Made by a program: the position numbers and the translations under genes
The notes under the pieces: model-generated
What the model saw: the letters and a program-made list of their open reading frames with translations, nothing else
Told to the model about the DNA's origin: nothing
Database searches by the model: none
Shown here: one piece after another, positions 1 to 64,000 of the stretch
Position numbering within the stretch: position 1 is the first letter of the stretch
How the letters are laid out: every line of letters starts with the position of its first letter
NCBI GenBank assembly: GCA_016193395.1
Contig: JACPSH010000053.1
Coordinates: forward strand, 1 to 64,000
Direction of reading: 5' to 3'
DNA: 64,000 nucleotides
DNA from: Gammaproteobacteria bacterium
GTDB lineage: Bacteria > Pseudomonadota > Gammaproteobacteria > Eutrophobiales > Eutrophobiaceae

Positions 1-1
1 G

Positions 2-454
2 CGTATCGGCCAGATCGCGAACTTCCGCGTCGGCGGTTTCGGCGACCGCCGCTTCGAAGGCCGGGTGGAGCGGATCAACCCGATGACCGATACCGGCTCG
101 CGTTCGGTCATGCTTTACCTGTCGGTGGACAATCCCGACGGAGTACTCAAGGGCGGCATGTTCGCGCAGGGCGAACTGATCCTGAACGAGACCGCGCCGG
201 TGCCGGCGATCCCGCTGAGCGCGGTACACATCCAGGCCGGGCTGCCCTACGTGTTTGTGATCGACGGCGCAAAGATTGCGCGCCGCCCGGTGAAGCTGGG
301 GCTGCGCTCGGAGGAACAGAACCTGGTCGAAGTGCGCGAGGGCCTCGAGACCGGCGTGCACGTGGTGTCCGCGAGGATCGACACGCTGAAGGAGGGCTCC
401 CCGGTGGTCGTCACCGCGGCCGCGGCGGACGTCGCCACATCCGGTAGCCGCTAA
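2..454 (+). CDS. RND efflux periplasmic adaptor (HlyD/MFP family), C-terminal part
   Basis: The reading frame is already open at the left edge and ends at a TAA 19 bp before the RND permease gene. About 150 C-terminal residues of a membrane fusion protein are present: the beta-barrel segment (GRVERINPMTDTGSRS, then a run ending KGGMFAQGEL) and the membrane-proximal domain (VPAIPLSAV, EEQNLVEVREGL). Such adaptors bridge the inner-membrane RND pump and an outer-membrane channel in the periplasm. The N-terminal lipoyl and hairpin domains lie outside the window. Position directly before an HAE1-type pump makes the family call firm; the substrate is unknown. Confidence 0.9.
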   Translation, partial: RIGQIANFRVGGFGDRRFEGRVERINPMTDTGSRSVMLYLSVDNPDGVLKGGMFAQGELILNETAPVPAIPLSAVHIQAGLPYVFVIDGAKIARRPVKLGLRSEEQNLVEVREGLETGVHVVSARIDTLKEGSPVVVTAAAADVATSGSR

Positions 455-473
455 ACCGGTCGGAATAGCCGCC

Positions 474-3400
474 ATGTGGATCACCCGAACCAGCATCAAC
501 CAGCCGGTGTTCACCACGATGGTGATGCTGGGGCTGCTGGTGCTCGGCGTCTTCTCCTACGTCCTCCTGCCGGTCGAGCAGATGCCGGACGTGTCCAACC
601 CGTACGTTTTTGTCGAAATCAGATATCCGGGCGCGCCGCCGGAGGCGATCGAGTCCGACGTGATCAAGCCGATCGAGAACGTCGTCAACACCGTGGACGG
701 CGTGAAACGCATCTATTCGACGATGCGCGAAGGCTACGGCATAGTCCAGATCGAATTCCGGCTGGATGCCGACATCGGCATCGGCGCGCAGGAAGTGCGC
801 GACAAAGTGGCCCTCGTGCGGCCGGCGTTTCCGCGCGAGGTCAAGGATCCCTTGATCTCCCGCTCAAATACCGATCCCAACCAGGAGCCGATCCTGAACC
901 TCGCGGTCTACTCGGACTCCCTCGGTCTGCGCGAGGTGTCGACCTTGACCGACCAGGTCATCGTCAAGCGCCTGCAGAACGTCGCGGGCGTCGGCAGCGT
1001 GCAGGTCAGCGGCGCGGTCGTGCGGCAGATTCAGGTCCACCTGCGGCCAGTGCAGATGCAGAGCTACGGCATCGGCGTCAACCAGGTCGTGCAGGCCATC
1101 CAGGGCGCCAACCAGGACCTGCCGGCCGGCAGCATCGCCGCCGGCAACCTCGAGCAACTGGTCCGCGTCGAGGGCCGCATCAAGGACCCGGCGCAGTTCG
1201 GCCGCATCATCGTCGCGACGCGCGGCGGCCCGGTATACCTGCAACAAGGCGGCGTGCCGGTTTACCTTGACCAGGTCGCGGACGTGATCGACGGCGAGGC
1301 CGAAGAGACCTCTATCGCCCGCGTCGACGGCAAGCGTTCGGTGGGCCTGCGAATCTTCAAGGTGCAGAACGCCAACATCGTCGCGACCGGCGAAGGCGTC
1401 GGGGCGGCGATCGAGGATCTGAAAGCCCGCCTGCCGGCCGACGTCCACATCAAGACCATCTATTCCAACTCGGACTGGATCAAGGGATCCCTCGACCGGG
1501 TCAAGCTGACGATTTTCGAAGGCGCGCTGCTCACGGTCTTCATCGTCTTCCTGTTCCTGCATTCCTGGCGTTCGACCATCATTACGGGCCTGACCCTGCC
1601 GATCTCGGTGATCGCCACCTTTGTCGCCCTGCACGCGTTCGGCTTCACGCTGAACTTCATCACGCTGATGGCGCTGTCCTTGTGCATCGGCCTGCTCATC
1701 GACGATGCGATCGTCGTCCGCGAGAACATCGTGCGCCACCTCGGGATGGGAAAGACCCACATGCAGGCGGCGCGCGAAGCCACCGAGGAGATCGGTCTCG
1801 CGGTCATGGCGACCACCTTCGCTATAGTCGCGGTGTTCGTGCCGGTCGCTTTCATGAGCGGCATCATCGGCCGCTACTTCTTCCAGTTCGGCATTACCGT
1901 CACCGTGGCCGTGCTGGTGTCGCTGTTCGTGAGCTTCACGCTCGATCCGATGTTGTCCTCGGTGTGGCGCGATCCGGCCAGGGATCGTTTCAAATACGCG
2001 CCGTGGCTCGGCCGCGTGATGGAACGCATCGAGGGCGGCGTGGAATGGATGCATGAGATCTATGGACGGCTGCTCGGCTGGGGCCTCATGGATCGGCGCC
2101 GGCGCGCCTGGCTGCCGGTGTTCGGCATCGTCCACGCGCTCCGCACGCGCAACTGGCGCGAGATCGGCACCCTCAGCAACCGCGGCATCGTGCTCTGGGT
2201 TGCGGCCGCGGCCTTCTTCGGCAGCTTCCTTCTCGTGCCGCTGATCGGCACGGAATTCCTGCCGGAGACCGACGACGGGTTCATTTCGCTCCGCATCAAC
2301 ACGCCGCTCGGCTCCAGCCTCGAGTACACCGACGCCAAGGCGCGCCAGGTCGAGGAAGCGCTCAAGGCTTTCCCCGAGATCAAGACCATCGACACCGAGG
2401 TCGGCAGCGACGAGGGCAAGAACTACGCGCGCATCAATATGCCGCTGAGCGATCCCGGAGAGACCCGTCGCCGCTCGCAGGAAGAACTGGAAGAGGCGAT
2501 GCGGGCGCGCATCTCGAAGATCGCCGGCATCGAGCTGGCCGTGGGCTGGGACCGGCCGATCTTCATCTCGATCCTCGGTCCGGAGTACGAAAAGCTGGTC
2601 GCGATCTCACAGGACCTGATGCAGCAGATCGCGAAGATCCCGGGCATCGCCGACCTGGAGAGCAGCGAGAAGGGCTCCAATCCGACCATCTCGATCCGCA
2701 TCAACAACGACCTGGCGAACGACCTGGGCCTGACCATCGCCGGCATCGGCAACGCGCTGCGGCCGCTTATCGCCGGCGACCAGATCAGCCATTGGCTCGG
2801 GCCGGACAACCACGACTACGATGTCGTCGTGCAGTTGCCGAAGAGCGGCCGCCGCTTTGCCTCCGACCTGGGCGATCTTTACCTCGCGAGCAACCGGCTG
2901 AACGCCGACGGCTCGCCGCTGCTGGTGCCGCTGCGCCAGGTCGTGGAGTTCGTCGAAACCGGTACGGCGGTGCAGCTCAAACGCTTGAACCTGGAGCACC
3001 GCGTATCGCTCTACGCCGGCGCCGAAGGCCGTGCCGCCGGCGACGTCGGCAGCGACGTGGAGAAACTGATGGACGCCTACAAGCTGCCGCAGGGATACCG
3101 CTTCGACGTGGCCGGAGCACAGCAGGACATGAACGAATCCTTCGCCGCGGCAATGGCGGCGCTCGGACTCGCGGTGATCTTCATCTACCTGATCCTGGCC
3201 TCGCAGTTCGGCAGCTTCCTGCAGCCGATCGCGATTATGGCCTCGCTGCCCTTGTCGCTGGCCGGCGTGTTTCTCGCGCTGCTGATCACGCGCACCACGT
3301 TGAATCTATTCTCGATGATCGGCTTCATCATGTTGATGGGGCTGGTTACCAAGAACGCGATCCTGCTGGTGGACTTCGCCAACCATGGCCTGCGCGCGGG

Positions 3401-3737
3401 CAAACCGCTGCGCCAGTCCCTGCTCGACGCCGGCCAGGTGCGCCTGCGGCCGATCCTGATGACGACCTCGGCGATGATATTCGGCATGCTGCCGATGGCA
3501 ATCGGCATGGGCAACGGCGGCGAGCTGATGGCGCCGATGGGGCGCGCGGTGATCGGCGGCATCATCACCTCCACGCTGCTGACGCTGGTGGTCGTGCCGG
3601 TGCTGTTCACCTTCCTGCACGCGCTTGGCAATTGGGCGAAGGCCCACCTCTTCCACGACCAGGCCGAGGAAGCCGGGAAGACAGAGGGCGGCGGGCTGGC
3701 CGCTAAAGGCGTGATGCGCTACCGCGAAGATGATTGA
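474..3737 (+). CDS. RND efflux permease, HAE1/AcrB-like superfamily
   Basis: A 1087-residue inner-membrane proton-driven exporter. The N-terminus (MWITRTSINQPVFTTMV) is the usual first helix of HAE1 pumps; two large periplasmic porter halves follow, with membrane bundles around residues 350-520 and 880-1050. The fourth-helix region contains LCIGLLIDDAIVVREN, the family signature with the paired Asp residues of proton relay; the second half has GLVTKNAILLVDFAN. Length is normal for an intact pump. It is co-directional with and 19 bp from the adaptor gene, so the two form an operon; no outer-membrane channel gene follows. Substrate (drugs, lipids, metals) cannot be told from sequence, but residues typical of metal (CusA/CzcA) pumps were not evident. 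Confidence 0.95.
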   Translation: MWITRTSINQPVFTTMVMLGLLVLGVFSYVLLPVEQMPDVSNPYVFVEIRYPGAPPEAIESDVIKPIENVVNTVDGVKRIYSTMREGYGIVQIEFRLDADIGIGAQEVRDKVALVRPAFPREVKDPLISRSNTDPNQEPILNLAVYSDSLGLREVSTLTDQVIVKRLQNVAGVGSVQVSGAVVRQIQVHLRPVQMQSYGIGVNQVVQAIQGANQDLPAGSIAAGNLEQLVRVEGRIKDPAQFGRIIVATRGGPVYLQQGGVPVYLDQVADVIDGEAEETSIARVDGKRSVGLRIFKVQNANIVATGEGVGAAIEDLKARLPADVHIKTIYSNSDWIKGSLDRVKLTIFEGALLTVFIVFLFLHSWRSTIITGLTLPISVIATFVALHAFGFTLNFITLMALSLCIGLLIDDAIVVRENIVRHLGMGKTHMQAAREATEEIGLAVMATTFAIVAVFVPVAFMSGIIGRYFFQFGITVTVAVLVSLFVSFTLDPMLSSVWRDPARDRFKYAPWLGRVMERIEGGVEWMHEIYGRLLGWGLMDRRRRAWLPVFGIVHALRTRNWREIGTLSNRGIVLWVAAAAFFGSFLLVPLIGTEFLPETDDGFISLRINTPLGSSLEYTDAKARQVEEALKAFPEIKTIDTEVGSDEGKNYARINMPLSDPGETRRRSQEELEEAMRARISKIAGIELAVGWDRPIFISILGPEYEKLVAISQDLMQQIAKIPGIADLESSEKGSNPTISIRINNDLANDLGLTIAGIGNALRPLIAGDQISHWLGPDNHDYDVVVQLPKSGRRFASDLGDLYLASNRLNADGSPLLVPLRQVVEFVETGTAVQLKRLNLEHRVSLYAGAEGRAAGDVGSDVEKLMDAYKLPQGYRFDVAGAQQDMNESFAAAMAALGLAVIFIYLILASQFGSFLQPIAIMASLPLSLAGVFLALLITRTTLNLFSMIGFIMLMGLVTKNAILLVDFANHGLRAGKPLRQSLLDAGQVRLRPILMTTSAMIFGMLPMAIGMGNGGELMAPMGRAVIGGIITSTLLTLVVVPVLFTFLHALGNWAKAHLFHDQAEEAGKTEGGGLAAKGVMRYREDD

Positions 3738-3848
3738 TTGGTCTTCTTGCGACGCGCCAGCGTGGCCGACACCTCATTCGTCGCCGGGCATGCGCCTGAA
3801 TGGTCTCTTTGAAATCCCGTTTTGCTTGCATGCTGGCCAATCAGAAAG

Positions 3849-4202
3849 TCAGATAGCAGCGAGCCTTTCAACTGTGTCCGGGAATCGCTTGACCAGGTTA
3901 ATCAACAACGCGGCCTGCGCATTTGGTTTTGCCCGACCCTGCTCCCAGTTCTCCAATGTTCGGACATTGGTACGAAGATAGATAGCGAACAGTGCCCGTG
4001 AAAGCTTCAAATGCTGCCGAACACGTACAAGATCCTTGGGGGTGACCTCTGGTGCAGGTTTGAATTCCACGGCGTGGGTACGCAATGTGCGCTTCCCCTG
4101 GCGCGCCTCCGCCAGTGCCGTCATGCCCTCGCTTAACTCCGCGAACAGATCGCGCTTGGCTGCCGGTTTTGGTTTGGCCTTGGCTCGTACCGTTGCTTTC
4201 AT
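3849..4202 (-). CDS. Helix-turn-helix antitoxin of a HigBA/RelE-type toxin-antitoxin pair
   Basis: A 117-residue basic protein. The N-terminal third is rich in Lys/Ala and probably contacts the toxin; residues about 50-115 form an HTH_3/XRE-like DNA-binding domain (TPKDLVRVRQHLKLSRALFA, then LENWEQGRAKPN). The start ATG overlaps the stop of the upstream toxin gene by 4 bp (ATGA), giving a toxin-first order as in HigBA and NadS-type pairs. Such antitoxins neutralise the mRNA interferase and repress their own promoter; two tandem palindromic operators upstream of the toxin are the likely target. Function inferred from family and context. Confidence 0.85.
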   Translation of the reverse strand: MKATVRAKAKPKPAAKRDLFAELSEGMTALAEARQGKRTLRTHAVEFKPAPEVTPKDLVRVRQHLKLSRALFAIYLRTNVRTLENWEQGRAKPNAQAALLINLVKRFPDTVERLAAI

Positions 4203-4543
4203 TTCATACTCCTCGATTCAAGTTCCGCCTTGATCATAGTCTTCAGTGCCTTGCGCTGCTGCGGTGTCAGATCGGACATTTCATCCTTGTTGTACACTGC
4301 AAAAAGCCAGAACTGAAGCCCGGCTTCCCACCAGTAGTAGATCACACGAAGGCCGCCGCGTTTCCCCTTGCCACGTCGCGCATCGGCAAATCGGACCTTA
4401 CGCAGGCCGCCTGTACCTTCGATCACCTCTCCGGCTTCGGGGTCCTCCATCAGAGCACGCTGCAGTTCCCGGAACGCCGCGTCTTCCATATATTTGGCCC
4501 GGTAACGCTCGAAGGCCGGCAGCTCGACAAAGACTGCCTTCAC
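4199..4543 (-). CDS. RelE/HigB-like mRNA interferase toxin
   Basis: A 114-residue toxin of the RelE/ParE fold. Recognisable are ELPAFERYRAKYM at the N-terminus, the basic central strand GKGKRGGLRVIYYWW, LFAVYNKDEMSDLTPQQRKA near the end and a Lys/Glu-rich terminal helix, all typical of the HigB-2-like group that pairs with an HTH antitoxin. It would cleave translated mRNA when free. The initiation codon is GTG at 4541-4543; family members start with the same MKAVF residues, so this start is well supported. A TATAAT hexamer lies only 6 bp upstream, so the transcript may be leaderless. Confidence 0.88.
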   Translation of the reverse strand: MKAVFVELPAFERYRAKYMEDAAFRELQRALMEDPEAGEVIEGTGGLRKVRFADARRGKGKRGGLRVIYYWWEAGLQFWLFAVYNKDEMSDLTPQQRKALKTMIKAELESRSMK

Positions 4544-4549
4544 GTGTGA

Positions 4550-4586
4550 ATTATACGCAAGCCACGTATATACGCAAGTTGCGTAT
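4550..4586 (-). promoter_or_regulatory. Toxin-antitoxin promoter with tandem 17-bp palindromic operators
   Basis: On the minus strand a perfect -10 hexamer TATAAT occupies 4550-4555. Directly upstream are two abutting 17-bp units, 4553-4569 and 4570-4586. The second is a perfect palindrome, ATACGCAA-G-TTGCGTAT; the first differs from it at three positions, all in its right half-site. The units cover the region where the -35 element would sit. Binding by the HTH antitoxin would block RNA polymerase, the normal autoregulation of such pairs. Binding is inferred; the repeats are seen directly. Confidence 0.75.
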
Positions 4587-4639
4587 GATACCCTGGAAGC
4601 ATCGGGACAGTCTGAAGGTTGCCCTCAACTCCACGTAAC

Positions 4640-4778
4640 CTACCCCTTTTGGGGGATATACAGGTCGGCAGGTGTGCCTTCGTAAGCCTCTGCCGCGAAC
4701 GCAACGGTCTCAGAGAGGTTCGGATGCGGATGTACAGTGAGACCGATGTCGGTGCCGAGGATGCAGTGGGTCTCCTCA
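4640..4778 (-). pseudogene. Decayed 3' fragment of lpdA (dihydrolipoamide dehydrogenase)
   Basis: Read on the minus strand this stretch encodes EETHCILGTDIGLTVHPHP, then NLSETVAFAAEAYEGTPAD and LYIPQKG before a TAG stop. It matches the last about 70 residues of the intact LpdA encoded at 8459-9892 (DIGLTIHPHPTLSET, AAEAYEGTLTDLYIPKKT), but about 26 residues between ILG and DIGLT are missing, in frame. No start or upstream coding part exists: the fragment begins directly at the stop codon of vapC. It is a remnant of a second lpdA copy, cut on its 5' side, probably when the toxin-antitoxin module arrived. Confidence 0.85.
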
Positions 4779-4780
4779 GC

Positions 4781-5152
4781 TTATGCAGGTTCCACATAGG
4801 CCAGTTTGAGATCCGCGGCCGCCGCGCCGAGGCGCTTATCCCGCGTCCACAATCGCGCGGTACCGGCCAGGACCACCGATGCCAGCAGATGGATGTCGAT
4901 GTGTCCCAGGCCCTGGCCCATCAGGGCGCGCCGCTCGATGAAATCCAACGCCTCGGTGTCGGTCGCCACCGGAGCTGCAGGGATTTCGCCCAGCAGTCGA
5001 AGTACTTCACGGCGGTTCTTCAGATTACCGCAGGCCAATTCCCCGATAACAAACGGGTGCGTCAGCACCTGCCCCTGATCCAGCGCCGCGGATAGCGAAG
5101 GCGCGCCTGTGCGCAGGTGATCGACCCAGACGGAAGTGTCTACCAGGATCAC
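4781..5152 (-). CDS. vapC: VapC-like PIN-domain ribonuclease toxin
   Basis: A 123-residue PIN-domain protein. The acidic Mg-binding residues are visible: Asp5 in ILVDTSVWVDHL, the Glu of IGELACG near residue 38, Asp in GHIDIHLLA near 85 and Asp in LWTRDKRL near 103. Free VapC toxins cut specific tRNAs or rRNA. The gene follows vapB with a 4-bp ATGA overlap, which fixes the start. Its stop codon abuts the lpdA remnant, so the right edge of an insertion or deletion probably lies here. The fold is certain; the RNA target is unknown. Confidence 0.92.
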   Translation of the reverse strand: MILVDTSVWVDHLRTGAPSLSAALDQGQVLTHPFVIGELACGNLKNRREVLRLLGEIPAAPVATDTEALDFIERRALMGQGLGHIDIHLLASVVLAGTARLWTRDKRLGAAAADLKLAYVEPA

Positions 5153-5346
5153 GCGGCCCGGGAACGGCGCCGTGGTGTGGATTGCAGCCGGGGCTCGCTG
5201 CCGCCAAGACGGGCGAGACGCCGCGCGCTTTCGCGCTCGATGAGCGCCTTGAGTCCTTCGTGGATGAGGGTCGTGCGCTCTTTCATGCCGGTGATGCGCT
5301 GCGCTTCGGCCAGGAGCCTGTCATCCAGATTGATAGTCGTACGCAT
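5149..5346 (-). CDS. vapB: VapB-like ribbon-helix-helix antitoxin
   Basis: A 65-residue protein beginning MRTTINLDDRLLAEAQRITG, the classic beta strand plus helix of type II VapB/RHH antitoxins that begin with an N-terminal DNA-binding ribbon; the following TTLIHEGLKALIERE completes the second helix. The basic C-terminal tail (RLQSTPRRRSR) would bind and inhibit VapC. It overlaps vapC by 4 bp and is preceded by a cluster of short palindromes that probably serve as its operator. Confidence 0.9.
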   Translation of the reverse strand: MRTTINLDDRLLAEAQRITGMKERTTLIHEGLKALIERESARRLARLGGSEPRLQSTPRRRSRAA

Positions 5347-5364
5347 GTTGGGTCCTCTCGTTCG

Positions 5365-5408
5365 GATGCATCAAGTATACATCATATGATGCCTGTGCTG
5401 ATGCATCA
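5365..5408. promoter_or_regulatory. Palindromic operator array upstream of vapBC
   Basis: Three palindromes lie 18-62 bp upstream of the vapB start: GATGCATC (5365-5372), the perfect 12-mer CATCATATGATG (5380-5391) and TGATGCATCA (5399-5408). The two outer sites share GATGCATC. On the minus strand TATACT (5374-5379) could be the -10 hexamer, lying between the first two sites. The arrangement fits cooperative binding of VapB or VapBC dimers; binding is inferred. Confidence 0.6.
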
Positions 5409-5429
5409 TCCCTACACCCCAGGATCATA

Positions 5430-6323
5430 TCAGAGGTGCTCGCGAAACCAGTCGCGCGCCGCGCCGGCGGCGGCATCGAAGTCCTCGATATAGGCGGCAA
5501 AATGACCGCCGTGGAGCAGCACCAGTTTCTTCGGCTCCAGTGCCTTCTCATACGCCGCCAGCGACACGTCCGGTGGGCACAGTCGATCGGCGGTGTCCAC
5601 AATCATCAGGAACGGCGTGGGGCTGACGTGATGGAGGTACATTTCGGCTTCGTACTCTCCCGCCAGCTCCACTGAGCGCAGCGTGACTTCATTGCGCCAG
5701 TTCGGCGCGCGTTGCCGCGCGGTCTCGCTGAACCAATGCCAGGCGTCCGGCGTGGACAATACGCAGGGCGCGTTGGGATCTTCCGAGACGATTGGAAACA
5801 TCGCGGGCGCCCGGCCGGCAAAGCGCGCGCTTCGGTCGGCATTGAAACCCCGTTGAACCGCGATCTGACCGTCGGGATTCACGGAACGCTGAAAGTTCTT
5901 GCGCACGTTCACCGCCGGGACCTGTGCGACGACACACTTGACGCGCCGGTCGCAGGCCGCGACCACGATGGCATGCGCCCCTGAATAGCTCGTGCCCCAC
6001 AATCCGACGCGCGCCGGATCGACTCCCGGCAGTGTCTGGGCGAAGGTAATGGCGTCGCGGCAGTCGCGGATCTGCTGCCACGGATCGATCTCCTGCCGCG
6101 GCGTGCCGTCGCTCGCTCCCAGGTTGCGGTGGTCGTAGACCAGCGCCGCGAGTCCAGCCTCGCTGAAGGCCTCCGCAAAGCGGTCCAGCCACATCTCCTT
6201 GACCGCGGAGAAGCCATGCGACATGACAACGACCGGTACGGCTCCGCGGACCCCGGACGGCGCGTAGTGCCATCCACGCAGCGTCACGCCGTCGGAGGTG
6301 TTGAACGCGACATCGGTTCGCAT
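5430..6323 (-). CDS. Alpha/beta hydrolase, dienelactone hydrolase/peptidase-like
   Basis: A 297-residue soluble alpha/beta hydrolase. After an N-terminal beta sheet (FNTSDGVTLRGWHYAP) comes the oxyanion strand VVVMSHGFSAVKEMWLD, then LVYDHRNLGASDG, and the nucleophile elbow GLWGTSYSGAHA with Ser near residue 112. The acid is probably in MIVDTADRLCPPD and the His in LLHGGHFAAY near residue 277. No signal peptide is seen. The family includes esterases, dienelactone hydrolases and Xaa-Pro peptidases; the substrate cannot be deduced. It is transcribed alone, divergently from the SDR gene. Confidence 0.88.
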   Translation of the reverse strand: MRTDVAFNTSDGVTLRGWHYAPSGVRGAVPVVVMSHGFSAVKEMWLDRFAEAFSEAGLAALVYDHRNLGASDGTPRQEIDPWQQIRDCRDAITFAQTLPGVDPARVGLWGTSYSGAHAIVVAACDRRVKCVVAQVPAVNVRKNFQRSVNPDGQIAVQRGFNADRSARFAGRAPAMFPIVSEDPNAPCVLSTPDAWHWFSETARQRAPNWRNEVTLRSVELAGEYEAEMYLHHVSPTPFLMIVDTADRLCPPDVSLAAYEKALEPKKLVLLHGGHFAAYIEDFDAAAGAARDWFREHL

Positions 6324-6442
6324 GAAGCCATTATTGCTCAGCGTGTGCCCGTTCAGAAGAATTCCCTATATTGGGATTGCCACTGGCGGGCTACATTATT
6401 CTGAGTGATATTTATCCCAAGCCAGCGTCGGAGGAACAGGCC

Positions 6443-7231
6443 ATGCAAACGACAAAACAGACGGCCCTCGTCACCGGCGCATCCAGCGGCCTCGGCGCGG
6501 AGTTCGCGCGGCTGCTGGCTGCCCGCGGCTGCGACCTGATCCTGGTCGCGCGCCGCGCCGCGAAGCTCGAGGAACTGGCCGTGGGCCTCAAATCGGCCCA
6601 TTCAATTAAGGTGGAGATCATCACACACGACCTCGGGCAGCCGCATGCCGCCGATGCCTTGTGGGCGAAGGTCGTGCAGGGCGGCCGCCCCGTGGACATC
6701 CTCATCAACAACGCGGGTATCGGGCTGGCGGGGGAATTCACCGGCATCGATGCGAAGGCCACGGAGGCGACGCTGGAACTCGACGTTGTTGCCCTCACGA
6801 TGCTCTGCCGGCATGCACTGCCGCCGATGCTGGAGCGAAAGCAGGGCCGCATCCTGAACGTGGCCTCGCTTACCGGTATGCAGGGCGGCGGGCCCGGCAT
6901 GGCGGTGTACTACGCCGCGAAGTCCTATGTGCTGTCCTTCACGCGCGGGCTGGCCCGGGAATTGCGCGGCTCCGGCGTGACCGCGACCGTGCTCTGCCCC
7001 GGCACGACGCGGACCGAGTTCGACACGGTTTCGGGTGCGGGCAAGCTGCGCCTGTTCCGGTGGCTGCCGCTCGCCGATGCACGCAAGGTTGCCGAGTCAG
7101 GGCTTAATGCGATGTTCGCCGGGCGTGCGGTGCACGTGCCGGGCCTGCTCAACAAGGTGCTTGCAGTGGCGGGCGAGCTGCCGCCGCGCTCGATCTCGGT
7201 GGAAGTGAACCGGTTCCTGCTGCGGTCGTAG
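6443..7231 (+). CDS. Short-chain dehydrogenase/reductase
   Basis: A 262-residue classical SDR oxidoreductase. The NAD(P)-binding motif is ALVTGASSGLGAEFARLLA; the Arg pair in LVARRAAKLEEL suggests NADP preference. NNAGIGL follows, then the active-site Ser in LNVASLTG and YYAAK with the catalytic Tyr and Lys. An open frame extends upstream to 6371, but the ATG at 6443 has a GGAGGA ribosome site 7 bp before it and gives the usual short N-terminus. Substrate unknown. The gene is followed by the stem-loop element. Confidence 0.9.
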   Translation: MQTTKQTALVTGASSGLGAEFARLLAARGCDLILVARRAAKLEELAVGLKSAHSIKVEIITHDLGQPHAADALWAKVVQGGRPVDILINNAGIGLAGEFTGIDAKATEATLELDVVALTMLCRHALPPMLERKQGRILNVASLTGMQGGGPGMAVYYAAKSYVLSFTRGLARELRGSGVTATVLCPGTTRTEFDTVSGAGKLRLFRWLPLADARKVAESGLNAMFAGRAVHVPGLLNKVLAVAGELPPRSISVEVNRFLLRS

Positions 7232-7277
7232 CCTCGGTCGATCTATTGTCGCCAAAGCTGCCGCGGCCGGGATCCTC

Positions 7278-7436
7278 TAAGGAAGCTCTGAACAAGTCCA
7301 TCCTGGACTTGTCAGAGCACGGAAAACGAAAAGTGTGATTTTCGTTTTCCTTCATTTTCCAATCGCTTAGGCGATTGGAAAATGGCCAACCGTCCATGGT
7401 TGGCGGGAACCTCTGCGGTTATTCAGAGGTTCCCTA
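7278..7436. repeat. MITE-like element of five consecutive stem-loops
   Basis: About 159 bp bounded by imperfect 18-bp inverted ends (7278-7295 and 7419-7436, 15 of 18 matching). Inside are back-to-back perfect or near-perfect hairpins: 7285-7318 (15-bp stem with one bulge), 7321-7350 (12 bp), 7354-7383 (13 bp), 7385-7404 (7 bp) and 7405-7434 (11 bp). No coding capacity. The dense folding and matching ends suggest a non-autonomous mobile repeat. Its right end supplies the TAG stop of the nitrilase gene. No second copy was seen in this window. Confidence 0.75.
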
Positions 7437-8462
7437 ATGCGGCTTGGGCGCGAGGCCGGTCTCCGGGGGTGTGGCGGGATTGTCTTGCGGCTCTGCGAGC
7501 GGCTCGGTGATCCGCTGCGGCTCGTAGTTCACCGCAAGCCGGAGCACGTCGGGGCGCGCGTAATGGCCGGCCGAATCCGAGACGTACTTGAACATCGCGA
7601 TCTCGGCGAAGTCGATTTCCGCCACCAGGATCGTCTCGGTGTCCCGGTGCGGCCCCGCTATGATTCTCCCGGTGGGGCCGATTATCGCGCTCCAGCCGCC
7701 GCCCTCGCGGATCATCTCCGGGCGGCCCTTCAGGCCCAGCCGATCGATAGTCGCGGCGTCGATACAGGATTGCGCGTTGATCACGAAGCACTGGCCCGCC
7801 GCCGCGTGATGGCGCGCAGCCGCCTCTGTCAAATCGTCGAACAGCGCGGAGCTCGGATCATGGCTTAATGCTGAAATTGCCGGCCATGCAGCAATGTGGA
7901 TCTGCTCGCCCTGGCTGGTCAGCGCGTAGCGCGCGAGATCCATGGAATGTTCCCAGCAGATGAGGCCGCCCAGCTTGCCGAGCGGCGTTTCCACGATCCT
8001 GAGGTCCGAGCCGTCGCCACGCCCCCACACGGTACGCTCAACGACGGTCGGTTGCAGCTTGCGGTGCCGGCCGATGATGCTGCCGTTGTCGCTGAAATAA
8101 AGGAGCGTGTTGTAAAGCGTCCCGCCGTCGCGCTCGGAGACGCCCACCACGACATGCACACCGGCCTCGCGCGCGGTGGCGCCGATGCGTTCTGTTGCCT
8201 CGCTGCCAATCGTGACGCTGTTGGCGACGAGCTCGAGGAAGAACTTGCCGCCCATCGAAGGAGTATGCGTCCAGATCCAGAACGGATAACCGGGAATGAA
8301 GGTCTCCGGGAAAACGACCAGCCGTGCGCCTTTGGTGGCGGCTTCAGCGATCAGCCGGCAGGTCTTCCCGACGCCCGCGTCGCGATCGAGGAACGACGAA
8401 GCCGCGTGTACCGCCGCAACGGTGAGTTTCTGAAACTTGTCACCCATCGGCGTAATCCTCAT
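7434..8462 (-). CDS. Nitrilase family carbon-nitrogen hydrolase
   Basis: A 342-residue member of the nitrilase superfamily. The catalytic triad is visible: Glu in VVFPETFIPGYP, Lys in GRHRKLQPT, and Cys in GGLICWEHSMDLARY. The length and the PETFIPGYPFW and CWEHSMDL segments place it near true nitrilases, which convert nitriles to acids and ammonia, rather than amidases. Its ATG overlaps the lpdA stop by 4 bp (ATGA). The last codons and TAG lie at or in the border of the stem-loop element, so the native C-terminus may have been shortened or altered. Exact nitrile substrate unknown. Confidence 0.88.
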   Translation of the reverse strand: MRITPMGDKFQKLTVAAVHAASSFLDRDAGVGKTCRLIAEAATKGARLVVFPETFIPGYPFWIWTHTPSMGGKFFLELVANSVTIGSEATERIGATAREAGVHVVVGVSERDGGTLYNTLLYFSDNGSIIGRHRKLQPTVVERTVWGRGDGSDLRIVETPLGKLGGLICWEHSMDLARYALTSQGEQIHIAAWPAISALSHDPSSALFDDLTEAAARHHAAAGQCFVINAQSCIDAATIDRLGLKGRPEMIREGGGWSAIIGPTGRIIAGPHRDTETILVAEIDFAEIAMFKYVSDSAGHYARPDVLRLAVNYEPQRITEPLAEPQDNPATPPETGLAPKPH

Positions 8463-9892
8463 GTCTTTTTGGGAATGTAAAGATCGGTGAGCGTGCCTTC
8501 GTAGGCCTCCGCCGCCATCATGATCGTTTCGGACAACGTCGGATGCGGATGGATGGTGAGACCGATGTCCGCCGCATCCGCGCCCATCTCGATGGCGAGC
8601 GCGGCTTCCGCGATCAGATCGCCGGCATTCGGGCCGACGATGCCGGCGCCGAGGATGCGGTGGGTCGCTTCATCGAACAGCAGCTTGGTCATGCCGTCCG
8701 AGCGCCCGAGGCTGAGTGAACGGCCGCTGGCCGCCCACGGGAATACGCCCTTGCCGACCTGCATGCCCTTCTGTTTCGCCTCAGTCTCGGTCAGTCCCAC
8801 CCAGGCGACTTCGGGATCCGTATACGCCACTGACGGGATCACGCGCGCATCGAAGGCGGACTTCTTCCCGGCCACGACTTCCGCCGCCACCTTACCTTCG
8901 TGCGATGCCTTGTGCGCGAGCATGGGCTGGCCCACGAGGTCGCCGATGGCGAAGATGTGCGGGACGTTGGTGCGCTGCTGGTTGTCCACTGCGATAAGGC
9001 CACGTTCGTCCACGTTTACGCCTGCGGATTCGGCATTGATGCGTTTGCCGTTCGGCGAGCGGCCGACGGCAACCAGGATGCGATCGAAGCTGTCTTCCTT
9101 GGGAGCTTTGTTGCCTTCAAAACTGACCTTGAGGCCAGCGTTTTCCGCGGCTACTGCCGTCACCTTTGTGCCCGTGTAGATGTGCTCGTACTGCTTCTCG
9201 ATGCGTCGTTGCAGCGGCCGGACGAGATCCGGGTCAGCCCCGGTCATGAGCTTGTCCAGGACCTCCACGACCGTCACGCGCGAGCCCAGTTCGTGGAACA
9301 CGGTGGCCATTTCGAGGCCGATGATGCCACCGCCAATGACCAGCAGGCGTTGCGGCACGCCCTCAAGTTGCAGAGCGCTGGTGGAATCCATAATGCGCGG
9401 GTCTTCCGGCAGGAACGGCAGGCGCGCGGATTGCGAGCCGGCCGCAATGATGGCGTGTCTGAACTGGATAACCGTGTCCTTGCCACCGCCGCTGACTGCA
9501 ATTTGGTTGGGTGATATGAATTTTCCCGTGCCCTGTACTACCTGCACTTTGCGCTGCTTGGCGAGCTGGCTTAAACCCGCTGTCAGCTTGCCGACGACTT
9601 GCTGTTTCCATTTCAGCAGTTTGGCCGTGTCGATCTTGGGTTTGCCGAAGTCGATGCCGGCCTCGGCCATTTCCCTGGCTTCCGAGATGACTTTGGCCGC
9701 ATGCAGCAGCGCCTTTGAGGGGATGCAGCCCACGTTCAGGCAAACGCCTCCCAGGACGGGATAGCGTTCGACCAGCACCGTTTCGACACCGAGATCGGCG
9801 GCGCGGAAAGCCGCTGTATAGCCGCCGGGGCCGGAGCCGAGGACGACCAAGTCAGTGATCAGCTCAGCGGCCTTGTTCGATTCCGTTGGCAT
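8459..9892 (-). CDS. lpdA: Dihydrolipoamide dehydrogenase
   Basis: A 477-residue flavoprotein disulfide reductase, the E3 component of 2-oxoacid dehydrogenase and glycine cleavage complexes. FAD site VVLGSGPGGYTAAFRAADLG; redox disulfide in GGVCLNVGCIPSKALLHA; NAD-binding LLVIGGGIIGLEMATVF; C-terminal dimer interface with the catalytic His-Glu pair in TIHPHPTLSET. The frame is open further upstream to 10030, but the ATG at 9890-9892 gives the family N-terminus. No E1 or E2 gene is nearby; instead it is translationally coupled to the nitrilase. A degenerate 3' copy of the same gene sits at 4640-4778. Confidence 0.95.
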   Translation of the reverse strand: MPTESNKAAELITDLVVLGSGPGGYTAAFRAADLGVETVLVERYPVLGGVCLNVGCIPSKALLHAAKVISEAREMAEAGIDFGKPKIDTAKLLKWKQQVVGKLTAGLSQLAKQRKVQVVQGTGKFISPNQIAVSGGGKDTVIQFRHAIIAAGSQSARLPFLPEDPRIMDSTSALQLEGVPQRLLVIGGGIIGLEMATVFHELGSRVTVVEVLDKLMTGADPDLVRPLQRRIEKQYEHIYTGTKVTAVAAENAGLKVSFEGNKAPKEDSFDRILVAVGRSPNGKRINAESAGVNVDERGLIAVDNQQRTNVPHIFAIGDLVGQPMLAHKASHEGKVAAEVVAGKKSAFDARVIPSVAYTDPEVAWVGLTETEAKQKGMQVGKGVFPWAASGRSLSLGRSDGMTKLLFDEATHRILGAGIVGPNAGDLIAEAALAIEMGADAADIGLTIHPHPTLSETIMMAAEAYEGTLTDLYIPKKT

Positions 9893-9939
9893 GGTTGCTG
9901 TTCTTGTTATTCCTCTGGATTCCTCTGGCTGAAACCTGG

Positions 9940-10275
9940 CGTCCCTTCTACACCGTGGAATCCGGGCTAAGCGTCCTTCGGACCCTTCCCCGGATTGACG
10001 GAATACTATCTTCGCACGTCGGCTTTGCACCGTGGATTCCGACGGGGTCGTAGAAAGGCGGCGTTATTGCCACTCTCGCGGCACGAAGGCTAGATTCCGG
10101 ACCCTTCCCCGGCATACGCCGGCGTCGGTCCGGAATGACAACGCAATTTGGCAGGATGGCCGCTCCCGGCCATCCCTGGCCTCCGCGGCACCTGCACTTC
10201 CATGTGCAATGAATCCGGCCCCACAAATAGGGATTCGGGCCGTGCCCGCTCCGCGGGCCCACCCGGAATGAGGGA
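9940..10275. repeat. Cluster of degenerate palindromic repeats in the lpdA-nrdA spacer
   Basis: The 840-bp spacer between lpdA and nrdA holds no convincing gene. Its first half carries repeated palindromic units: CACCGTGGAATCCG (9951-9964) recurs with one change at 10028-10041; the 15-mer CGGACCCTTCCCCGG occurs at 9979-9993 and 10098-10112. Hairpins: 10094-10136 (10-bp outer stem ATTCCGGACC plus inner CCGGC/GCCGG), 10154-10175 (9-bp stem) and 10244-10258 (6-bp stem GCCCGC). They resemble the REP-like 'attccgg...ccggaat' repeats common in proteobacterial intergenic DNA. Confidence 0.6.
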
Positions 10276-10577
10276 ATAGGCTCCCTGCAATCCCTCCCAG
10301 CACGGCCCGATGCGGGTCTCCGGGCCGCAGGAAAAATATTACAGGGTGTGGTGCGGTGCGATGGGCCGCATTCTGCCGTGATCAATGAAGCGTGAAGGCA
10401 ACGCGCGGCCCTCACGCCATCTCCACATCTTTATGGGGTCGCGCCGGCAGGGCATCAGCGGCCGTCCCTCCAACACCCTGATTTCATGTGGCTTTGCGAG
10501 GCGCACCGGCATGGATCAGCGCAGCAAATTATCAACGCCTTACCCACAGCGTTTCCACCCTTTACACCCATACCAAT

Positions 10578-10634
10578 CCACAATATCTTGTATCCGGAAT
10601 AGCACTTGACCACATTTTATGGGGGTGCTATAGA
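10578..10634 (+). promoter_or_regulatory. nrdAB promoter with tandem NrdR boxes
   Basis: Two NrdR-box-like 16-mers, 10578-10593 (CCACAATATCTTGTAT) and 10610-10625 (CCACATTTTATGGGGG), lie exactly 32 bp apart, the three-turn spacing usual for NrdR. They flank and overlap a sigma-70 promoter: -35 TTGACC at 10606-10611, a 17-bp spacer and -10 TATAGA at 10629-10634. The first box fits the consensus better than the second. Transcription would start near 10641, about 90 bp before the nrdA start. NrdR represses ribonucleotide reductase genes when dATP is high; the nrdR gene itself is not in the window. Confidence 0.75.
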
Positions 10635-10732
10635 TCATCCTTACGTACCGAACTTAAACCGATTTCTAAGTTCCGTACGCCGTCCTGATACACAAAAACA
10701 CGCAATTAACCGGGCGCTGGGGGTTTTGATCC

Positions 10733-13636
10733 GTGGAAAAGGCTGCAATCGCTGAAACGGTCGTCATGCTGGAGGGCAACAGGAACCCGCCCTCCGGCAC
10801 TACAGAACTCAAGGACGTCAGCCCCGATCTCACCAGCCACCAGCCAGGCGAATTCAAGATTATTCGCCGCAACGGCAAGGTGACGGCTTTTGATGCCAGC
10901 AAGATCAGCATCGCCCTGACGAAGGCTTTCCTGGACGTGGAAGGCGGCACGGCGGCCGCGTCAGGGCGCGTCCACCAGACCGTGGCGGATCTGACCGACC
11001 AGGTGGTCAAGGCGGTCACACGGCGCATGCCGGGCGGCGGCACCATCCATATAGAAGACATCCAGGACCACGTCGAGCTGGCCCTGATGCGCGGCGGCGA
11101 GCAGAAAGTCGCCCGCTCCTACGTCATCTATCGTGAAGAACGCGCAAAGCTGCGGGCCGAGAAGGCGAGACAGCGCCGAGCCGATACCGGGAAGAGCGAG
11201 CCGCGCCTACTGATCAAGGTCACGCTCGCGGACGGCACGCAGCGCCCGCTGGACATGCAGCGTGTACTGGCGATCGTGAACGAGGCCTGCGCCGGGCTCG
11301 AATTCGTGCAGGGGCATCTCATTATCGATGACGCACTCCGCAACCTTTTCAATGGCGTGAAGGAGTCCGACGTCAATCCGGCGCTGGTCATGAGCGCGCG
11401 GACACTGATTGAGAAGGAACCGAACTACTCCCAGGCCGCCGCCCGCCTGCTGCTGGACACCATGCGGCGCGAGGCCCTGAGCTTCACCGAGGGGGTCGAT
11501 ACCTCCGCCACCCAGGCCGAAATGACGGAGTGGTATCCGCTGTACTTCAAGAAGTACGTGCAGCGCGCCGCCGCGCTTGAACTGCTCGACCATGAACTGA
11601 CCCGTTACGACCTTGCGCGTCTCGGCGCGGCGCTCAAACCGGAACGCGATCAGCTTTTCACTTATCTCGGATTGCAGACCCTCTACGACCGTTACTTCAT
11701 CCACTCGGATAAGGGTGTGCGCTTCGAGCTGCCGCAGGCGTTCTTCATGCGCGTGGCCATGGGGCTTGCCATCAAGGAGCTGGATCGGGAGGCGCGTGCA
11801 ATCGAGTTCTATGAGCTTATGTCGTCTTTCGATTTCATGAGCTCGACGCCGACCCTGTTCAATTCGGGCTCGCTGCGGCCGCAGCTCTCGAGCTGCTACC
11901 TCACGACCGTGCCGGACGACCTGGACGGGATCTTCAGCGCCATCAAGGACGACGCCCTGCTGTCCAAATATGCCGGCGGGCTGGGCAACGACTGGAGCCG
12001 GGTGCGCGCGATGGGTTCGCACATCAAGGGTACGAACGGCCGTTCGCAGGGTGTGGTGCCGTTCATGAAGGTGGCGAACGACACGGCCGTGGCGGTCAAC
12101 CAGGGAGGAAGACGACGGGGGGCCATGTGTGCCTACCTGGAAACCTGGCACCTGGACATCGAGGAATTCCTGGACCTGCGCAAGAACACCGGCGATGACC
12201 GGCGCCGCACCCATGACATGAACACGGCCAACTGGGTGCCGGACCTGTTCATGAAGCGCGTCACCGAGGACGGCAACTGGACTCTGTTCTCGCCGGACGA
12301 GACCGCCGACCTGCACGAGCTGGTCGGCCAGGCCTTCGAGCAACGCTATGCCGAATACGAGGCGATGGCCGCGCGAGGCCAGGTCCGCAATTTCAAGACC
12401 ATGAAGGCGGGCGATCTCTGGCGGCGCATGCTGTCCATGCTCTACGAAACGGGCCATCCGTGGATCACCTTCAAGGATCCGTGCAACCTGCGCTCGCCGC
12501 AGCAGCACGCGGGCGTCGTGCATTCCTCCAACCTCTGCACCGAAATTTGCCTGAATACCTCGAACGAGGAGATCGCGGTCTGCAACCTGGGCTCGGTGAA
12601 CCTCGCCCAGCACGTGGACGAGAGCGGCCTGATGATGGAGAAGCTGGAGAAGACCATCGCTACGGCCATGCGCATGCTGGACAACGTGATTGACGATAAC
12701 TACTACAGCGTGCCGCAGGCGCGGCGTTCCAACCTGCGCCACCGCCCGGTTGGGCTGGGCGTCATGGGTTTCCAGGATGCGCTCTACAAGCTGCGCATCC
12801 CCTATGCCTCCGAGGAGGCAGTCACCTTTGCTGACCGGAGCATGGAGGCGGTGAGCTATTTCTCCATCAAGGCATCCACCATGCTGTCCGACGAACGCGG
12901 CCCCTACTCCAGCTTTGCCGGTTCATTGTGGAGCCAGGGGATCCTGCCGCTCGATTCCATCGAACTGCTGGCCGAAGGCCGCGGCGGCTATCTCGATCTG
13001 GATCGCAGCGCGACACTGGACTGGGATGCGCTGCGCCGGCGGGTGAAGAAGGTCGGCATGCGCAATTCCAACTGCATGGCGATCGCGCCCACGGCGACCA
13101 TCTCGAACATCTGCGGGGTCAGCCAGTCGATCGAGCCGACCTACCAGAACCTGTTCGTGAAATCGAACCTGTCCGGCGAGTTCACCGTGGTCAATCCCTA
13201 TCTAGTGCGTGATCTGAAGGCGCGCGGCCTGTGGGACGAGGTGATGGTGAACGACCTCAAATATTTCGACGGCAACGTACGTTCCATCGATCGCATCCCG
13301 GAGGACCTGAAGCAGCTCTACGCCTCCGCCTGGGAGATCGATCCACGCTGGCTGGTGGAGGCTGGCGCGCGTCGCCAGAAATGGATCGATCAGGCGCAGT
13401 CGCTGAACCTGTACATGGCCGAGCCGAACGGCAAGAAGATGGACAACCTCTACAAGCTGGCCTGGGTGCGCGGGCTGAAGACGACCTATTACCTGCGCAG
13501 CCTGGGGGCCACGCATGTGGAGAAAAGCACGCTCGCCATTGGGCGCCAGAGCCGACTGAACGCGGTCAACCATCCGGGCGAGAGCGAGGCGGCGACATGC
13601 CTGATCACCGATCCGAGCTGCGAGTCGTGCCAGTAG
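10733..13636 (+). CDS. nrdA: Ribonucleoside-diphosphate reductase alpha subunit, class Ia
   Basis: A 967-residue reductase large subunit that makes deoxyribonucleotides. An N-terminal ATP-cone (IIRRNGKVTAFDASKISIAL, about residues 43-130) gives dATP feedback; a second cone-like stretch follows (LIKVTLADGTQRPLDMQRVL). Active-site cysteines are in QLSSCYLTT and SSNLCTEICLNTSNEE with the partner Cys in AVCNLGSVNL. The C-terminal ITDPSCESCQ carries the CxxC thiol shuttle for thioredoxin/glutaredoxin. Start is GTG at 10733; an ATG nine codons later is possible. It is about 150 residues longer than the E. coli enzyme because of the extra N-terminal region. Confidence 0.96.
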   Translation: MEKAAIAETVVMLEGNRNPPSGTTELKDVSPDLTSHQPGEFKIIRRNGKVTAFDASKISIALTKAFLDVEGGTAAASGRVHQTVADLTDQVVKAVTRRMPGGGTIHIEDIQDHVELALMRGGEQKVARSYVIYREERAKLRAEKARQRRADTGKSEPRLLIKVTLADGTQRPLDMQRVLAIVNEACAGLEFVQGHLIIDDALRNLFNGVKESDVNPALVMSARTLIEKEPNYSQAAARLLLDTMRREALSFTEGVDTSATQAEMTEWYPLYFKKYVQRAAALELLDHELTRYDLARLGAALKPERDQLFTYLGLQTLYDRYFIHSDKGVRFELPQAFFMRVAMGLAIKELDREARAIEFYELMSSFDFMSSTPTLFNSGSLRPQLSSCYLTTVPDDLDGIFSAIKDDALLSKYAGGLGNDWSRVRAMGSHIKGTNGRSQGVVPFMKVANDTAVAVNQGGRRRGAMCAYLETWHLDIEEFLDLRKNTGDDRRRTHDMNTANWVPDLFMKRVTEDGNWTLFSPDETADLHELVGQAFEQRYAEYEAMAARGQVRNFKTMKAGDLWRRMLSMLYETGHPWITFKDPCNLRSPQQHAGVVHSSNLCTEICLNTSNEEIAVCNLGSVNLAQHVDESGLMMEKLEKTIATAMRMLDNVIDDNYYSVPQARRSNLRHRPVGLGVMGFQDALYKLRIPYASEEAVTFADRSMEAVSYFSIKASTMLSDERGPYSSFAGSLWSQGILPLDSIELLAEGRGGYLDLDRSATLDWDALRRRVKKVGMRNSNCMAIAPTATISNICGVSQSIEPTYQNLFVKSNLSGEFTVVNPYLVRDLKARGLWDEVMVNDLKYFDGNVRSIDRIPEDLKQLYASAWEIDPRWLVEAGARRQKWIDQAQSLNLYMAEPNGKKMDNLYKLAWVRGLKTTYYLRSLGATHVEKSTLAIGRQSRLNAVNHPGESEAATCLITDPSCESCQ

Positions 13637-13691
13637 GGACGACGGCAGGGACTGAAATCCAAGCACTGACAGAAAGTACAGAGGAACTACG

Positions 13692-14888
13692 ATGCTGAAC
13701 TGGGAAGACCCCGTTGCGACTGCCAGGCAGTCCGCAACCAAGCCGCGACCCGTGGTTCGCGAGCTGGATGTCGCGCCCGAATATTCCGTTCCACAGCCGA
13801 ATTTGAGTCCGGCGCTCGTGGATGCCCCGGAACACACCGTCACCGGGCTCGAGCAGGTCGAGTTCGGCGCCGCGCGCATCACGGTCGACGACAAGCAGAT
13901 GATCAACTGCCGGGCGGATCTGAACCAGCTCGTGCCGTTCAAGTACAAGTGGGCCTGGCAGAAATACCTGAACGCCTGTGCGAACCACTGGATGCCGCAG
14001 GAAATCAACATGAACGCCGACATCGCGCTGTGGAAGCGGCCGGACGGTCTCTCCGATGACGAGCGCCTGATTATCGAGCGTAACCTGGGTTTCTTCGCTT
14101 CCGCTGACTCGCTGGTGGCGAACAACCTGGTGCTGGCCGTGTACCGCCACATCACCAACCCGGAATGCCGGCAGTACCTGCTGCGGCAGGCCTTCGAGGA
14201 GGCCCTGCACACGCACGCCTACCAGTATTGCATCGAATCCCTGGGCCTGGATGAGGCTGAAGTATTCAACATGTACCGTGAAGTACCGTCCGTCCATGAC
14301 AAGGCCGCCTGGGCCATGCGCTTCACCCAGAGTCTCGGGGATCCAACTTTCCACACCGGCACGCCGGAGAACGACCAGCGCCTGTTGCGCGATCTGATCG
14401 CCTTCTATGTCGTCTTCGAGGGGATCTTCTTCTACGTCGGCTTCGTGCAGGTGCTGTCCATGGGCCGCCGCAACAAGATGACCGGCTGCGCCGAGCAGTT
14501 CCAGTACATCCTGCGGGATGAGTCCATGCACATGAACTTCGGCATCGACGTCATCAATCAGATCAAGATCGAGAACCCGCAGTTGTGGACAGCGGAATTC
14601 CAGAAAGAGATCGTCGCGATGATCCGCGAGGGCATCGATCTGGAGGTCCGTTACGCCATCGACACGATGCCGCGCGGCGTGCTCGGCCTGAACGCGCGCA
14701 TGTTCGAGGAGTACCTGCACTTCATCGCCAACCGGCGCTGCGCGCAGATCGGCCTGCCGGAACAGTATCCGGGAGCGACCAATCCGTTCCCGTGGATGAG
14801 CGAGGTCATGGACCTCAAGAAGGAGAAGAATTTTTTCGAAACGCGGGTCACCGAATACCAGACCGGTGGCGCGTTGACGTGGGACTGA
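13692..14888 (+). CDS. nrdB: Ribonucleoside-diphosphate reductase beta subunit, class Ia
   Basis: A 398-residue ferritin-like radical subunit. Iron ligands and the radical Tyr are in [12 protein letters not shown] (pattern E-x2-H-x3-Y, as E115/H118/Y122 of E. coli); the first Asp ligand lies in [11 protein letters not shown] and the last ligands in [11 protein letters not shown]. The Tyr is retained, so this is not the Phe-containing class Ic type. The C-terminal tail ends in [10 protein letters not shown], the peptide that docks to NrdA. It lies 55 bp after nrdA and shares its NrdR-controlled promoter. Confidence 0.96.
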
Positions 14889-14962
14889 TTTGAAGTGACC
14901 GCCCCCGGCTTACGACATGCCGGGGCAGGCTTAGCGGGGAGCCGAGATGGAACTCGGCTATT

Positions 14963-15006
14963 GCCTGGCACCTCCAGCCTCTTCCGGGTGCCAGGCCTTC
15001 TTATTC
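14963..15006 (+). terminator. Probable terminator of nrdAB
   Basis: A 10-bp perfect stem GCCTGGCACC (14963-14972) pairs with 14987-14996, followed by CTTCTTATT. The U-tract is weak. A smaller hairpin GCCGAG/CTCGGC precedes it at 14941-14958. It lies between nrdB and the convergent mfnE gene. Confidence 0.6.
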
Positions 15007-15058
15007 CGGCGCGGACCCTTGTAAGGGACCGCCCAAGCTGACCAGCCGATAACGCTGT

Positions 15059-15688
15059 TCAGGCCAGCGCCTCGTCGCGGATGACGAGGCGTTTTTGTTT
15101 CGGCAGCCTCCCGGAACGGAGCCATTCAGCCATCGCGCCGATCTCGTCCTTCCCCAGGCAGGCGACCTTACCCCTGAAGCCCCTCAAGAAAGCGGGGAAC
15201 GCCTCGTCGACATAACCCGAGGCAGTCAGTTCCTCAACGTTCTTATATTGTGGAGGCGGGACGGATTTAACCAGTACCAGGACCTCCGCATCCAACCGTT
15301 GCGCCAGCCACAAGGCAAGGCTGTCGGAGGTGACTGTCCAGTTCTGCGGAACTTCAGGCGCCTGTCTTACCATCTCACCTGCAAACCAGAGGGGAGACTG
15401 CCCCGCCGCCAGGACCTTTCGGATCCCGGTCTCGGTTGCGGCAGGAACCAGCCGCGGCTCCAGGCCGGCCAGTATTATCGCGTAATCCTCTGTGGCCTGA
15501 AGCGCCAGCCGGTGGGCGGTGGCGTCGTCGATACCCAGGCCCACCTGGGTCGCGCGAACCCGCTCGGCGAAGTTGCCGCCGCCGGGAACGATGACGACCC
15601 GTCCCGCACCTTCATGCACCGAAAGCTTCAGCCAGCCGCCGAGGTGCGGGCTGGTCTGGAGGCTGCCGCCGATCTTAATTACCCACAT
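15059..15688 (-). CDS. mfnE: Amino acid kinase family protein, MfnE-like (methanofuran biosynthesis)
   Basis: A 209-residue small amino-acid-kinase-fold protein. ATP-site motifs: MWVIKIGGSL at the start, IVPGGGNFAERVR near residue 40 and NWTVTSDSLALWLAQRL in the second half. Archaeal MfnE phosphorylates aminomethylfuran-methyl phosphate during methanofuran synthesis, and homologues of this size occur in the C1 gene clusters of H4MPT-using methylotrophs. The ATG at 15688 overlaps the end of pabB by 14 bp; the start is fixed by the family N-terminus. Context with pabB and mfnF supports the C1 cofactor role; direct activity in bacteria is inferred. Confidence 0.8.
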   Translation of the reverse strand: MWVIKIGGSLQTSPHLGGWLKLSVHEGAGRVVIVPGGGNFAERVRATQVGLGIDDATAHRLALQATEDYAIILAGLEPRLVPAATETGIRKVLAAGQSPLWFAGEMVRQAPEVPQNWTVTSDSLALWLAQRLDAEVLVLVKSVPPPQYKNVEELTASGYVDEAFPAFLRGFRGKVACLGKDEIGAMAEWLRSGRLPKQKRLVIRDEALA

Positions 15689-17054
15689 CCCTGGCCGCGC
15701 CCTGTTCGAACAGTCTGAGCACGACCCGGGCCTTGGCGAAGCATTCCTCGTATTCGGCCTCGGCCTGTGAATCCCAGACGATGCCGCCGCCGGCCCAGTA
15801 ATACACCTGCCCGCCGCGGCGGACCGCGGTGCGAATGACAATGCTGGTGTCCATGTTGCCGTCGAAGCCGATATAACCGATGGCGCCGCAATAGACGTTG
15901 CGCCGGTGCGGTTCCAGTTCCTCGATGATCTCCATCGAGCGCAGCTTCGGCGCGCCGGTGATCGAGCCGCCGGGGAAACAGCCGCGCAGCAGGTCCAGCG
16001 CATGCCGGCCTTCCGCGAGGCGCCCGGTGACCGTGCTGACCAGGTGATGCACGGTCGCGAAGCTTTCCAGCGCGAACAGTTTCGGCACGGCGACGCTTCC
16101 CGTGCGGCAATTCTTGCCGAGGTCGTTGCGCAGCAGGTCCACGATCATCAGGTTCTCGGCGCGGTCCTTTTCGCTCTCCAGCAATTGCGCGGCCAGCGCC
16201 TTGTCCTCGTAGGCGAAGGATGACCGGCGGATCGTGCCCTTGATGGGTTTGGTCTCGACCTGGCCACCCTGCACGTTCAGGAACCGTTCCGGCGAGCAGC
16301 TCATGACGCTGCTGCCGTCCAGGCGCAGGAAGGATGCAAAGGGCGCCGGGTTATGCCTGCGGAAATGCAGGTACATGTCCCAGGCATCGCCCTGCACGTC
16401 GACCTCAAAGCGCTGCGCCAGGTTGACCTGGTAGCAATCGCCCTCGCGGATATAGGCCTTGATCCGATCGAAGGCACGCATATACGCCGCCTTGTCCATG
16501 TTGGCGCGGATCGGCGACTGCGGCTGGTATCGCGCCAGTCTCGTCGGGGCGGGCGTGGTGAACATCCGTTCAAAAGTGGACCACCGGCGTTCCGTTTCCG
16601 GATCGCGACCCTGGCCGATCAGCCAGGAGCGGCGCTTGTGGTGATCCACGACGACGGCCCAGTCATACAGGCCGATGGCCATGTCCGGCATGTCCAGATC
16701 GCGCTCGGCTGTCTCCGGGAGCGATTCGATGCGCCGGCCAAGGTCGTAGCTGAAGTACCCCAGGGCCCCGCCGCAGAATGGCATCCCCGAGAGGTTTTCC
16801 ACGCCCTCGCCCAGCGCTTCGCGCACAAGCTGGAACGGATCGGCTCCCGAATGTCGCGTGCCGTGCCGATCGCGAATGACCGTGTCGTCACCATGAGTGG
16901 TCAGCGTGAGGTACGGCCGCGCGGCCATGATGTCGTAGCGGCCGCTGTCGATGTAGGGGTAGCCGCTGTCCAGGAAGATCGCCCAGGGCTCGCCTGAAAC
17001 CGCTTCGAACACGTCCGCGGAATTGCGGCGGTAAGGCAGTTCGCTCAGTTTCAT
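15675..17054 (-). CDS. pabB: Aminodeoxychorismate synthase component I / chorismate-binding enzyme
   Basis: A 459-residue chorismate-binding enzyme of the PabB/TrpE family, giving 4-amino-4-deoxychorismate for p-aminobenzoate. The C-terminal catalytic domain shows SCSPERFLNV, TKPIKGTIRR, LMIVDLLRNDLGK, HHLVSTVTGRL and GGSITGAPKLRSMEI, which are PabB hallmarks. pABA feeds folate and also the beta-RFAP step of H4MPT synthesis, catalysed by MptG encoded at 22438-23457, so its place between mfnF and mfnE makes sense. The start overlaps the mfnF stop (ATGA). No pabA or pabC is in the window. Confidence 0.93.
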   Translation of the reverse strand: MKLSELPYRRNSADVFEAVSGEPWAIFLDSGYPYIDSGRYDIMAARPYLTLTTHGDDTVIRDRHGTRHSGADPFQLVREALGEGVENLSGMPFCGGALGYFSYDLGRRIESLPETAERDLDMPDMAIGLYDWAVVVDHHKRRSWLIGQGRDPETERRWSTFERMFTTPAPTRLARYQPQSPIRANMDKAAYMRAFDRIKAYIREGDCYQVNLAQRFEVDVQGDAWDMYLHFRRHNPAPFASFLRLDGSSVMSCSPERFLNVQGGQVETKPIKGTIRRSSFAYEDKALAAQLLESEKDRAENLMIVDLLRNDLGKNCRTGSVAVPKLFALESFATVHHLVSTVTGRLAEGRHALDLLRGCFPGGSITGAPKLRSMEIIEELEPHRRNVYCGAIGYIGFDGNMDTSIVIRTAVRRGGQVYYWAGGGIVWDSQAEAEYEECFAKARVVLRLFEQGAARDVGN

Positions 17055-18103
17055 GTGTGCGCTTCGAGGCGCGCCAGTTGCGCGACGGCCACGGCGGTCG
17101 CCGCAACCGCCGCCTGCCGTGCCTCGAAGGCGACCGGTGGGAGCAGCGTGTTGAAATCGATATAGCGATGCCCGTGGCGCGCGGCGAGTTTTCGCGCGAT
17201 GAAACGGCCGCAGCCTGCGCCGACCACCGCGCGTTCGCCGTGCCGGGCCTGGCCGGCCGCTACACGGGAAAAAGATTCATCGATCATGTCCAGTTGCCGC
17301 TCCGCGATGTACTGCGCCAGATCCTGCCACACGGCCGCGCCGTCCCGGGAATGAGGATCGGTTCCCAGCATTCGGGCCAGCCGCCGCACGCTGTCGGTCA
17401 CCGACTTGCCGCCGTGGTCCGCCGTCGGCATCAGATCGTCGGCCTCGTCAAGCTCCCCGGTGATACGGTAGATATCCGCGCTGCTCGCGAAATATTCGGC
17501 CGCCACGTTCTGCCATTGGCCGTCGAACGGCACGCGCTGCACGATGGCCATGACCGGCGTGCGGACGATGCCTGCGTAAACCAGTTCGCCGGAACGCAGG
17601 CGCTCCTGGTCGGTGCCGCCACGGTTGCACAGTCGGTGGGATTTGAACGGGATGACATCGGCGGTCGTGCTTCCGACATCCACGAGGATCCCGTCGCCAA
17701 CGCCGGCAGCCACGAAGCGCGCGGTCGCATGCCAGTTCGCGGAAGCCACTTCGTCCCGGCGCTCGCAGGCATGCGCGAACGGGATCAGTCCCCCCTTCCA
17801 TGTATAGACCACCGTGGAATCCGGCTCGAAATAACGCGCGAAGAGTTCGAGCAGGGACCGCACGCCGTCCATGCGCGACGGGAAAATGTCGGAAAGCTCG
17901 CCCGTCATGGTCACGGCGTGCCGCAAGGTCTGCCGGGCGAAGCGCGCCTGCAGTTCGCCCAAAGTCTCCGCCAGCGAATGCAGCCCGAGCCACAGCGGGG
18001 TGGGGAACTGGCGGGTTTCGAGTACCGCGCCGCGGGCGTCGATGCGCGCCATCTTCAAGTGCGCGCCGCCGATGTCCCAGCCGAGGATTTCCTTAACCTG
18101 CAT
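17051..18103 (-). CDS. mfnF: Hydantoinase/oxoprolinase-like C1 pathway protein, MfnF-like
   Basis: A 350-residue protein of the ASKHA-like hydantoinase/oxoprolinase group found with H4MPT genes. It begins ILGWDIGGAHLKMARID, a phosphate-binding loop; VDVGSTTADVIPF near residue 140 is the second, and AVVGAGCGRFIARKLA near 305 the adenosine motif. In archaea MfnF joins the aminomethylfuran and glutamyl-tyramine parts of methanofuran, and methylotroph homologues are annotated as H4MPT-linked C1 transfer proteins. First gene of an mfnF-pabB-mfnE operon with overlapping ends; divergent from the HisA-like gene. Confidence 0.82.
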   Translation of the reverse strand: MQVKEILGWDIGGAHLKMARIDARGAVLETRQFPTPLWLGLHSLAETLGELQARFARQTLRHAVTMTGELSDIFPSRMDGVRSLLELFARYFEPDSTVVYTWKGGLIPFAHACERRDEVASANWHATARFVAAGVGDGILVDVGSTTADVIPFKSHRLCNRGGTDQERLRSGELVYAGIVRTPVMAIVQRVPFDGQWQNVAAEYFASSADIYRITGELDEADDLMPTADHGGKSVTDSVRRLARMLGTDPHSRDGAAVWQDLAQYIAERQLDMIDESFSRVAAGQARHGERAVVGAGCGRFIARKLAARHGHRYIDFNTLLPPVAFEARQAAVAATAVAVAQLARLEAHT

Positions 18104-18150
18104 GCGGGTGAGGCCCTAACATGATACCGATGCCTGGAGCGGTTTCCGGG

Positions 18151-18828
18151 ATGCACATTATACCTGTCATCGATCTGCTCGACGGGCTGGCCGTCCATGC
18201 CCGCCACGGCCTGCGTTCCCGCTACCGCCCGGTTGCAACGCGCCTTTGCCCCGACCCCGATCCTCTGGCCGTGCTGGGGTCCTTCCTTTCCCTGTACCCG
18301 TTCCGCACCGTCTACGTGGCGGACCTGAATGCGATTCAGAACACGGGCGAGAACGAAAGGGTGGTGCGGGAGATGATGGCGGCTTTCCGCGGCGTCGAGT
18401 ACTGGCTGGACGCCGGCACCGCCACCCTGGATCGCGTTGTCCCGGGGCTGCGGCCGGTACTGGGCACGGAGAGCGGCATCACGCCCGGCCAGTTGGCGCA
18501 ACTCCATGGGACTCGCCCGATCCTTTCGCTGGACTTCAGTGATACTGGGCTGCTCGGCAGCCGGGATCTGCTGCGGCGGCCGGAAAGTTGGCCGGAGGAA
18601 GTCATCCTCATGACCCTCCACAAGGTCGGCAGCGAAGCGGGCCCGGCGCTGGAATTGTGTCGCGAGATCCATGCGCTCACCGGCGGCCACAAGCGCCTCT
18701 ATCTCGCCGGCGGCGCCCGCGACGCAGCCGATGTGCGAAGCGCGGCCGAATCCGGGGCCTCGGGCATGCTGGTCGCGACGTCCCTGCATTCCCGGGCGCT
18801 GGATCCGGCCGCGCTGCCCGGCGTTTAG
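18151..18828 (+). CDS. HisA-like TIM-barrel protein of the C1 cofactor cluster
   Basis: A 225-residue protein of the HisA/HisF barrel superfamily: MHIIPVIDLLDGLAVHA at the start, TVYVADLNAIQN, WLDAGTAT, LYLAGGARDAADV and GASGMLVATSLHS at the end. True HisA has similar first and last strands but its catalytic pair is not clearly conserved here, and the gene is not in a his operon. HisA-like proteins recur in H4MPT clusters of methylotrophs, where their reaction is, to my knowledge, not settled. An upstream ATG at 18121 is possible, but 18151 gives the family start. A part in methanofuran or H4MPT synthesis is inferred. Confidence 0.7.
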   Translation: MHIIPVIDLLDGLAVHARHGLRSRYRPVATRLCPDPDPLAVLGSFLSLYPFRTVYVADLNAIQNTGENERVVREMMAAFRGVEYWLDAGTATLDRVVPGLRPVLGTESGITPGQLAQLHGTRPILSLDFSDTGLLGSRDLLRRPESWPEEVILMTLHKVGSEAGPALELCREIHALTGGHKRLYLAGGARDAADVRSAAESGASGMLVATSLHSRALDPAALPGV

Positions 18829-18834
18829 CACGCT

Positions 18835-18866
18835 GATGCAAAAGTCTACGGACGGACTTTTGCGTC
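18835..18866. repeat. Inverted repeat after the HisA-like gene
   Basis: 12-bp arms GATGCAAAAGTC (18835-18846) and its near-complement at 18855-18866 (one mismatch) around an 8-base loop. It starts 7 bp after the HisA-like stop codon. No U-tract follows on the plus strand, so it is a poor intrinsic terminator; it may stabilise the 3' end or be a dispersed repeat. Confidence 0.5.
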
Positions 18867-18878
18867 AATCTGTCAGTC

Positions 18879-18916
18879 AAAAAAAACCCCAGCTTGGGCC
18901 GGGGCGTGTTGGGGTT
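18879..18916 (-). terminator. Intrinsic terminator of the fae operon
   Basis: On the minus strand AACCCCA pairs with TGGGGTT, followed directly by eight T residues (plus-strand A run at 18879-18886). An alternative inner CCCC/GGGG stem is possible. It lies 50 bp downstream of fae and should end the mptG-mtdB-mch-citG-fae transcript. Confidence 0.8.
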
Positions 18917-18966
18917 GGTTACTCCAACCGAATGCAGATAAGACTCTTGTTATCGTCGCTGAAATC

Positions 18967-19479
18967 CTACTTGTGCGCCTGGAACGGGTGATCCGCCGCC
19001 TTGCGCTTGCTCAGCACTTCGGAGGCCTTCGGCTCGCCCTTCACTGCGCGCTTGATGGATTGCTTGGTCGCTTCGTAGTTGTAGTCCTGGATCTTGGCAT
19101 CGTTTTCCGCGAGCCAATGGATGAACACGCCGACGCAGATGAACACGTTGTCGGCCTCGTTCGCGGGAATCGTGCCGTCCTCAACGCAATCCATTACAGC
19201 CATAGACACGGCGCGCTGGGCCGGGCCGAACATCTGCACGGCCTGCTTGGCGCCCTTTATGGTCACCTTGTTGAACAGTATGGTGTTCGGTCTGCACTGC
19301 AGATTCGGTGCGACCACCGCAAGCAGTGAAGTGAACCCGTCCTTTTCGTTGGTCAAGGCGTGGCAAAACGCCGCTTCTGCGGCGCTGCCGCGTGGACCCA
19401 TAATCAGGTCAACATGAGCCACCTCATTGCCCTCGCCGACCAGCGATTCACCTACCAGTACTTTGTCAATGACGGCCAT
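18967..19479 (-). CDS. fae: Formaldehyde-activating enzyme
   Basis: A 170-residue cytoplasmic enzyme that speeds condensation of formaldehyde with H4MPT to methylene-H4MPT, the entry of the pathway. Strongly conserved family segments are present: [18 protein letters not shown] with the catalytic His near residue 22, [30 protein letters not shown] and [13 protein letters not shown]. The ATG at 19477-19479 has a strong GGAGGAG site 8 bp upstream, which excludes the longer frame starting at 19608. Last gene of its operon, followed by a good terminator. Confidence 0.97.
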
Positions 19480-19558
19480 TTTCTTGTCTCCTCCTCGTTT
19501 TGCCTTCAGGATGCAAACCCCATTACGGGATAGCGGTTTCGTATTCTTATGCCACTGT

Positions 19559-20446
19559 TCACGCGCCCAGGTGGTGCAGCAACAGGCTGGCCGCAGTGAG
19601 ATCCGCACTGGTGCCAGGATTCATGCCGGTGTCTTTCAGCTCCCTGTCATATTCCAGCAGCATCGAAACCGCGCTGCCGGGGTTCTTCTTTTTTTCGAAC
19701 CGCTTCAGCACATCCGCGGTGCGACCGCAAATCCGCCGGGCGACGTCGGCGCCGAACTTCCTCTGGATATGGGAATCCGGGTATTCCGCCAGGAAGCGGA
19801 GATAACAGCCGGCCGTGGCCCATTCTACACTATTCCATCGGGCCAGAAATTCTCCCAGCCAGGGCAATCCGCAGCCCCAGATTTCCATAAATCCGTTCGC
19901 ATACTGGCGGGCAACGAGGTCCCTGTCCGCGGCTTCCTGCATGGCCTCGAGCAGGCTGCAGTCCGGCTCGCGATAGACGTCATGCCGCCCGCTCCGGCCC
20001 AGCCCGCCAGGCTGGGCCAACCGTATGGCGGCAAACACATCCCGGGAATCGTCGTTGTGCAGTGCACCCAAAACCTCCGTCAGGACAGGCTGGATCTGTC
20101 CTGCCTCGGCACTCGCTTCACAGGCCCGCAGAATGGGCGCATAGAGCAGCACGATACCGAGGTTGGTGTTGGTGCCTACCGCCCTTCGGGTCGCCTCGAT
20201 CGCGCCAAGCACGCGCCGGCCGACCGATGCGCCGGAGTCACACAGCGGCCCGGCACTGGCCTCGGCGCTGGTGATGAAATCCTCATAACGCATGCCATGG
20301 CCGCCGGAGAAGCGGTGAATATTGCCGGGCTTGAGGGCATCCACTTCCCCGATCAGGCTCGCGAGCACCGTACGCCTCAGTTCGTCCGGCGCGTAACGCC
20401 CTGGATGTCCGGAGGGTGATGAACGGTTTCCTGGCGCCGGAATCAT
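19559..20446 (-). CDS. CitG/MdcB-like protein of the C1 cluster
   Basis: A 295-residue protein related to triphosphoribosyl-dephospho-CoA synthase (CitG/MdcB). Shared features: [21 protein letters not shown] near residue 35, DFITSAEAS, and [14 protein letters not shown] near 100. CitG itself makes the prosthetic group of citrate lyase, but no lyase genes are here; CitG-like genes are recurrent in bacterial H4MPT clusters and are suspected of a cofactor-synthesis step. It lies between mch and fae. Start ATG at 20446 gives a start 16 bp after the mch stop; a GTG three codons earlier is an alternative. Confidence 0.75.
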
Positions 20447-20462
20447 CTCCCGCACACCCGGG

Positions 20463-21443
20463 TCAGCCGAATTCGCGCGTGAAGGACTGGTTGAGCTGAT
20501 CCAGATTGACCGCCCCGCCATAAAAGGAACGGCCGGTGCGCAGCGAACTGACCGTGACGCAGGCCGGACTGAACAGCAGCGGATCGATTTTGTAGAAGTC
20601 GTAATTGGCTTCCTTGAATCTCTCGCCGAACGGCTTTCCGTAATCCTTCGAGGCCGAACTCGGGAGCGTGCGCGCCAGTTCCCCGGCGGCGGCGTCCTCC
20701 GCATCCACGTATAACTGCACCTGCCCGCCGAACAGGATCGCGTCGTTGGCGCGGCTCATGGCGGTGAGCCGGTTCGGGGACGGCGGACACAAGGGCGCGC
20801 TGCCAGCGCCATCCACGATGCACTCCAGCGGAAACTTGAGCGTATGGGCCTTGTGCAGCGCCGTCTCGAGCACGCGCGAGACGATCTGCACGGCTCCCGC
20901 GAGGCTGGAAGTCGGAGTCAGGATCAGGGTCAGTTGACGCGCGGAGATCCTGCACTGGTTGGCGATTTCCTCGGCAAGTTCGACGGGTGGAATACGATCC
21001 ACTTCGAGCACGAGGCAGGCGGACTCCGCCTGATCCCGATAGCCGAGTTCATGGAACAGCTGCTCGTTGCTGCCGACGGCCCGGCCCGGCCCCGAGCCCA
21101 GCGCCCGGAACGCCTGCTTGCCCTGCCCATGGACCAGGCTCCAGCCAGCATATTGACTGCCGAGACAGGCGAGCACCGGCTGCGAGGTATGCACATCCAC
21201 GTGCCAGGACCAGTGCTGAAAATGGGTAGAGGCGCGCAACCGCACGGTGCCCAGGCCGCCAAGGCAGATTTCCGCGATCCGGCGCCCGGCCTCGAGGCCG
21301 CCGGGGGTGTGTATGCCCGCATCGATAATGCGCGTGCCATCCCCGATCGTTGTGACGTCCAGCCGGAGAGCGGTGCTGGATTGGACCAGGTCTTCGACCA
21401 GGGGCCGGGTCAGTTGATTGATGCCGGGTCGCGTTGCAGCCAA
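20463..21443 (-). CDS. mch: Methenyl-H4MPT cyclohydrolase
   Basis: A 326-residue homologue of archaeal Mch, which hydrolyses methenyl-H4MPT to 5-formyl-H4MPT. Family segments: TTIGDGTRIIDAGI, HVDVHTSQPVLACLGSQYAG, ALGSGPGRA, GAGSAPLCPPSPNRLTAMSR and NYDFYKIDPLLFSPA. Length matches the family. The start codon is TTG, preceded by an AGGGAG ribosome site, and lies 30 bp after mtdB. Together with MtdB upstream and Ftr of the divergent operon it forms the central part of the pathway. Confidence 0.96.
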   Translation of the reverse strand: MAATRPGINQLTRPLVEDLVQSSTALRLDVTTIGDGTRIIDAGIHTPGGLEAGRRIAEICLGGLGTVRLRASTHFQHWSWHVDVHTSQPVLACLGSQYAGWSLVHGQGKQAFRALGSGPGRAVGSNEQLFHELGYRDQAESACLVLEVDRIPPVELAEEIANQCRISARQLTLILTPTSSLAGAVQIVSRVLETALHKAHTLKFPLECIVDGAGSAPLCPPSPNRLTAMSRANDAILFGGQVQLYVDAEDAAAGELARTLPSSASKDYGKPFGERFKEANYDFYKIDPLLFSPACVTVSSLRTGRSFYGGAVNLDQLNQSFTREFG

Positions 21444-21473
21444 GTGGGCTCCCTGCGGATGTCTTGTTCGGTC

Positions 21474-22394
21474 CTAGTTGCCGAGGATTTTTCTGCCGGC
21501 ATACTCCCGGGCGACGGCGAACGCGTCCTCGTAACCGAGGTATATCGGACGCTCTGATTCTTTCATCATCTCGAACATTCGGTAGTGGACCTTGTATTTG
21601 ACGTTGCCGATCGCCAGCGCGCCGAGGCCGAGGGCTTTCGACGGCGTGAAATTGAGGACGCGCCCGAGATCGTCGGCCTCAACGCCCTGTATGCCGGACG
21701 GGGGCACGGCATTGACGTCCGCTGCCACTTTCAGGTTGCGAGCCTGTTCCAGTTGCGCGTGGCTGACGACCCGCACGCCGGCGCGCGCCGAGCCGATGAG
21801 CACGTCGCTGTTGCGTACGATTTCCGCCACCTCCTCCTCGGAGCCGCTGGCCGCGCCGCGTACCCTGGTATGGAAGCGGGCGTTGTACTCGCGCGCGACT
21901 TCATCGGCGACATGCTGGCCGCGGTGGCTGGCGATGAAAGCCTCCGCCCCGCAACGATCCAGGAGAATCCCGGCGCAGATCCCCACCGGACCGGTGCCGC
22001 CGAAGATGTGTACCTTTTTTCCGGAGAGGTCCCCGTGGCCGACCTTCTTCAACGCGGCCTCGACACAGGCCACGAGCGCCGCGGCCGTGGTGATCGCGCC
22101 GCTGGGATCGACGAACACGGACACCTCGAACGGCGGCACCATCGCGGCCTTCGCGCGTTGCAGCATTTCCATGGCCAGTCCGAACTCCCTGCCACCGATG
22201 AAGATCCCGGTGCGCCGCACTCCAGTCGGGCCGCGCGAGAATATGGTGTCCTGGGTCAGGGCATGTATTTCGTCCAGCGTGACGTTGGAATACGGAATTA
22301 CTCCGTCGAATTCGGCTTCGTAGGCCATGTTCACGTCGAACGGACTGACGTTCTTCGTGGGATTGAATATGTGCAGGAGAAAGGGGTCTTTCAT
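21474..22394 (-). CDS. mtdB: NAD(P)-dependent methylene-H4MPT dehydrogenase
   Basis: A 306-residue MtdB-type dehydrogenase, oxidising methylene-H4MPT to methenyl-H4MPT. MKDPFLLHIFNPTKNVSPFD at the start is typical, as are GRREF-like IFIGGREFGLAMEML, the nucleotide-binding KKVHIFGGTGPVG near residue 130 and ADVNAVPPSGIQGVE. The ATG at 22394 follows an AGGA site; the frame is open to 22517 without family similarity. In the mptG-mtdB-mch operon. Choice between MtdB (NAD and NADP) and MtdA (NADP only) rests on the operon context and N-terminus. Confidence 0.93.
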   Translation of the reverse strand: MKDPFLLHIFNPTKNVSPFDVNMAYEAEFDGVIPYSNVTLDEIHALTQDTIFSRGPTGVRRTGIFIGGREFGLAMEMLQRAKAAMVPPFEVSVFVDPSGAITTAAALVACVEAALKKVGHGDLSGKKVHIFGGTGPVGICAGILLDRCGAEAFIASHRGQHVADEVAREYNARFHTRVRGAASGSEEEVAEIVRNSDVLIGSARAGVRVVSHAQLEQARNLKVAADVNAVPPSGIQGVEADDLGRVLNFTPSKALGLGALAIGNVKYKVHYRMFEMMKESERPIYLGYEDAFAVAREYAGRKILGN

Positions 22395-22437
22395 GAATTG
22401 TCCTGATGCGCCGGCAGGCCGCGCCGCCGGGCGCCGG

Positions 22438-23457
22438 TCACCGCCGACCTGACTTCCCAGACACCGCCGCGTCCATGCGCACATCCGCCGGGACGTTTCG
22501 TGCGCGGCATGATACAAAATCGAGCCCCGGGTCGTCAGCGTATCCCGCGCGCAGATCCCTCAGGGCCTGGAACGCGCCGGTTTCGCTTGCGAAGACCGCA
22601 AACCCGGTCGGCCCCCAGGAACTCTGCCCGATGCCGGCCGCTCCGAGATCTTTCAGCTTCAGCAGGGCCTGCGCCACATCGGGGCTGCTGAACCTGCCAC
22701 TCTGGGCCGCGGCAAAACAATCGCCGATGATTTCCTGTACGCGCGTGACGGCGGCGCCAAAGGCCGCGCAGTCGCGCTCGGCGAGGGCCGGCAGCAGGCG
22801 CATCATGACGAGCCGGCACACTTCCCCGGAATGGGCCTCCGACATGGCGCCGAGCCGCGCGAAGGCGTCCCGTTCCCCTTCCCCGGAAAGTCCCTGGCGC
22901 CGGCTGTCCATGATCAGCAGGAAACGCCAGGCATCCGGCACGGTCATGCGGCAGACTACCGGGGGCGTACCGGAGTCCGGCCCGCGACCGCCGTCGACAA
23001 TGAATCCGCCTTCCGCGAACGTGCCGATCCCGACCCCGGATCGCCGGCCACGATCGAGAAAGGCGGCGATCTCCTCGCACCGGTACGCAAGCCCATGCAG
23101 CCGGGACAGGGCCGTACCCACGGCAAGCGCCAGTTGCGTTCCCGAACCCAGGCCGGCGTGCTCGCGGATCGCGCGCCGGATCTCGAAGCGCACCCCGCCC
23201 TGGAGACCCGCGGCCGACATGAATTCCCGGGCATACTGCAGGGCGCGATCCGCTCCAGACCCCACCGCGCTGACCGTGTCTGCCTTCGTCGCCGTCAATT
23301 CCGTGCCCATGCCGTCGATGCTGAGGCCAAGGCTCCCAAAGCGCCGGCCGAGCCCGCCGTGCAGATCGAGGAACCCCAGATGCAGGCGCGCCGGCGCATG
23401 AATATGGACCGTGGCCGGCGGCGGCGAGGATCGGGAGGACTTGACCGGGGGATTCAC
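22438..23457 (-). CDS. mptG: Beta-ribofuranosylaminobenzene 5'-phosphate synthase
   Basis: A 339-residue GHMP-kinase-fold enzyme that condenses p-aminobenzoate with PRPP and releases CO2, the first committed step to the arylamine of H4MPT. Motifs: HIHAPARLHLGFLDLHGGLG near the N-terminus, EHAGLGSGTQLALAVGTAL as the glycine-rich loop near residue 105, GRRSGVGIGTFAEGGFIVDGG near 140 and GQSSWGPTGFAVF near 285. The start is GTG at 23457. First gene of the minus-strand operon, divergent from the fwdD-fhc operon. Confidence 0.93.
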   Translation of the reverse strand: MNPPVKSSRSSPPPATVHIHAPARLHLGFLDLHGGLGRRFGSLGLSIDGMGTELTATKADTVSAVGSGADRALQYAREFMSAAGLQGGVRFEIRRAIREHAGLGSGTQLALAVGTALSRLHGLAYRCEEIAAFLDRGRRSGVGIGTFAEGGFIVDGGRGPDSGTPPVVCRMTVPDAWRFLLIMDSRRQGLSGEGERDAFARLGAMSEAHSGEVCRLVMMRLLPALAERDCAAFGAAVTRVQEIIGDCFAAAQSGRFSSPDVAQALLKLKDLGAAGIGQSSWGPTGFAVFASETGAFQALRDLRAGYADDPGLDFVSCRARNVPADVRMDAAVSGKSGRR

Positions 23458-23540
23458 TGGGATTTTTTATTATTCGACGTTGTCTGCCAATATATTAGTG
23501 TATCGCCAAAAACGCCTATCCTGTGGAATTCAATGGCAAA

Positions 23541-23569
23541 TTGACGACCTTGAGCGAACATGCTAAAAG
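23541..23569 (+). promoter_or_regulatory. Candidate sigma-70 promoter of the fwdD-fhc operon
   Basis: TTGACG (23541-23546), 17-bp spacer, TAAAAG (23564-23569). The -35 box matches 5 of 6 and the -10 box 4 of 6 consensus positions. It would start transcription about 70 bp before the fwdD-like ATG. The minus-strand promoter for mptG must lie in the same 188-bp spacer, which is AT-rich near 23461-23500, but I found no clear hexamer pair. Confidence 0.45.
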
Positions 23570-23645
23570 CCGGACACCGCTGCGGCATCTGATCATGCAA
23601 GCCGCAGAGGATTCGACCCATGTGCGGCAATGTGGAGCGTCATCA

Positions 23646-23999
23646 ATGCCGGAAATCATGCTGCTCATAGCCGGGCGCACCAGCGACCAGGGGACGTCGC
23701 TCAACAGGGGAAAACTCAAGGAAGAGTACCTGCAGGTGACGTCCACGGTGGAAATGAACGAGGACGACATGGCACGGCTCGGACTGCAGGCCGGCGATCG
23801 GATCCGGCTGAGCAACGATACCGGTGAGACCACGGTGACCTGCCAGCCACGCAAGCGCACCGATCTCCCCGCGGGGATGCTGTTCATGGCTTACGGACCG
23901 AGCTCGAGCCAGCTGATGGCCAGTGACACGGCGGGCACCGGCATGCCGATTTCCAAGAACTTCACGGTGCAGATCGAAAAGATCACTGGCGCCGCCTGA
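23646..23999 (+). CDS. FwdD-like molybdopterin-dinucleotide-binding subunit (formyl-MFR dehydrogenase subunit D)
   Basis: A 117-residue protein with the small beta-barrel MGD-binding domain that forms the C-terminal part of formate dehydrogenase-like enzymes and is a separate subunit (FwdD/FmdD) in methanogens. Seen: LLIAGRTSDQGTSLNRGKL, LKEEYLQVTSTVEMNEDDM, LGLQAGDRIRL, PAGMLFMAYGPSSSQL and DTAGTGMP, which match the FwdD pattern along its length. Start ATG 23646 has a GGAG site; the longer frame from 23523 does not look coding. It precedes the FwdB-like gene by 25 bp. The characterised bacterial formyltransferase/hydrolase complex has no such subunit, so its presence argues for a bound Mo/W cofactor. 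Confidence 0.85.
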   Translation: MPEIMLLIAGRTSDQGTSLNRGKLKEEYLQVTSTVEMNEDDMARLGLQAGDRIRLSNDTGETTVTCQPRKRTDLPAGMLFMAYGPSSSQLMASDTAGTGMPISKNFTVQIEKITGAA

Positions 24000-24024
24000 A
24001 CACCAGGGGCAGCGACGACAACTA

Positions 24025-25413
24025 ATGGACGATAAGGTCAAAACCGCGGAGACCAGCTCCGGACACGTCAAGGTCGTGGAAAACGCCACCTGCACGTTCT
24101 GCGGATGCGTGTGCGACGACATGGTGCTTACCGTCGACCTCGACCAGAAGAAGATCACCAAGGCCAAGAACGCCTGCGTGCTCGGCCGCGCCTGGTTCGC
24201 CGAGCATGTTCATGAAGACAATGTCCCGCCGGCCCTGCTCGACGGCCAGCCCGTCTCCGTCGAGGCGGCCATCGAGGAGGCGGCGCGCATCCTGGTCGAA
24301 GCGCGTTTTCCGATCACCTATGGCCTGAGCGATACGACCTGCGAAGCGCAACGCGAGGCCGTGGCCATCACGGACATGATCCGGGGCAACCTGGATACCA
24401 CGACGTCGGTCTGCCACGGCCCCTCCGGCCTGGCGTTCCAGGGAATCGGCGAAAGCACGATGACGCTGGGGGAAGTGAAGAACCGCGCCGATCTGGTCAT
24501 TTATTGGGGCGGAAACCCGGCTGAATCGCATCCGCGCCACTTCACCCGTTACGCGGTTACCCCGAAGGGGATGTTCACGCCCAACGGCAAGAAGGACCGA
24601 TACGTCGTTCTGGTGGACGTGCGCCGCACGCCAAGCGCCCCGGTGGCCGACCTGTTCCTCCAGGTCAAGCCAGGACACGACTTCGAGCTTGCCTGGGCCC
24701 TTCGGGCGCTCGTGCGCGGGCGCCGGCTTGATCCAGGCATTGAAGAGGCCACCGGCATCCCGTTGGCCACGCTGACCGATCTCGCCGCGCGCATGAAATC
24801 ATGCCGCTACGGCGTGCTTTTCTTCGGCATGGGACTGACCATGACGCGCGGCCGGCATTTCAATTCCGGCGCCGTGCTGGCGCTGGCGACCGATCTCAAC
24901 GAGTACACGCATTTCGTCGCCAAGCCGGTGCGCGGGCACGGCAACGTGACCGGGGCCGATAACGTCGTGTCGTGGCAGACCGGTTTCCCCTTCGGCGTGA
25001 ATTTCAGCCGCGGTTTCCCGCGCTTCAACCCGGGGGAATTCACCACCGTGGATACGCTGTCGCGCGGGGATGCCGATGCTGCCCTGATCGTCGCGAGCGA
25101 CCCCGCCGCCAATTTCCCGAAGGCGGCCATCGAGCACCTGGGCCGCATCCCGGTCATCAGCCTGGATGCCAAGGAAACGGCGACCAGCCGCCTGGCGCGC
25201 GTCGCCTTCCGCACGGCGACCTACGGCATCAGCGTCGCGGGGACCGTCTATCGCATGGACGACGTGCCGATCACGCTGCGGACGGCCTTCGAATCCAAGC
25301 TTCCCTCGGATGAGGACATCCTCACCGCATTACGCACCCGCATCAAGGCGCTGCTCCTCGCGCGCGGCCAGGCCGCGAAGTCGAGAAGCGCCGCGACCAG
25401 GACGGCAGCCTGA
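24025..25413 (+). CDS. fhcB: FwdB-like subunit, catalytic Cys-His motif retained (cluster 1)
   Basis: A 462-residue homologue of the molybdenum/tungsten subunit of formylmethanofuran dehydrogenase. The N-terminus has the 4Fe-4S motif Cys23-x2-Cys26-x3-Cys30 with Cys51 (TCTFCGCVCDDM, then KNACVLGRAWF). At residues 129-134 it carries VCHGPS; Cys130-His131-Gly132 (codons 24412-24420) correspond to the metal-ligand Cys and neighbouring His of FwdB and to the Sec/Cys-His-Gly of formate dehydrogenases. VKNRADLVIYWGGNPAESHP and LFLQVKPGHDFELA continue the FwdB likeness. The second copy in this window lacks the motif. I infer a functional redox subunit working with the FwdD-like protein. Confidence 0.9.
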   Translation: MDDKVKTAETSSGHVKVVENATCTFCGCVCDDMVLTVDLDQKKITKAKNACVLGRAWFAEHVHEDNVPPALLDGQPVSVEAAIEEAARILVEARFPITYGLSDTTCEAQREAVAITDMIRGNLDTTTSVCHGPSGLAFQGIGESTMTLGEVKNRADLVIYWGGNPAESHPRHFTRYAVTPKGMFTPNGKKDRYVVLVDVRRTPSAPVADLFLQVKPGHDFELAWALRALVRGRRLDPGIEEATGIPLATLTDLAARMKSCRYGVLFFGMGLTMTRGRHFNSGAVLALATDLNEYTHFVAKPVRGHGNVTGADNVVSWQTGFPFGVNFSRGFPRFNPGEFTTVDTLSRGDADAALIVASDPAANFPKAAIEHLGRIPVISLDAKETATSRLARVAFRTATYGISVAGTVYRMDDVPITLRTAFESKLPSDEDILTALRTRIKALLLARGQAAKSRSAATRTAA

Positions 25414-25440
25414 GTCACGGACTCAGGTTGCGTTTGCCGA

Positions 25441-27114
25441 TTGAAGAGCCATAACAGCACCCCGGCCGGCGCAGCCGGCCCGATCCGGATCGTCAATGGC
25501 CGGATCCATGATCCGGCGAACGGCATCGACGGCGCGGTCCGGGACCTATGCGTCGAAAGCGGCCGCATCGTCGAATCGGCACCGGTCGGCGCGCGCCGGA
25601 TCGACGCCGCGGGCATGGTCATCATGCCGGGCGGTGTGGATATCCACTGCCACATCGCCGGACCCAAGGTCAATCTCGCGCGGAAACTGCAGCCCGAGGA
25701 TCACCGCCGCGACCCGCATCCCGGAACCCTGTACACGCGCTCCGGCACGGGCGGCACGGTCCCGTCCACGTTCGCGACCGGCTACCGTTACGCGAGCCTG
25801 GGCTATACGACGGCGATGGAGGCGGCCGTCCCGCCCATCGGCGCGCGGCATACGCTGGAGGAACTGCACGACACGCCCGTCATCGACAAGGGGTTCTATG
25901 TCCTGCTCGGGAACAACATCTTTCTGCAACGCCTTCTCAAAGAGGGGCGACGCGACGAATTCCGCCAGGCCGTCGCGTGGTGGGTCAATTCGACCAAGGC
26001 CTACGCAACCAAGCTCGTGAACCCGGGCGGCGACGAACCGTGGAAGGGCAAACGCAACGCCAACGTTTCGGATATCGACGAAACCAACGAGGTATTCGGG
26101 ATCAGCCCGCGCCAGATCATTGACGCCTTTGTCGATGCCGTGCACGAGATGCGCCTGCCGCACCCGCCCCACATCCACTGCAACAACCTCGGCCACAGCG
26201 GCAACTACGCGACCACGCTCGAAACCATGAAGACCGCCGGCGATCGTCGCCTGCACATCGCCCATATCCAGTTCCACAGTTACGGCGGCCAACCGGGAAA
26301 GAGCCCTTCCTCGGCGGCGCAGCCGATCGTCGAGTACGTCAACGCCCACCCGAACATCACCTGCGACGTCGGCCAGGTGATGTTCGGCAAGTCGACCATC
26401 ATGACCGCGGACGCCCCGCTGGCCTACATGCTGCGCAACCTGAAAAAGAACAAGTGGGTCAACGCGGACACGGAATGCGAGAGCGGCTGCGGCATTGTGC
26501 CGTTCAGCTACCAGGAAAAAATCTACGTTCACGCCCTGCAATGGGCCATCGGGCTGGAGCTGTTTCTGATGTCGGCGGATCCCTGGCGCATCATCCTCTC
26601 CACCGACCATCCGAACGGCGGCTCCTTCCTGAGCTACCCCAAACTGATCCGCCTGCTCATGGATCGCGAATTCCGGAAGGAAGAAATCAAGCGCGTGCAC
26701 AAGAAGGCAATCAGCCGCACGGTGCTCGCGGATCTCGACCGGGAATACACCTTGAACGAGATCGCAATCATCAGCCGCGCCGGTCCGGCGCGCGCGCTCG
26801 GCCTCCGGAACAAGGGGCATCTCGGGCCCGGAGCCGATGCGGACATCACCGTCTACGACGACGATGCGGATCGGGAACGGATGTTCAACGCGCCGCGATA
26901 CGTCGTGAAGTCGGGCCGCGTCGTGATCGACGACCATGAATTCCGGGAGGATTTCAGCGGCCGCCTGCTGCACATCGCCCCCGAATACGACGCCACGATC
27001 GTCCAGACCGTGCGTCCGTTCTTCGAGGACTACTACTCCATCGAGTTCGACAATTACGCCGTCGGCGATTCCTTCCTGCATGACCATGAAGTCATTCCAT
27101 CGCGCCCGGCCTGA
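25441..27114 (+). CDS. fhcA: Formyl-MFR hydrolase/dehydrogenase subunit A, amidohydrolase (cluster 1)
   Basis: A 557-residue FwdA-type metallo-amidohydrolase that interconverts formyl-methanofuran and formate plus methanofuran. Binuclear metal ligands: GGVDIHCHIAG (HxH, about residues 67-69), Lys in ATKLVNPGG (carbamylated in the family), His in HIHCNNLGH, His in AHIQFHSYGG and Asp in ILSTDHPNGGSF. The only start codon in the open frame is TTG at 25441; the frame is otherwise bounded by the stop of fhcB. About 47 percent or more of obvious blocks are shared with the second copy at 32050-33711 by eye, so the two are clear paralogues or homologues. Confidence 0.94.
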   Translation: MKSHNSTPAGAAGPIRIVNGRIHDPANGIDGAVRDLCVESGRIVESAPVGARRIDAAGMVIMPGGVDIHCHIAGPKVNLARKLQPEDHRRDPHPGTLYTRSGTGGTVPSTFATGYRYASLGYTTAMEAAVPPIGARHTLEELHDTPVIDKGFYVLLGNNIFLQRLLKEGRRDEFRQAVAWWVNSTKAYATKLVNPGGDEPWKGKRNANVSDIDETNEVFGISPRQIIDAFVDAVHEMRLPHPPHIHCNNLGHSGNYATTLETMKTAGDRRLHIAHIQFHSYGGQPGKSPSSAAQPIVEYVNAHPNITCDVGQVMFGKSTIMTADAPLAYMLRNLKKNKWVNADTECESGCGIVPFSYQEKIYVHALQWAIGLELFLMSADPWRIILSTDHPNGGSFLSYPKLIRLLMDREFRKEEIKRVHKKAISRTVLADLDREYTLNEIAIISRAGPARALGLRNKGHLGPGADADITVYDDDADRERMFNAPRYVVKSGRVVIDDHEFREDFSGRLLHIAPEYDATIVQTVRPFFEDYYSIEFDNYAVGDSFLHDHEVIPSRPA

Positions 27115-27126
27115 GCGGAGATCGCG

Positions 27127-28026
27127 ATGAAGATCGGAGACACGGAAATCGACGACACCTTTGCCGAGGCGTTCAAGATGTGGGGCGCCCGTATCCTGAT
27201 CACGGCGGAGAACCCGGACTGGGCGCTCGCGGCCGCGCGATCCATGACGGGATTCGCCACCTCGGTCATCGGCTGCAAGTGCGAGGCCGGCATCGAACGC
27301 GAACTCGACACGCGCGAGACGCCGGACCTGCGGCCGGGCGTGAGCGTGCTGCTGTTTGCCACCGACGCCGAAGGGCTCGGTAAGCGGTTGGTGGAGCGCA
27401 TCGGCCAATGCGTCATGACCTGTCCGACCACGGCCTGTTTCAGCGGTCTCCAGGGCGAGAAGTCGCTTGCCGTCGGTGGACTGCTCCGCTTCTTCGGCGA
27501 TGGCTTCCAGATCAGCAAGCGGCTTCAGGGCCGCAGGCTCTGGCGTATCCCGGTGATGGACGGCGAGTTTCTCGTAGACGAAAAATTCGGCGCACAGAAA
27601 GCGGTGGGTGGCGGAAACCTGCTGCTGCTGGGCGAGGATCTGCCGGCCACGCTGGCCGCGGCCCGGTCCGCGGTCCAGGCGATGCGCGGCGTTCGCGGGG
27701 TGATCCTGCCCTTCCCCGACGGCGTGGTGCGAAGCGGCAGCAAGGTCGGCTCGCGCTACAAGGCGTTGATCGCTTCGACCAACGATGCCTATTGCCCCAC
27801 CCTGCGCGCCGTTGCGACCCAGACCCGGCTCGATCCGGATGTGAACTGCGTTCTGGAGATAGTCATTGACGGGCTTGATGAGTCGGCGGTCCGCGAAGCC
27901 ATGAACGTCGGTCTGCGCGCCGCGGCGCGGCCCGGTATCCGCAGGATCTCCGCCGGCAATTACGGCGGCAATCTCGGCCAGTACCACATCCATCTGCGCG
28001 ATCTGATCAAGGCGGATGCCGCATGA
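27127..28026 (+). CDS. fhcD: Formylmethanofuran:H4MPT formyltransferase (cluster 1)
   Basis: A 299-residue Ftr homologue that moves the formyl group between H4MPT and methanofuran. MKIGDTEIDDTFAEAFKMWG is the usual N-terminus; FATSVIGCKCEAGIEREL, LRFFGDGFQISK, GGGNLLLLGE and RISAGNYGGNLGQYHIHL are family blocks. A GGAGAT ribosome site precedes the ATG. The gene starts 12 bp after fhcA and its stop overlaps fhcC by 4 bp. In bacteria this protein is the D subunit of the Fhc complex. Confidence 0.96.
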   Translation: MKIGDTEIDDTFAEAFKMWGARILITAENPDWALAAARSMTGFATSVIGCKCEAGIERELDTRETPDLRPGVSVLLFATDAEGLGKRLVERIGQCVMTCPTTACFSGLQGEKSLAVGGLLRFFGDGFQISKRLQGRRLWRIPVMDGEFLVDEKFGAQKAVGGGNLLLLGEDLPATLAAARSAVQAMRGVRGVILPFPDGVVRSGSKVGSRYKALIASTNDAYCPTLRAVATQTRLDPDVNCVLEIVIDGLDESAVREAMNVGLRAAARPGIRRISAGNYGGNLGQYHIHLRDLIKADAA

Positions 28027-28832
28027 GCCTGAGGCTGCAATTGCGCACCCGCCCCGAAGTGCCGGTCGAGGCCGATGCCCTGGCGCCGGATCGCCTGCAG
28101 GGCCTCAAGACCCCGGAGGTCGAGTCGCTGCCGCTCATTCACGGCAACGAGAATTGCGTGGTCGGAGATTTCTTCGCTGCGGATGGCGAATGCAATGGGG
28201 AACTCCACTTGGAAGGCGACTTGTCGCGCATCAAGCACCTCGGTTCAGGTATGAAATCGGGCACGCTGCACATCCACGGGGATGCGGGCGCCCACCTCGG
28301 CGTCGGCATGTCCGGCGGCCAGGTGATTGTCGACGGCAACGCGGGGGACTGGGTCGGCCCGGAAATGAGCGGCGGCCGGATCTGCGTCAAGGGAAACGCC
28401 GGGCACATGGTGGGGGCCGCCTACCGCGGCAGCCCGATGGGCATGACCGGAGGGGAAATCATCATCGGTGGCTGCGCCCGAAACGAACTCGGCCACGGCA
28501 TGCGCAACGGCCTCATAGCCGTCGGCGGGGACAGCGGCGATTTTACGGGAGTCAACATGCTGGCGGGGACCATCATCGTGCTCGGCAGACTCGGCTTGCG
28601 CCCCGGGGCCAGCATGAAGCGCGGGACGATTGTCACACTGCACGATAGCGAGCTGCTGCCGACGTTCAGCTATGCCTGCTGCTTCCGGCCGCCGTTCCTG
28701 GGTCTGTATCTGCTCCATTTGCGGCAGCTGGATCTGGCGGTGGCAGATGCTCACATATCGGGACGCTATGCCCGCTGGTGCGGCGACTCCATCGAACTGA
28801 ACCGCGGCGAAATCCTGCTCTACAAGACCTGA
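28023..28832 (+). CDS. fhcC: FwdC-like subunit C, beta-helix repeat protein (cluster 1)
   Basis: A 269-residue protein with the right-handed beta-helix of FwdC and glutamate synthase GltB C-terminal domains: repeated G-x2-M-x-G-G-x-I/V units (GSGMKSGTLHIHGDAG, GVGMSGGQVIVDGNAGDWVG, GPEMSGGRICVKGNAGHMVG, GHGMRNGLIAVGGDSGDF). The N-terminus LRLQLRTRPEVPVEADAL is typical. It is a structural subunit linking the A, B and Ftr subunits. ATGA overlap with the Ftr gene. It is somewhat shorter in the C-terminal part than archaeal FwdC but similar to bacterial FhcC. Confidence 0.92.
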   Translation: MSLRLQLRTRPEVPVEADALAPDRLQGLKTPEVESLPLIHGNENCVVGDFFAADGECNGELHLEGDLSRIKHLGSGMKSGTLHIHGDAGAHLGVGMSGGQVIVDGNAGDWVGPEMSGGRICVKGNAGHMVGAAYRGSPMGMTGGEIIIGGCARNELGHGMRNGLIAVGGDSGDFTGVNMLAGTIIVLGRLGLRPGASMKRGTIVTLHDSELLPTFSYACCFRPPFLGLYLLHLRQLDLAVADAHISGRYARWCGDSIELNRGEILLYKT

Positions 28833-28884
28833 TACAATACGGACATCGGGGGCCGGGGCGCGGGCCGTCGACAAGGAGCTCAAC

Positions 28885-29190
28885 ATGACCACCATCGTCA
28901 CAGACCATTGCAAAGGCTGCCGCTTCACGGATTGCGTGACGGTATGCCCGGTCGAATGTTTCCACTACGACGACGACATGTTGTACATCGACCCGGATGT
29001 CTGCATCGACTGCAGTGCCTGCATCCCGGAGTGCCCCGTCCAGGCCATCTTCGAGGAGACCGATCTTCCCGACGACAAGCGCGAGTGGATCGAGATCAAC
29101 GCGCAACGCTCCAAGGAAACGCCGGTCTGCAGCGACAAGATGGATCCGCTCCCCGGAGCGGAGGAACGGAAGAAGCAACTCGGTCTCTGA
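28885..29190 (+). CDS. fdxA: 7Fe/8Fe ferredoxin, FdxA/FdI type
   Basis: A 101-residue low-potential ferredoxin. The first binding set is Cys9-x2-Cys12-x4-Cys17-x3-Cys21-Pro and the second CIDCSACIPECP (Cys39, 42, 45 and 49). The first set with four residues between Cys12 and Cys17, plus the long acidic tail (EETDLPDDKREWIEIN, KMDPLPGAE), is that of Azotobacter-type FdI and mycobacterial FdxA, which carry one 3Fe-4S and one 4Fe-4S cluster. It follows fhcC by 52 bp with an AAGGAG site and precedes its likely reductase. It could be the electron partner of the FwdB-like subunit. Confidence 0.92.
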   Translation: MTTIVTDHCKGCRFTDCVTVCPVECFHYDDDMLYIDPDVCIDCSACIPECPVQAIFEETDLPDDKREWIEINAQRSKETPVCSDKMDPLPGAEERKKQLGL

Positions 29191-29284
29191 ACCAGCCGCG
29201 TCCGGACCCGTCCCTCCCGTGAATGCAGCGGGTGTTGCCAAGACGGGCGTGACCAGCGGCTGAATATCCTCCGGATCACGTTCC

Positions 29285-30664
29285 ATGGGCAGGATTGGGA
29301 GTGAAGACAACCCCCTGCGCGTCGCGATCGTCGGCAGCGGACCCAGCGGCTTCTATGCGACCGAGGCGCTGCTCAAGGCGGGCCTGCGGGTGCGCATCGA
29401 CATGCTGGAGCGCCTCCCGGTCCCGTTCGGGCTGGTGCGCAGCGGAGTCGCGCCGGATCATCCCAAGCTGAAACAGGTGATCGAGGTGTATGCCAGGATC
29501 GCCGAAACACCGGACTTCAACTACATCGGCAATGTCACGGTCGGACGCGACATTTCCATCGACGAGCTTCGCGCCAGCCATCATGCGGTCATCTTCACCT
29601 GTGGCGCCGAATCGGATCGTAACCTCGGCATCCCGGGCGAGTCGCTCACCGGCAGCCACACGGCGACGGAATTCGTGGGCTGGTACAACGGCCATCCTGA
29701 CTATCGCGATCGCACATTTGACCTCACTCACGACACGGCTATCGTGATCGGTCAGGGAAACGTCGCGGCCGATGTCGCCCGCATCCTCGCCAAGACCGGA
29801 CCGGAGCTGGCCCACACCGACATCGCCGAACACGCGCTTGCCGTTCTGGCCGAAAGCAGGGTCCGCACCGTCTTCGTCATCGGCCGGCGCGGGCCGGCGC
29901 AGGCCAAGTTCACGCCCAAGGAGCTGCGTGAGTTCGGCGAACTCGAACATTGCGACGCCGTCGTCGACGAAACGGAACTGGAGCTGTACGACGCGAGCCG
30001 CCAAGAACTGGACGACAAGACGAACCCGGGCGCGCGCAAGATCTACGAGCAGTTTCGCGAATTCGCGACCCGGCGCGTATCGGGCAAATCACGCCGAGTG
30101 ATCTTCACTTTTCTCAAGAGTCCCGTGGAACTGCTCGGCGACGGCAAGGTCGCCCGGGTGCGGCTGGAGAAGAACGTGCTTTCGGGCGAACCGTACAGTC
30201 AGAGCGCGCGCGGCACCGGCGTGACGATGGAGATCGATGCGGGCATCGTGTTCCGCAGCATCGGCTACAAGGGAGTGGCGATCCCCGGAGTGCCGTTCGA
30301 CTCCAGGAACGGCGTGATCCCCAACGCCGACGGACGCGTTACGAAGGCGGGCGCTGCCTTGCCGCAAGTCTATGCCGCCGGATGGATCAAGCGGGGACCG
30401 ACTGGTATCATCGGCACGAATCGGGCCGACAGCGTAGCGACGGTCAATTCGCTTCTGAACGACGTGGCGGCATTCGATTCCAGTTCCGCAAAGCGCGGCG
30501 CCGACGCGGTCTACGATCGTCTCCGTAGCAAAGGTATCCGATACGTCACATTTTCCGATTGGAAGGTATTGGACAAGCGTGAAATTGACAGAGGCCGGCC
30601 CAAGGGAAAGCCGCGGGAAAAATTCACCCGCGTACAGGAAATGCTGGCCCAGCTGGACCAGTAA
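29285..30664 (+). CDS. Ferredoxin-NADP reductase, FprA/adrenodoxin reductase family
   Basis: A 459-residue FAD enzyme of the glutathione-reductase-like FNR group. FAD site RVAIVGSGPSGFYATEALLK; PVPFGLVRSGVAPDHPKLK is diagnostic of FprA/adrenodoxin reductase; the NADP fold is VIGQGNVAADVARIL; GWIKRGPTGIIGTNRADS near residue 380 is the other family block. In mycobacteria FprA works with 7Fe ferredoxin, and here the two genes are neighbours, so electrons from the ferredoxin can be exchanged with NADP(H). The ATG at 29285 is preceded by a poor ribosome site. Last gene of cluster 1. Confidence 0.93.
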   Translation: MGRIGSEDNPLRVAIVGSGPSGFYATEALLKAGLRVRIDMLERLPVPFGLVRSGVAPDHPKLKQVIEVYARIAETPDFNYIGNVTVGRDISIDELRASHHAVIFTCGAESDRNLGIPGESLTGSHTATEFVGWYNGHPDYRDRTFDLTHDTAIVIGQGNVAADVARILAKTGPELAHTDIAEHALAVLAESRVRTVFVIGRRGPAQAKFTPKELREFGELEHCDAVVDETELELYDASRQELDDKTNPGARKIYEQFREFATRRVSGKSRRVIFTFLKSPVELLGDGKVARVRLEKNVLSGEPYSQSARGTGVTMEIDAGIVFRSIGYKGVAIPGVPFDSRNGVIPNADGRVTKAGAALPQVYAAGWIKRGPTGIIGTNRADSVATVNSLLNDVAAFDSSSAKRGADAVYDRLRSKGIRYVTFSDWKVLDKREIDRGRPKGKPREKFTRVQEMLAQLDQ

Positions 30665-30770
30665 CACCCGCCGAACCCTCCCCGTATTCGCCCTGCGCGG
30701 CTCCTGCCGCGAACTGCCCTGTCCCGTTCGTTGAGCGCGGTACAGAGCCTACGCCTGGATTAGGCCAGTC

Positions 30771-32045
30771 ATGCCCGTCGCCACGACCATAACGTTCAAG
30801 AATGTCGTTTGTCCATTCTGCAGCCTGTTGTGCGACGACCTGGCTGTGTCGCTCAAGGATGGACGCCTGAAAGCCGGGCATGGCGCCTGTCCTCTGGCCA
30901 GGCATGGACTCGAATACACGGGTACCGCCCTTTCCCCGCACGTTGACGCTAAACCAGTCCCCTATGTGGATGCACTGGGCCGGGCCGCGCAGATCCTGCG
31001 AAGCGCCCGACAGCCGCTGGTGGGCGGCATGGGAACCGATGTCCGGGGTTGCCAGGCAGCCGTGGCACTGGCGGAGCGTTGCGGTGCCGCCGTCGACCAC
31101 ATGCACAGCGATGCCGCGCTCTGCAACACCTTCGTGTTGCAGAGCCGCGGCGGGATGCTGACCACGTTGACCGAATTGCGCAACCGCGCGGACCTGATCG
31201 TTTTTGTCGGCACGGATGCGCTCGCGACCCATCCGCGCTTTTATGAGCGATGTGTCTGGCCGTCCAGCGCCCTGATAACTTCGAGACTGAAAAGCAGGCA
31301 GATCATATACATAGGCGATAAACTCAAGACCCGTCATGGGACCGGCCGGGGGCGGAGAGGCGCACAGCTTGTCGCCTGCAACCGTCACGAGATCGCGGAC
31401 ATCCTCGGTGCCCTGCGGATGCTCCACCGCGGCCGCAACCCGGCCACCACGGGGATTATCACCCGTGCCCGCCTCGCGCAACTGAACGAAGTGGTACGAC
31501 GTCTGCGTGCGGCGCGATACGGCGTCCTGGTTTGGTCGGCGGCGGAACTGGACCCGACGAACAGGGAACTCGTCATACAGGCGATCAGTGAGCTCGTGGT
31601 CGCGCTCAACGAAACCACTCGATTTGCCGGCTTGGCGCTTGGAGGCGCGGACGGCGGAACCTCCTCAGCGAACGTCTGCGCGTGGCAGACGGGTTTCCCC
31701 GGGCGCGTGAACTTCACGGCCGGCAAGCCGGAATTCGATCCAGAACTGTACCGTGGCCGGACCATGCTGCAATCCGGTATGGCGGACGCGCTGCTGTGGA
31801 TCTCCAGTTTCGGGACGGATGCGAAACTGCCCGTAACGCAGGTGCCGACGATTGCCCTGACGCGTCCCTCGCAGCGTGTCGCGCGATCCGCTAAAGTCTA
31901 CATCCCGGTCGGAACGCCCGGCGTCGACCATGACGGCTCGCTGTTCCGGCTGGACGGCGTCGTCAGTCTGCCGTTGCGTGGATTGCGGACGCCGCAGATG
32001 CCGTCCGTAGCCCACGTGTTGACGCAGCTTCGTGAGCGGCTGTAG
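30771..32045 (+). CDS. fhcB: FwdB-like subunit lacking the catalytic Cys-His (cluster 2)
   Basis: A 424-residue FwdB homologue. The N-terminal cluster motif is kept: Cys14-x2-Cys17-x3-Cys21 and Cys40 (VVCPFCSLLCDDLAV, HGACPLARHG). Aligning TLTELRNRADLIVF with the cluster 1 protein without gaps puts Asp114-Ala115-Ala116 where cluster 1 has Val-Cys-His, so the metal-ligand Cys and its His are gone. This is the state expected for the hydrolytic Fhc complex of Methylobacterium-type methylotrophs, in which the B subunit is not a redox catalyst. No FwdD-like gene accompanies this copy. It starts 106 bp after the reductase gene. Confidence 0.9.
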   Translation: MPVATTITFKNVVCPFCSLLCDDLAVSLKDGRLKAGHGACPLARHGLEYTGTALSPHVDAKPVPYVDALGRAAQILRSARQPLVGGMGTDVRGCQAAVALAERCGAAVDHMHSDAALCNTFVLQSRGGMLTTLTELRNRADLIVFVGTDALATHPRFYERCVWPSSALITSRLKSRQIIYIGDKLKTRHGTGRGRRGAQLVACNRHEIADILGALRMLHRGRNPATTGIITRARLAQLNEVVRRLRAARYGVLVWSAAELDPTNRELVIQAISELVVALNETTRFAGLALGGADGGTSSANVCAWQTGFPGRVNFTAGKPEFDPELYRGRTMLQSGMADALLWISSFGTDAKLPVTQVPTIALTRPSQRVARSAKVYIPVGTPGVDHDGSLFRLDGVVSLPLRGLRTPQMPSVAHVLTQLRERL

Positions 32046-32049
32046 TCCC

Positions 32050-33711
32050 GTGCTGGTGCGGCTGAAAGGCGCGGTGGTCTACGATCCGATGCACGGGATC
32101 GACGGCAGGCGCATGGACCTGTTCATTCGCGACGGCATCATGGTTCCGGCGCCGCGAAGGGACACCCGGATCGATCATACCTATGATGTCCGCGACCGCA
32201 TCGTCATGGCCGGCGCCATCGATATCCATACCCACATCGGTGGCGGCAAGGTCAATATCGCCCGCGCGCTGTTGCCGGAAGATCACATGCCGTATGCGGT
32301 CCAGGGCAGCCCGATCCTGCGCGCCGGCTCCGGCCACGCGGTCCCCACCAGCTTCATCACGGGATACCGTTACGCGGAGATGGGATATACGGCATGCTTC
32401 GAGCCGGCCATGCTGCCCGCCAACGCCCGTCACGCGCATGCGGAGATGGCGGATGTCCCGATCGTCGATACCGGAGCCTACGCGCTCCTCGGCAATGACG
32501 ATTTCCTGCTGCGCCTGCTCGCCGGCAAGACCGGCCAGAAGGTGATTAACGACTACGTGGCGTGGATCGTGAACGCGACACACGCGCACGGCGTCAAGGT
32601 CGTCAACCCAGGCGGGATCAGCGCATTCAAGTTCAACCAGCGAGATCTCGACCTCGATGTCCGGCATGAACATTACGGCGTATCGCCGCGGAGGATCCTG
32701 AAGGCCCTCGCACGCGCGGTGCATGAGCTCGGGATCTGCCACCCCCTGCATGTGCATGGCTGCAACCTGGGCGTGCCCGGAAACGCCGAAACCACGTTGA
32801 AAACCATAGCCGCGGTCGAGGGACTTCCGTTGCACCTCACCCATGTGCAGTTTCACAGCTACGGGCGAGAGGGTGATCGCGGGTTCTCATCCGCCGCCGC
32901 GCGCATTGCGGAGGCGGTCAATTCCAACCCCAACATCTCCATCGACGTCGGACAGGTCATGTTCGGACAGACCGTCACGGCATCCGGCGATACCATGCTG
33001 CAATACCGCGGCCGCCGCCACGCGCACCCGAAAAAGTGGGTGTGCATGGATATAGAATGCGATGCCGGTTGCGGCGTGGTGCCCTTTCTCTACCGCGATC
33101 ATAACTTCGTCAACGCCCTGCAATGGTGCGTCGGCCTGGAACTGTTCCTGCAAGTCCGGGATCCGTGGCGCATATTCCTCACGACCGACCATCCGAACGG
33201 CGCGCCGTTCACGACTTACCCGCGCCTCATACGGCTGTTGATGGATCGCGCTTTCCGCGCTGAGATGCTGGACCGCATCCATCCTGAGGCGCGTAAGTCC
33301 AGTATCCTGGACAGCCTCGACCGCGAATATTCCCTGGCGGAAATCGCCATCATGACCCGGGCGGCCCCGGCCCGCAGCCTGGGCCTCCAGACGCGCGGCC
33401 ACCTCGGCCGCGGCGCCGCGGCTGACATCACGGTCTATGAGCCGAACCGCAACGCGGAAAGGATGTTTTCAAAACCCGCGCTCGTGTTCAAGGACGGGGT
33501 ACTGGTGGTCCGTGACGGCAAGGTGATCCAATCCACGTCCGGGCAGGTGCATGCGACCCGGCCCGCATACGACCGCGGGATCGAGCGCGTGCTGAAGCAG
33601 TATTTCGATCGCTATCACACGGTGTCGCTGGGCAATTTCCGGATAGGAAGCGATGAACTGCTCGGTTTCGGCCGGTCGGCGATTTCGGTCCATCCCTGCG
33701 TGCCACGGTGA
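32050..33711 (+). CDS. fhcA: Formyltransferase/hydrolase subunit A, amidohydrolase (cluster 2)
   Basis: A 553-residue FwdA-type amidohydrolase. Metal ligands are all present: GAIDIHTHIGGGKVNIARAL, Lys of GVKVVNPGG, His of LHVHGCNLG, LTHVQFHSYG and the Asp of FLTTDHPNGAPF. The likely reaction is hydrolysis of formyl-methanofuran to formate. A GTG at 32050 gives the family N-terminus just after the fhcB stop; another GTG at 32032 would overlap fhcB and cannot be excluded. Formate would be used by the FDH encoded two genes on. Confidence 0.94.
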   Translation: MLVRLKGAVVYDPMHGIDGRRMDLFIRDGIMVPAPRRDTRIDHTYDVRDRIVMAGAIDIHTHIGGGKVNIARALLPEDHMPYAVQGSPILRAGSGHAVPTSFITGYRYAEMGYTACFEPAMLPANARHAHAEMADVPIVDTGAYALLGNDDFLLRLLAGKTGQKVINDYVAWIVNATHAHGVKVVNPGGISAFKFNQRDLDLDVRHEHYGVSPRRILKALARAVHELGICHPLHVHGCNLGVPGNAETTLKTIAAVEGLPLHLTHVQFHSYGREGDRGFSSAAARIAEAVNSNPNISIDVGQVMFGQTVTASGDTMLQYRGRRHAHPKKWVCMDIECDAGCGVVPFLYRDHNFVNALQWCVGLELFLQVRDPWRIFLTTDHPNGAPFTTYPRLIRLLMDRAFRAEMLDRIHPEARKSSILDSLDREYSLAEIAIMTRAAPARSLGLQTRGHLGRGAAADITVYEPNRNAERMFSKPALVFKDGVLVVRDGKVIQSTSGQVHATRPAYDRGIERVLKQYFDRYHTVSLGNFRIGSDELLGFGRSAISVHPCVPR

Positions 33712-33716
33712 GCCAC

Positions 33717-34613
33717 ATGAAGATCAACGGGGTCACCGTTGACAATACCTTTGCCGAGGCCTTCGCCATGAAGGCAACGCGGCTTGTCATCACCGCCATG
33801 ACGCTGAAGTGGGCTTACCGGGCGGCAAACTCCCTCACCGGGTTTGCGTCCTCGGTCATCGCCTGCGGCTGCGAAGCGGACATCGAAAGGGAACTGGGCC
33901 CGGGCGAAACGCCGGACGGCAGGCCGGGAATTGCCGTGATTATGTTCGCGATGTCCAGGAAACAGTTGATGGATCAGGTGCGACGGCGCGTCGGACAATC
34001 GGTCATGACGACCGCCACGAGCGCCTGTTTTGCCGGCAGTCGGAGCGATGACATGATCCCGCTGGGGCGGAGCCTGCGCTACTTCGGCGACGGGTTCCAG
34101 ATCTCCAAGACAGTCGACGGGATCCGCTACTGGCGCATCCCCGTCATGCACGGCGAGTTTCTGTGCGAGGAGTCCACGGGCATGGTGCCCGCCATCGGCG
34201 GCGGCAATTTTCTGGTCATGGCCAAGACTTCACGGCACGGCATTACCGCGTGCGAACAGGCAGTCCGGGCGATCCGGGCGGTACGCGGGGCGGTCACGAC
34301 CTTCCCTGGCGGGATCGTGGGGTCGGGATCCAAGGTCGGCTCGAAATACCGCTTCGTCCCGGCGTCGACGAACGAGGTGTTCTGCCCCACCCTGAAGGGG
34401 CTGGTGCCCACGCAGCTCACCGAGGAAGTGGGATCCGTGCTGGAAATTGTCATCGACGGATTGAATGAGAAGGCGATTCGCGAAGCCATCCGGGCCGGCG
34501 TGCACGCGGTGTGCCGCTTCGGGCCGAAGAAAGGGATTTTCCGCGTCAGCGCGGGAAACTACGGCGGCAAGTTGGGTCCGTACCACTTCCATCTCTGGGA
34601 CATCCTGAAGTGA
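33717..34613 (+). CDS. fhcD: Formylmethanofuran:H4MPT formyltransferase (cluster 2)
   Basis: A 298-residue Ftr homologue: MKINGVTVDNTFAEAFAM, FASSVIACGCEADIERELG, LRYFGDGFQISK, GGGNFLVMAK, VGSGSKVGSKYRF and RVSAGNYGGKLGPYHFHLWD. The ATG at 33717 has GGTGA 6 bp upstream and matches the family start; a GTG at 33708 overlapping the fhcA stop is an alternative. Together with the cluster 1 copy the cell has two formyltransferases, which would let both formyl-MFR complexes draw from the same formyl-H4MPT pool. Confidence 0.95.
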   Translation: MKINGVTVDNTFAEAFAMKATRLVITAMTLKWAYRAANSLTGFASSVIACGCEADIERELGPGETPDGRPGIAVIMFAMSRKQLMDQVRRRVGQSVMTTATSACFAGSRSDDMIPLGRSLRYFGDGFQISKTVDGIRYWRIPVMHGEFLCEESTGMVPAIGGGNFLVMAKTSRHGITACEQAVRAIRAVRGAVTTFPGGIVGSGSKVGSKYRFVPASTNEVFCPTLKGLVPTQLTEEVGSVLEIVIDGLNEKAIREAIRAGVHAVCRFGPKKGIFRVSAGNYGGKLGPYHFHLWDILK

Positions 34614-35449
34614 GCGACGTCACTTTTGAATTGCGCCGTCAGCCGGAGACCTGGCTGGATCTCTCCGCGTTGACGCCGGACAAGCTGCACGGCCACACGC
34701 TCACGGCCATCAAGGCGATCCGCCTGCGTTGCGGCCGCCGCGCCGGAAACGTCGGCGATCTCTTCCAGGTCTCCGGCGACGATCCCCTGTCGTTGAGGTT
34801 CGTCGATGCGTGCCGCAGTTTCGTGCGGCTGGGACACGGCATGACCCGCGGCCGGATCCGTGTCAACGGCCACGCGGGCCACTACCTCGGGCAGGATATG
34901 CGTGGCGGACAGATCACGGTGCGTGGCAGCGCCGGCAACTGGCTCGGAGCGGGCATGTCCGGCGGAAGCATTGAGATTTCCGGTGACGCGGGGGACTTCA
35001 TCGGAGCGGCCGTAGCCGGCGCGATGCACGGCATGACCGGAGGAAACATCGTTGTCGGCGGCAATGCGGGGAAGCGCGCCGCGGACCGCATGCGGCGAGG
35101 GACCATCCTGGTGCTCGGGGACGCGGGTGATTTCGCCGGCTCCCGCATGATCGCCGGCACCCTGCTGATCCTTGGGCTGGCCCGGACGGGCGTCGGATAC
35201 GGAATGCGCCGCGGAACAATAGTCCTCGGACGGATGCCGGCGCACGTGCCTGTCACGTTCAACGACTGCGGCAGGCTTAAAATGGAGTTTCTGCGCCTGC
35301 TGTTCAAGCAAACCGCGGATTCCAGGAAGCGTTTCGGCTACTTTCGCGAATTCGGCCCCGAGGCCCGGCGTTTCGCCGGCGACATCGCCGCCGGCGGCCA
35401 GGGTGAAATCCTCGTGCTGTTGAATGCGTCGCGGCGCCGTTCCGCATGA
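34610..35449 (+). CDS. fhcC: FwdC-like subunit C, beta-helix repeat protein (cluster 2)
   Basis: A 279-residue beta-helix protein with repeats such as GHGMTRGRIRVNGHAGHYLG, GQDMRGGQITVRGSAGNWLG, GAGMSGGSIEISGDAGDFIG and GGNIVVGGNAGKRA. Starts with GTG at 34610, overlapping the Ftr stop by 4 bp (GTGA), and ends overlapping fdhB by 4 bp (ATGA). Structural subunit of the complex. Its extreme C-terminus (residues about 230-279) is longer and differs from the cluster 1 copy. Confidence 0.92.
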   Translation: MSDVTFELRRQPETWLDLSALTPDKLHGHTLTAIKAIRLRCGRRAGNVGDLFQVSGDDPLSLRFVDACRSFVRLGHGMTRGRIRVNGHAGHYLGQDMRGGQITVRGSAGNWLGAGMSGGSIEISGDAGDFIGAAVAGAMHGMTGGNIVVGGNAGKRAADRMRRGTILVLGDAGDFAGSRMIAGTLLILGLARTGVGYGMRRGTIVLGRMPAHVPVTFNDCGRLKMEFLRLLFKQTADSRKRFGYFREFGPEARRFAGDIAAGGQGEILVLLNASRRRSA

Positions 35450-37137
35450 AAGCGAAACCCGAAAATAAAGGAGGCAGCCGGCGCAGCCAGTTGCGCGGGC
35501 GGCAGGTGGACACTGACGCCCTGTCCGAAGTACGCCGCCTCCTCGGTGATCGGCCGCGGCAACGCGACCTGCTGATTGAATATCTGCACCTCATTCAGGA
35601 TGAATTCCGGCAACTTTCCGCCACGCATCTGGCGGCCCTGGCGGAAGAAATGAAGCTTTCGATGGCCGAGGTGTTCGAGGTCGCAACGTTTTACCAGCAT
35701 TTCGACGTCGTCAAGGACCCGGATGCCGTTCCGCCTTTGCAGACGGTGCGTATCTGCGAGTCGATCACCTGCGAGATGTTCGGCGCGCGGAATCTGTTGT
35801 CCGAACTCAAGGGGCGCCTCCCCGGGACCGTGCGCGTACAGGCCGTCCCGTGCGTCGGCCGCTGCCATGGCGCTCCGGTCGCCGTGGTCGGCAAACGCGC
35901 CCTGGACAACGCGACCGTGGGGGATGTCATCCGCTCTGTCGAGGGACGCGCCCCTCCCGACCTGACCGAACCCTCTATCGGGCTGGATCAATACCGCAGA
36001 AACGGAGGCTATGCGCTGTTGCGGGCATGCCATGCCGGCCAGCACGATCCGGAAAGGATCATTTCGACACTGAAGGACGCCCGGTTGCGCGGGCTCGGCG
36101 GAGCCGGGTTCCCGGCCGGCAACAAGTGGGAGTTGCTTCGCAACCAGCCGAAGCCGCGGCTGATCGCCGTCAACATCGACGAGGGCGAACCCGGGACCTT
36201 CAAGGACCGTTACTATCTCGAGCGCGATCCCCACCGCTTCATCGAGGGCGCGCTGATTGCCGCCTGGGCCATCGAGGCGCAGGCGGTCTACCTCTACCTG
36301 CGCGATGAATATGCGGCTTGCCGCGACATCCTTCAGCGTGAACTGGCGGCGTTGCGGGAGGATCCGCCCTGCGAATTGCCGCCGCTGCACCTGCGCCGCG
36401 GCGCCGGGGCATACATTTGCGGCGAGGAGTCGGCGATGATCGAATCCATTGAGGGCAAGCGCGGAATGCCACGGCTGCGCCCACCCTATGTCGCCCAGGT
36501 CGGACTGTTCGGGCGCCCCACCCTGGAACACAACATGGAAACGCTGCACTGGGTGCGGGACATCATCGAGAAGGGCGCGTCATGGTTCAGCGCGCAGGGG
36601 CGGAACGGCCGCTCCGGCCTGCGTTCGTTCTCGGTGAGCGGCCGGGTGTGCAGGCCCGGCGTACACCTCGCGCCGGCCGGGATCACCGCCCGTGAGCTGA
36701 TCGAGGAATTCTGCGGCGGCATGCTGCCGGGCCACCAGCTTTACGGTTATTTTCCCGGAGGCGCCTCCGGCGGAATTCTGCCGGCCTCCATGGCGGACAT
36801 CCCGCTGGATTTCGACACGCTCACTCAACATGGGTGTTTCATCGGCTCGGCGGCTGTCATCGTCTTTTCGGACCGGGACCGGGCACGCGACCTCGCGCTG
36901 AATGCAATGCGCTTCTTTCGCGAGGAGTCGTGCGGACAGTGCACTCCCTGCCGCGTCGGCACGGCCAAGGCCGTGACACTCATGGAGCGACCACGCTGGG
37001 ACGAAGCGTTGCTCAAGGAGCTCTCCGCAGCCATGGCGGACGCATCCATCTGCGGGCTCGGGCAGGCGGCGCCTAATCCCCTGCTCTGCGCAATGAAATT
37101 TTTTCCGGAGGAGTTCGCCGATGGCGGCACGGCCTGA
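35446..37137 (+). CDS. fdhB: NAD-dependent formate dehydrogenase beta subunit (NuoE-NuoF fusion)
   Basis: A 563-residue fusion of a NuoE-like thioredoxin-fold domain (residues about 20-165; 2Fe-2S ligands in RICESITCEMF and VPCVGRCHGAP) and a NuoF-like flavoprotein (FMN/NAD site RGLGGAGFPAGNKWE and NIDEGEPGTFKDR; 4Fe-4S site ESCGQCTPCRVGTAKA with the fourth Cys in SICGLGQA). It takes electrons from the alpha subunit and reduces NAD+. The fused architecture is that of Methylobacterium-type soluble FDH1. Starts inside the fhcC stop and overlaps fdhA by 17 bp. Confidence 0.95.
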   Translation: MKAKPENKGGSRRSQLRGRQVDTDALSEVRRLLGDRPRQRDLLIEYLHLIQDEFRQLSATHLAALAEEMKLSMAEVFEVATFYQHFDVVKDPDAVPPLQTVRICESITCEMFGARNLLSELKGRLPGTVRVQAVPCVGRCHGAPVAVVGKRALDNATVGDVIRSVEGRAPPDLTEPSIGLDQYRRNGGYALLRACHAGQHDPERIISTLKDARLRGLGGAGFPAGNKWELLRNQPKPRLIAVNIDEGEPGTFKDRYYLERDPHRFIEGALIAAWAIEAQAVYLYLRDEYAACRDILQRELAALREDPPCELPPLHLRRGAGAYICGEESAMIESIEGKRGMPRLRPPYVAQVGLFGRPTLEHNMETLHWVRDIIEKGASWFSAQGRNGRSGLRSFSVSGRVCRPGVHLAPAGITARELIEEFCGGMLPGHQLYGYFPGGASGGILPASMADIPLDFDTLTQHGCFIGSAAVIVFSDRDRARDLALNAMRFFREESCGQCTPCRVGTAKAVTLMERPRWDEALLKELSAAMADASICGLGQAAPNPLLCAMKFFPEEFADGGTA

Positions 37138-39871
37138 CCGTTCCCCCCGGGAAACGATACGCTTCACCCTCGACGGGCGAGTGATCGAGGCCCTGCCCCG
37201 CGAAACCATATTGCAGAGCGCGCGCCGGGCCGGGATCGAAATTCCTCACCTCTGCTACCAGGACGGCTACCGTCCCGATGGGAACTGCCGGGCCTGCGTT
37301 GTCGAGATCGCGGGTGAACGCGTGCTGGCGCCCTCCTGCGTGAGAAAGCCGGGCGAGGACATGCAGGTGCAGTCACGCAGCCCGCGCGCCCGGCAATCCC
37401 AGGCCATGGTCCTCGAACTCCTGCTCGCCGACATGCCCGGACAGGGCCGCTCTCCACATCGCCCGGATTCCGAACTCGACCGGTGGGCAGGCGCACTGGG
37501 CGTGACCCGTCCGCGTTTTCCCAGCCGTTTCCAGCCCAGGGCCGACGCGAGCAACCCTGCCATCGAAGTCAACCTGGACGCCTGCATCCAGTGCACCCGC
37601 TGCGTTCGCGCCTGCCGCGAGGAACAGGTCAATGATGTCATCGGTTATGCCTGGCGCGGCGAACATGCCCGCATCGTCTTTGACCTGGATGACCCGATGG
37701 GCGAGAGCACCTGCGTCAGCTGCGGCGAATGCGTGCAGGCCTGCCCCACAGGAGCCCTGATGCCCGCGGGACGGGTCGCGGCGAAAGCGCCGGACCGGAA
37801 GGTGGATTCAACCTGCCCGTATTGCGGCGTCGGCTGCCTGCTGACCTTCAACATCCGCGAAAACCGGATCGCCTACGTTGACGGCCGCGATGGGCCCGCG
37901 AACCACAGCCGCCTGTGCGTGAAGGGACGGTATGGCTTCGACTACGTGCACCACCCCGATCGTCTGACGCGGCCGCTGATCCGCAGGGACGGACGCGCCA
38001 AGAGCGCCGAGCTGTTGTCCCAGGAAGAGATCCCCTATTACTTCCGCGAAGCTCCCTGGGAGGAAGCGCTGGACGTCGCCGCGGCCGGACTGGCCCGGCT
38101 GCGGGACACGCGCGGACCGCACTCACTGGCGGGATTCGGTTCAGCCAAGGGAAGCAACGAAGAGGCCTACCTGTTCCAGAAACTGGTGCGAACCGGCTTT
38201 GGCACCAATAACATCGATCACTGCACACGGCTCTGCCACGCGTCGTCCGTCTCCGCACTGCTCGAAACACTCGGATCGGGGGCGGTCTCCAACCCGGTCG
38301 AAGATGTCGCCTTCGCGGACGTTATCATCGTCATCGGGGCCAGGCCGACTGTGAACCACCCGGTTGCCGCGACCTTCATCAAGAACGCCGCGCGGGCCGG
38401 CAAGACGCTGATCGTCATCGACCCGTATCGATCGGACCTTGCACGGCACGCGAGCATCTTCCTGCAGTTCCGTCCGGATACGGATGTGCCGCTCCTGAAC
38501 AGCATCATGTACACGATCGTCGACGAAGGGCTGCACAACAGGAAATTCATCGAGAGGCGCACGGACGGATTCGAAGCGCTGTTGAAATCGGTGATGCAAT
38601 ACAGCCCGGAACGCGTGGCGCCCCTCTGCGGGATCGATCCGGAGACGCTTAAAAAAGTGGCACGCGCCTATGCGCGGGCGAAGGCCGCGATGATCTTCTG
38701 GGGCATGGGCATCTCACAGCACATACACGGCACCGACAATGCGCGCTGTCTGATCTCGCTGGCCCTGCTCACCGGGCACATCGGGCGTCCCGGGACGGGG
38801 CTCCATCCGCTGCGCGGACAGAACAACGTCCAGGGGGCATCCGATGTGGGACTGATTCCGATGGTCTATCCGGACTACCAGCCCGTGAGTGATGACTCGG
38901 TCAGGACGAAATTCGAGCAGCTTTGGCAGGCGAAACTCGATCCGAATCCCGGGCTGACCGTGGTCGAGATCATGGACGCGGCATACGAACGGAGCATCCG
39001 GGGCATGTACATCATGGGGGAGAACCCGGCCATGTCCGATCCCGATCTGAACCATGCCCGGATCGCGCTTGCCCGGCTCGATCACCTGGTCGTGCAGGAC
39101 ATCTTCTTTACCGAGACCGCGGGATTCGCCGACGTGATCCTGCCCGCCTCCGCCTTCCCCGAGAAGACCGGGACCTTCACCAATACGGACCGGCGCGTGC
39201 AGCTCGGCCGGCAGGCCATTTCATCCCCGGGAGAGGCGCGCCAGGACCTCTGGATCATTCAGGAACTGGCCCGGCGCCTTGGCCTGAAATGGAATTACCG
39301 TTCGCCCCGCGAAGTCTTCGAGGAGATCCGGCTCGCCGTGCCGAGCATGGGCGGAATGACCTGGGAGCGGCTGGAGGCGGAAGATTCCCTGACTTACCCA
39401 TTGTGCTCCGAGGGGGACGCCGGACAGCCCGTCATCTTTACGGATCAGTTTCCCACGTCCGACGGCCGCGGACGGTTCGTGCCCGCCGAATACCAGCCGG
39501 CCGACGAACTGCCGGATGAGCGCTATCCGTTGATTTTCACTACCGGGCGCCAGCTCGAACACTGGCATACGGGGAGCATGACGCGCCGCGCGCCCGTGCT
39601 CGATGCGATAGAGCCGTTGCCGGTCGCCAGCGTGCATCCCGACGACCTCGCGCTGGCCGGTGTCCCCGCTGGAGCGGAGATCCGTATCGAATCCCGTCGC
39701 GGCAGCCTGACCGCTACGGCCCGCGGCGACGCCGGGATGCAGCGCGGATCGGTATTCATGGCGTTCTGCTACCGGGAGGCGGCCGCAAACGTGCTCACAA
39801 ATCCGGCGCTGGATCCCTTCGGCAAGATCCCCGAATTCAAGTTCTGCGCGGTGCGAATTTCACCGGCCTGA
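37121..39871 (+). CDS. fdhA: NAD-dependent formate dehydrogenase alpha subunit (Mo/W)
   Basis: A 916-residue catalytic subunit oxidising formate to CO2. Domains: N-terminal 2Fe-2S (Cys45, 56, 59, 73), His-Cys segment, two 4Fe-4S sets (Cys155/158/161/165 and Cys198/201/204/208), the FdhF cluster (CPYCGVGC, Cys232-239, with Cys266), and the bis-MGD domain with the active-site Cys372-His373 in TRLCHASSV. It uses Cys, not selenocysteine: no in-frame UGA occurs. GQNNVQGASDVG and the C-terminal MGD fold (GRQLEHWHTGSMTRR) are intact. A GGAGGAG site precedes the ATG. Last gene of the fhcBADC-fdhBA operon; FdhD/accessory genes are not in the window. Confidence 0.96.
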   Translation: MAARPDRSPRETIRFTLDGRVIEALPRETILQSARRAGIEIPHLCYQDGYRPDGNCRACVVEIAGERVLAPSCVRKPGEDMQVQSRSPRARQSQAMVLELLLADMPGQGRSPHRPDSELDRWAGALGVTRPRFPSRFQPRADASNPAIEVNLDACIQCTRCVRACREEQVNDVIGYAWRGEHARIVFDLDDPMGESTCVSCGECVQACPTGALMPAGRVAAKAPDRKVDSTCPYCGVGCLLTFNIRENRIAYVDGRDGPANHSRLCVKGRYGFDYVHHPDRLTRPLIRRDGRAKSAELLSQEEIPYYFREAPWEEALDVAAAGLARLRDTRGPHSLAGFGSAKGSNEEAYLFQKLVRTGFGTNNIDHCTRLCHASSVSALLETLGSGAVSNPVEDVAFADVIIVIGARPTVNHPVAATFIKNAARAGKTLIVIDPYRSDLARHASIFLQFRPDTDVPLLNSIMYTIVDEGLHNRKFIERRTDGFEALLKSVMQYSPERVAPLCGIDPETLKKVARAYARAKAAMIFWGMGISQHIHGTDNARCLISLALLTGHIGRPGTGLHPLRGQNNVQGASDVGLIPMVYPDYQPVSDDSVRTKFEQLWQAKLDPNPGLTVVEIMDAAYERSIRGMYIMGENPAMSDPDLNHARIALARLDHLVVQDIFFTETAGFADVILPASAFPEKTGTFTNTDRRVQLGRQAISSPGEARQDLWIIQELARRLGLKWNYRSPREVFEEIRLAVPSMGGMTWERLEAEDSLTYPLCSEGDAGQPVIFTDQFPTSDGRGRFVPAEYQPADELPDERYPLIFTTGRQLEHWHTGSMTRRAPVLDAIEPLPVASVHPDDLALAGVPAGAEIRIESRRGSLTATARGDAGMQRGSVFMAFCYREAAANVLTNPALDPFGKIPEFKFCAVRISPA

Positions 39872-39915
39872 AGGAACGGGCGCCTGCCGCGTGATTGGAG
39901 GGCGCCGGGTCGGGG

Positions 39916-40701
39916 TCAACTGCGAAATTCCACGCTCTTCAGCGTGAGGGTCTCCTCGAGCGCCGGCTTGTCCTTGTCGGACGCTCCGGGCACCACGGTA
40001 TGGATCTGATACAAGGTGCCGGGGATCTCTTCCGACAGCAGGAATTCGTAACGTTTGGCGACAAACTGCTCGATCTGTGCCCGGTGTGGATCGTTGGCGT
40101 AAGGCGTGATGGTGATCCGTTTCGCGGCCACTGTCCGTCCATTGAAGGTGATCGTGGCCGCCTCGATCACCGCGCGTTCGGAAAGCGCAGCCTTGATGCG
40201 CCTCTGGAAGTAGCGCCAGTTTCCCTGCGTCAGGCGGTTCATGTCATGCACGTCGCCGCGCATGTACACGCCGAGGATCGGGTTGCCACGGACATTCGTG
40301 ACGTTATCCGGTGAGGATGGCTGCGCGCGTTCGCCGCTGAAAAACTGGACATTCGTGTTCTTCGTGCCATCGGCGTTCAGCTGGACGACATCGAGATAGA
40401 CGTTGTCGGAGAAGCCTTCCTCGAGGCTGCCGCCCTTCGTAAACTGGTAGTACAACCTGGCGGGCCGCGCAATATTGTGCAGGTGGTCGCTCATCCAGAG
40501 GCGTGACTCGGCTTCTGAAAACTTGACGGTATTCGGATCGACTGCTGCGGGCTCACCCATCCGACCGAAGGTCGCGCCTCCCACATCTGCGGGCTCACCC
40601 CCGCTGCTGCTGTCGTCCGCAATGGCAACGGTAGCGTACAGGCCGACCAGTATGGCAATCGCGAGCCCGCGCATTGCCGCCCAGGATTTAATCATCATCA
40701 T
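39916..40701 (-). CDS. Unknown secreted protein of the xox cluster
   Basis: About 261 residues with a Sec signal peptide (MRGLAIAILVGLYATVAIA, cleaved before DDSSSGG) and no further membrane span. The mature part begins with a Gly/Pro-rich stretch, then LWMSDHLHNIARPARLYYQF, a Tyr/Asp-rich region and a long charged C-terminal half with IEAATITFNGRTVAAKRITI. No Cys, so no heme-c or disulfides. It resembles no family that I can name with confidence. Its start lies inside the end of xoxJ (the first ATG of a triplet is at 40701, a GTG at 40704), so it is co-translated with xoxJ and may help methanol dehydrogenase function or its electron transfer in the periplasm. Confidence 0.75.
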   Translation of the reverse strand: MMMIKSWAAMRGLAIAILVGLYATVAIADDSSSGGEPADVGGATFGRMGEPAAVDPNTVKFSEAESRLWMSDHLHNIARPARLYYQFTKGGSLEEGFSDNVYLDVVQLNADGTKNTNVQFFSGERAQPSSPDNVTNVRGNPILGVYMRGDVHDMNRLTQGNWRYFQRRIKAALSERAVIEAATITFNGRTVAAKRITITPYANDPHRAQIEQFVAKRYEFLLSEEIPGTLYQIHTVVPGASDKDKPALEETLTLKSVEFRS

Positions 40702-41647
40702 CACGTTGCTCGGATTTTTTCAGCGGCAGCAACGGAATGCCGAAATCCTGCAGTATCTTGTCGATTTCCTGCTGGTTTTCGTGAATAAGGTCATTCACCT
40801 TCTGCCTCCATTCCTTCTCGCCGAACCGGATGGCCATGGCCATGCTGAATTCGAACTGCATGTCGGGATATTTGGGGTCGTTGTGAAGAGGCAGCAGAAT
40901 GAACTCCGCCTGGTCGTGAAGCTCTCTCGAGAAATAGCCGGCGGTAGGTCCCCAGACGATCGATGCATCAATCTTGCCGGAGGCGATGTCCCGCATGACC
41001 ACCTCGCCGGGATTCACCTTGGGGTCCCCCGGCTGGCCCAGATAGGGCACCATGTTGCCCATCAAACCGTGCCGGAATACCCACAACTGGGCCGGTCCCT
41101 GGTCGGAGAGCCCGATCTTGACCGGCCTGCCTTCCGCCACCACCTTGGCGAGCATCTCCGGCGCAGTCACATCGTCCAATCCGCGGCCGCGCGCAATCAC
41201 GAGGACGTAAGTTGAAGTGAAGTAAGGATCCGTCGTCGCCGCCAAATCGAAGTGTTCGGGCACGGTGATGACCAGGTCGCACTTGTAGGTCCCCCCCTGA
41301 TCCTCGGCGCGAAGCGTTTGCCGTATGAATCCCATACGCTGTGGAAACCATTCGTAGCGCACTTCCCATCCCAGTTTGCTGCCCAGCAATTGCGCGATCT
41401 TGTTCTCGTAACCCTGTTCATCCTTGTTCGAGAAAGGCAGCATGTAGGGATCGGCGCAAACCTTGAGTTGCTTTGGAGCCGCCTGCTCCTCCGCCCAGGC
41501 CGTGGTGAAACTGCCGGATAGAACGCAGAATAACGCCTGCGCCAGAAACAAAAAGCATGGCGAGGCGGCCGCATGTGACCATCCGCCAGCGGTTTCGCGC
41601 GTCTCTGCGGGCGCTCCGTTCACACCTGAATCCGTGCGCCAGGTCAC
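40688..41647 (-). CDS. xoxJ: Periplasmic binding protein XoxJ, associated with lanthanide methanol dehydrogenase
   Basis: A 319-residue solute-binding-protein-fold periplasmic protein of the quinoprotein-dehydrogenase-associated group. A hydrophobic segment FLFLAQALFCVLSG is followed by cleavage after TTAWA; the mature protein begins EEQAAPKQLKVCADPYMLPF and has the fold's YENKIAQLLGSKLGW and IDASIVWGPTAGYF. XoxJ is thought to interact with and activate XoxF rather than transport solute. The start is GTG overlapping the cupredoxin stop, giving an unusually long n-region; a later start is possible. The Asp-rich tail (EQRDDDD) overlaps the next gene. Confidence 0.9.
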   Translation of the reverse strand: MTWRTDSGVNGAPAETRETAGGWSHAAASPCFLFLAQALFCVLSGSFTTAWAEEQAAPKQLKVCADPYMLPFSNKDEQGYENKIAQLLGSKLGWEVRYEWFPQRMGFIRQTLRAEDQGGTYKCDLVITVPEHFDLAATTDPYFTSTYVLVIARGRGLDDVTAPEMLAKVVAEGRPVKIGLSDQGPAQLWVFRHGLMGNMVPYLGQPGDPKVNPGEVVMRDIASGKIDASIVWGPTAGYFSRELHDQAEFILLPLHNDPKYPDMQFEFSMAMAIRFGEKEWRQKVNDLIHENQQEIDKILQDFGIPLLPLKKSEQRDDDD

Positions 41648-42087
41648 TGTGCCTTCGCTGCCTGTTGCACTTTGAGGATCTTGCCAATCAGGCGGCGGTA
41701 CGGTCCTTCAAGCTTGGCCTGCGCGCGGGTCATGACATCGTCGATGTCCTTGGCCTCGCCCACGACAATGATCCCGACCATCCCAAAGCCAAGATGCGGT
41801 ACGCATACATACAGGTACGTTCCTTCCACTTCTACTTTTATCGAGAGATTGTTGCCGATACCACTCTCCCAGGGCTGCGCGCCTTCGGGAATGAAGCCCG
41901 CCACGGATACCGAGTCATGGGAAGCCATGTTGACGAACGAAATCGTGTCGCCCGGTTTGGCATACAGGATATCCGGGTTGAAAATACGCGCTTCCGCGTT
42001 GATCTGAAACTCCTCCGCCCAGGAAATCGACGGCAGCATCAGCGCTGCCACCACCACTGAACAGAAAAGGCCTTTAAACATTTTCAT
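41644..42087 (-). CDS. Pseudoazurin-like type 1 copper protein
   Basis: A 147-residue periplasmic cupredoxin. Signal peptide MKMFKGLFCSVVVAALMLPS, cleaved after SWA. Type 1 copper ligands are visible: His57 in NMASHDSVSV, then Cys95-x2-His98-x4-Met103 in YVCVPHLGFGMVG, the spacing of pseudoazurin. It is an electron carrier. The ATG at 42087 follows a GGGAGA site; the ATG at 42108 is only seven codons upstream and lacks one. It sits between xoxF and xoxJ, the place usually taken by the cytochrome gene xoxG, so it may be the electron acceptor of XoxF. That role is inferred. Confidence 0.88.
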   Translation of the reverse strand: MKMFKGLFCSVVVAALMLPSISWAEEFQINAEARIFNPDILYAKPGDTISFVNMASHDSVSVAGFIPEGAQPWESGIGNNLSIKVEVEGTYLYVCVPHLGFGMVGIIVVGEAKDIDDVMTRAQAKLEGPYRRLIGKILKVQQAAKAQ

Positions 42088-42240
42088 TGTGAAATTCTCC
42101 CATTTCATTCAAATAGTGCCGTTGATTCCTGACGGCAGCAACAGCAGATAGCGACTGCCTGATCGCGTAGACACCGAAACGCGAGCGCGGTTCGCGGGGC
42201 ATTCCCGGAACTTCGCCGGTTACGGCGAATCGTCGGCCCG

Positions 42241-42280
42241 TCAAAAGAAAGTCCCCGGTGCCGTCAAGGCACCGGGGACT
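42241..42280 (-). terminator. Strong hairpin between xoxF and the cupredoxin gene
   Basis: A perfect 13-bp stem (AGTCCCCGGTGCC at 42250-42262 with 42268-42280) and 5-base loop, followed on the minus strand by TTTCTTTTGA. It lies 35 bp after the xoxF stop. It should end most xoxF transcripts, so the downstream genes would be read at a lower level through it or protect the xoxF 3' end. Confidence 0.8.
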
Positions 42281-42314
42281 CGGTACAGATCTCAACTTAC
42301 CTGTGGGCTACTGC

Positions 42315-44252
42315 TTACGGCAGGCTGAAGACCATCAGCACGCCGCTATTCCGGGAAACGCTCAGCAGCTTGCGATAGCCGCCGACCGCGCCCAGCGCAG
42401 CCTCGTCTGGCGCAGCGGCCAGGCCGGGGATAGCCACCACAGCGCCGGCCCATCCGCCGATACCGGACAGAACGCCGACATACTGCTTGCCCTTATGGCT
42501 CCAGGTGTTGAAGTTGCCGATGATGCCGGACGGCGACTTGAACTTCCAAAGCTGCTTGCCGCTCTTCGCGTCAACCGCCTTGGCATAGGAGTCCAGGGTG
42601 CCGTAGAACACGACATCGCCAGCCGTCGCCAGGACACCACTCCACACGGACCACTGCTCGGGAATCGACCACACGATCTTACCCGTGTCGGCGTTCCAGG
42701 CAATCATGGCGCCCATGTTGTCGGTGCCGTCCTTCATGACCGCGCCTGCCGGATACATGGTCAGGTTCGCGTTCACGAACGCCTGTCCTGCAACGTACTT
42801 GTTGCCGCCCGCCGCGTAGCTGACCGGTTCATAGGTCATGCACACGTGGTTGGTCGGAACGTAGAACAGACCGGTGCGCGGGCTGTAGGCCGCGGGTTGC
42901 TCGTCCTTCGTTCCGAGCGCAGCCGGGCAGACATCCTTGGATACGACATCTTCACCGTTGAAGTCGGTGCTCATGGCGTTGACCACCTGCGGATAACCGG
43001 TCTTCATGTCGACATGCGTCGCCCAGTTGACCGCCGGGTCATACTTTTCCGCTACCAGCACCTCGCCTGTTACGCGGTCTACCGTATAGGCGAAGCCATT
43101 ACGGTCGAAGTGCACGACGACCTTGCGGTCCGCACCCTTGACCTTCATGTCGGCCAGGATCATTTCATTGACGCCGTCATAGTCCCACTCGTCATGGGGC
43201 GTCATCTGATAGACCCACTTCGCCATACCGGTGTCGATGTCACGGGCAAACATGGTCATCGACCACTTGTTGTCGCCGGGACGCACGACCGGGTTCCAGG
43301 TGCCGGGGTTGCCGTTGCCGTAGTACATCAGGTTCTGCTCGAAGTCAGCGGGCCACCAGCCCCATGTTGAACCACCGCCCTGCTTCCACTGATCGCCCAG
43401 CTTGCTGCAAGCACGCTTGCCGGCATCATTGGCACGCAGTTCGTTCTTGTCCCAGTCACCCTCGGCGCACCAGGTCTTCAAGGACGAATCCTTGCCGACC
43501 GGCTTGCCCATGGACATGGTCTTGTTCGGGTCCATCAGGATGTCGCTGTCCGGGCCCATGCTGAACGCACGCCAGGCCAACTTACCATCCTTCAGATTGA
43601 ACGCCGCAATCCAGCAACGCACGCCGAATTCCGCACCGGAACAACCGGTAAATACCTTGTCCTTGATGACATGCGGGGCATTCGTCGTTGTGTTACCGGC
43701 CTTCGGACCATAGCCGATGTCACGGCCATTCTCAGCCTTCCAGGCGACCTTGCCATCCTTCGCATTCAGGGCGACCAACAGCGTGTCGGCCTGCTGCAGC
43801 AGGATCTTGCCATCGCCGTAGGCCAAGCCACGGTTGACGATGTCGCAGCACATCACGGGGACCGTTTCGGCCTCGTTCTGTTGCGGCTCGTAAGCCCAGG
43901 TGATGGTCAGGTCATCCAGGTTGATGGCAAATACGTCGTTCGGGAAAGAAGAATGGATGTACAGGTGATCGCTGCCCAGACCGGTTGCGCTGCCGGGAAG
44001 GACCAGCGGACCACCTTCATGACCTTGCAGGCGTCCCGTAGAGAACGTCCACGCAGTCACGAGTTTGCCGGCGTTCTGATTGTTGATTTGATTCAACTCA
44101 GAGTAACGCCAGTTCCAATAATTGCCACCCGGATAGGCCCAGTAGTTCGGATCCTGCGTCAGCTTTTTGACTCCATCATTTGCAAACGCAGACAGGGACA
44201 CTACCAAGGCCAGAGCGGCAATCATCCATTTTCCAACGGACAATTTACTCAT
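42315..44252 (-). CDS. xoxF: Lanthanide-dependent PQQ methanol dehydrogenase XoxF
   Basis: A 645-residue eight-bladed quinoprotein oxidising methanol in the periplasm. Signal peptide to SAFA (about residue 24). The vicinal disulfide Cys135-Cys136 ([10 protein letters not shown]) faces [14 protein letters not shown] holds the catalytic Asp357 and, two residues on, Asp359, the extra Asp that marks XoxF enzymes and binds the lanthanide; calcium-type MxaF has Ala there. [12 protein letters not shown] and repeated blade tryptophan motifs ([29 protein letters not shown]) are present. The start at 44252 has an AGGAGGAGG site; the frame from 44282 is longer. Clade of XoxF not assigned. Small subunit MxaI is absent, as expected. 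Confidence 0.97.
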
Positions 44253-44282
44253 GACCTCCTCCTCTTTACGTTGGTTAACCAA

Positions 44283-44943
44283 GTTGATCTCTGAAAAAAT
44301 TTACAAATCCCCCGCCGGCCCGAGATCAGAAGCCGACAGGAGATGAAAGGTCCGCGAGGGAGAGAAACAAATCTCGGTGGGTCGAATTGGAAATTTCATC
44401 CCGCGCACTCGATTCATTAGTATAGCGTTAGCAGTACCGAACCGGTTCGATAACCGTATGGCGACTGCCGGTACAAGGCACGCGATTATTCATTTTTTTA
44501 TTGTATTGACTTATCGGGCTTGTCCGCCCGTGTCTCGTTGTTATTTTTATGCCGTCTTCTGGTTCCGGAACAAACTAGCCGTTCAGGATCAGTAAGTGAC
44601 GCTAATTATCTAATTTTTCTTGGCGTTTTTGAACAACTTTTTGGACGGGCGACTTGTCCCGCATCAAGCTGGCAGCAGCCGTTGAGCAGGCAGATACACC
44701 GTACGGATCCTGAACCCAAACTACCGGCTGTTCCGACCGATACAGACAATGACACGCAATATCATCCAGTTATGACTCGGTTCAAATAATGCACGTTACA
44801 AGATTGCGGCACTGCGACAAAAATGAACCGGACAGACTTTTACGCGTCCATTGTGTAGCCGCTCTGGGTTGCCCGAAAAGGTCGTGTCGCCCCGTGGCCT
44901 TGTGAGGATAGAATTTTACGGATCGAAGCTCTCAAAGAGTCGG
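44283..44943. other. Non-coding control region upstream of xoxF and the SoxYZ-like gene
   Basis: About 660 bp without a convincing gene, much more AT-rich than its surroundings. Short frames at 44377-44595 and 44520-44789 have no recognisable protein. It contains a perfect 12-bp palindrome CGAACCGGTTCG (44438-44449), long T/A runs (44490-44510, 44530-44550) and must hold the divergent promoters for xoxF and the SoxYZ-like gene. I could not pick confident -35/-10 pairs. Confidence 0.5.
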
Positions 44944-45810
44944 ATGCAGACCATGATTCAGCAATCGCAAAGATACCTTCTTCACGGCACTCTTTTGATG
45001 TTGGCCGCGGTCTTTGGCTTAGCCGGGCCTTCCGCCGCCGACGTCGCGCCACCTGACTGGCGCGAATCGGCCTCTGACAAGATATGGGACGAACAGCTGC
45101 GGCCCGCCGCATTCGCCGATCGCGCGATTCTTGAGGGCACAGGACAAAATGTCCTGGAACTGAAAGCGCCGTTTCGCGCTGAGGACGCGACCGTGGTGCC
45201 GGTCTCAATCAGTACTCACACCCCGCAGACGGATCAGTCCTATATCCGCCGGATCCACGTCTATATCGACAAGAATCCCCTTCCCCTGGTCGGCATTTTT
45301 GAATTTACTCCACGGAGTGGACGGGCAGATCTCGCGATCCGGGTGCGGGTCGATGATTTTTCGTATGTGCGCGCGATTGCCGAAATGAATACCGGCGAAC
45401 TGTACATGGCCAAGAGTTTCGTGCGCGCCACTGGAGCATGTTCGGCGCCGCCTCCCAAGAGCATCGATGATTCAATCGCCAACATGGGCACGATGAAGAT
45501 AGACACTGTGGGCGAAGTGGATTTGTCAAAGCCTGCGCTGTTGCAATTGCGGATCAAACACCCGAACATCACGGGACTTCAGCCGATGAAGATCGGATCG
45601 CATGTGCGCCCGCCGGCTCACTTCATCAGCGAGCTGAACGTCACTTATGCGGGCGAACCGATCATGAAGGCCACGCTGACATTTTCCATCAGCATGGATC
45701 CCAGTTTCCGGTTCTTCTTCGTGCCCTCGTCCGAGGGGACCATTACAGTCGAGGCGATCGATACCGAGCAGAACCGCTGGACCGCCAGTCAGGACATCAG
45801 GGCGTCCTGA
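44944..45810 (+). CDS. Quinoprotein dehydrogenase-associated SoxYZ-like carrier
   Basis: A 288-residue secreted fusion: signal peptide (LLHGTLLMLAAVFGLAGPSAA), SoxY-like domain about residues 35-165 and SoxZ-like immunoglobulin domain about 180-288 (IKHPNITGLQPMKIG to the C-terminal QDIRAS). The end of the SoxY part has ATGACSAPPPK, a Cys in a small-residue setting like the swinging arm of SoxY but not the true GGCGG tail. Such fused proteins recur next to PQQ dehydrogenases in bacteria, role unsettled. ATGs at 44944 or 44953 are both possible. Divergent from xoxF by about 690 bp. Confidence 0.85.
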   Translation: MQTMIQQSQRYLLHGTLLMLAAVFGLAGPSAADVAPPDWRESASDKIWDEQLRPAAFADRAILEGTGQNVLELKAPFRAEDATVVPVSISTHTPQTDQSYIRRIHVYIDKNPLPLVGIFEFTPRSGRADLAIRVRVDDFSYVRAIAEMNTGELYMAKSFVRATGACSAPPPKSIDDSIANMGTMKIDTVGEVDLSKPALLQLRIKHPNITGLQPMKIGSHVRPPAHFISELNVTYAGEPIMKATLTFSISMDPSFRFFFVPSSEGTITVEAIDTEQNRWTASQDIRAS

Positions 45811-45846
45811 GACTCCGGGGGCGTACCCGTTCATGCGGCGCACGCC

Positions 45847-46212
45847 TCATTTCTTGGGTGGCTCGCGCACGATGCGTTTGACCTCCGGGCACTGGGCTGT
45901 GGCCTCTTTTCTCGCGGCCTTCAGTCTCTCGAACAGTTTCTCTCCGTCCTTGAAGTCCCGAAATAGCTGCCCCTTCTTGCCGGGCATTGACTGATACCTC
46001 TCGACGAGACTGGCGTTCTCGTAATCCCTGAACGTCATCTTTGCTTTGATCACGTCGTGCCGGCAGGCGCAGGTATACAGGTTCTCCTCGCTCTGCCCGC
46101 CGATATCGGACATGCACAAAACGACCATCTCCACGGTGTCCTGCGTGGGATAGTCCTCCGCCCACGCGCCGATTGCGAATAGCAGCAGACAACCAATCGA
46201 CAAAGCGCGCAT
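45847..46212 (-). CDS. Small secreted Cys-containing protein
   Basis: A 121-residue protein with signal peptide MRALSIGCLLLFAIGAWA, cleaved before EDYPTQ. The mature part is about 103 residues, largely charged helix, with MVVLCMSD, LYTCACRHDVI and TAQCPEVKRI: four Cys, probably two disulfides or a thiol site. No CXXCH heme motif. It faces the SoxYZ-like gene tail to tail with 36 bp between. I do not recognise a named family; a periplasmic role tied to the methanol dehydrogenase cluster is possible from position alone. Confidence 0.7.
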   Translation of the reverse strand: MRALSIGCLLLFAIGAWAEDYPTQDTVEMVVLCMSDIGGQSEENLYTCACRHDVIKAKMTFRDYENASLVERYQSMPGKKGQLFRDFKDGEKLFERLKAARKEATAQCPEVKRIVREPPKK

Positions 46213-46296
46213 GAATTGACCTCCGGTGATGGATACGCGTTGGCGTCATGATATCAGCGTCGCACGGGCGCGCGTTATTCGCCGGGCACCGCCGCC

Positions 46297-47586
46297 TCAA
46301 TTCTTGCGGGACGGCGGGCGGGGTTCGATAAATTGACTCAGACTCCGGACAAGTAGTTCCGTGCATCCGCGATGCTGCACAAACACGCCCCTCGCCCTTT
46401 CGCCCATCGAATGGCGGAGATCGGCGTCGCGCAGCATGCCGATGACCGTGTCGGCAAGCGCCCCGGCGCCCGGAACGACCCTCATCGCCTGCGCATCCAG
46501 CAGCAATTCCGATATGGACGAAAAGTTGAACAGGTGGGGTCCGCTGATCACCGGGACCCCGAGCGAGGCAGGTTCCAGCAGGTTGTGGCCGCCGAGCGGG
46601 ACGAGGCTGCCGCCGACAAAAGCGATGTCCGCGCAGGCATAGTACACGGGCAACTCCCCAAGTGAATCGAGGACGTAAACCTGCGATCCGGGGCCATACT
46701 GGTCCTGGCGGCTGCGCCGGACGGTGTCGAACCCTGCGCGACGGCTCATGTCCTCTATGGCCTCGGAACGTTCCGGGTGGCGAGGCGCCAGTATGAGCAG
46801 GCAGTCGGGGAACTTCTCCAACAGCGCGCCGAACGCGTCAAGTATGGCACCCTCTTCGCCGGGGTGAGTGCTGGCCGCGATCCACACCGGCCGGCTCGCG
46901 GAGAAGAACTGGCGCAACGCCTGACCCTGCTCCCGCAGGCTGTGCGGCACGTGCATGTCGAACTTCACGTTGCCGCAGACCATGACTTGCGCCGGATCGG
47001 CGCCCAGGGACAGGAACCGGTCGGCATCCACCCTGCTCTGCGCGGCGATCAACGATGCGGATCGAAGCGTGCTGCGTACCAGGGCTGATACCCGCCTGTA
47101 TCCCCGGGCGGACTTTTCGGAGAGCCTGGCATTGACCAGTGCCAGCGGCACGCCCCGCTCCGCGCAGGCGGCGTAGAAATTCGGCCACAGCTCGGTTTCC
47201 ATGACGACGACTAGACTGGGATGAAGCATGCGCAATGAACGGCTGACCGCAAACGGGAGATCGTACGGGAAATAACGGTGTTCAATGTTGCCAGCGAAAT
47301 TCTGGTGCACTGTCAGGGCGCCGGTGGGCGTGGTGGTGGTGACGACGATCCGGTACTGCGGATAGCGCTCCAGCAATGCGTTCAACAACGGCCTGGCTGC
47401 GAGCACTTCCCCGACCGAAACCGCATGCAGCCAGATCACGGGCTTCCCGTCCGGAAGCGCACGCGGGAAGCCCAGCCGCTCCTGCCAGCGATCCAGATAC
47501 GCGGGATTCCGACGCGCCAGCCAGACCAGTCGCAGCAGCAAGAACGGAGTCAGCAGGATCAGGATGAATGAATAAACGATCCTCAT
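46297..47586 (-). CDS. waaA: 3-deoxy-D-manno-octulosonic acid transferase
   Basis: A 429-residue inner-membrane GT30 enzyme (KdtA) that adds Kdo to lipid A precursor. N-terminal anchor VYSFILILLTPFLLLRLVWLA, then the N-terminal lobe motif IWLHAVSVGEVLAA with the catalytic Glu, ETELWPNFYAAC, and the donor-lobe AFVGGSLVPLGGHNLLEPA near residue 325. Normal length. Third gene of a minus-strand LPS core group hldE-hldD-waaA, 85 bp after hldD. Confidence 0.96.
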   Translation of the reverse strand: MRIVYSFILILLTPFLLLRLVWLARRNPAYLDRWQERLGFPRALPDGKPVIWLHAVSVGEVLAARPLLNALLERYPQYRIVVTTTTPTGALTVHQNFAGNIEHRYFPYDLPFAVSRSLRMLHPSLVVVMETELWPNFYAACAERGVPLALVNARLSEKSARGYRRVSALVRSTLRSASLIAAQSRVDADRFLSLGADPAQVMVCGNVKFDMHVPHSLREQGQALRQFFSASRPVWIAASTHPGEEGAILDAFGALLEKFPDCLLILAPRHPERSEAIEDMSRRAGFDTVRRSRQDQYGPGSQVYVLDSLGELPVYYACADIAFVGGSLVPLGGHNLLEPASLGVPVISGPHLFNFSSISELLLDAQAMRVVPGAGALADTVIGMLRDADLRHSMGERARGVFVQHRGCTELLVRSLSQFIEPRPPSRKN

Positions 47587-47671
47587 GGTCTCTGTGACCG
47601 TTGCCGCGGATACTCAGCCGAAAGCGGACAACGCCGCTCCGGACACTGCGAGCCGTAATGCCAGAGGCGGA

Positions 47672-48652
47672 TCACGACTCTTCACGACACCCGGCGACCT
47701 GCGGCTGCGCCGCATGCTGCCAGTCGAAATATTGCCGCAGCCCGTCTTCCAGGGTCAGGAATTCGTCCGTGTAGCCGGCGCGCCTGAGGGCATAGAGGTC
47801 CGCACGCGTGAAATTCTGGTAGGCGCCGGCCAACTCGTCAGGGAAGGGAATGTACTCAATGCTGCCGGTACCGTGCCAGCGGATGATGTTTCCGGCGACG
47901 TCATTGAAGCTGCGATCCCGGCCTGTTCCGACGTTGAATATCCCGGACTTGCCGGCGTGATCCAGGAACCACAGATTTACCTTGACGACGTCGCCCACGA
48001 ACACGAAATCGCGCCGCTGCTCGCCGTCGCCGAAGCCACCGCTGCCGCGGAACAGCTTCACGCGACCCTCGGCCTGGAGTTGACGGTTCAAATGAAATGC
48101 GACGCTTGCCATTTTCCCCTTATGTTCCTCGCGAGGCCCGTAGACGTTGAAGTATCTCAGGCCGGCAACCTGGGAAGCGGACCGCGGGAGGCACTCGCGC
48201 ACCTGATCATCGAACAGCTTTTTTGAAACGCCGTACAGATTAATGGGGGCCTCGCATTCCGGCCTCTCCCTGAAGTCGGTCCCGGAACCGTATACCGCCG
48301 CACTCGACGCATAGATCAGCGGGATCCGGTTGTCCACACAATGGCGCAACAGATCCATGGAGTAGCGGAAATTGTTCTCGAGCAGGTACTGTTCGTCGCG
48401 CTCGAGGGTGTTCGTGCACGCCCCCTGGTGGACGATTGCCCGCAACTGCCGCAGACCGGGGTCGCCGCGCTGTACGCGTGAACGGAAATCACTCTTGTCC
48501 ACGCAATCCAGTACTGCGCAGCCGCGAAGATTGTCAGGCCCGGCCCCACGCGCGAACTCGTCCACGACAAGTATGTCCTCCTCGCCGCGGGCGTTGAGTC
48601 CCCGCACGAGGTTGCTGCCGATGAAGCCGGCGCCGCCGGTTATCACGATCAT
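47672..48652 (-). CDS. hldD: ADP-L-glycero-D-manno-heptose 6-epimerase
   Basis: A 326-residue extended SDR epimerase of LPS heptose synthesis. NADP site MIVITGGAGFIGSNLVRGL; HQGACTNT; YASSAAVYG and the catalytic NLYGVSKKLFD (Tyr-x3-Lys); RYFNVYGPREEHKGKMASVA is diagnostic for HldD. The ATG at 48652 gives the family start; a TTG overlapping the hldE stop would add six residues. It acts after HldE, encoded immediately upstream. Confidence 0.96.
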   Translation of the reverse strand: MIVITGGAGFIGSNLVRGLNARGEEDILVVDEFARGAGPDNLRGCAVLDCVDKSDFRSRVQRGDPGLRQLRAIVHQGACTNTLERDEQYLLENNFRYSMDLLRHCVDNRIPLIYASSAAVYGSGTDFRERPECEAPINLYGVSKKLFDDQVRECLPRSASQVAGLRYFNVYGPREEHKGKMASVAFHLNRQLQAEGRVKLFRGSGGFGDGEQRRDFVFVGDVVKVNLWFLDHAGKSGIFNVGTGRDRSFNDVAGNIIRWHGTGSIEYIPFPDELAGAYQNFTRADLYALRRAGYTDEFLTLEDGLRQYFDWQHAAQPQVAGCREES

Positions 48653-48666
48653 CGGGCGCAGAGGAC

Positions 48667-50094
48667 TCAACCGGAGCGGATGGTCGTGATGGCCGCGGAA
48701 GTCGAATAACCTTCGACGAAGGGCAGCACCACGACCTGACCGCCATAAGCCCGCACGGTTTCAGCGCCGGCGATCTGCTCAGGCGAATAATCCCCCCCCT
48801 TGACCAGCACGTCGGGGCGAACGAGACCGATGAGCCGCTCGGGCGTTTCCTCACTGAACTGAGTCACCCAGTCGACGGCGCCGAGGGCGGCGACGAGTCG
48901 CATCCGATCCTCGACGTCGTTGAGCGGCCGTCCGGGCCCCTTGAGTCGCCGGACGGATGGGTCATCATTGATCGCGACCAGGAGCCGGTCTCCCAGGCCG
49001 CGCGCCTGCGCCAGGTACTGGACGTGTCCCGCGTGCAGCAAATCAAAACAGCCGTTGGTCATGACAATGGTCTCACCACGCTGGCGCGCCGCAGAGACGG
49101 CATGCGCGACTTCATTGGGTTCCAGCACCAGGCCTGTGCCGGGGACAAGGCTGCGGGTGATTGCGCTGTTGATCTCATCCGGACTCACCGAGGCTGTACC
49201 CAGCCTGGCGACCACCAGGCCTGCCGCGACGTTGGCAAAACCGGCCGCCTGTTCAAGCGGGAATCCCGAGGCCAGCGCGGCAGCAAGCGTGGCAATCACG
49301 GTGTCTCCTGCCCCGGTCACGTCGTACACTTCCCGGGCATGCGCCGGCAGGTGTCGTGCCTCGCCGGTTTCGGCGTTCAGCAACGTCATCCCGTGCTCCC
49401 CGCGCGTGACCAGCAGCGCCGCCAGGCCCAGGTTACGGCACAGGGCCAGCCCCTTTACGGCGATGGCATCGGTATCCGGACAAGGCCCGACAACCTCCTC
49501 GAATTCCCTGGCATTCGGCGTCAGAACGGTGGCGTTTCGGTAACGGCTGAAATCACGCGCCTTCGGATCGACCAGCACCGGTACTTTATGGGCACGGGCG
49601 GCAGCAATGAAGTCGCCAACGCGATCCAGGCTTCCCTTGGCGTAGTCGGACAATACGACGCAGGCGGCGCCCGGCAGCCACTCCAGGAAATGCCGGTACA
49701 GATGCTCCGTATCGGGCACCGCCCCCGTTTCGTAGTCCAGTCGCAGCAACTGCTGATGCTGGCTGACGACGCGCACCTTGGTGAGGGTCGGAAAATCCTC
49801 ATCCTGGACGAACCGGCACGCGACATCCGCGCCGGTGAGCGCCTGGATCAGCGTCTCGGCAGAGGGATCCGTGCCGGCGATCCCGACCAGTTGCACCTTC
49901 AGACCCAGCGACCTAATATTCACGGCGACGTTTGCCGCTCCGCCTGGCCGATCCTCGGTCCGGTCGACTCGGACCACGGGCACAGGCGCCTCCGGTGAGA
50001 TACGGGTGGTCGAGCCATGCAGGTACCGATCGAGTATCACGTCACCCACAACCAGTACCGCGGCGTTCGGATCCGGGACAAATCTTTCAAACAT
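48667..50094 (-). CDS. hldE: Bifunctional heptose 7-phosphate kinase / heptose 1-phosphate adenylyltransferase
   Basis: A 475-residue fusion enzyme of ADP-heptose synthesis. The N-terminal PfkB kinase (residues about 1-315) shows VLVVGDVILDRYLHG, EDRPGGAANVAVNI and the anion-hole DVTGAGDTVIATLAAAL; the C-terminal nucleotidyltransferase (about 345-475) shows VMTNGCFDLLHAGHVQYL. The ATG at 50094 starts MFERFVPD; the open frame to 50277 upstream lacks similarity. First gene of the LPS core operon. Confidence 0.97.
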   Translation of the reverse strand: MFERFVPDPNAAVLVVGDVILDRYLHGSTTRISPEAPVPVVRVDRTEDRPGGAANVAVNIRSLGLKVQLVGIAGTDPSAETLIQALTGADVACRFVQDEDFPTLTKVRVVSQHQQLLRLDYETGAVPDTEHLYRHFLEWLPGAACVVLSDYAKGSLDRVGDFIAAARAHKVPVLVDPKARDFSRYRNATVLTPNAREFEEVVGPCPDTDAIAVKGLALCRNLGLAALLVTRGEHGMTLLNAETGEARHLPAHAREVYDVTGAGDTVIATLAAALASGFPLEQAAGFANVAAGLVVARLGTASVSPDEINSAITRSLVPGTGLVLEPNEVAHAVSAARQRGETIVMTNGCFDLLHAGHVQYLAQARGLGDRLLVAINDDPSVRRLKGPGRPLNDVEDRMRLVAALGAVDWVTQFSEETPERLIGLVRPDVLVKGGDYSPEQIAGAETVRAYGGQVVVLPFVEGYSTSAAITTIRSG

Positions 50095-50182
50095 GGTATT
50101 TCCGCTGCCCGCGTGAAGTTCATTGAAGTGGGACAATCGCTGGAATTTTAACACGGTAATCAGGGTCTTAACGGGCACTCCG

Positions 50183-50905
50183 ATGCGAAAACCGCTTATC
50201 CACCTGCTGCTGGTCGTGGCCGCGCTCTCCGGCCACCGCAGCTTGGCGTTGGAGTTCCCGGGCGAGTTTGCCGTCACCTACGACCTTTACAGCAAGGGTG
50301 CGCGGATCGCCAGCATGGAACGCGCCATCGCGCGCTCGGAAGACGGCAGCTATGTCTACCAATCCGACACCCGCGCCGTCGGTTTCATTGCCCTGTTCCG
50401 AAAGGATCACGTCGTCGAACGCAGCCTCTGGACGATGGTCGATGATTCGCTCCGGCCGTTGCAGTACACCTATCAACGCACCGGCAGCAAGCGCGACCGG
50501 AACGTTTCGGTCAGGTTCGATTGGGATGCACAGCGGATCATCAATACAATCAACGGAGATTCATGGCGTATGCCGACCGCGCCGAACGTCATGGACAAAC
50601 TGCTCTATCAGCTGGCGGTAATGCATGATCTGAAATCAGGCCGGACACCGCTGATCTACACGGTCGCCGATGGCGGCAAAATCAAGACCTACGATTTCGA
50701 GCGCAGGGGCGAGGAGACAGTCAGCACACCGCTCGGTGACATTTTGACGCTGAAGCTCACGCGTCACAAACAGCAGAGCGAGCAGAAGATGACGCTCTGG
50801 TGCGCGCCCCATCTCAGTTTCCTGCCAGTCAAGGTGGAAAACGTCGAACCGGACGGGACGACGACGGTTGCCATCATCCAGTCAATTACCGGCGCGCCGA
50901 ACTGA
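50183..50905 (+). CDS. DUF3108 family periplasmic protein
   Basis: A 240-residue protein with a signal peptide (MRKPLIHLLLVVAALSGHRS) and a beta-rich mature part: EFAVTYDLYSKGARIASMER, YQSDTRAVGFIALFRKDHV, RNVSVRFDWDAQ and a C-terminal LWCAPHLSFLPVKVENVEPDG, the pattern of the DUF3108 family found beside various proteobacterial operons. Function unknown; a lipocalin-like fold is plausible. Divergent from hldE with 88 bp between, tail to tail with dsbC. Confidence 0.82.
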   Translation: MRKPLIHLLLVVAALSGHRSLALEFPGEFAVTYDLYSKGARIASMERAIARSEDGSYVYQSDTRAVGFIALFRKDHVVERSLWTMVDDSLRPLQYTYQRTGSKRDRNVSVRFDWDAQRIINTINGDSWRMPTAPNVMDKLLYQLAVMHDLKSGRTPLIYTVADGGKIKTYDFERRGEETVSTPLGDILTLKLTRHKQQSEQKMTLWCAPHLSFLPVKVENVEPDGTTTVAIIQSITGAPN

Positions 50906-50937
50906 AGCCGCTTTGCCGCGCCGCGAACGGGCGCCGA

Positions 50938-51663
50938 TCACTCCTCCGTCACGGCTTCCAGCAATTCCGAAGGCGAGAGGTATCCCCCCAGCGCTTTGCC
51001 GTTTTCAAGATAGATGGCCGGCGTGCCATGAACGCCGATCACCTGGCCCAGCTGGAATTGCTTTTCCACCGGATTGACGCACCGGGTTTCCGCCACCGGT
51101 TTCCCGAGTTTGGCCTCGGTCAGGGCCTGACGCGGGTCCGCCGCGCACCAGACCGACACCATGTTCCGGTACACGTCGCCCGTTGGACCGGATCGCGGAT
51201 AGGCGAGATAGCGCACGGCGATCCCGAGGCGGTTAAACTCCGGGACGTTCTGGTGAAGCCGGCGGCAGTACCCGCAACTGATGTCCGTAAACACGTACAC
51301 CGAATATTTCGGGTTGGCCGGAGCGAATTCGATCATCTCCCGCGCCGGCACTTTGCTCAGCAGGCCGAAGCGCGTCGCGGTCCGTTGATCCTCGCTCAGG
51401 TTGCGGCGTTCGTTCATATCCAGCATGTCTCCATGAATGACATACCGTCCGTCGGCAGTGGCGTAGAACACTTCGGATCCCACGATGACTTCGTAGAGTC
51501 CGGGGATCTGTGACATAGTGATACGGGCGGTTTCCGCATCGGGCAACACGGTGCGCAGACTCTCGATAATGCGTTTTTCCGCCTCCGGTTCGGCCGCCGC
51601 AGGCAGCGCGGGGATGAATGACATGAGCGCCAGAATCAGGCGTCCGATACAGTGATAACTCAT
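50938..51663 (-). CDS. dsbC: DsbC-type disulfide isomerase
   Basis: A 241-residue periplasmic thiol-disulfide isomerase. Signal peptide MSYHCIGRLILALMSFIPALPAAA; N-terminal dimerisation domain about 25-85 (IPGLYEVIVGSEVFYATADGR, a DsbC/G trait); thioredoxin domain with YVFTDISCGYCRRLHQNV (CGYC active site near residue 130) and the cis-Pro loop VHGTPAIYLENG. It rearranges wrong disulfides in secreted proteins. Also has the second disulfide pair C..C (SVWCAADP, ETRCVNP). Confidence 0.93.
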   Translation of the reverse strand: MSYHCIGRLILALMSFIPALPAAAEPEAEKRIIESLRTVLPDAETARITMSQIPGLYEVIVGSEVFYATADGRYVIHGDMLDMNERRNLSEDQRTATRFGLLSKVPAREMIEFAPANPKYSVYVFTDISCGYCRRLHQNVPEFNRLGIAVRYLAYPRSGPTGDVYRNMVSVWCAADPRQALTEAKLGKPVAETRCVNPVEKQFQLGQVIGVHGTPAIYLENGKALGGYLSPSELLEAVTEE

Positions 51664-51757
51664 TGAACTCCCTGGAATAATATGGCGGGTAAGCGATCCA
51701 GATTGGCTTGGGGTTATCTTATCAGACCGGGGATCGCTTTACCTGTTCCAGACACAA

Positions 51758-53536
51758 ATGAGTACCGTCACTTCCACTCCCGCTGATCAACGGCTGTCTC
51801 TGGATTTCATCCTCCAGGAATTGCTGAAGGACGGTCTCGTGTCGCATCAGCAAATCGCGCAATTGCGTTCAACGATCAAGCTCGACGAACAGCGCCATCC
51901 GCTCGTGGTTGTCGCCGAGCTGGGCTGGCAGAGCGCCGCCAAGCCCAGTCACCCGCTGAACCTGGAGAGACTGACCCGCTGGCTTGCCGGCAAATGCGGC
52001 CAGCCCTATCTGCGGATCGACCCGCTGAAAATCGACGTCAGCAAGGTCGCCGGGGTCGTGTCGCAGGCCTATGCGGCGAAACTCAAGATCCTGCCGGTCG
52101 AAGTCACCGACAAGCAACTGACCGTTGCCACCTGTGAGCCATATGTGCGCGACTGGGAGAATGAATTGGCGCGCATCACCGGCCGGGAGGTCAAACGGGT
52201 CATCGTCAATCCAAACGACATCGATCGCTATCTCGTCGAGTTTTACGGCGTCAGCCGTACCATTCTCGGCGCCGTTTCAGACTCGAAACGGCAGGGACTC
52301 AGCGCGCTGCAGAATTTCGAACAGCTCGTCGAAGTCGGCAGGGTCGGCGAGCCGGATGCGAACGATCGGCACATCGTCAGCCTGGTCGACTGGCTCCTGC
52401 AATTCGCGTTTGAACAGCGCGCCAGCGACATCCATCTTGAACCGAGGCGCGACAAGGGCAACGTCCGTTTGCGCATTGACGGCGTATTGCACCTGGTGCA
52501 CGAGTTTCCGCTGTCGCTGATGGGGGCGATCACCAGCCGCCTCAAGGCACTGGGGCGCATGGACGTGACCGACAAACGCAGGCCACAGGATGGACGGGTG
52601 AAGACCAAGACGCCGGCTGGAAACGAAGTGGAGATGCGCCTATCGACCATGCCCACGACTTTCGGCGAAAAACTGGTCCTGCGCATCTTCGATCCCGAAA
52701 TGCTGATGAAACCCTTTGCTGACCTTGGGTTCACCAAGCACGACCTCAAATGCTGGCAGCAGCTCGTGGAGAATCCGCACGGCGTCATTCTCGTGACCGG
52801 TCCGACCGGATCCGGGAAAACCACAACGTTGTATTCGGCGCTGAAGCAGCTCGCCCGGCCCGAGCTGAACGTCTGCACGATCGAGGACCCGATCGAAATG
52901 GTCGATGCGCATTTCAATCAGATGCAGGTGCAGACCGCCATCGACGTGGATTTCGCCGCCGGCGTCCGGACACTGCTGCGTCAGGACCCCGACATCATCA
53001 TGATCGGGGAGATCCGCGACCGCGAAACAGCCGACGTCGCCATCCAGGCCGCGCTGACGGGCCACCTGGTGCTGTCCAGCCTGCATACCAATGACGCGGC
53101 GGCCACGGTGACGCGCCTGCTCGACATCGGGGCGCAGCCGTACCTCATCAGCGCCACGCTGCGGGGGATCGTAGCCCAGCGTCTCATCCGTAAACTCTGC
53201 ACCCACTGCAAACAGCCCTCAGAACTCGATCGCAAGGCATGGGAAACGCTTGTGGCTCCGGCCAAGGCCCGCTTCCCGGACAAGGCGTTTCGCGCCGTGG
53301 GCTGTGATGAATGCCGGCATACGGGCTATCGAGGCCGCATCGGCATCTACGAGGTGCTGATGTCCGACCCGGAACTCAGGCGCCTCATCAATAACTCCGC
53401 CAGCCTGGAGGAATTCTACGCAGCCGCGGCCAAGCAGCACATGAGGCCGCTGCGCTTGAGCGGGGCCCATAAGGTCGCGGAGGGACTGACTACACTCGAG
53501 GAAGTCTACTCGGCGATCCCGCCGCAAAGGGACTAG
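51758..53536 (+). CDS. GspE/PilB-type secretion/pilus ATPase, orphan
   Basis: A 592-residue traffic ATPase. N-terminal MshEN-like domain (residues 10-160), then Walker A GPTGSGKTTTLYSAL near residue 348, Asp box IEDPIEMV, Walker B DPDIIMIGEIRDRETAD, His box GHLVLSSLHTNDAA, and a tetra-Cys zinc site (LCTHCKQ and GCDECRHTGYRGR). It powers assembly of type IV pili or type II secretion. No other pilin, secretin or prepilin gene is nearby, so the partner system lies elsewhere. The N-terminal part is longer and less conserved than PilB. Confidence 0.92.
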   Translation: MSTVTSTPADQRLSLDFILQELLKDGLVSHQQIAQLRSTIKLDEQRHPLVVVAELGWQSAAKPSHPLNLERLTRWLAGKCGQPYLRIDPLKIDVSKVAGVVSQAYAAKLKILPVEVTDKQLTVATCEPYVRDWENELARITGREVKRVIVNPNDIDRYLVEFYGVSRTILGAVSDSKRQGLSALQNFEQLVEVGRVGEPDANDRHIVSLVDWLLQFAFEQRASDIHLEPRRDKGNVRLRIDGVLHLVHEFPLSLMGAITSRLKALGRMDVTDKRRPQDGRVKTKTPAGNEVEMRLSTMPTTFGEKLVLRIFDPEMLMKPFADLGFTKHDLKCWQQLVENPHGVILVTGPTGSGKTTTLYSALKQLARPELNVCTIEDPIEMVDAHFNQMQVQTAIDVDFAAGVRTLLRQDPDIIMIGEIRDRETADVAIQAALTGHLVLSSLHTNDAAATVTRLLDIGAQPYLISATLRGIVAQRLIRKLCTHCKQPSELDRKAWETLVAPAKARFPDKAFRAVGCDECRHTGYRGRIGIYEVLMSDPELRRLINNSASLEEFYAAAAKQHMRPLRLSGAHKVAEGLTTLEEVYSAIPPQRD

Positions 53537-53586
53537 TCACTCCCGGGATCCGAGGCCGTCCCCCTCCCCGTGTGCGGCGACCCGCT

Positions 53587-54489
53587 TCAGCCGCGCGGGT
53601 GGTGCTGCGCATGAAGTTTTTTCAACCGCTCGCGCGCGACGTGCGTGTAGATTTGCGTGGTCGAGATATCCACGTGACCGAGCAGGAGCTGGACCACCCT
53701 CAGATCGGCGCCGTGATTGAGCAGGTGCGTGGCGAAGGCATGCCGCAGGACGTGTGGCGACAGGCTCTTGCCAATCCCCACCGTGGCGGCATGGCGCTTG
53801 ATGGCATGCCAGAACGCCTGGCGCGTCAGCGGGCGGACGCCCCGGCCGGGAAACAGCGTTGCCGCCGGGCTGTTCTTCAACAGGGCCGGGCGCGCGACCT
53901 GCATGTAATGCGTCAGCCATTGCACCGCCGGCTCACCCATCGGGACAAGGCGCTCCTTGTTGCCCTTTCCGATGATCCGCACAACGCCCTGGCGCAGATT
54001 GACTTGTTCGACCCTCAGGTTGACCAGCTCCGACACGCGCAGGCCGGTTGCATACAGCACTTCCAGCAGCGCCCGATCGCGCAGACCGGAGTCCGTTCGG
54101 ACGTCAGGCGCCGCCAGCAGCAATTCAACCTCCGCCTCGGTCAACGACTTCGGCAGGCTGCGGCCGATACGGGGACTCTCGACCGTGGCCGTAGGATCAT
54201 GGCGCATATGCCCCTCGCGCACCAGAAACTGGAAGAAACGGCGCAGGCTGGAGAGGCGGCGCGCAATGGTCCGCACCGAGTTGCGGGAATGCGCGCCCAG
54301 AAACGCGAGGATATCCGCCGCCCGCGTATCCGTGAGCGCGCCGCCCGACCGTGCCTGCCAGCGGCAGAAGGCGTTCAGATCCGCTCGGTAGGCCTGCAGG
54401 GTATTATCGCTCAGGCCGCGTTCCACCCAGAGCGAATCAAGGAAGGAGTCGAGCAGGGACGACGCGGCGGACTTCTCGAGCCGAGTCAC
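53587..54489 (-). CDS. xerD: Site-specific tyrosine recombinase XerD
   Basis: A 300-residue tyrosine recombinase resolving chromosome dimers at dif with XerC. N-terminal SAM-like domain (LDSFLDSLWVERGLSDNTLQ, AYRADLNAFCRW); catalytic residues in YATGLRVSELVNL (Arg), GKGNKERLVPMG (Lys), LSPHVLRHAFATHLLNHGAD (His, Arg), LLGHVDISTTQIYTHVARER (His, Tyr nucleophile). Start is GTG. Length and the C-terminal pattern fit XerD better than phage integrases; no att sites or phage genes are nearby. Confidence 0.94.
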   Translation of the reverse strand: MTRLEKSAASSLLDSFLDSLWVERGLSDNTLQAYRADLNAFCRWQARSGGALTDTRAADILAFLGAHSRNSVRTIARRLSSLRRFFQFLVREGHMRHDPTATVESPRIGRSLPKSLTEAEVELLLAAPDVRTDSGLRDRALLEVLYATGLRVSELVNLRVEQVNLRQGVVRIIGKGNKERLVPMGEPAVQWLTHYMQVARPALLKNSPAATLFPGRGVRPLTRQAFWHAIKRHAATVGIGKSLSPHVLRHAFATHLLNHGADLRVVQLLLGHVDISTTQIYTHVARERLKKLHAQHHPRG

Positions 54490-54539
54490 TGCGGCGACTC
54501 GGCGTCAGGCCCGCGTGATGCCCGGTTCCCCGTCGCGGC

Positions 54540-54908
54540 TCATGACGCGGGCGAAGTCGATGTCTTGATCTTTTCCCGGATGCGCGCCGACTTTCCACGC
54601 CGCTCGCGCATGTAATAGAGCTTGGCGCGCTTCACGTCACCGCGCCGCTTGAGCTCAATGCTGGCAATGGCCGGACTGTGAGTCTGGAAAACGCGTTCAA
54701 CGCCCTCGCCGTAGGAAATCTTGCGCACCGTGAAGGATGACTGCAGGCCGCGGTTCCGCTTCGCGATCACGACGCCTTCGAATGCCTGCAGCCGTTCGCG
54801 CTGACCCTCGGTGACGCGCACCTGGACCACCACCGTGTCTCCGGGCGCGAAATCCGGTAATTCCTTCTTCATCTGTTCCGCTTCGAGCTGTTCGATTATG
54901 TTGCCCAT
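54540..54908 (-). CDS. rplS: 50S ribosomal protein L19
   Basis: A 122-residue ribosomal protein at the 30S-50S interface: [60 protein letters not shown] and [20 protein letters not shown]. Last gene of rpsP-rimM-trmD-rplS; the ATG lies 13 bp after trmD. The longer frame to 55016 is not used. Confidence 0.98.
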
Positions 54909-54921
54909 GTGAATCGCTCCG

Positions 54922-55686
54922 CTATGCCGGGTTTTCCCCATCCTGTTCGTGCGCGGATTCGCGTACGTATTGTTCCAGAAGTTCAGCCTGCTCCGCATCC
55001 AGACGCAAGGCCGCAAGCAGATCGGGCCTGCGCTTCCATGTGCGCCCCAACGCCTGCCGCAGCCGCCAGCGCCGGATTTGTTCGTGGTCTCCGCTGAGCA
55101 GCACCGCGGGGACGCGCCTGCCGTCGATCTCCTCGGGGCGGGTATAATGCGGGTGGTCCAGCAGTCCGGACTCGAACGAATCCTGCGCCGCCGACTCTCC
55201 GTGTCCCAGCACGCCAGGCAGCATTCTCGCGACTGCGTCTATCAACATCATGGCCGGAAGCTCGCCGCCACTGACGACAAAGTCCCCGATCGACCATTCC
55301 TCGTCGACTTCGGCGGCGACGAAACGCTCGTCCACCCCCTCGTACCGGCCGGCGACGAGGATAACTTCGCGGCCGCCCGCCAATTTTACAATATCCGAAC
55401 GATCCATTCTGCGGCCCTGCGGTGACAGGTAAATCACCCCGGCGCCGGACAACCGCGATCGGGCCGCGCGAACGGCGTCCCGAAGCGGCGCCACCATCAT
55501 GACCATTCCGGGTCCGCCTCCATAAGGCCGATCGTCCACCGTCCGGTGCGCATCCTTCGCGAAGTCGCGCGGATTGAAGGCAAGAACCTCGAGCAGCCCG
55601 CGCTCAACCGCCCTGCCGCTGACGCCGAACGCGGTCACGGCTCTGAACATGTCCGGAAACAGGCTAATGACGCCGACACGCAACAT
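54922..55686 (-). CDS. trmD: tRNA (guanine37-N1)-methyltransferase
   Basis: A 254-residue SPOUT methyltransferase that forms m1G37 in tRNAs reading CNN codons, guarding against frameshifts. [61 protein letters not shown] and the C-terminal helical part are all typical. The ATG overlaps the rimM stop (TGATG). Confidence 0.97.
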
Positions 55687-56219
55687 CAAAAATAACCCGG
55701 GACCCAGTCCACCTCGATGCTGCGGCCCGCGAGATCGACCTTTTTGATGAACCGGCCCGGCACGTACGGGATCAGCATGCGTTCACCGCCTTCCACGACC
55801 AATACGTCATTGGCGCCGGTTTCCCAGATATCCTCCACCGTGCCCAGGACCCGTCCGCCGAGGTCCCGCACCTCCAGGCCGATCAGGTCGCACCAGTAAT
55901 GCTGTCCTGCTGGAAGCGCCGGCAGCTCGCTGCGATCAATCGCAATATCGCTCCCGATCAGCAACCGGGCCGCATCGCGGTCATCCACTCCGTTCAACCG
56001 CACGCGCAGACTGCGCCCGAGGAATTGGCAATCCTCGACCTGGAACTCAAAGCAACGCTGCGCGACGCCAACACGCCAGCGTTTATATTCGAGGATGCCG
56101 GCCGGTGGCCGTGTAAACGAGGAAACTTTCAGCCAGCCGCGGGTACCGAATATTCCGCTGATCCTTCCGACAACGATGTGCCCTGAAGTCTGCCCCTTAT
56201 TCCCCGCGGGCGCAGGCAT
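55686..56219 (-). CDS. rimM: Ribosome maturation factor RimM
   Basis: A 177-residue 16S rRNA processing factor that binds S19. N-terminal [15 protein letters not shown] and the PRC barrel [47 protein letters not shown] are recognisable. 8 bp after rpsP and overlapping trmD. Confidence 0.95.
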
Positions 56220-56227
56220 TCAGACCT

Positions 56228-56485
56228 TCAGGCAGCCGCCTCCGTCGCCGGAAACTTCTTGATCAGGTGCGCGACGCGTTCGGAAGCCTGCGCGCCACGC
56301 GCCAGCCAGTGTGCGAGCCGCGCGCGGTCGATGCTGCACGCCTGCTCCTTTACAGTGGCGATCGGATTATAGAAACCGATGCGCTCGATATGCCGGCCAT
56401 CGCGCTTGCAACGCGAGTCCGCGACGACGATGTGGTAGAAGGGCCGGTTCTTCGTGCCGGCACGCGCCAATCGAACTGTGACCAT
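56228..56485 (-). CDS. rpsP: 30S ribosomal protein S16
   Basis: An 85-residue ribosomal protein: [40 protein letters not shown]. First gene of the operon, with an AAGGAG site. The 234-bp spacer to the divergent fthC gene (56486-56719) is AT-rich at its right end and must hold both promoters; I saw no clear hexamers and no RNA gene in it. Confidence 0.97.
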
Positions 56486-56719
56486 CTGTTCGTCACTCCT
56501 TGAATACTTTCAACGCTCGCCCGGATCACCGCCGGGGAGCCAAAAAAGGCGCCCTATTCTAGGGGATGCGCCCCAAAAAGAAAGGGCCGCTGCAACGGCT
56601 GAAGGACCCCGTAACGGACGACCGGCACGGGCACGCGATCTGTTCCTCGACACTATGGACTATAACGTTTGTAATATTATGTTTTATATGGTCTTTAATT
56701 ACAAGTCTGAAGCCTTCGC

Positions 56720-57304
56720 ATGAATGACATTCAGGAGCTGAAACGCATTCTGCGGAAGGAACTGCGAGAGCGGCGCGTGGCCATCGCGCTTGCCGCGCGC
56801 CGCGAGACCTCCGAGCGGATCCGCGATCGCCTATTGCAGCTTCCGGAAGTCGGATCCGCCGGAAGCGTGTTCTGCTTCATTTCCAACAGCGAAGAAGTGG
56901 ACACGCACGCCCTGATTGATTCGCTGGTCGAACGCGGGAAGCGGGTGCTGGTCCCCTGGATCCCGGCAGGCGGTGACATGGCGGCCGTCCGCTTTACCGG
57001 CTGGGCGAGTCTTGCGCCCGGCCAGCTGGGAATACTGACACCGGTATCGCCGCATCCCTTCGACGGCCACGTGGATGTCTGCATCACCCCTGGCCTGGGC
57101 TTCACCCTGCGTGGAGAACGGCTCGGCTATGGTCGCGGTTATTACGATCGCTGGTTCTCATCCCATACCTCGGGCCCACGTGTAGGCATCGGATTCGATT
57201 TCCAGATCGTCGACCAACTCCCGACGAGCGATAGGGATGTCAGGCTGGACGGTCTGGTCACGGAAGCCCGCGTAATCGACACCGGCGGCTCTCCAGGCGC
57301 CTGA
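56720..57304 (+). CDS. fthC: 5-formyltetrahydrofolate cyclo-ligase
   Basis: A 194-residue enzyme (5-FCL, ygfA family) that returns 5-formyl-THF to methenyl-THF with ATP. ILRKELRERRVAIALAAR at the N-terminus, SVFCFISNSEEVDTHALID, VPWIPAGGDMA, DVCITPGLGFTLRGERLGYG and GRGYYDRWF (ATP site and catalytic region) are the family pattern. It maintains the folate C1 pool and is separate from the H4MPT system. Tail to tail with rimO, 13 bp apart. No good ribosome site precedes the ATG. Confidence 0.93.
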   Translation: MNDIQELKRILRKELRERRVAIALAARRETSERIRDRLLQLPEVGSAGSVFCFISNSEEVDTHALIDSLVERGKRVLVPWIPAGGDMAAVRFTGWASLAPGQLGILTPVSPHPFDGHVDVCITPGLGFTLRGERLGYGRGYYDRWFSSHTSGPRVGIGFDFQIVDQLPTSDRDVRLDGLVTEARVIDTGGSPGA

Positions 57305-57317
57305 GCCAGGGTGGACT

Positions 57318-58673
57318 TCACGAAACCATTTCGCCGCTCAGGTCGTACTCGTCCGCGCCGGTGATCCGGACCCGGACAAAGTCACCGCGCGCAAGCGGGG
57401 TGCTTGTGTGAATCGTGACCTTACCGTCGATCTCGGGTGCGTCGGCCTTGCTCCGCCCTGCCGCACCCCCACTCCCGGCCTCGTCTACAAGGACATCCAG
57501 AACGCGGCCGATTTTCTCCCGCGTCTTCCTGGCGCTAATTTCCACCTGGACCTGCATGAACCGCTCCCAGCGTTCCTGTTTCAGTTCCTCGGGTACAGGA
57601 TTGGGCAATCGGTTGGCGGCGGCCCCATCGACCGGCGAATACATGAAGCAGCCCACCCGGTCCAGTTTGGCCGCGCGGATGAATTCGAGCAGTTCATTGA
57701 AATCCGCACCGGTTTCTCCGGGAAATCCGACGATGAAAGTCGATCGAATCGCCAGTTCCGGGCAAATGCGACGCCATTCGACAATGCGTTCCAGCGTGTC
57801 TTGCGTCGCCGCAGGACGCCGCATGAGTCTCAACAGGCGCGGGCTGCCGTGTTGGAACGGAACATCCAGATAAGGCAGCAGGCGTCCGTCTGCCATCAGG
57901 GGAATGACCCGGTCAACGTGCGGGTAAGGATAGACATAGTGCAGCCGCACCCACACGCCCAGTGTCCCCAGCTCACTGCACAGCGAAAAGAAATCCGAAT
58001 GCAGGGAACGTCCACGCCAGTGGTCCTGCGCGCCACGCAGATCCGACCCATAGGCGCTCGTGTCCTGTGAAATCACCAGCAGTTCCCGAACGCCGGCCTG
58101 CACCAGGTTCTCCGCCTCGCGCATCACCTCGCCGAGCGGCCGGCTGGCCAACGGACCGCGCAATGACGGGATAATGCAGAAACTGCAGCGGTGATTACAA
58201 CCCTCGGCGATCTTGAGATAAGCGTAATGCCGTGGCGTGAGTTTCACGCCGGTGGGCGGCAGCAGACCGGTGAACGGATCGCGGCGCTCGGGCGGAGGCA
58301 GGTGTTCGTGCACCGCTCGCATTACCTGCTCGTACTGTTGCGGGCCGGTAACGCTCAGCACGCCGGGATGGCGCGCGCGAATATCGCCCTCCCGCGCGCC
58401 GAGGCAACCGGTCACGATCACCCGGCCGTTCTCCGACAGGGCCTCGCCTATCGCATCGAATGATTCCTCGCGAGCGCTGTCGATGAATCCACACGTGTTG
58501 ACCACGACGATGTCGGCATCCTCGTAACTGGATACAACCTCGTAACCGTCCGCACGCAGCTGCGTAAGGATGCGTTCGGAATCGACCAGCGCCTTGGGAC
58601 AACCCAGGCTGATGAAGCCGACCCTCGGTGTCACCGCCGCGGTTTTCTTGCGCGCTTCCGCAACCGCACGCAT
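57318..58673 (-). CDS. rimO: Ribosomal protein S12 methylthiotransferase
   Basis: A 451-residue radical-SAM enzyme that methylthiolates Asp of S12. N-terminal UPF0004 domain with [32 protein letters not shown] and VTGCLGA (three Cys for the auxiliary cluster); radical-SAM [20 protein letters not shown] near residue 160; TRAM domain at the C-terminus. [10 protein letters not shown] and PSLRGPL distinguish RimO from MiaB. It starts 3 bp after the metA stop. Confidence 0.96.
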
Positions 58674-58676
58674 GAC

Positions 58677-59747
58677 TCACCCCCGAATGCCGAGCGGGTT
58701 CTCCGGCTCGATCCCTTCCCGGAACGGGAGACGCCTGTCCACGTGAGTCAGCTGGTATACAGTGCCGATCCAGTTGTTGATGACCGCTTCGGCGCTGTCG
58801 TGCCACGTATTGTCCAGGCTGGGGACAATCAGGGATTCGGGGAATTCCGGCGCAGGGTTGCCATGCGCACGGGCTCCCAGGACGCGGTCGTGGTACTCGT
58901 CCAGCAGGGCCTGGTCGAGCGGACTGAAATAGTTTTCCGGGAACGGCGGATATTCCGCGCTTTCACCGCGAATGAAGCGACCGACCTCGCGCTTGTATTC
59001 CTTCATCAGGCTGATCACGTCATATTCGGGATGACCCTGGAAAAACACGATCCGGAACCCGTCCTCGCTCACTGCCAGGTGAACGCCGGCCACCTGACTG
59101 TCCGCGAGGACACGCAAGCCCGCGACCCGGAACTGTTCGCGTCCGACTTCATTGAAGCGCGAATGCGGGACATCGAACCGGGTGTTCACCCCGCGCACCA
59201 GGGGATGTGCCTTCTCCGTCACGGCGTGGGAATAGACGCCCCAGCGCTTGACCTGCAACGGGCGGCGCTTCTGTCCGTAACGGAACTGGAGGGTCGCATG
59301 TGTCGCGAGGCATGAGCAGAGGGTTGACGTCACATTGGCGTAAGCCCAATCCATGACCTCCTTCAACGGCTTCCAGAAAGGCTGTTCCGACAGTTCCGAG
59401 CCTATGACATTCGCCCCCGTGATGATGAGCGCATCCAGGCCCTGGTCGCGGATCTGTCCGAAGGGCTCGTAATACCGATCGACATGCGCCTGTCCCTCTC
59501 CGCCGCGCTGCAGCTCCGGGACGGTGAATGGATGCATGTAGAACTGGGCAATCTGGTTGCTTTCTCCGACAAGCCGGAGAAACTGCCGCTCCGTGGCTTC
59601 GAGGGCCTTGTCAGGCATCATATTGAGCAGCCCGATGTGCAGCTCCCGAATGTCCTGGTGTTCGGCGCGCTCCCGCGAAATGACGGTTTCCCCCTCTTCG
59701 TGCAGCCGCGCAAAGCTGGGGAGGCCGGTATTGGCGACGAGCGGCAT
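58677..59747 (-). CDS. metA: Homoserine O-acyltransferase, MetA family
   Basis: A 356-residue class I glutamine-amidotransferase-like enzyme acylating homoserine in methionine synthesis. ELHIGLLNMMPDKALEATERQF, DALIITGANVIGSELSEQPFW, the nucleophile Cys in TLCSCLATHA, VPHSRFNEVGREQ and RIVFFQGHPEYD with the catalytic Glu-His pair are clear. Whether succinyl- or acetyl-CoA is used cannot be fixed by eye. Packed between the P-loop gene (5 bp) and rimO (3 bp). Confidence 0.94.
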   Translation of the reverse strand: MPLVANTGLPSFARLHEEGETVISRERAEHQDIRELHIGLLNMMPDKALEATERQFLRLVGESNQIAQFYMHPFTVPELQRGGEGQAHVDRYYEPFGQIRDQGLDALIITGANVIGSELSEQPFWKPLKEVMDWAYANVTSTLCSCLATHATLQFRYGQKRRPLQVKRWGVYSHAVTEKAHPLVRGVNTRFDVPHSRFNEVGREQFRVAGLRVLADSQVAGVHLAVSEDGFRIVFFQGHPEYDVISLMKEYKREVGRFIRGESAEYPPFPENYFSPLDQALLDEYHDRVLGARAHGNPAPEFPESLIVPSLDNTWHDSAEAVINNWIGTVYQLTHVDRRLPFREGIEPENPLGIRG

Positions 59748-59752
59748 TGCGG

Positions 59753-60625
59753 TTAGCCGTGCTTCGCGGCGGCTGGGAGCCGGGCGGCCGCGTCCAGGAC
59801 ATGTTCTATCAGCGCGAGAAAATCCCGCTCGTCGCGCAAGCCGGCGATCTGGTCGGTGGTGACGGTATAGCCCTCACGCGCCGCGATGTCCTCATAACGC
59901 GGGATCCGCGCGGCAATCAGGCGTGGGAACACCCAGCGAACGAAATCGTCGGGTTCAATGAGCGCAACGTAGTCGACACCCCGCTCCCGCATGTACATGC
60001 GCAACTGCTCGTCCAGAAACACTTCGCGATAGTAAAGCGGCTTGGGATCCTCGTCAGCGCGCCGTATCAGTTCCGTCTCGTCGGTCCGGCTGGTTCTGAT
60101 GTACACGATCAGCGTGCAACGGGCCAGCACCGCCACGGCATCGCTCCCGTCCAGTTCGCACAGACTGCCGCCGGCGTCGTTCACGAAGTGGTCATAGCCG
60201 TAAATGTCGTATGCCCTGTGGATGAAGTCCGGCACGTCCCGCATCGCCGAAATTTCCGCTTCCCGATACAGGGACTGACGTCGTTTGAATTCACGCAGCC
60301 CGATGCCGCCGCGCTCGGGGTTGCCGACCTTGCCCAGAAAGGCGGACAGCGGCCGCAGGTTCTCGAACGTGATGTTATTGGCGAGATGAAGGCCGTCAGA
60401 ACGCAGCAGGTCCCGCAGCAGCGGGTTTTGCATCGCCTGACGCTTGATGGCATCGAGGATTGGCTCGTCGAGGTAACGGGTCCCGATCCGGTAGTCACCG
60501 GAATAATGGAACCAGTGCCGCCGCCGCAATATCCGGGCGAGCCGCGTCTTGCCCACCCCGGACATGCCGAGGAGGGTAATGGCCTTGCGATCCCAGGCCC
60601 GGAATTCACTGGCGGTCAGTTTCAA
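59753..60625 (-). CDS. P-loop ATPase/kinase-like protein upstream of metA
   Basis: A 290-residue cytoplasmic protein with Walker [21 protein letters not shown] near residue 18 and a likely second acidic motif [12 protein letters not shown] near 178. [20 protein letters not shown] and a Tyr/Arg-rich central part suggest a nucleotide or small-molecule kinase fold, substrate unknown. The start is TTG; no ATG is near the Walker A. Its coding end is 5 bp from metA, so the two are translated from one mRNA, hinting at a role in methionine or methylation metabolism. I do not recognise a named enzyme. Confidence 0.75.
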
Positions 60626-60716
60626 CGGGCGTCTCCCGAAAAGACGCGCATCCTACCGTAATCGTCCAGGAGGCGATACCGTGCCGGGCCGTTGTCCGTC
60701 CCGTGCCGCCGCCATC

Positions 60717-62921
60717 TCACCCCATGAGGCGCCGTTCCGGACCGAGCATGGGCAACCGCCGTATGCGTCTGCCGCTGGCAGCGAAGATCGCGTTGGCCAA
60801 TGCCGCCGCAACCGGTGGAACGCCTACTTCGCCCAGTCCGCCGATGGCGGCGCCGCTCTCGATGAATTCAACGGTGATCTCGGGGCAGTCCGCCAGACGC
60901 ATCAGCTCGTAGTCGGAAAAGTTGCCCTGCACGACGCGGCCCTGCTCTATCGAGATGCGGCCCCACAGGGCAGCGCCCAAGCCGAACACGATCCCGCCTT
61001 CGATCTGCGCCGCGGCGATATCCGGATTGATCACCTCGCCCGGATCGACCGCAGCGGTCACTCGCTCGACGCGCAATTCACCGTCCCCAGAAACGCGAAT
61101 TTGGACGGCCTCGGCGACGATGCTGCCGAAACATTCGCACAGGGCGAGACCGCAACCGCGCCCCACCTCCGGAGCAGTGCCCCAGCCGAGCAGATCCGCG
61201 GCCCGCGACAACACCGCCCGATGCCTCGGTCTGTTCTTCAGCAAGCCCAGGCGGTACGACAGTGGATCGGCGCCGGCCCGATGCGCGAGCTCATCGACGA
61301 AGGATTCAGTGAAAAAACCGTGCATCGAATGTTCGACGCTGCGCCAGTAGCCCAGTGGAACCGGCGTCTTGTGACGCACGCGACCGATTCGCTGGTTTGG
61401 AATATCGTACGGGATCAGCGCAGCGTCCCGGTCTTCGTTCAGGCCGATGTCCGTATAGACGTTGTCCCAGATCAATGGCCGGAGGTCGCTGCCTATCCGG
61501 GCGCGAAACCGGCTCTTCCCCGCGGGACGGTAGTAGTCGTGTTGTATGTCCTCCTCGCGTGACCAGATCATCTGGATCGGAAAGGGGACCTCCATAGCGA
61601 CACGCACGGCGTCCTCCACGTAGTTCAGGTGGCTGGGCAGGCGGCGCCCGAACCCGCCTCCCAGCGGCACGGGGTGCACGGTGACCGCATCCGTGTCGAG
61701 GTCGGCGATCTGCGCTCCGCGTGCCCGCGTCGCCAGCGGATCCTGCGTGCCGGTCCAGATATCCAGCTTCCCGTCTCGAAACCAGGCCGTGCAGTTCACC
61801 GGTTCCATGGTGGCATGCGCGAGGAACGGGATCTCGTAGACCGCCTCAATGGGGTCCTCTGCCGCGGCAAGCACCGCTTCCGGCTGCCCGATGCGTGCAT
61901 CCACGGTCGGGTCGGCCCCGGACAGCATATGATCGAATTCCTTGGTCAATTCCTCTGAGTTGAACCGTCCGTGCGCGCCCTCGTCGAACTCCACCGGGAG
62001 ACCGCGAAGCGCGTTCGTCGCCTGCCAGAAACCATCGGCCACGACGACCACGGCGGATGGCAACTTCACGACGCGCTGCACGCCGGGCAACCCGCGAACG
62101 GCCGCCGCGTCGCAGGACACGGCAACCCCGTCGAACACGGGGGCGTGGCGGATCGCGGCGAATTTCATGCCTGGCAGGCGTATATCGATGCCGAACCTGG
62201 CCGATCCCGTTACCAGTGCCGGTAGGTCGACCCGGGCCAGCGGTCGCCCACAAATCCGGTATCGCGCGCGCGCCTTCAGCGGCGGATCGGGGTCCAGCCG
62301 CTCGCGCGCTGCCGCCTCCGCAAGATCGCCATAGCCGGCGGATCGCCCGCTGGGCGGATGGAGGACATGCCCGGAATCCGTCTGGCACTCCGATATCCCC
62401 ACCTGCCAGCGCCTGGCAGCGGCCTGCAACAGAAGATTGCGCGCAGCGGCGCCCGCCCGCCGCATGCCTAGGTGACCCGTAAAGCGGACGCTCGAGCTGC
62501 CGCCGGTGGTCTGCATGTGAATCAAGTCGGCGATCCGGTACGCCGCATAATCCACCTGTCGAAGCAGAGCGGATGGGATCCGCCAGTCGCCGATTCCGAA
62601 CCCGCGCACCAGGTCGCCCACCGCGTACACCCCTTCGGCGGGCGCCTGCTCGACACGCACCTGCGGCCAGTCGGCATCCAGCTCCTCCGCCAGCATCATG
62701 GGCAGCGCGGTATGCACCCCCTGCCCCATCTCCGCGTGCGGTACAAGCACGGTCACGGCGCCGTCCGGCGCAATACGAAGCCAGGTCGCGAGAAATAAGC
62801 GGTCGTCGCCGGCGTCCGCATGCAGGGACAGACGTTTCGGAATTGCAAAATAGGCCAGCAGCAGCCCGCCCCCGAGCACCGCTCCACTCGCCAGGAATGC
62901 GCGCCTGTTCAGCTTCCCCAT
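60717..62921 (-). CDS. Molybdopterin hydroxylase large subunit, IorB-like (xanthine dehydrogenase family)
   Basis: A 734-residue molybdenum hydroxylase beta subunit of the isoquinoline 1-oxidoreductase/aldehyde dehydrogenase group. The N-terminus has a twin-arginine-like signal ([21 protein letters not shown]), so it may sit in or across the membrane on the periplasmic side. Mo-binding landmarks: [55 protein letters not shown] and the C-terminal [32 protein letters not shown] with the catalytic Glu. The electron acceptor is probably a cytochrome, none in the window. Substrate unknown. Encoded 12 bp after the 2Fe-2S subunit gene. Confidence 0.92.
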
Positions 62922-62933
62922 GAATACGGCCGC

Positions 62934-63383
62934 TCAGGAACGCCTTAGAATCCGGATGGCCTTGCGCATGCGTGTGTACGTGCCGCACCGGCAGAGGTTC
63001 GAGAGCTGACGCGCGAGGTCGTCTTCCGACGGCTCCGGGTTTTCTTCCAGCAGCGCCGCCACGGTCATGATGACGCCGGTCTGGCAATAGCCGCACTGTG
63101 GAACCTGGGCGTCGATCCACGCCTGCTGCACCGGGTGCATTGAACTGGCGCCGAGCCCTTCGATGGTGGTCACCGCGGCGCTGGCCACAGCACGGACCGG
63201 GACAACGCAGGATCGCATTGGCCGGCCATTGACGTGAACTGTGCAGGCGCCGCAGGCGCCGATGCCGCAACCGAACTTCGTGCCCGTCAGGCCCAGGGTT
63301 TCGCGAATCACCCAAAGCAGCGGAGTGGCTTCGTCAGCATCGATTGGCCGTACCTGCTCATTCACCATCAGCTTGAATTTCAT
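62934..63383 (-). CDS. 2Fe-2S subunit of the IorAB-type molybdenum hydroxylase
   Basis: A 149-residue iron-sulfur subunit with two 2Fe-2S clusters: plant-type FGCGIGACGACTVHVNG plus RSCVVPV, and the helical CGYCQTGVIMTVAALL with LCRCGTYTRMRKAI. Transfers electrons from the Mo site. The ATG at 63383 is preferred over a TTG two codons earlier. The 256-bp spacer before the DoxX gene has no gene that I can support. Confidence 0.93.
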   Translation of the reverse strand: MKFKLMVNEQVRPIDADEATPLLWVIRETLGLTGTKFGCGIGACGACTVHVNGRPMRSCVVPVRAVASAAVTTIEGLGASSMHPVQQAWIDAQVPQCGYCQTGVIMTVAALLEENPEPSEDDLARQLSNLCRCGTYTRMRKAIRILRRS

Positions 63384-63639
63384 CGGCAACCGCCTGCGTT
63401 CCTGCCGGCCATGTTAACCCCGCGAGGGGTGGCCCCGACATTGCGGCGTCATTCAGCCGGTCCCCGGAGCGACAGGGCCGTCACTAACAGTAATACGGTT
63501 GCATGCCGGCGGGCGCCCCGTATGCTGCGTGAGAGCGGCCAGAACGCCCTTCGGACCGCCGGGGCATGCGTGAGCCGCCCGCGCGGTGCATCGGTGTCCC
63601 GCAATGACTGAAGACTCCTAATTGAGTGAGGTGAACAGT

Positions 63640-64000
63640 ATGAACGCCATGGTCAGGTTCGGAAATGCCGCCCAAGGCTGGCTCGACCGGTTGCGCGTAC
63701 TGGATTTCCTCGGGCCGCTGGCCTTGCGCCTTTACCTTGTACCGATTTTCTGGATGGCGGGAACGAACAAGATCGACTTTTCGACCTTGCGCCCATACGA
63801 GGGCACCACGGAATGGTTCGCGGGCATTGGCATCCCGTTCCCCGCGGTCAATGCCTTCCTGGCCGGCTGGACCGAGGTCCTGGGCGCCCTGATGCTTCTC
63901 GCCGGTCTGGCCACGCGCTGGATAGCCATCCCGCTGATGTTCACGATGGTCGTGGCGATCGCCTCCGTGCACTGGCAGAACGGCTGGCTCGCCATCGCCG
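63640..64000 (+). CDS. DoxX family membrane protein, N-terminal part
   Basis: The first 120 residues of a DoxX-like integral membrane protein, cut by the window edge. Helix segments are around residues 22-42 (LDFLGPLALRLYLVPIFWMAG), 68-92 and 93-112; FPAVNAFLAGWTEVLGALMLLAGLATRW is the family's central block (within it GALMLLAGLATRW). The ATG at 63640 follows GAGGTGAACAGT. Role of DoxX-like proteins is varied (quinone or thiosulfate reactions, redox complexes); none can be chosen. Confidence 0.85.
   Translation, partial: MNAMVRFGNAAQGWLDRLRVLDFLGPLALRLYLVPIFWMAGTNKIDFSTLRPYEGTTEWFAGIGIPFPAVNAFLAGWTEVLGALMLLAGLATRWIAIPLMFTMVVAIASVHWQNGWLAIA

Follow-up and report, generated by a model that had tools for sequence, protein, structure and literature searches.

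In bacterial methylotrophy as described in textbooks, the one-carbon (C1) branch ends in a non-redox hydrolase and free formate. The locus described here, on a 64,000-nucleotide stretch of gammaproteobacterial DNA (the window), raises the question of whether some methylotrophs oxidise formyl-methanofuran (formyl-MFR) straight to CO2 and retain the electrons. The original prediction proposed a redox formyl-MFR dehydrogenase with its own ferredoxin and NADP reductase, working oxidatively or fixing CO2 in reverse.

Gene organization of the C1 island

The predicted seven-gene run, fwdD-fwdB-fwdA-ftr-fwdC-fdxA-fprA (set 1, 23646-30664), is indeed present on a single strand, with gaps of -4 to 94 bp (Table 1), and the recurrence of this gene order in relatives indicates that the run is not due to chance. 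The range covered by that prediction ends before a second set, fhcBADC, and fdsBA, which continue on the same strand to 39871. In FwdA, the HxH, Lys, His and TDxPN motifs of the binuclear metal site are retained.

Table 1. Features of the C1 island (window coordinates)
Feature	Position	Strand	Evidence
fwdD, separate molybdopterin-dinucleotide-binding D subunit, 117 aa	23646..23999	+	ATG start; Pfam Molydop_binding 47 bits
fwdB, predicted catalytic Mo/W subunit	24025..25413	+	TIGR03129 505 bits (cut-off 328); archaeal FwdB E 2e-115
fwdA, amidohydrolase subunit (formyl-MFR hydrolysis / formate condensation site)	25441..27114	+	TIGR03121 716 bits; solved FwdA E 6e-145
ftr (copy 1), formyl-MFR:H4MPT formyltransferase	27127..28026	+	TIGR03119 430 bits
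fwdC, beta-helical C subunit	28023..28832	+	TIGR03122 262 bits
fdxA, 7Fe ([3Fe-4S][4Fe-4S]) ferredoxin	28885..29190	+	Azotobacter FdI E 5e-30
fprA, FprA/adrenodoxin-reductase-type ferredoxin-NADP(H) reductase	29285..30664	+	solved FprA E 3e-111, residues 10-454
fhcB (second set), scaffold-type B subunit	30771..32045	+	TIGR03129 280 bits, under cut-off
fhcA (second set)	32032..33711	+	TIGR03121 734 bits
fhcD / ftr (copy 2)	33708..34613	+	TIGR03119 408 bits
fhcC (second set)	34610..35449	+	GTG start inferred; TIGR03122 240 bits
fdsB-type NAD-binding subunit (NuoE/NuoF fusion) of formate dehydrogenase	35446..37137	+	nuoF family 366 bits
fdsA-type NAD-linked Mo/W formate dehydrogenase alpha subunit	37121..39871	+	TIGR01591 735 bits
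beta-RFAP synthase (H4MPT biosynthesis), divergent neighbour	22438..23457	-	TIGR00144 140 bits
mtdB-like methylene-H4MPT dehydrogenase, start unrefined	21474..22517	-	Pfam Mpt_N E 3e-33
mch, methenyl-H4MPT cyclohydrolase	20463..21443	-	Pfam MCH E 1e-117
fae, formaldehyde-activating enzyme	18967..19608	-	TIGR03126 245 bits
methanofuran-biosynthesis-like genes	15059..18103	-	MfnE-like kinase 15059-16003, 64 bits (weak match); MfnF-like 17051-18103, TIGR03123 343 bits
PQQ-dependent methanol/ethanol dehydrogenase	42315..44282	-	TIGR03075 627 bits

A pabB-type gene (Chorismate_bind) sits between the MfnE-like and MfnF-like genes, and MobA was found in the genome. As the island encodes a PQQ methanol dehydrogenase, fae, mtdB and mch, the metabolic context is oxidative. 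Methanotrophy of the host was considered and rejected, since its genome gave no pmoA match, whereas two USC-gamma genomes gave one.

A redox-type B subunit with a separate FwdD

In FwdB, the metal-site residues Cys130/His131/Arg303 correspond to Cys118/His119/Arg288 of the Methanothermobacter wolfeii enzyme, the [4Fe-4S] cysteines are Cys23/26/30/51, and the Cys-His-Gly motif is present as predicted. The four Fe-S cysteines and Cys118/His119/Arg288 are invariant in essentially all 85 bacterial FwdB relatives, which span four phyla; Cys118, His119, Arg288, His290 and Asn292 (archaeal numbering) are kept in 85/85. FwdB-type proteins retain 83% of 86 archaeal-invariant positions, compared with 44% in FhcB; in the second-set FhcB the Mo/W ligand is lost and the N-terminal four cysteines are kept, and Cys118/His119/Arg288 are lost altogether in 28/28 neighbouring FhcB proteins. 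The MGD pocket was judged from residue conservation.

Modelling and phylogeny of the B subunit had been proposed as checks, and both agree with a redox type. With 14 close sequences, AlphaFold gave a poor model (pLDDT 60); the 74-sequence model used in its place (pLDDT 89) superposes on archaeal FwdB with TM 0.91-0.92 at 2.3-2.4 Å, including TM 0.92 (target length) and 2.3 Å against 5T5M_B. In the tree, bacterial FwdB and FhcB form separate supported clades, so the earlier naming of set 1 as fhcB/A/C is abandoned, the true hydrolytic Fhc being the adjoining set. Hydrolytic Fhc is marked by a B subunit without the Mo/W ligand and by the lack of a D subunit; this describes set 2 (30771-35449), whereas set 1 (23646-28832) has both ligand and D subunit. 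Because FwdB stands beside its decayed scaffold version in one operon, how the Mo/W site was lost in evolution becomes directly testable.

The predicted separate MGD-binding D-type subunit is also present, having family and solved-structure matches (five solved FwdD chains, E 5e-18 to 3e-11), though its 75 bits with the NCBIfam FwdD model lie under the curated cut-off of 175. Its motifs GRTxxQG and YGP...TxGTGMPxSK are conserved in 76 relatives, and fwdD is retained at 74 of 80 FwdB loci. Sequence, conservation and model comparisons together support the assignment of set 1 to the redox (Mo/W) type of formyl-MFR dehydrogenase (FMD) with a separate FwdD.

The ferredoxin and reductase genes

Archaeal FMDs use FwdF/G polyferredoxins, and this module is not universal among FMDs; a profile search gave no FwdF match over the cut-off in the window's genome or three relatives. 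FdxA has cluster cysteines 9, 17, 21, 40, 43, 46 and 50 in the 7Fe pattern of Azotobacter FdI, scores 115 bits with NCBIfam FdxA (cut-off 135), and is distinct from the genome's other FdxA paralogue (52%). Both fdxA and fprA accompany the Fwd set at 36 of 38 assessable proteobacterial loci, and the link also occurs in rearranged gene orders at three independent positions in the tree. Where fprA is absent, in Methylococcaceae and RBG_16_51_14, an Nfn-like flavoprotein of ~1200 aa adjoins the Fwd set; neither fdxA nor fprA lies next to the FwdB loci of planctomycetes and Chloroflexota.

Relatives without Fwd also keep the pair, near genes for ribonucleotide reductase or formate dehydrogenase, so its exclusive dedication to Fwd was rejected: it is a conserved partner whose function is not Fwd alone. 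The original wording, 'its own ferredoxin and NADP reductase', therefore holds for the linkage to set 1 and fails for exclusivity. We found no literature report of a soluble ferredoxin/reductase module with bacterial Fwd.

Distribution across genomes

All 11 FwdB genomes tested carry fae, and none of five genomes without FwdB does. FwdB was the sole B subunit found in 4 genomes and in 27 of 30 further genomes, three MAGs being shared between the two counts. We rejected the possibility that Fwd-only genomes do without formate dehydrogenase, as fdsA is retained in 10/10 genomes tested, including those without FhcB.

Proposed function and alternative explanations

From gene identity, active-site residues, fold, synteny and co-occurrence with fae, we put at roughly 70% the probability that FwdDBAC with Ftr is a Mo/W FMD run oxidatively, with electrons passing via the 7Fe FdxA and FprA to NADP+. 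The genes at 23646-28832 would ultimately be of archaeal origin. Ftr would transfer formyl from formyl-H4MPT onto methanofuran; within the complex, FwdA would then hydrolyse formyl-MFR to formate, and FwdBD would oxidise that formate to CO2 at a Mo/W-bis-MGD centre. The [4Fe-4S] cluster of FwdB would hand the electrons on to FdxA, from which FprA would pass them to NADP+. The same carbon step would be carried out by fhcBADC and fdsBA via free formate followed by NAD+-linked oxidation, so that the locus would hold two parallel branches. The intact W/Mo site and electron-carrier genes make oxidation straight to CO2 probable; the host, an uncultivated aerobic methanol user, probably sends its last one-carbon intermediate this way, retaining the electrons. 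Of the original prediction as a whole, the redox type, FwdD and the ferredoxin/reductase link are supported, while reverse CO2 fixation, the exclusive carriers and the fhc naming are unsupported or overstated.

A true redox FMD might use another acceptor, fdxA-fprA being a general ferredoxin-NADP module nearby, as the Fwd-less relatives and the planctomycete loci would suggest; we regard this as doubtful, since the association outlasts rearrangement, an Nfn-like ferredoxin/NADP-type protein substitutes for fprA in two groups, and the linked FdxA is a distinct paralogue. It is very improbable that the Mo/W site is vestigial and that set 1 functions as an Fhc, releasing formate by hydrolysis of formyl-MFR. 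This would fit the hydrolytic Fhc of Methylorubrum extorquens (PMC10100899) and the retention of FdsA even without FhcB, but the metal site is fixed across four phyla while same-genome FhcB lost it, and FwdD is widely retained.

FprA-type enzymes classically carry electrons from NADPH to ferredoxin, a direction that would suit a reductive complex making formyl-MFR from CO2 for assimilation. The enzyme class is reversible and reductive in methanogens, and the CO2/formyl-MFR couple lies at about -530 mV (PMC11656701), a potential at which thermodynamics favours oxidation. The island's methanol/formaldehyde genes are oxidative, and FwdB co-occurs with fae in all genomes tested. With a potential of about -0.32 to -0.37 V, NADPH could drive a -0.53 V couple only through coupling to an energy input. 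CO2 fixation by set 1, as the original prediction had allowed, is accordingly unlikely, and we give it very little weight.

For the oxidative reading of set 1, the wider implication, which we hold to be likely on balance, is that many uncultivated aerobic methylotrophs, at least one atmospheric-methane oxidiser of USC-gamma type included, end C1 oxidation via a ferredoxin-linked Mo/W FMD, instead of or beside formate release, with low-potential electrons reaching NADPH by FprA, or by the Nfn-like flavoprotein in Methylococcaceae. If true, this would mean a different energy and NADPH balance for many methylotrophs of soil, groundwater, sponge-associated and marine origin, and would account for many such genomes without FhcB.

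Comparison with known systems

Bacterial FwdB as such is no novelty, being already reported in published surveys (PMC10100899, PMC7325909). The Hakuba Actinobacteria operon fwdDBA-ftr-fwdC shares gene order and the catalytic Cys with set 1; in the available portion of its description (PMC7325909), it is assigned to a Wood-Ljungdahl context, H4MPT biosynthesis genes were not found, and no fdxA-fprA beside it is mentioned. Methylorubrum extorquens FhcABCD (6S6Y), which acts after Mch in the H4MPT pathway, shares A, B, C and the formyltransferase, but its FhcB is without a Mo/W site, it has no D subunit, and it is a weaker structural match to FwdB (TM 0.63-0.83); the window's second set is of this kind. 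The tungsten FwdABCDFG of M. wolfeii (5T5I/5T5M/5T61) has in common with set 1 the A, B, C and D subunits, Cys118/His119/Arg288, the four Fe-S cysteines and the fold (TM 0.91), whereas set 1 has no recognisable FwdF, a 7Fe ferredoxin and FprA in its place, ftr inside the operon, and a bacterial aerobic methylotroph context. The best structural match is the F420-reducing formylmethanofuran dehydrogenase of Candidatus Ethanoperedens (8RJA), which is oxidative and has a dedicated electron-exit enzyme; its exit is an F420 reductase, whereas that proposed for set 1 is a ferredoxin with an NADP reductase.

Gene organization and the B subunit

The window, part of contig 44 of a 2.7-Mb draft genome (97% complete), carries exactly the run named in the original prediction, fwdD, fwdB, fwdA, ftr, fwdC, fdxA and fprA, all on the plus strand. 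The same strand continues past fprA with fhcB-fhcA-fhcD-fhcC and, 3′ of this second C1 set, with fdsB and fdsA, which encode an NAD-linked formate dehydrogenase, at gaps of −17 to 106 bp. In divergent or flanking positions lie fae, mch, mtdB-like, beta-RFAP synthase, MfnF/MfnE-like and PQQ methanol/ethanol dehydrogenase genes; both sets, fdsBA and these neighbours therefore mark the window as an island for formaldehyde oxidation in a gammaproteobacterial methylotroph. A search for pmoA gave no match in its genome and was positive in two USC-gamma genomes.

Locations of the features discussed
Feature	Location	Remark
Ribonucleotide reductase genes	10733-14888	window
fwdD to fprA	23646-30664	set 1
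FwdB	24025-25413	set 1
fhcB to fhcC	30771-35449	set 2
FhcB	30771-32045	set 2
fdsB, fdsA	35446-39871	window
~1200-aa Nfn-like flavoprotein	L116:5326-9018; L121; L112:5877-9287	GltD-like and FNR-like halves

Five solved archaeal FwdB sequences share 86 invariant alignment columns, of which 83% are retained in the window FwdB and 44% in the window FhcB. The Cys-His-Gly motif noted in the first B subunit is present. In bacterial FwdB-type sequences, Cys118 (the metal ligand) and His119 (M. wolfeii numbering), along with Arg288, His290 and Asn292, are conserved in 85/85, and all four cysteines of the Fe-S site in 84/85, whereas Cys118, His119 and Arg288 are substituted in FhcB-type sequences (n = 28). 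The separate D-type subunit is likewise present, its GRTxxQG and TxGTGMP motifs retained across 76 relatives; FwdA retains HxH, Lys, His and TDxPN, and the genome encodes MobA, which is required for bis-MGD. Modelling gave a confident window FwdB structure (pLDDT 89) that superposes on archaeal FwdB (TM 0.91, 2.3–2.4 Å) better than on Methylorubrum FhcB. In the B-subunit phylogeny, bacterial FwdB forms one maximum-likelihood clade (support 96) and FhcB another (support 100), but the FhcB branch is so long (3.1 changes per site) that its placement relative to archaeal sequences is unsure.

The Mo/W ligand is lost in the window FhcB and 27 related FhcB (L035–L134), and all four N-terminal Fe-S cysteines are still kept in 26 of these 28. 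Methylorubrum FhcB is shorter (361 aa) and does not share these cysteines. The window FhcB and its relatives may represent an intermediate in decay from FwdB.

Proposed electron exit

Among the first 20 relatives examined, the order fwdDBA-ftr-C-fdxA-fprA is repeated across the family, except in L036, whose contig stops early, and L053, whose genome lacks fprA. A wider survey of 80 named loci from public genomes included 38 proteobacterial loci with enough flank to judge; fdxA occurs in all 38 and both genes in 36. At three separate points of the FwdB tree (L063, L079 and a beta-proteobacterial/gemmatimonadete group) the pair lies upstream rather than downstream of fwdD; the linkage has therefore persisted through rearrangement. 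In small gammaproteobacterial draft or single-cell assemblies, L080 and L089 (1.4–1.5 Mb) and L106, L108, L109, L115 and L120 (0.9–1.1 Mb), the FwdB-type set occurs alone, and fdxA-fprA adjoins it.

In Methylococcaceae (L116, L121) and RBG_16_51_14 (L112/L142), fprA is absent and the set adjoins a flavoprotein gene, directly upstream of fdxA-fwdD or fwdD, whose product resembles NfnB and NfnA of NADH-dependent ferredoxin:NADP oxidoreductase. This protein apparently takes the place of fprA, and such a swap of one ferredoxin-pyridine-nucleotide enzyme for another is, at the sequence level, the strongest argument for an exit through ferredoxin and NAD(P).

Against a dedicated exit, a close fdxA copy stands beside fprA in five Fwd-less relatives (one contig ends inside fprA), with ribonucleotide reductase nearby or formate dehydrogenase genes adjoining; the pair therefore has a role wider than Fwd. 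The survey found no fdxA-fprA at planctomycete and Chloroflexota FwdB loci, FwdF had no recognisable match in this genome or three relatives, and formate dehydrogenase is kept in 10/10 genomes tested, including those without FhcB. L136, L139 and L140 (genomes G010, G023 and G036) have no fae or FwdB, yet keep fdxA-fprA (the L139 contig ends within fprA), in two cases just 3′ of ribonucleotide reductase genes, which the window has as neighbours too; the whole C1 island seems to have been lost and the pair retained.

Most likely, Ftr would load methanofuran, FwdA would hydrolyse formyl-MFR within the complex, FwdBD would oxidise the trapped formate to CO2, and one [4Fe-4S] cluster would pass electrons to FdxA, from which FprA would reduce NADP+. 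We infer the oxidative direction from gene context and the formyl-MFR couple of about −0.53 V (PMC11656701). The parallel Fhc/Fds branch would yield free formate and NADH, and the two branches presumably serve different needs.

Distribution

Fae occurs in 11/11 tested genomes with FwdB and 0/5 without. No B subunit other than FwdB was found in G014, G016, G027 and G034 or in 27 of another 30 genomes, three of them apparently MAGs already counted; the genomes are mostly drafts, so single absences may be gaps. Both types occur in 4/4 Methylococcaceae/Methylococcales MAGs tested and in one of the two pmoA-positive USC-gamma genomes, the other having FwdB only. Planctomycete C1 loci (L110–L134) carry FwdD and FwdB with an intact Mo/W site, and FhcB was not found in the planctomycete genomes searched; these bacteria may likewise have a redox H4MPT branch.

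Comparison with known systems

In the open-access literature searched, we found no report of an fdxA-fprA or Nfn-like module with bacterial Fwd, or of bacterial Fwd in place of Fhc in methylotrophs; earlier mention elsewhere is possible. These two features appear to be new, and a putative redox Fwd with a ferredoxin/NADP exit in methylotrophs is well supported by sequence. Bacterial FwdB itself is already known: 149 representatives have been listed, with transfer from Archaea inferred (PMC10100899), PMC7325909 describes actinobacterial fwdDBA-ftr-fwdC with the catalytic Cys, and a review of FMD electron-module diversity includes an ethanotroph's complex coupled to F420-reductase (PMC11656701).

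What the first reader, a model, noticed from the sequence alone, without database searches (positions are those of the whole stretch)
23646..23999. Separate FwdD-like MGD-binding subunit encoded before a bacterial fhcB
FwdD supplies half of the bis-MGD cradle in methanogen enzymes. Bacterial fhc clusters of the Methylobacterium type do not have it. The protein matches FwdD over its whole length, including GRT near the start and GTGMP near the end, so it is likely to be functional.
Basis: partly seen in the sequence, partly recalled or inferred. Interest (0 to 1): 0.7.

Follow-up and report, generated by a model that had tools for sequence, protein, structure and literature searches.

The report
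Bacterial CO2-forming formylmethanofuran dehydrogenase with FwdD
A methanol-type gammaproteobacterium encodes the cofactor-binding subunit (FwdD) and every known active-site residue of a methanogen-type molybdenum or tungsten enzyme, beside a ferredoxin and an NADP reductase, so it can probably burn bound formyl groups straight to CO2 and NADPH instead of only releasing formate as textbook methylotrophs do.

Summary
Window 23646-23999 (+) encodes a complete 117-aa FwdD, 25 nt before fwdB. FwdB has the counterparts of Cys118, His119 and Arg288 (M. wolfei numbering) and four [4Fe-4S] cysteines. The operon is fwdD-fwdB-fhcA-fhcD-fhcC-fdxA-fprA. A second, degenerate Methylobacterium-type fhcBADC (FhcB without Cys-His or Arg) plus NAD-formate dehydrogenase lies next to it.

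FwdD occurs in 14, exactly the 14 with a high-scoring FwdB (all Cys-His-Gly), always adjacent. It is absent from all 36 genomes with only FhcB-type proteins.

New beyond the finding: (1) in 12 Methylococcales genomes FwdD is fused to a CysJ-type NADPH diflavin reductase; (2) in the window's relatives the operon nearly always carries FdxA and FprA; (3) Planctomycetota/Acidobacteria homologues carry an in-frame TGA at the ligand codon, probably selenocysteine.

Most likely function: oxidation of formylmethanofuran to CO2 at a Mo/W-bis-MGD centre, electrons going to NADP+. The biochemistry is inferred. FwdD in other bacterial phyla was already known, but a 2016 review states it is absent from Proteobacteria and Planctomycetes.

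The parts
23646..23999 (+). fwdD, molybdopterin-dinucleotide-binding subunit, 117 aa
   Evidence: NF042908 E 5.5e-21; PDB FwdD matches; fold match TM 0.82 to 5t5i_D
24025..25413 (+). fwdB, catalytic subunit, with [4Fe-4S] Cys23/26/30/51, Mo/W ligand Cys130-His131, Arg303
   Evidence: TIGR03129 505 bits; alignment to 9sfi_Q, 8rja_B, 5t5i_B; motif positions
25441..27114 (+). fhcA1/fwdA, amidohydrolase subunit; closer to archaeal FwdA than to Methylorubrum FhcA
   Evidence: TIGR03121 716 bits; 8rja_A 487 bits against 6s6y_A 391 bits
27127..28026 (+). fhcD1/ftr, formylmethanofuran:H4MPT formyltransferase
   Evidence: TIGR03119 430 bits
28023..28832 (+). fhcC1/fwdC
   Evidence: TIGR03122 262 bits
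28885..29190 (+). fdxA, 7Fe ferredoxin of the Azotobacter FdI type
   Evidence: NF045490 E 1.7e-33; PDB 1axq, 7fd1 group
29285..30664 (+). fprA, adrenodoxin-reductase-type ferredoxin:NADP+ reductase
   Evidence: PDB 1lqt FprA E 3e-111, 1cjc adrenodoxin reductase E 2e-104
30771..32045 (+). fhcB2, degenerate: keeps N-terminal cysteines, lacks Cys-His and RGH
   Evidence: TIGR03129 280 bits, below cut-off; motifs
32032..33711 (+). fhcA2, Methylobacterium-type
   Evidence: best PDB 6s6y_A 434 bits
33708..34613 (+). fhcD2
   Evidence: TIGR03119 408 bits
34616..35449 (+). fhcC2
   Evidence: TIGR03122 241 bits
35446..37137 (+). NuoE-NuoF-like fusion, NAD-linked diaphorase of formate dehydrogenase
   Evidence: PF01257 + PF01512 + PF10589
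37121..39871 (+). formate dehydrogenase alpha subunit
   Evidence: TIGR01591 735 bits, over cut-off
22441..23457 (-). beta-RFAP synthase (H4MPT synthesis), divergent from fwdD
   Evidence: TIGR00144 140 bits
21477..22394 (-). mtdB, methylene-H4MPT dehydrogenase
   Evidence: PF09176 E 2e-33
20466..21443 (-). mch, methenyl-H4MPT cyclohydrolase
   Evidence: TIGR03120 384 bits
18970..19479 (-). fae, formaldehyde-activating enzyme
   Evidence: TIGR03126 246 bits
17054..18103 (-). mfnF-like/H4MPT-linked C1 transfer protein (methanofuran synthesis)
   Evidence: TIGR03123 343 bits
15062..15688 (-). mfnE-like kinase (methanofuran synthesis)
   Evidence: NF040622 E 5e-18
42318..44282 (-). PQQ-dependent methanol/ethanol dehydrogenase
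   Evidence: TIGR03075 627 bits

Best explanation
fwdD encodes the subunit that closes the bis-MGD pocket of a catalytically competent bacterial formylmethanofuran dehydrogenase. Steps, with what is shown and what is inferred: methanol -> formaldehyde -> Fae/MtdB/Mch -> formyl-H4MPT (genes shown). FhcD1 passes the formyl group to methanofuran and FhcA1 hydrolyses it to formate inside the complex (families shown, reaction inferred). The formate reaches a Mo- or W-bis-MGD held by FwdB-Cys130 and closed by FwdD, and is oxidised to CO2 (residues shown, metal and activity inferred). Electrons leave through the FwdB [4Fe-4S] cluster to FdxA and then FprA, reducing NADP+ (genes shown, transfer inferred). 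In Methylococcales relatives a CysJ-type diflavin reductase fused to FwdD replaces FdxA/FprA. The second cluster, degenerate fhcB2-A2-D2-C2 plus NAD-formate dehydrogenase, would be the ordinary hydrolytic route with free formate and NADH. The cell thus has two exits for the formyl unit.
For: The catalytic residues of FwdB and FwdA are present. The FwdD fold is matched. FwdD tracks Cys-His-Gly FwdB in 14 of 14 genomes against 0 of 36; 10 of those 14 also carry the FhcB type, whose clusters have no FwdD, while in four only the FwdB type was found, so it is not redundant there. The catalytic FwdBs group with archaeal FwdB apart from all FhcB at 100/100 support. fhcA1 resembles archaeal FwdA best, fhcA2 Methylorubrum FhcA best. 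FdxA and FprA lie next to fwdC in 47 and 46 of 58 sufficiently long loci. The FwdD-CysJ fusion occurs in 12 of 15 FwdD-positive Methylococcales genomes, and the other three have a ferredoxin gene beside FwdD. Formyl-MFR/CO2 lies at -530 mV (PMC11493965), so electron flow to NADP+ is downhill. MobA is present and CdhC absent in the genome. A precedent for a swapped electron partner exists: Fwd of Ca. Ethanoperedens reduces F420 (PMC11493965).
Against: No biochemistry was found for any bacterial member. The metal is unknown. Both FdxA and FprA families also serve other pathways, so their operon position is circumstantial. Methanogens run the enzyme in the reductive direction, and direction here rests on context and potentials. 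FwdF/FwdG, the usual electron wires, are not in this operon. The FwdD model score is below the curated cut-off.
Confidence: 0.7

Rival explanations
1. Relic: FwdD and FwdB are inherited remnants in an Fhc-type hydrolase, structurally needed but without a metal centre.
For: Characterised bacterial FhcB is a scaffold without cofactor (PMC10100899). The same window has such a degenerate fhcB2.
Against: All ligands and the active-site Arg are kept in 14 of 14 genomes while fhcB2-type proteins lost them. FwdD is not kept with FhcB-type proteins alone. In eight Planctomycetota/Acidobacteria loci the ligand codon is TGA with a downstream hairpin, implying a selenol ligand. In four genomes no other complex was found.
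Confidence: 0.08
2. CO2 reduction: the complex runs as in methanogens, making formyl-MFR from CO2 with reduced ferredoxin for assimilation.
For: Same core subunits as the methanogen enzyme and a ferredoxin gene in the operon.
Against: The partner FprA would have to lift electrons from NADPH to -530 mV. No CdhC (CODH/ACS) in the genome. Fae, MtdB and a PQQ methanol dehydrogenase are encoded in the same window, the usual setting of oxidation.
Confidence: 0.15
3. Formate dehydrogenase: FwdBD mainly oxidises free formate rather than formate channelled from formyl-MFR.
For: FwdB is related to formate dehydrogenase and FwdD to its fourth domain (PMC7331816).
Against: A complete NAD-formate dehydrogenase is already encoded next door, and the fwd genes stay in one block with fhcA, fhcD and fhcC in relatives.
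Confidence: 0.07

Closest known systems
Archaeal formylmethanofuran dehydrogenase FwdABCDFG/Fmd (M. wolfei 5T5I, M. hungatei 7BKB, Ca. Ethanoperedens 8RJA)
   Same: FwdD, FwdB with Cys-His/Arg and [4Fe-4S], FwdA, FwdC; same fold of FwdD
   Different: No FwdF/FwdG in the operon; Ftr (FhcD) gene inside the operon; FdxA/FprA or a fused CysJ instead; C1-oxidation context
Formyltransferase/hydrolase complex Fhc of Methylorubrum extorquens (6S6Y)
   Same: Operon block B-A-D-C with Ftr; H4MPT/methylofuran pathway
   Different: Fhc has no FwdD and its FhcB lacks the Mo/W centre; the window's fhcB2-A2-D2-C2 is the true relative of Fhc
Bacterial fwdDBA-ftr-fwdC of Hakuba Actinobacteria, and fwdD of Synergistetes, Firmicutes and NC10 (PMC7325909, PMC5020050)
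   Same: Same gene order D-B-A-ftr-C, catalytic Cys kept (Hakuba)
   Different: Other phyla; PMC5020050 states fwdD is absent from Proteobacteria and Planctomycetes; no FdxA/FprA or CysJ partner is described in the passages read
F420-reducing Fwd of Ca. Ethanoperedens thermophilum (PMC11493965)
   Same: Formyl-MFR oxidation wired to a flavoprotein reductase rather than free ferredoxin
   Different: Archaeal, F420 as acceptor; here NADP+ is predicted, through FprA or CysJ

Membership tests
FwdD (formylmethanofuran dehydrogenase subunit D) | Whole-length match to the FwdD family as a stand-alone protein | tested here: met
   NF042908 residues 6-113 of 117, E 5.5e-21; FwdD chains are the top PDB hits
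FwdD (formylmethanofuran dehydrogenase subunit D) | Fold of FwdD | tested here: met
   Model matches 5t61_D/5t5i_D, E 9e-11, TM 0.82
NF042908 (NCBIfam exception-level model of tungsten FwdD) | Score above the curated cut-off | tested here: not met
   75 bits against 175; only membership of the wider subunit family is claimed
Catalytic formylmethanofuran dehydrogenase (Fwd/Fmd) | FwdB Mo/W ligand Cys or Sec, His, Arg and four [4Fe-4S] cysteines | tested here: met
   Cys130/His131/Arg303 and Cys23/26/30/51
Catalytic formylmethanofuran dehydrogenase (Fwd/Fmd) | FwdA binuclear-metal residues | tested here: met
   His69, His71, Lys191 align with His57, His59, Lys178 of 5t5i_A, and STDHPN with TTDSPN; which residues are ligands is from memory of the published structure
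Catalytic formylmethanofuran dehydrogenase (Fwd/Fmd) | Electron-transfer subunits FwdF/FwdG | tested here: not met
   None among the operon genes; FdxA and FprA instead. Rest of the genome not searched for FwdF/G. Hence 'Fwd-like core with other wiring', not the full methanogen complex
Catalytic formylmethanofuran dehydrogenase (Fwd/Fmd) | Bound Mo/W-bis-MGD and formyl-MFR oxidation/reduction | not testable with these tools
   needs purified protein
Fhc formyltransferase/hydrolase (Methylobacterium type) | FhcB without Mo/W ligands and no FwdD | tested here: not met
   The first cluster has both; the second (30771-35449) fits Fhc
Selenoprotein FwdB (relatives only) | In-frame TGA at the ligand codon plus a downstream hairpin | tested here: met
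   Eight loci, HTSL*HGPT, hairpin beginning 21 nt after the first base of TGA with all seven pairs kept; Sec machinery not tested

The most novel reading that the evidence does not exclude
Gammaproteobacterial methylotrophs have a working archaeal-type Mo/W formylmethanofuran dehydrogenase whose electron wiring was rebuilt at least twice for NADP(H): once by FdxA plus FprA in the operon, once by fusing FwdD to a CysJ-type NADPH diflavin reductase in Methylococcales. They oxidise the bound formyl group directly to CO2 and NADPH, in parallel with the formate-releasing Fhc route.
Probability: 0.55. Interest if true: 0.8.

Novelty: new variant of a known kind. Interest (0 to 1): 0.66.

Why it matters
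The textbook view of bacterial H4MPT-linked methylotrophy is that the archaeal CO2-reducing enzyme became a metal-free hydrolase that releases formate. These genomes, including a USC-gamma and several Methylococcales MAGs, indicate that the dehydrogenase survived or was regained, sits in a C1-oxidising setting, and was rewired towards NADP(H). That changes the expected formate, NADPH and NADH budget of these methane and methanol oxidisers, points to a natural FwdD-NADPH-reductase fusion of interest for CO2/formate biocatalysis, and supplies pairs of dehydrogenase and hydrolase complexes in one genome with which to study how the metal centre was lost.

Tried and rejected
FwdD as a chance or MopB C-terminal fragment: rejected, stand-alone ORF conserved in the family. 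FwdD without FwdB in L054 and L082: FwdD is separated from the operon by transposase-like ORFs (L054) or fused and elsewhere (L082), but both genomes have Cys-His-Gly FwdB. pMMO in the own genome: PF02461 gave nothing, but no control genome rang either, so absence is not shown. Plasmid location: no plasmid record matches. Broken FwdB in Planctomycetota: not a frameshift, a single in-frame TGA at the ligand. The FwdB frame of L090 was unresolved and was left out. Drawing a Planctomycetota sample for an independent co-occurrence test failed because the centre had to be a genome handle. Adam et al. 2019 and Hemmann et al. 2019 are not held, so prior mention there could not be checked.

Full report
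Observation. The ORF at 23646-23999 (+) is a complete 117-aa FwdD. It matches NCBIfam FwdD (E 5.5e-21), Pfam Molydop_binding and archaeal FwdD chains in the PDB over residues 6-113. Its AlphaFold2 model matches M. wolfei FwdD at TM 0.82. The NCBIfam score is below that exception-level model's cut-off, so I claim the subunit family and not that sub-model. The start codon agrees with relatives, and a GGAG lies 8 nt upstream.

Neighbourhood. The + strand carries fwdD, fwdB (24025), fhcA1, fhcD1, fhcC1, fdxA (7Fe ferredoxin) and fprA (adrenodoxin-reductase type). Then comes a second block fhcB2-A2-D2-C2 (30771-35449), followed by an NAD-linked formate dehydrogenase. On the - strand, divergent from fwdD, lie RFAP synthase, mtdB, mch, a CitG-like protein, fae and methanofuran-synthesis genes. 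A PQQ methanol/ethanol dehydrogenase lies at 42318-44282. The genome has MobA, needed for MGD, and no CdhC.

Active site. FwdB has Cys130-His131 and Arg303, at the positions of Cys118, His119 and Arg288 of 5T5I_B, and cysteines 23, 26, 30 and 51 for [4Fe-4S]. FhcB2 keeps the N-terminal cysteines but has lost Cys-His and RGH. FhcA1 keeps the metal-site residues. FhcA1 is closest to archaeal FwdA (487 bits, against 391 for Methylorubrum FhcA), while FhcA2 is the reverse (434 for Methylorubrum FhcA, 397 for archaeal). So the two clusters are different in kind, not recent duplicates. In a tree of 66 sequences the Cys/Sec FwdBs group with archaeal FwdB and all FhcB-type proteins form the other side, 100/100. 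The archaeal rows there are the aligned parts typed, and the FhcB rows have long branches, so only this main split is used.

In 369 gammaproteobacterial genomes drawn evenly, stand-alone FwdD was found in 14 (a 15th match is the C-terminal part of a 966-aa frame). TIGR03129 found FwdB/FhcB in 50. The 14 FwdD genomes are exactly those with a FwdB of at least 490 bits, and coordinates put FwdD next to it each time. All 14 have Cys-His-Gly and RGH; all 16 FhcB-only proteins read have neither. The lowest-scoring FhcB matches were not read residue by residue. If genomes were independent the chance of this split would be about 1e-12; they are related, so this is only a guide. Ten of the 14 carry both types and in four only the FwdB type was found. 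In 14 more FhcB-positive genomes from the phylum draw the only weak FwdD matches were parts of 780-960 aa frames. The 80 named loci are selected by FwdD and so cannot test the rule alone, but 78 have FwdB beside FwdD. For the other two, Cys-His-Gly FwdB is elsewhere in the genome.

Distribution. FwdD is in 19 of 24 other genomes of the window's family. Named carriers include Thiotrichaceae UBA4486, RIFCSPLOWO2_02_FULL_61_13, USCg_Taylor, Ca. Porisulfidus, Methylothermaceae, Methylococcaceae, two Alphaproteobacteria MAGs, Planctomycetota, an Acidobacteria and a Caldisericota MAG. [quoted passage not shown] fwdDBA-ftr-fwdC was reported in Hakuba Actinobacteria (PMC7325909). A 2023 survey counts 149 bacterial FwdB (PMC10100899). 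The open-access searches found no description of FwdD in Proteobacteria, but key subscription papers could not be read.

Electron partner. In 58 loci with sequence well beyond fwdC, FdxA is near in 47 and FprA in 46. In the Methylococcaceae-centred order draw, 15 of 301 genomes have FwdD. In 12 of these FwdD is the N-terminal domain of a 730-760 aa protein (one cut short by a contig end) whose remainder is CysJ, the NADPH flavoprotein of sulfite reductase (TIGR01931 E 2e-217 for L082). In ten of the 12 the fusion lies divergent from a Cys-His-Gly FwdB on the same fetched stretch. The remaining three genomes have an unfused FwdD between a ferredoxin gene and FwdB. Two unrelated NADP(H)-linked solutions at the same enzyme make NADP+ the likely acceptor. 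With formyl-MFR/CO2 at -530 mV (PMC11493965) this direction is strongly downhill. Ca. Ethanoperedens Fwd feeding F420 is a biochemical precedent for swapping the partner.

Verdict. Shown: presence, residues, co-occurrence, synteny, fusion. Inferred: metal, activity, direction, NADP+. It is a new variant of a known enzyme, not a new kind.

Noticed in passing
L076, L079, L082, L084 (FwdD at 10001) and L153-L164: FwdD fused to a CysJ-type NADPH diflavin reductase in 12 Methylococcales genomes, mostly divergent from a Cys-His-Gly FwdB. Not found described in the papers searched.
   Followed up: partly
L095:10913, L096:8911, L097:11031, L099:5546, L100:9059, L101:11037, L102:1691, L103:3085: Planctomycetota/Acidobacteria FwdB have a single in-frame TGA exactly at the Mo/W ligand codon (HTSL*HGPT) with a conserved hairpin 21 nt on: probable bacterial selenocysteine FwdB.
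   Followed up: partly
window 30771-32045 and FhcB2 of L025-L053: The degenerate FhcB2 of this group keeps CxxCxxxC, whereas FhcB of several other gammaproteobacteria (L118-L122) has lost it too (SPFCGIASDD): possible stages of cofactor loss.
   Followed up: no
L054:8636-14163: FwdD flanked by transposase-like ORFs that separate it from the fwdB operon; the genome keeps a Cys-His-Gly FwdB elsewhere.
   Followed up: partly
window 19562-20446 (-): CitG-like (triphosphoribosyl-dephospho-CoA synthase family) gene between fae and mch in the H4MPT cluster.
   Followed up: no
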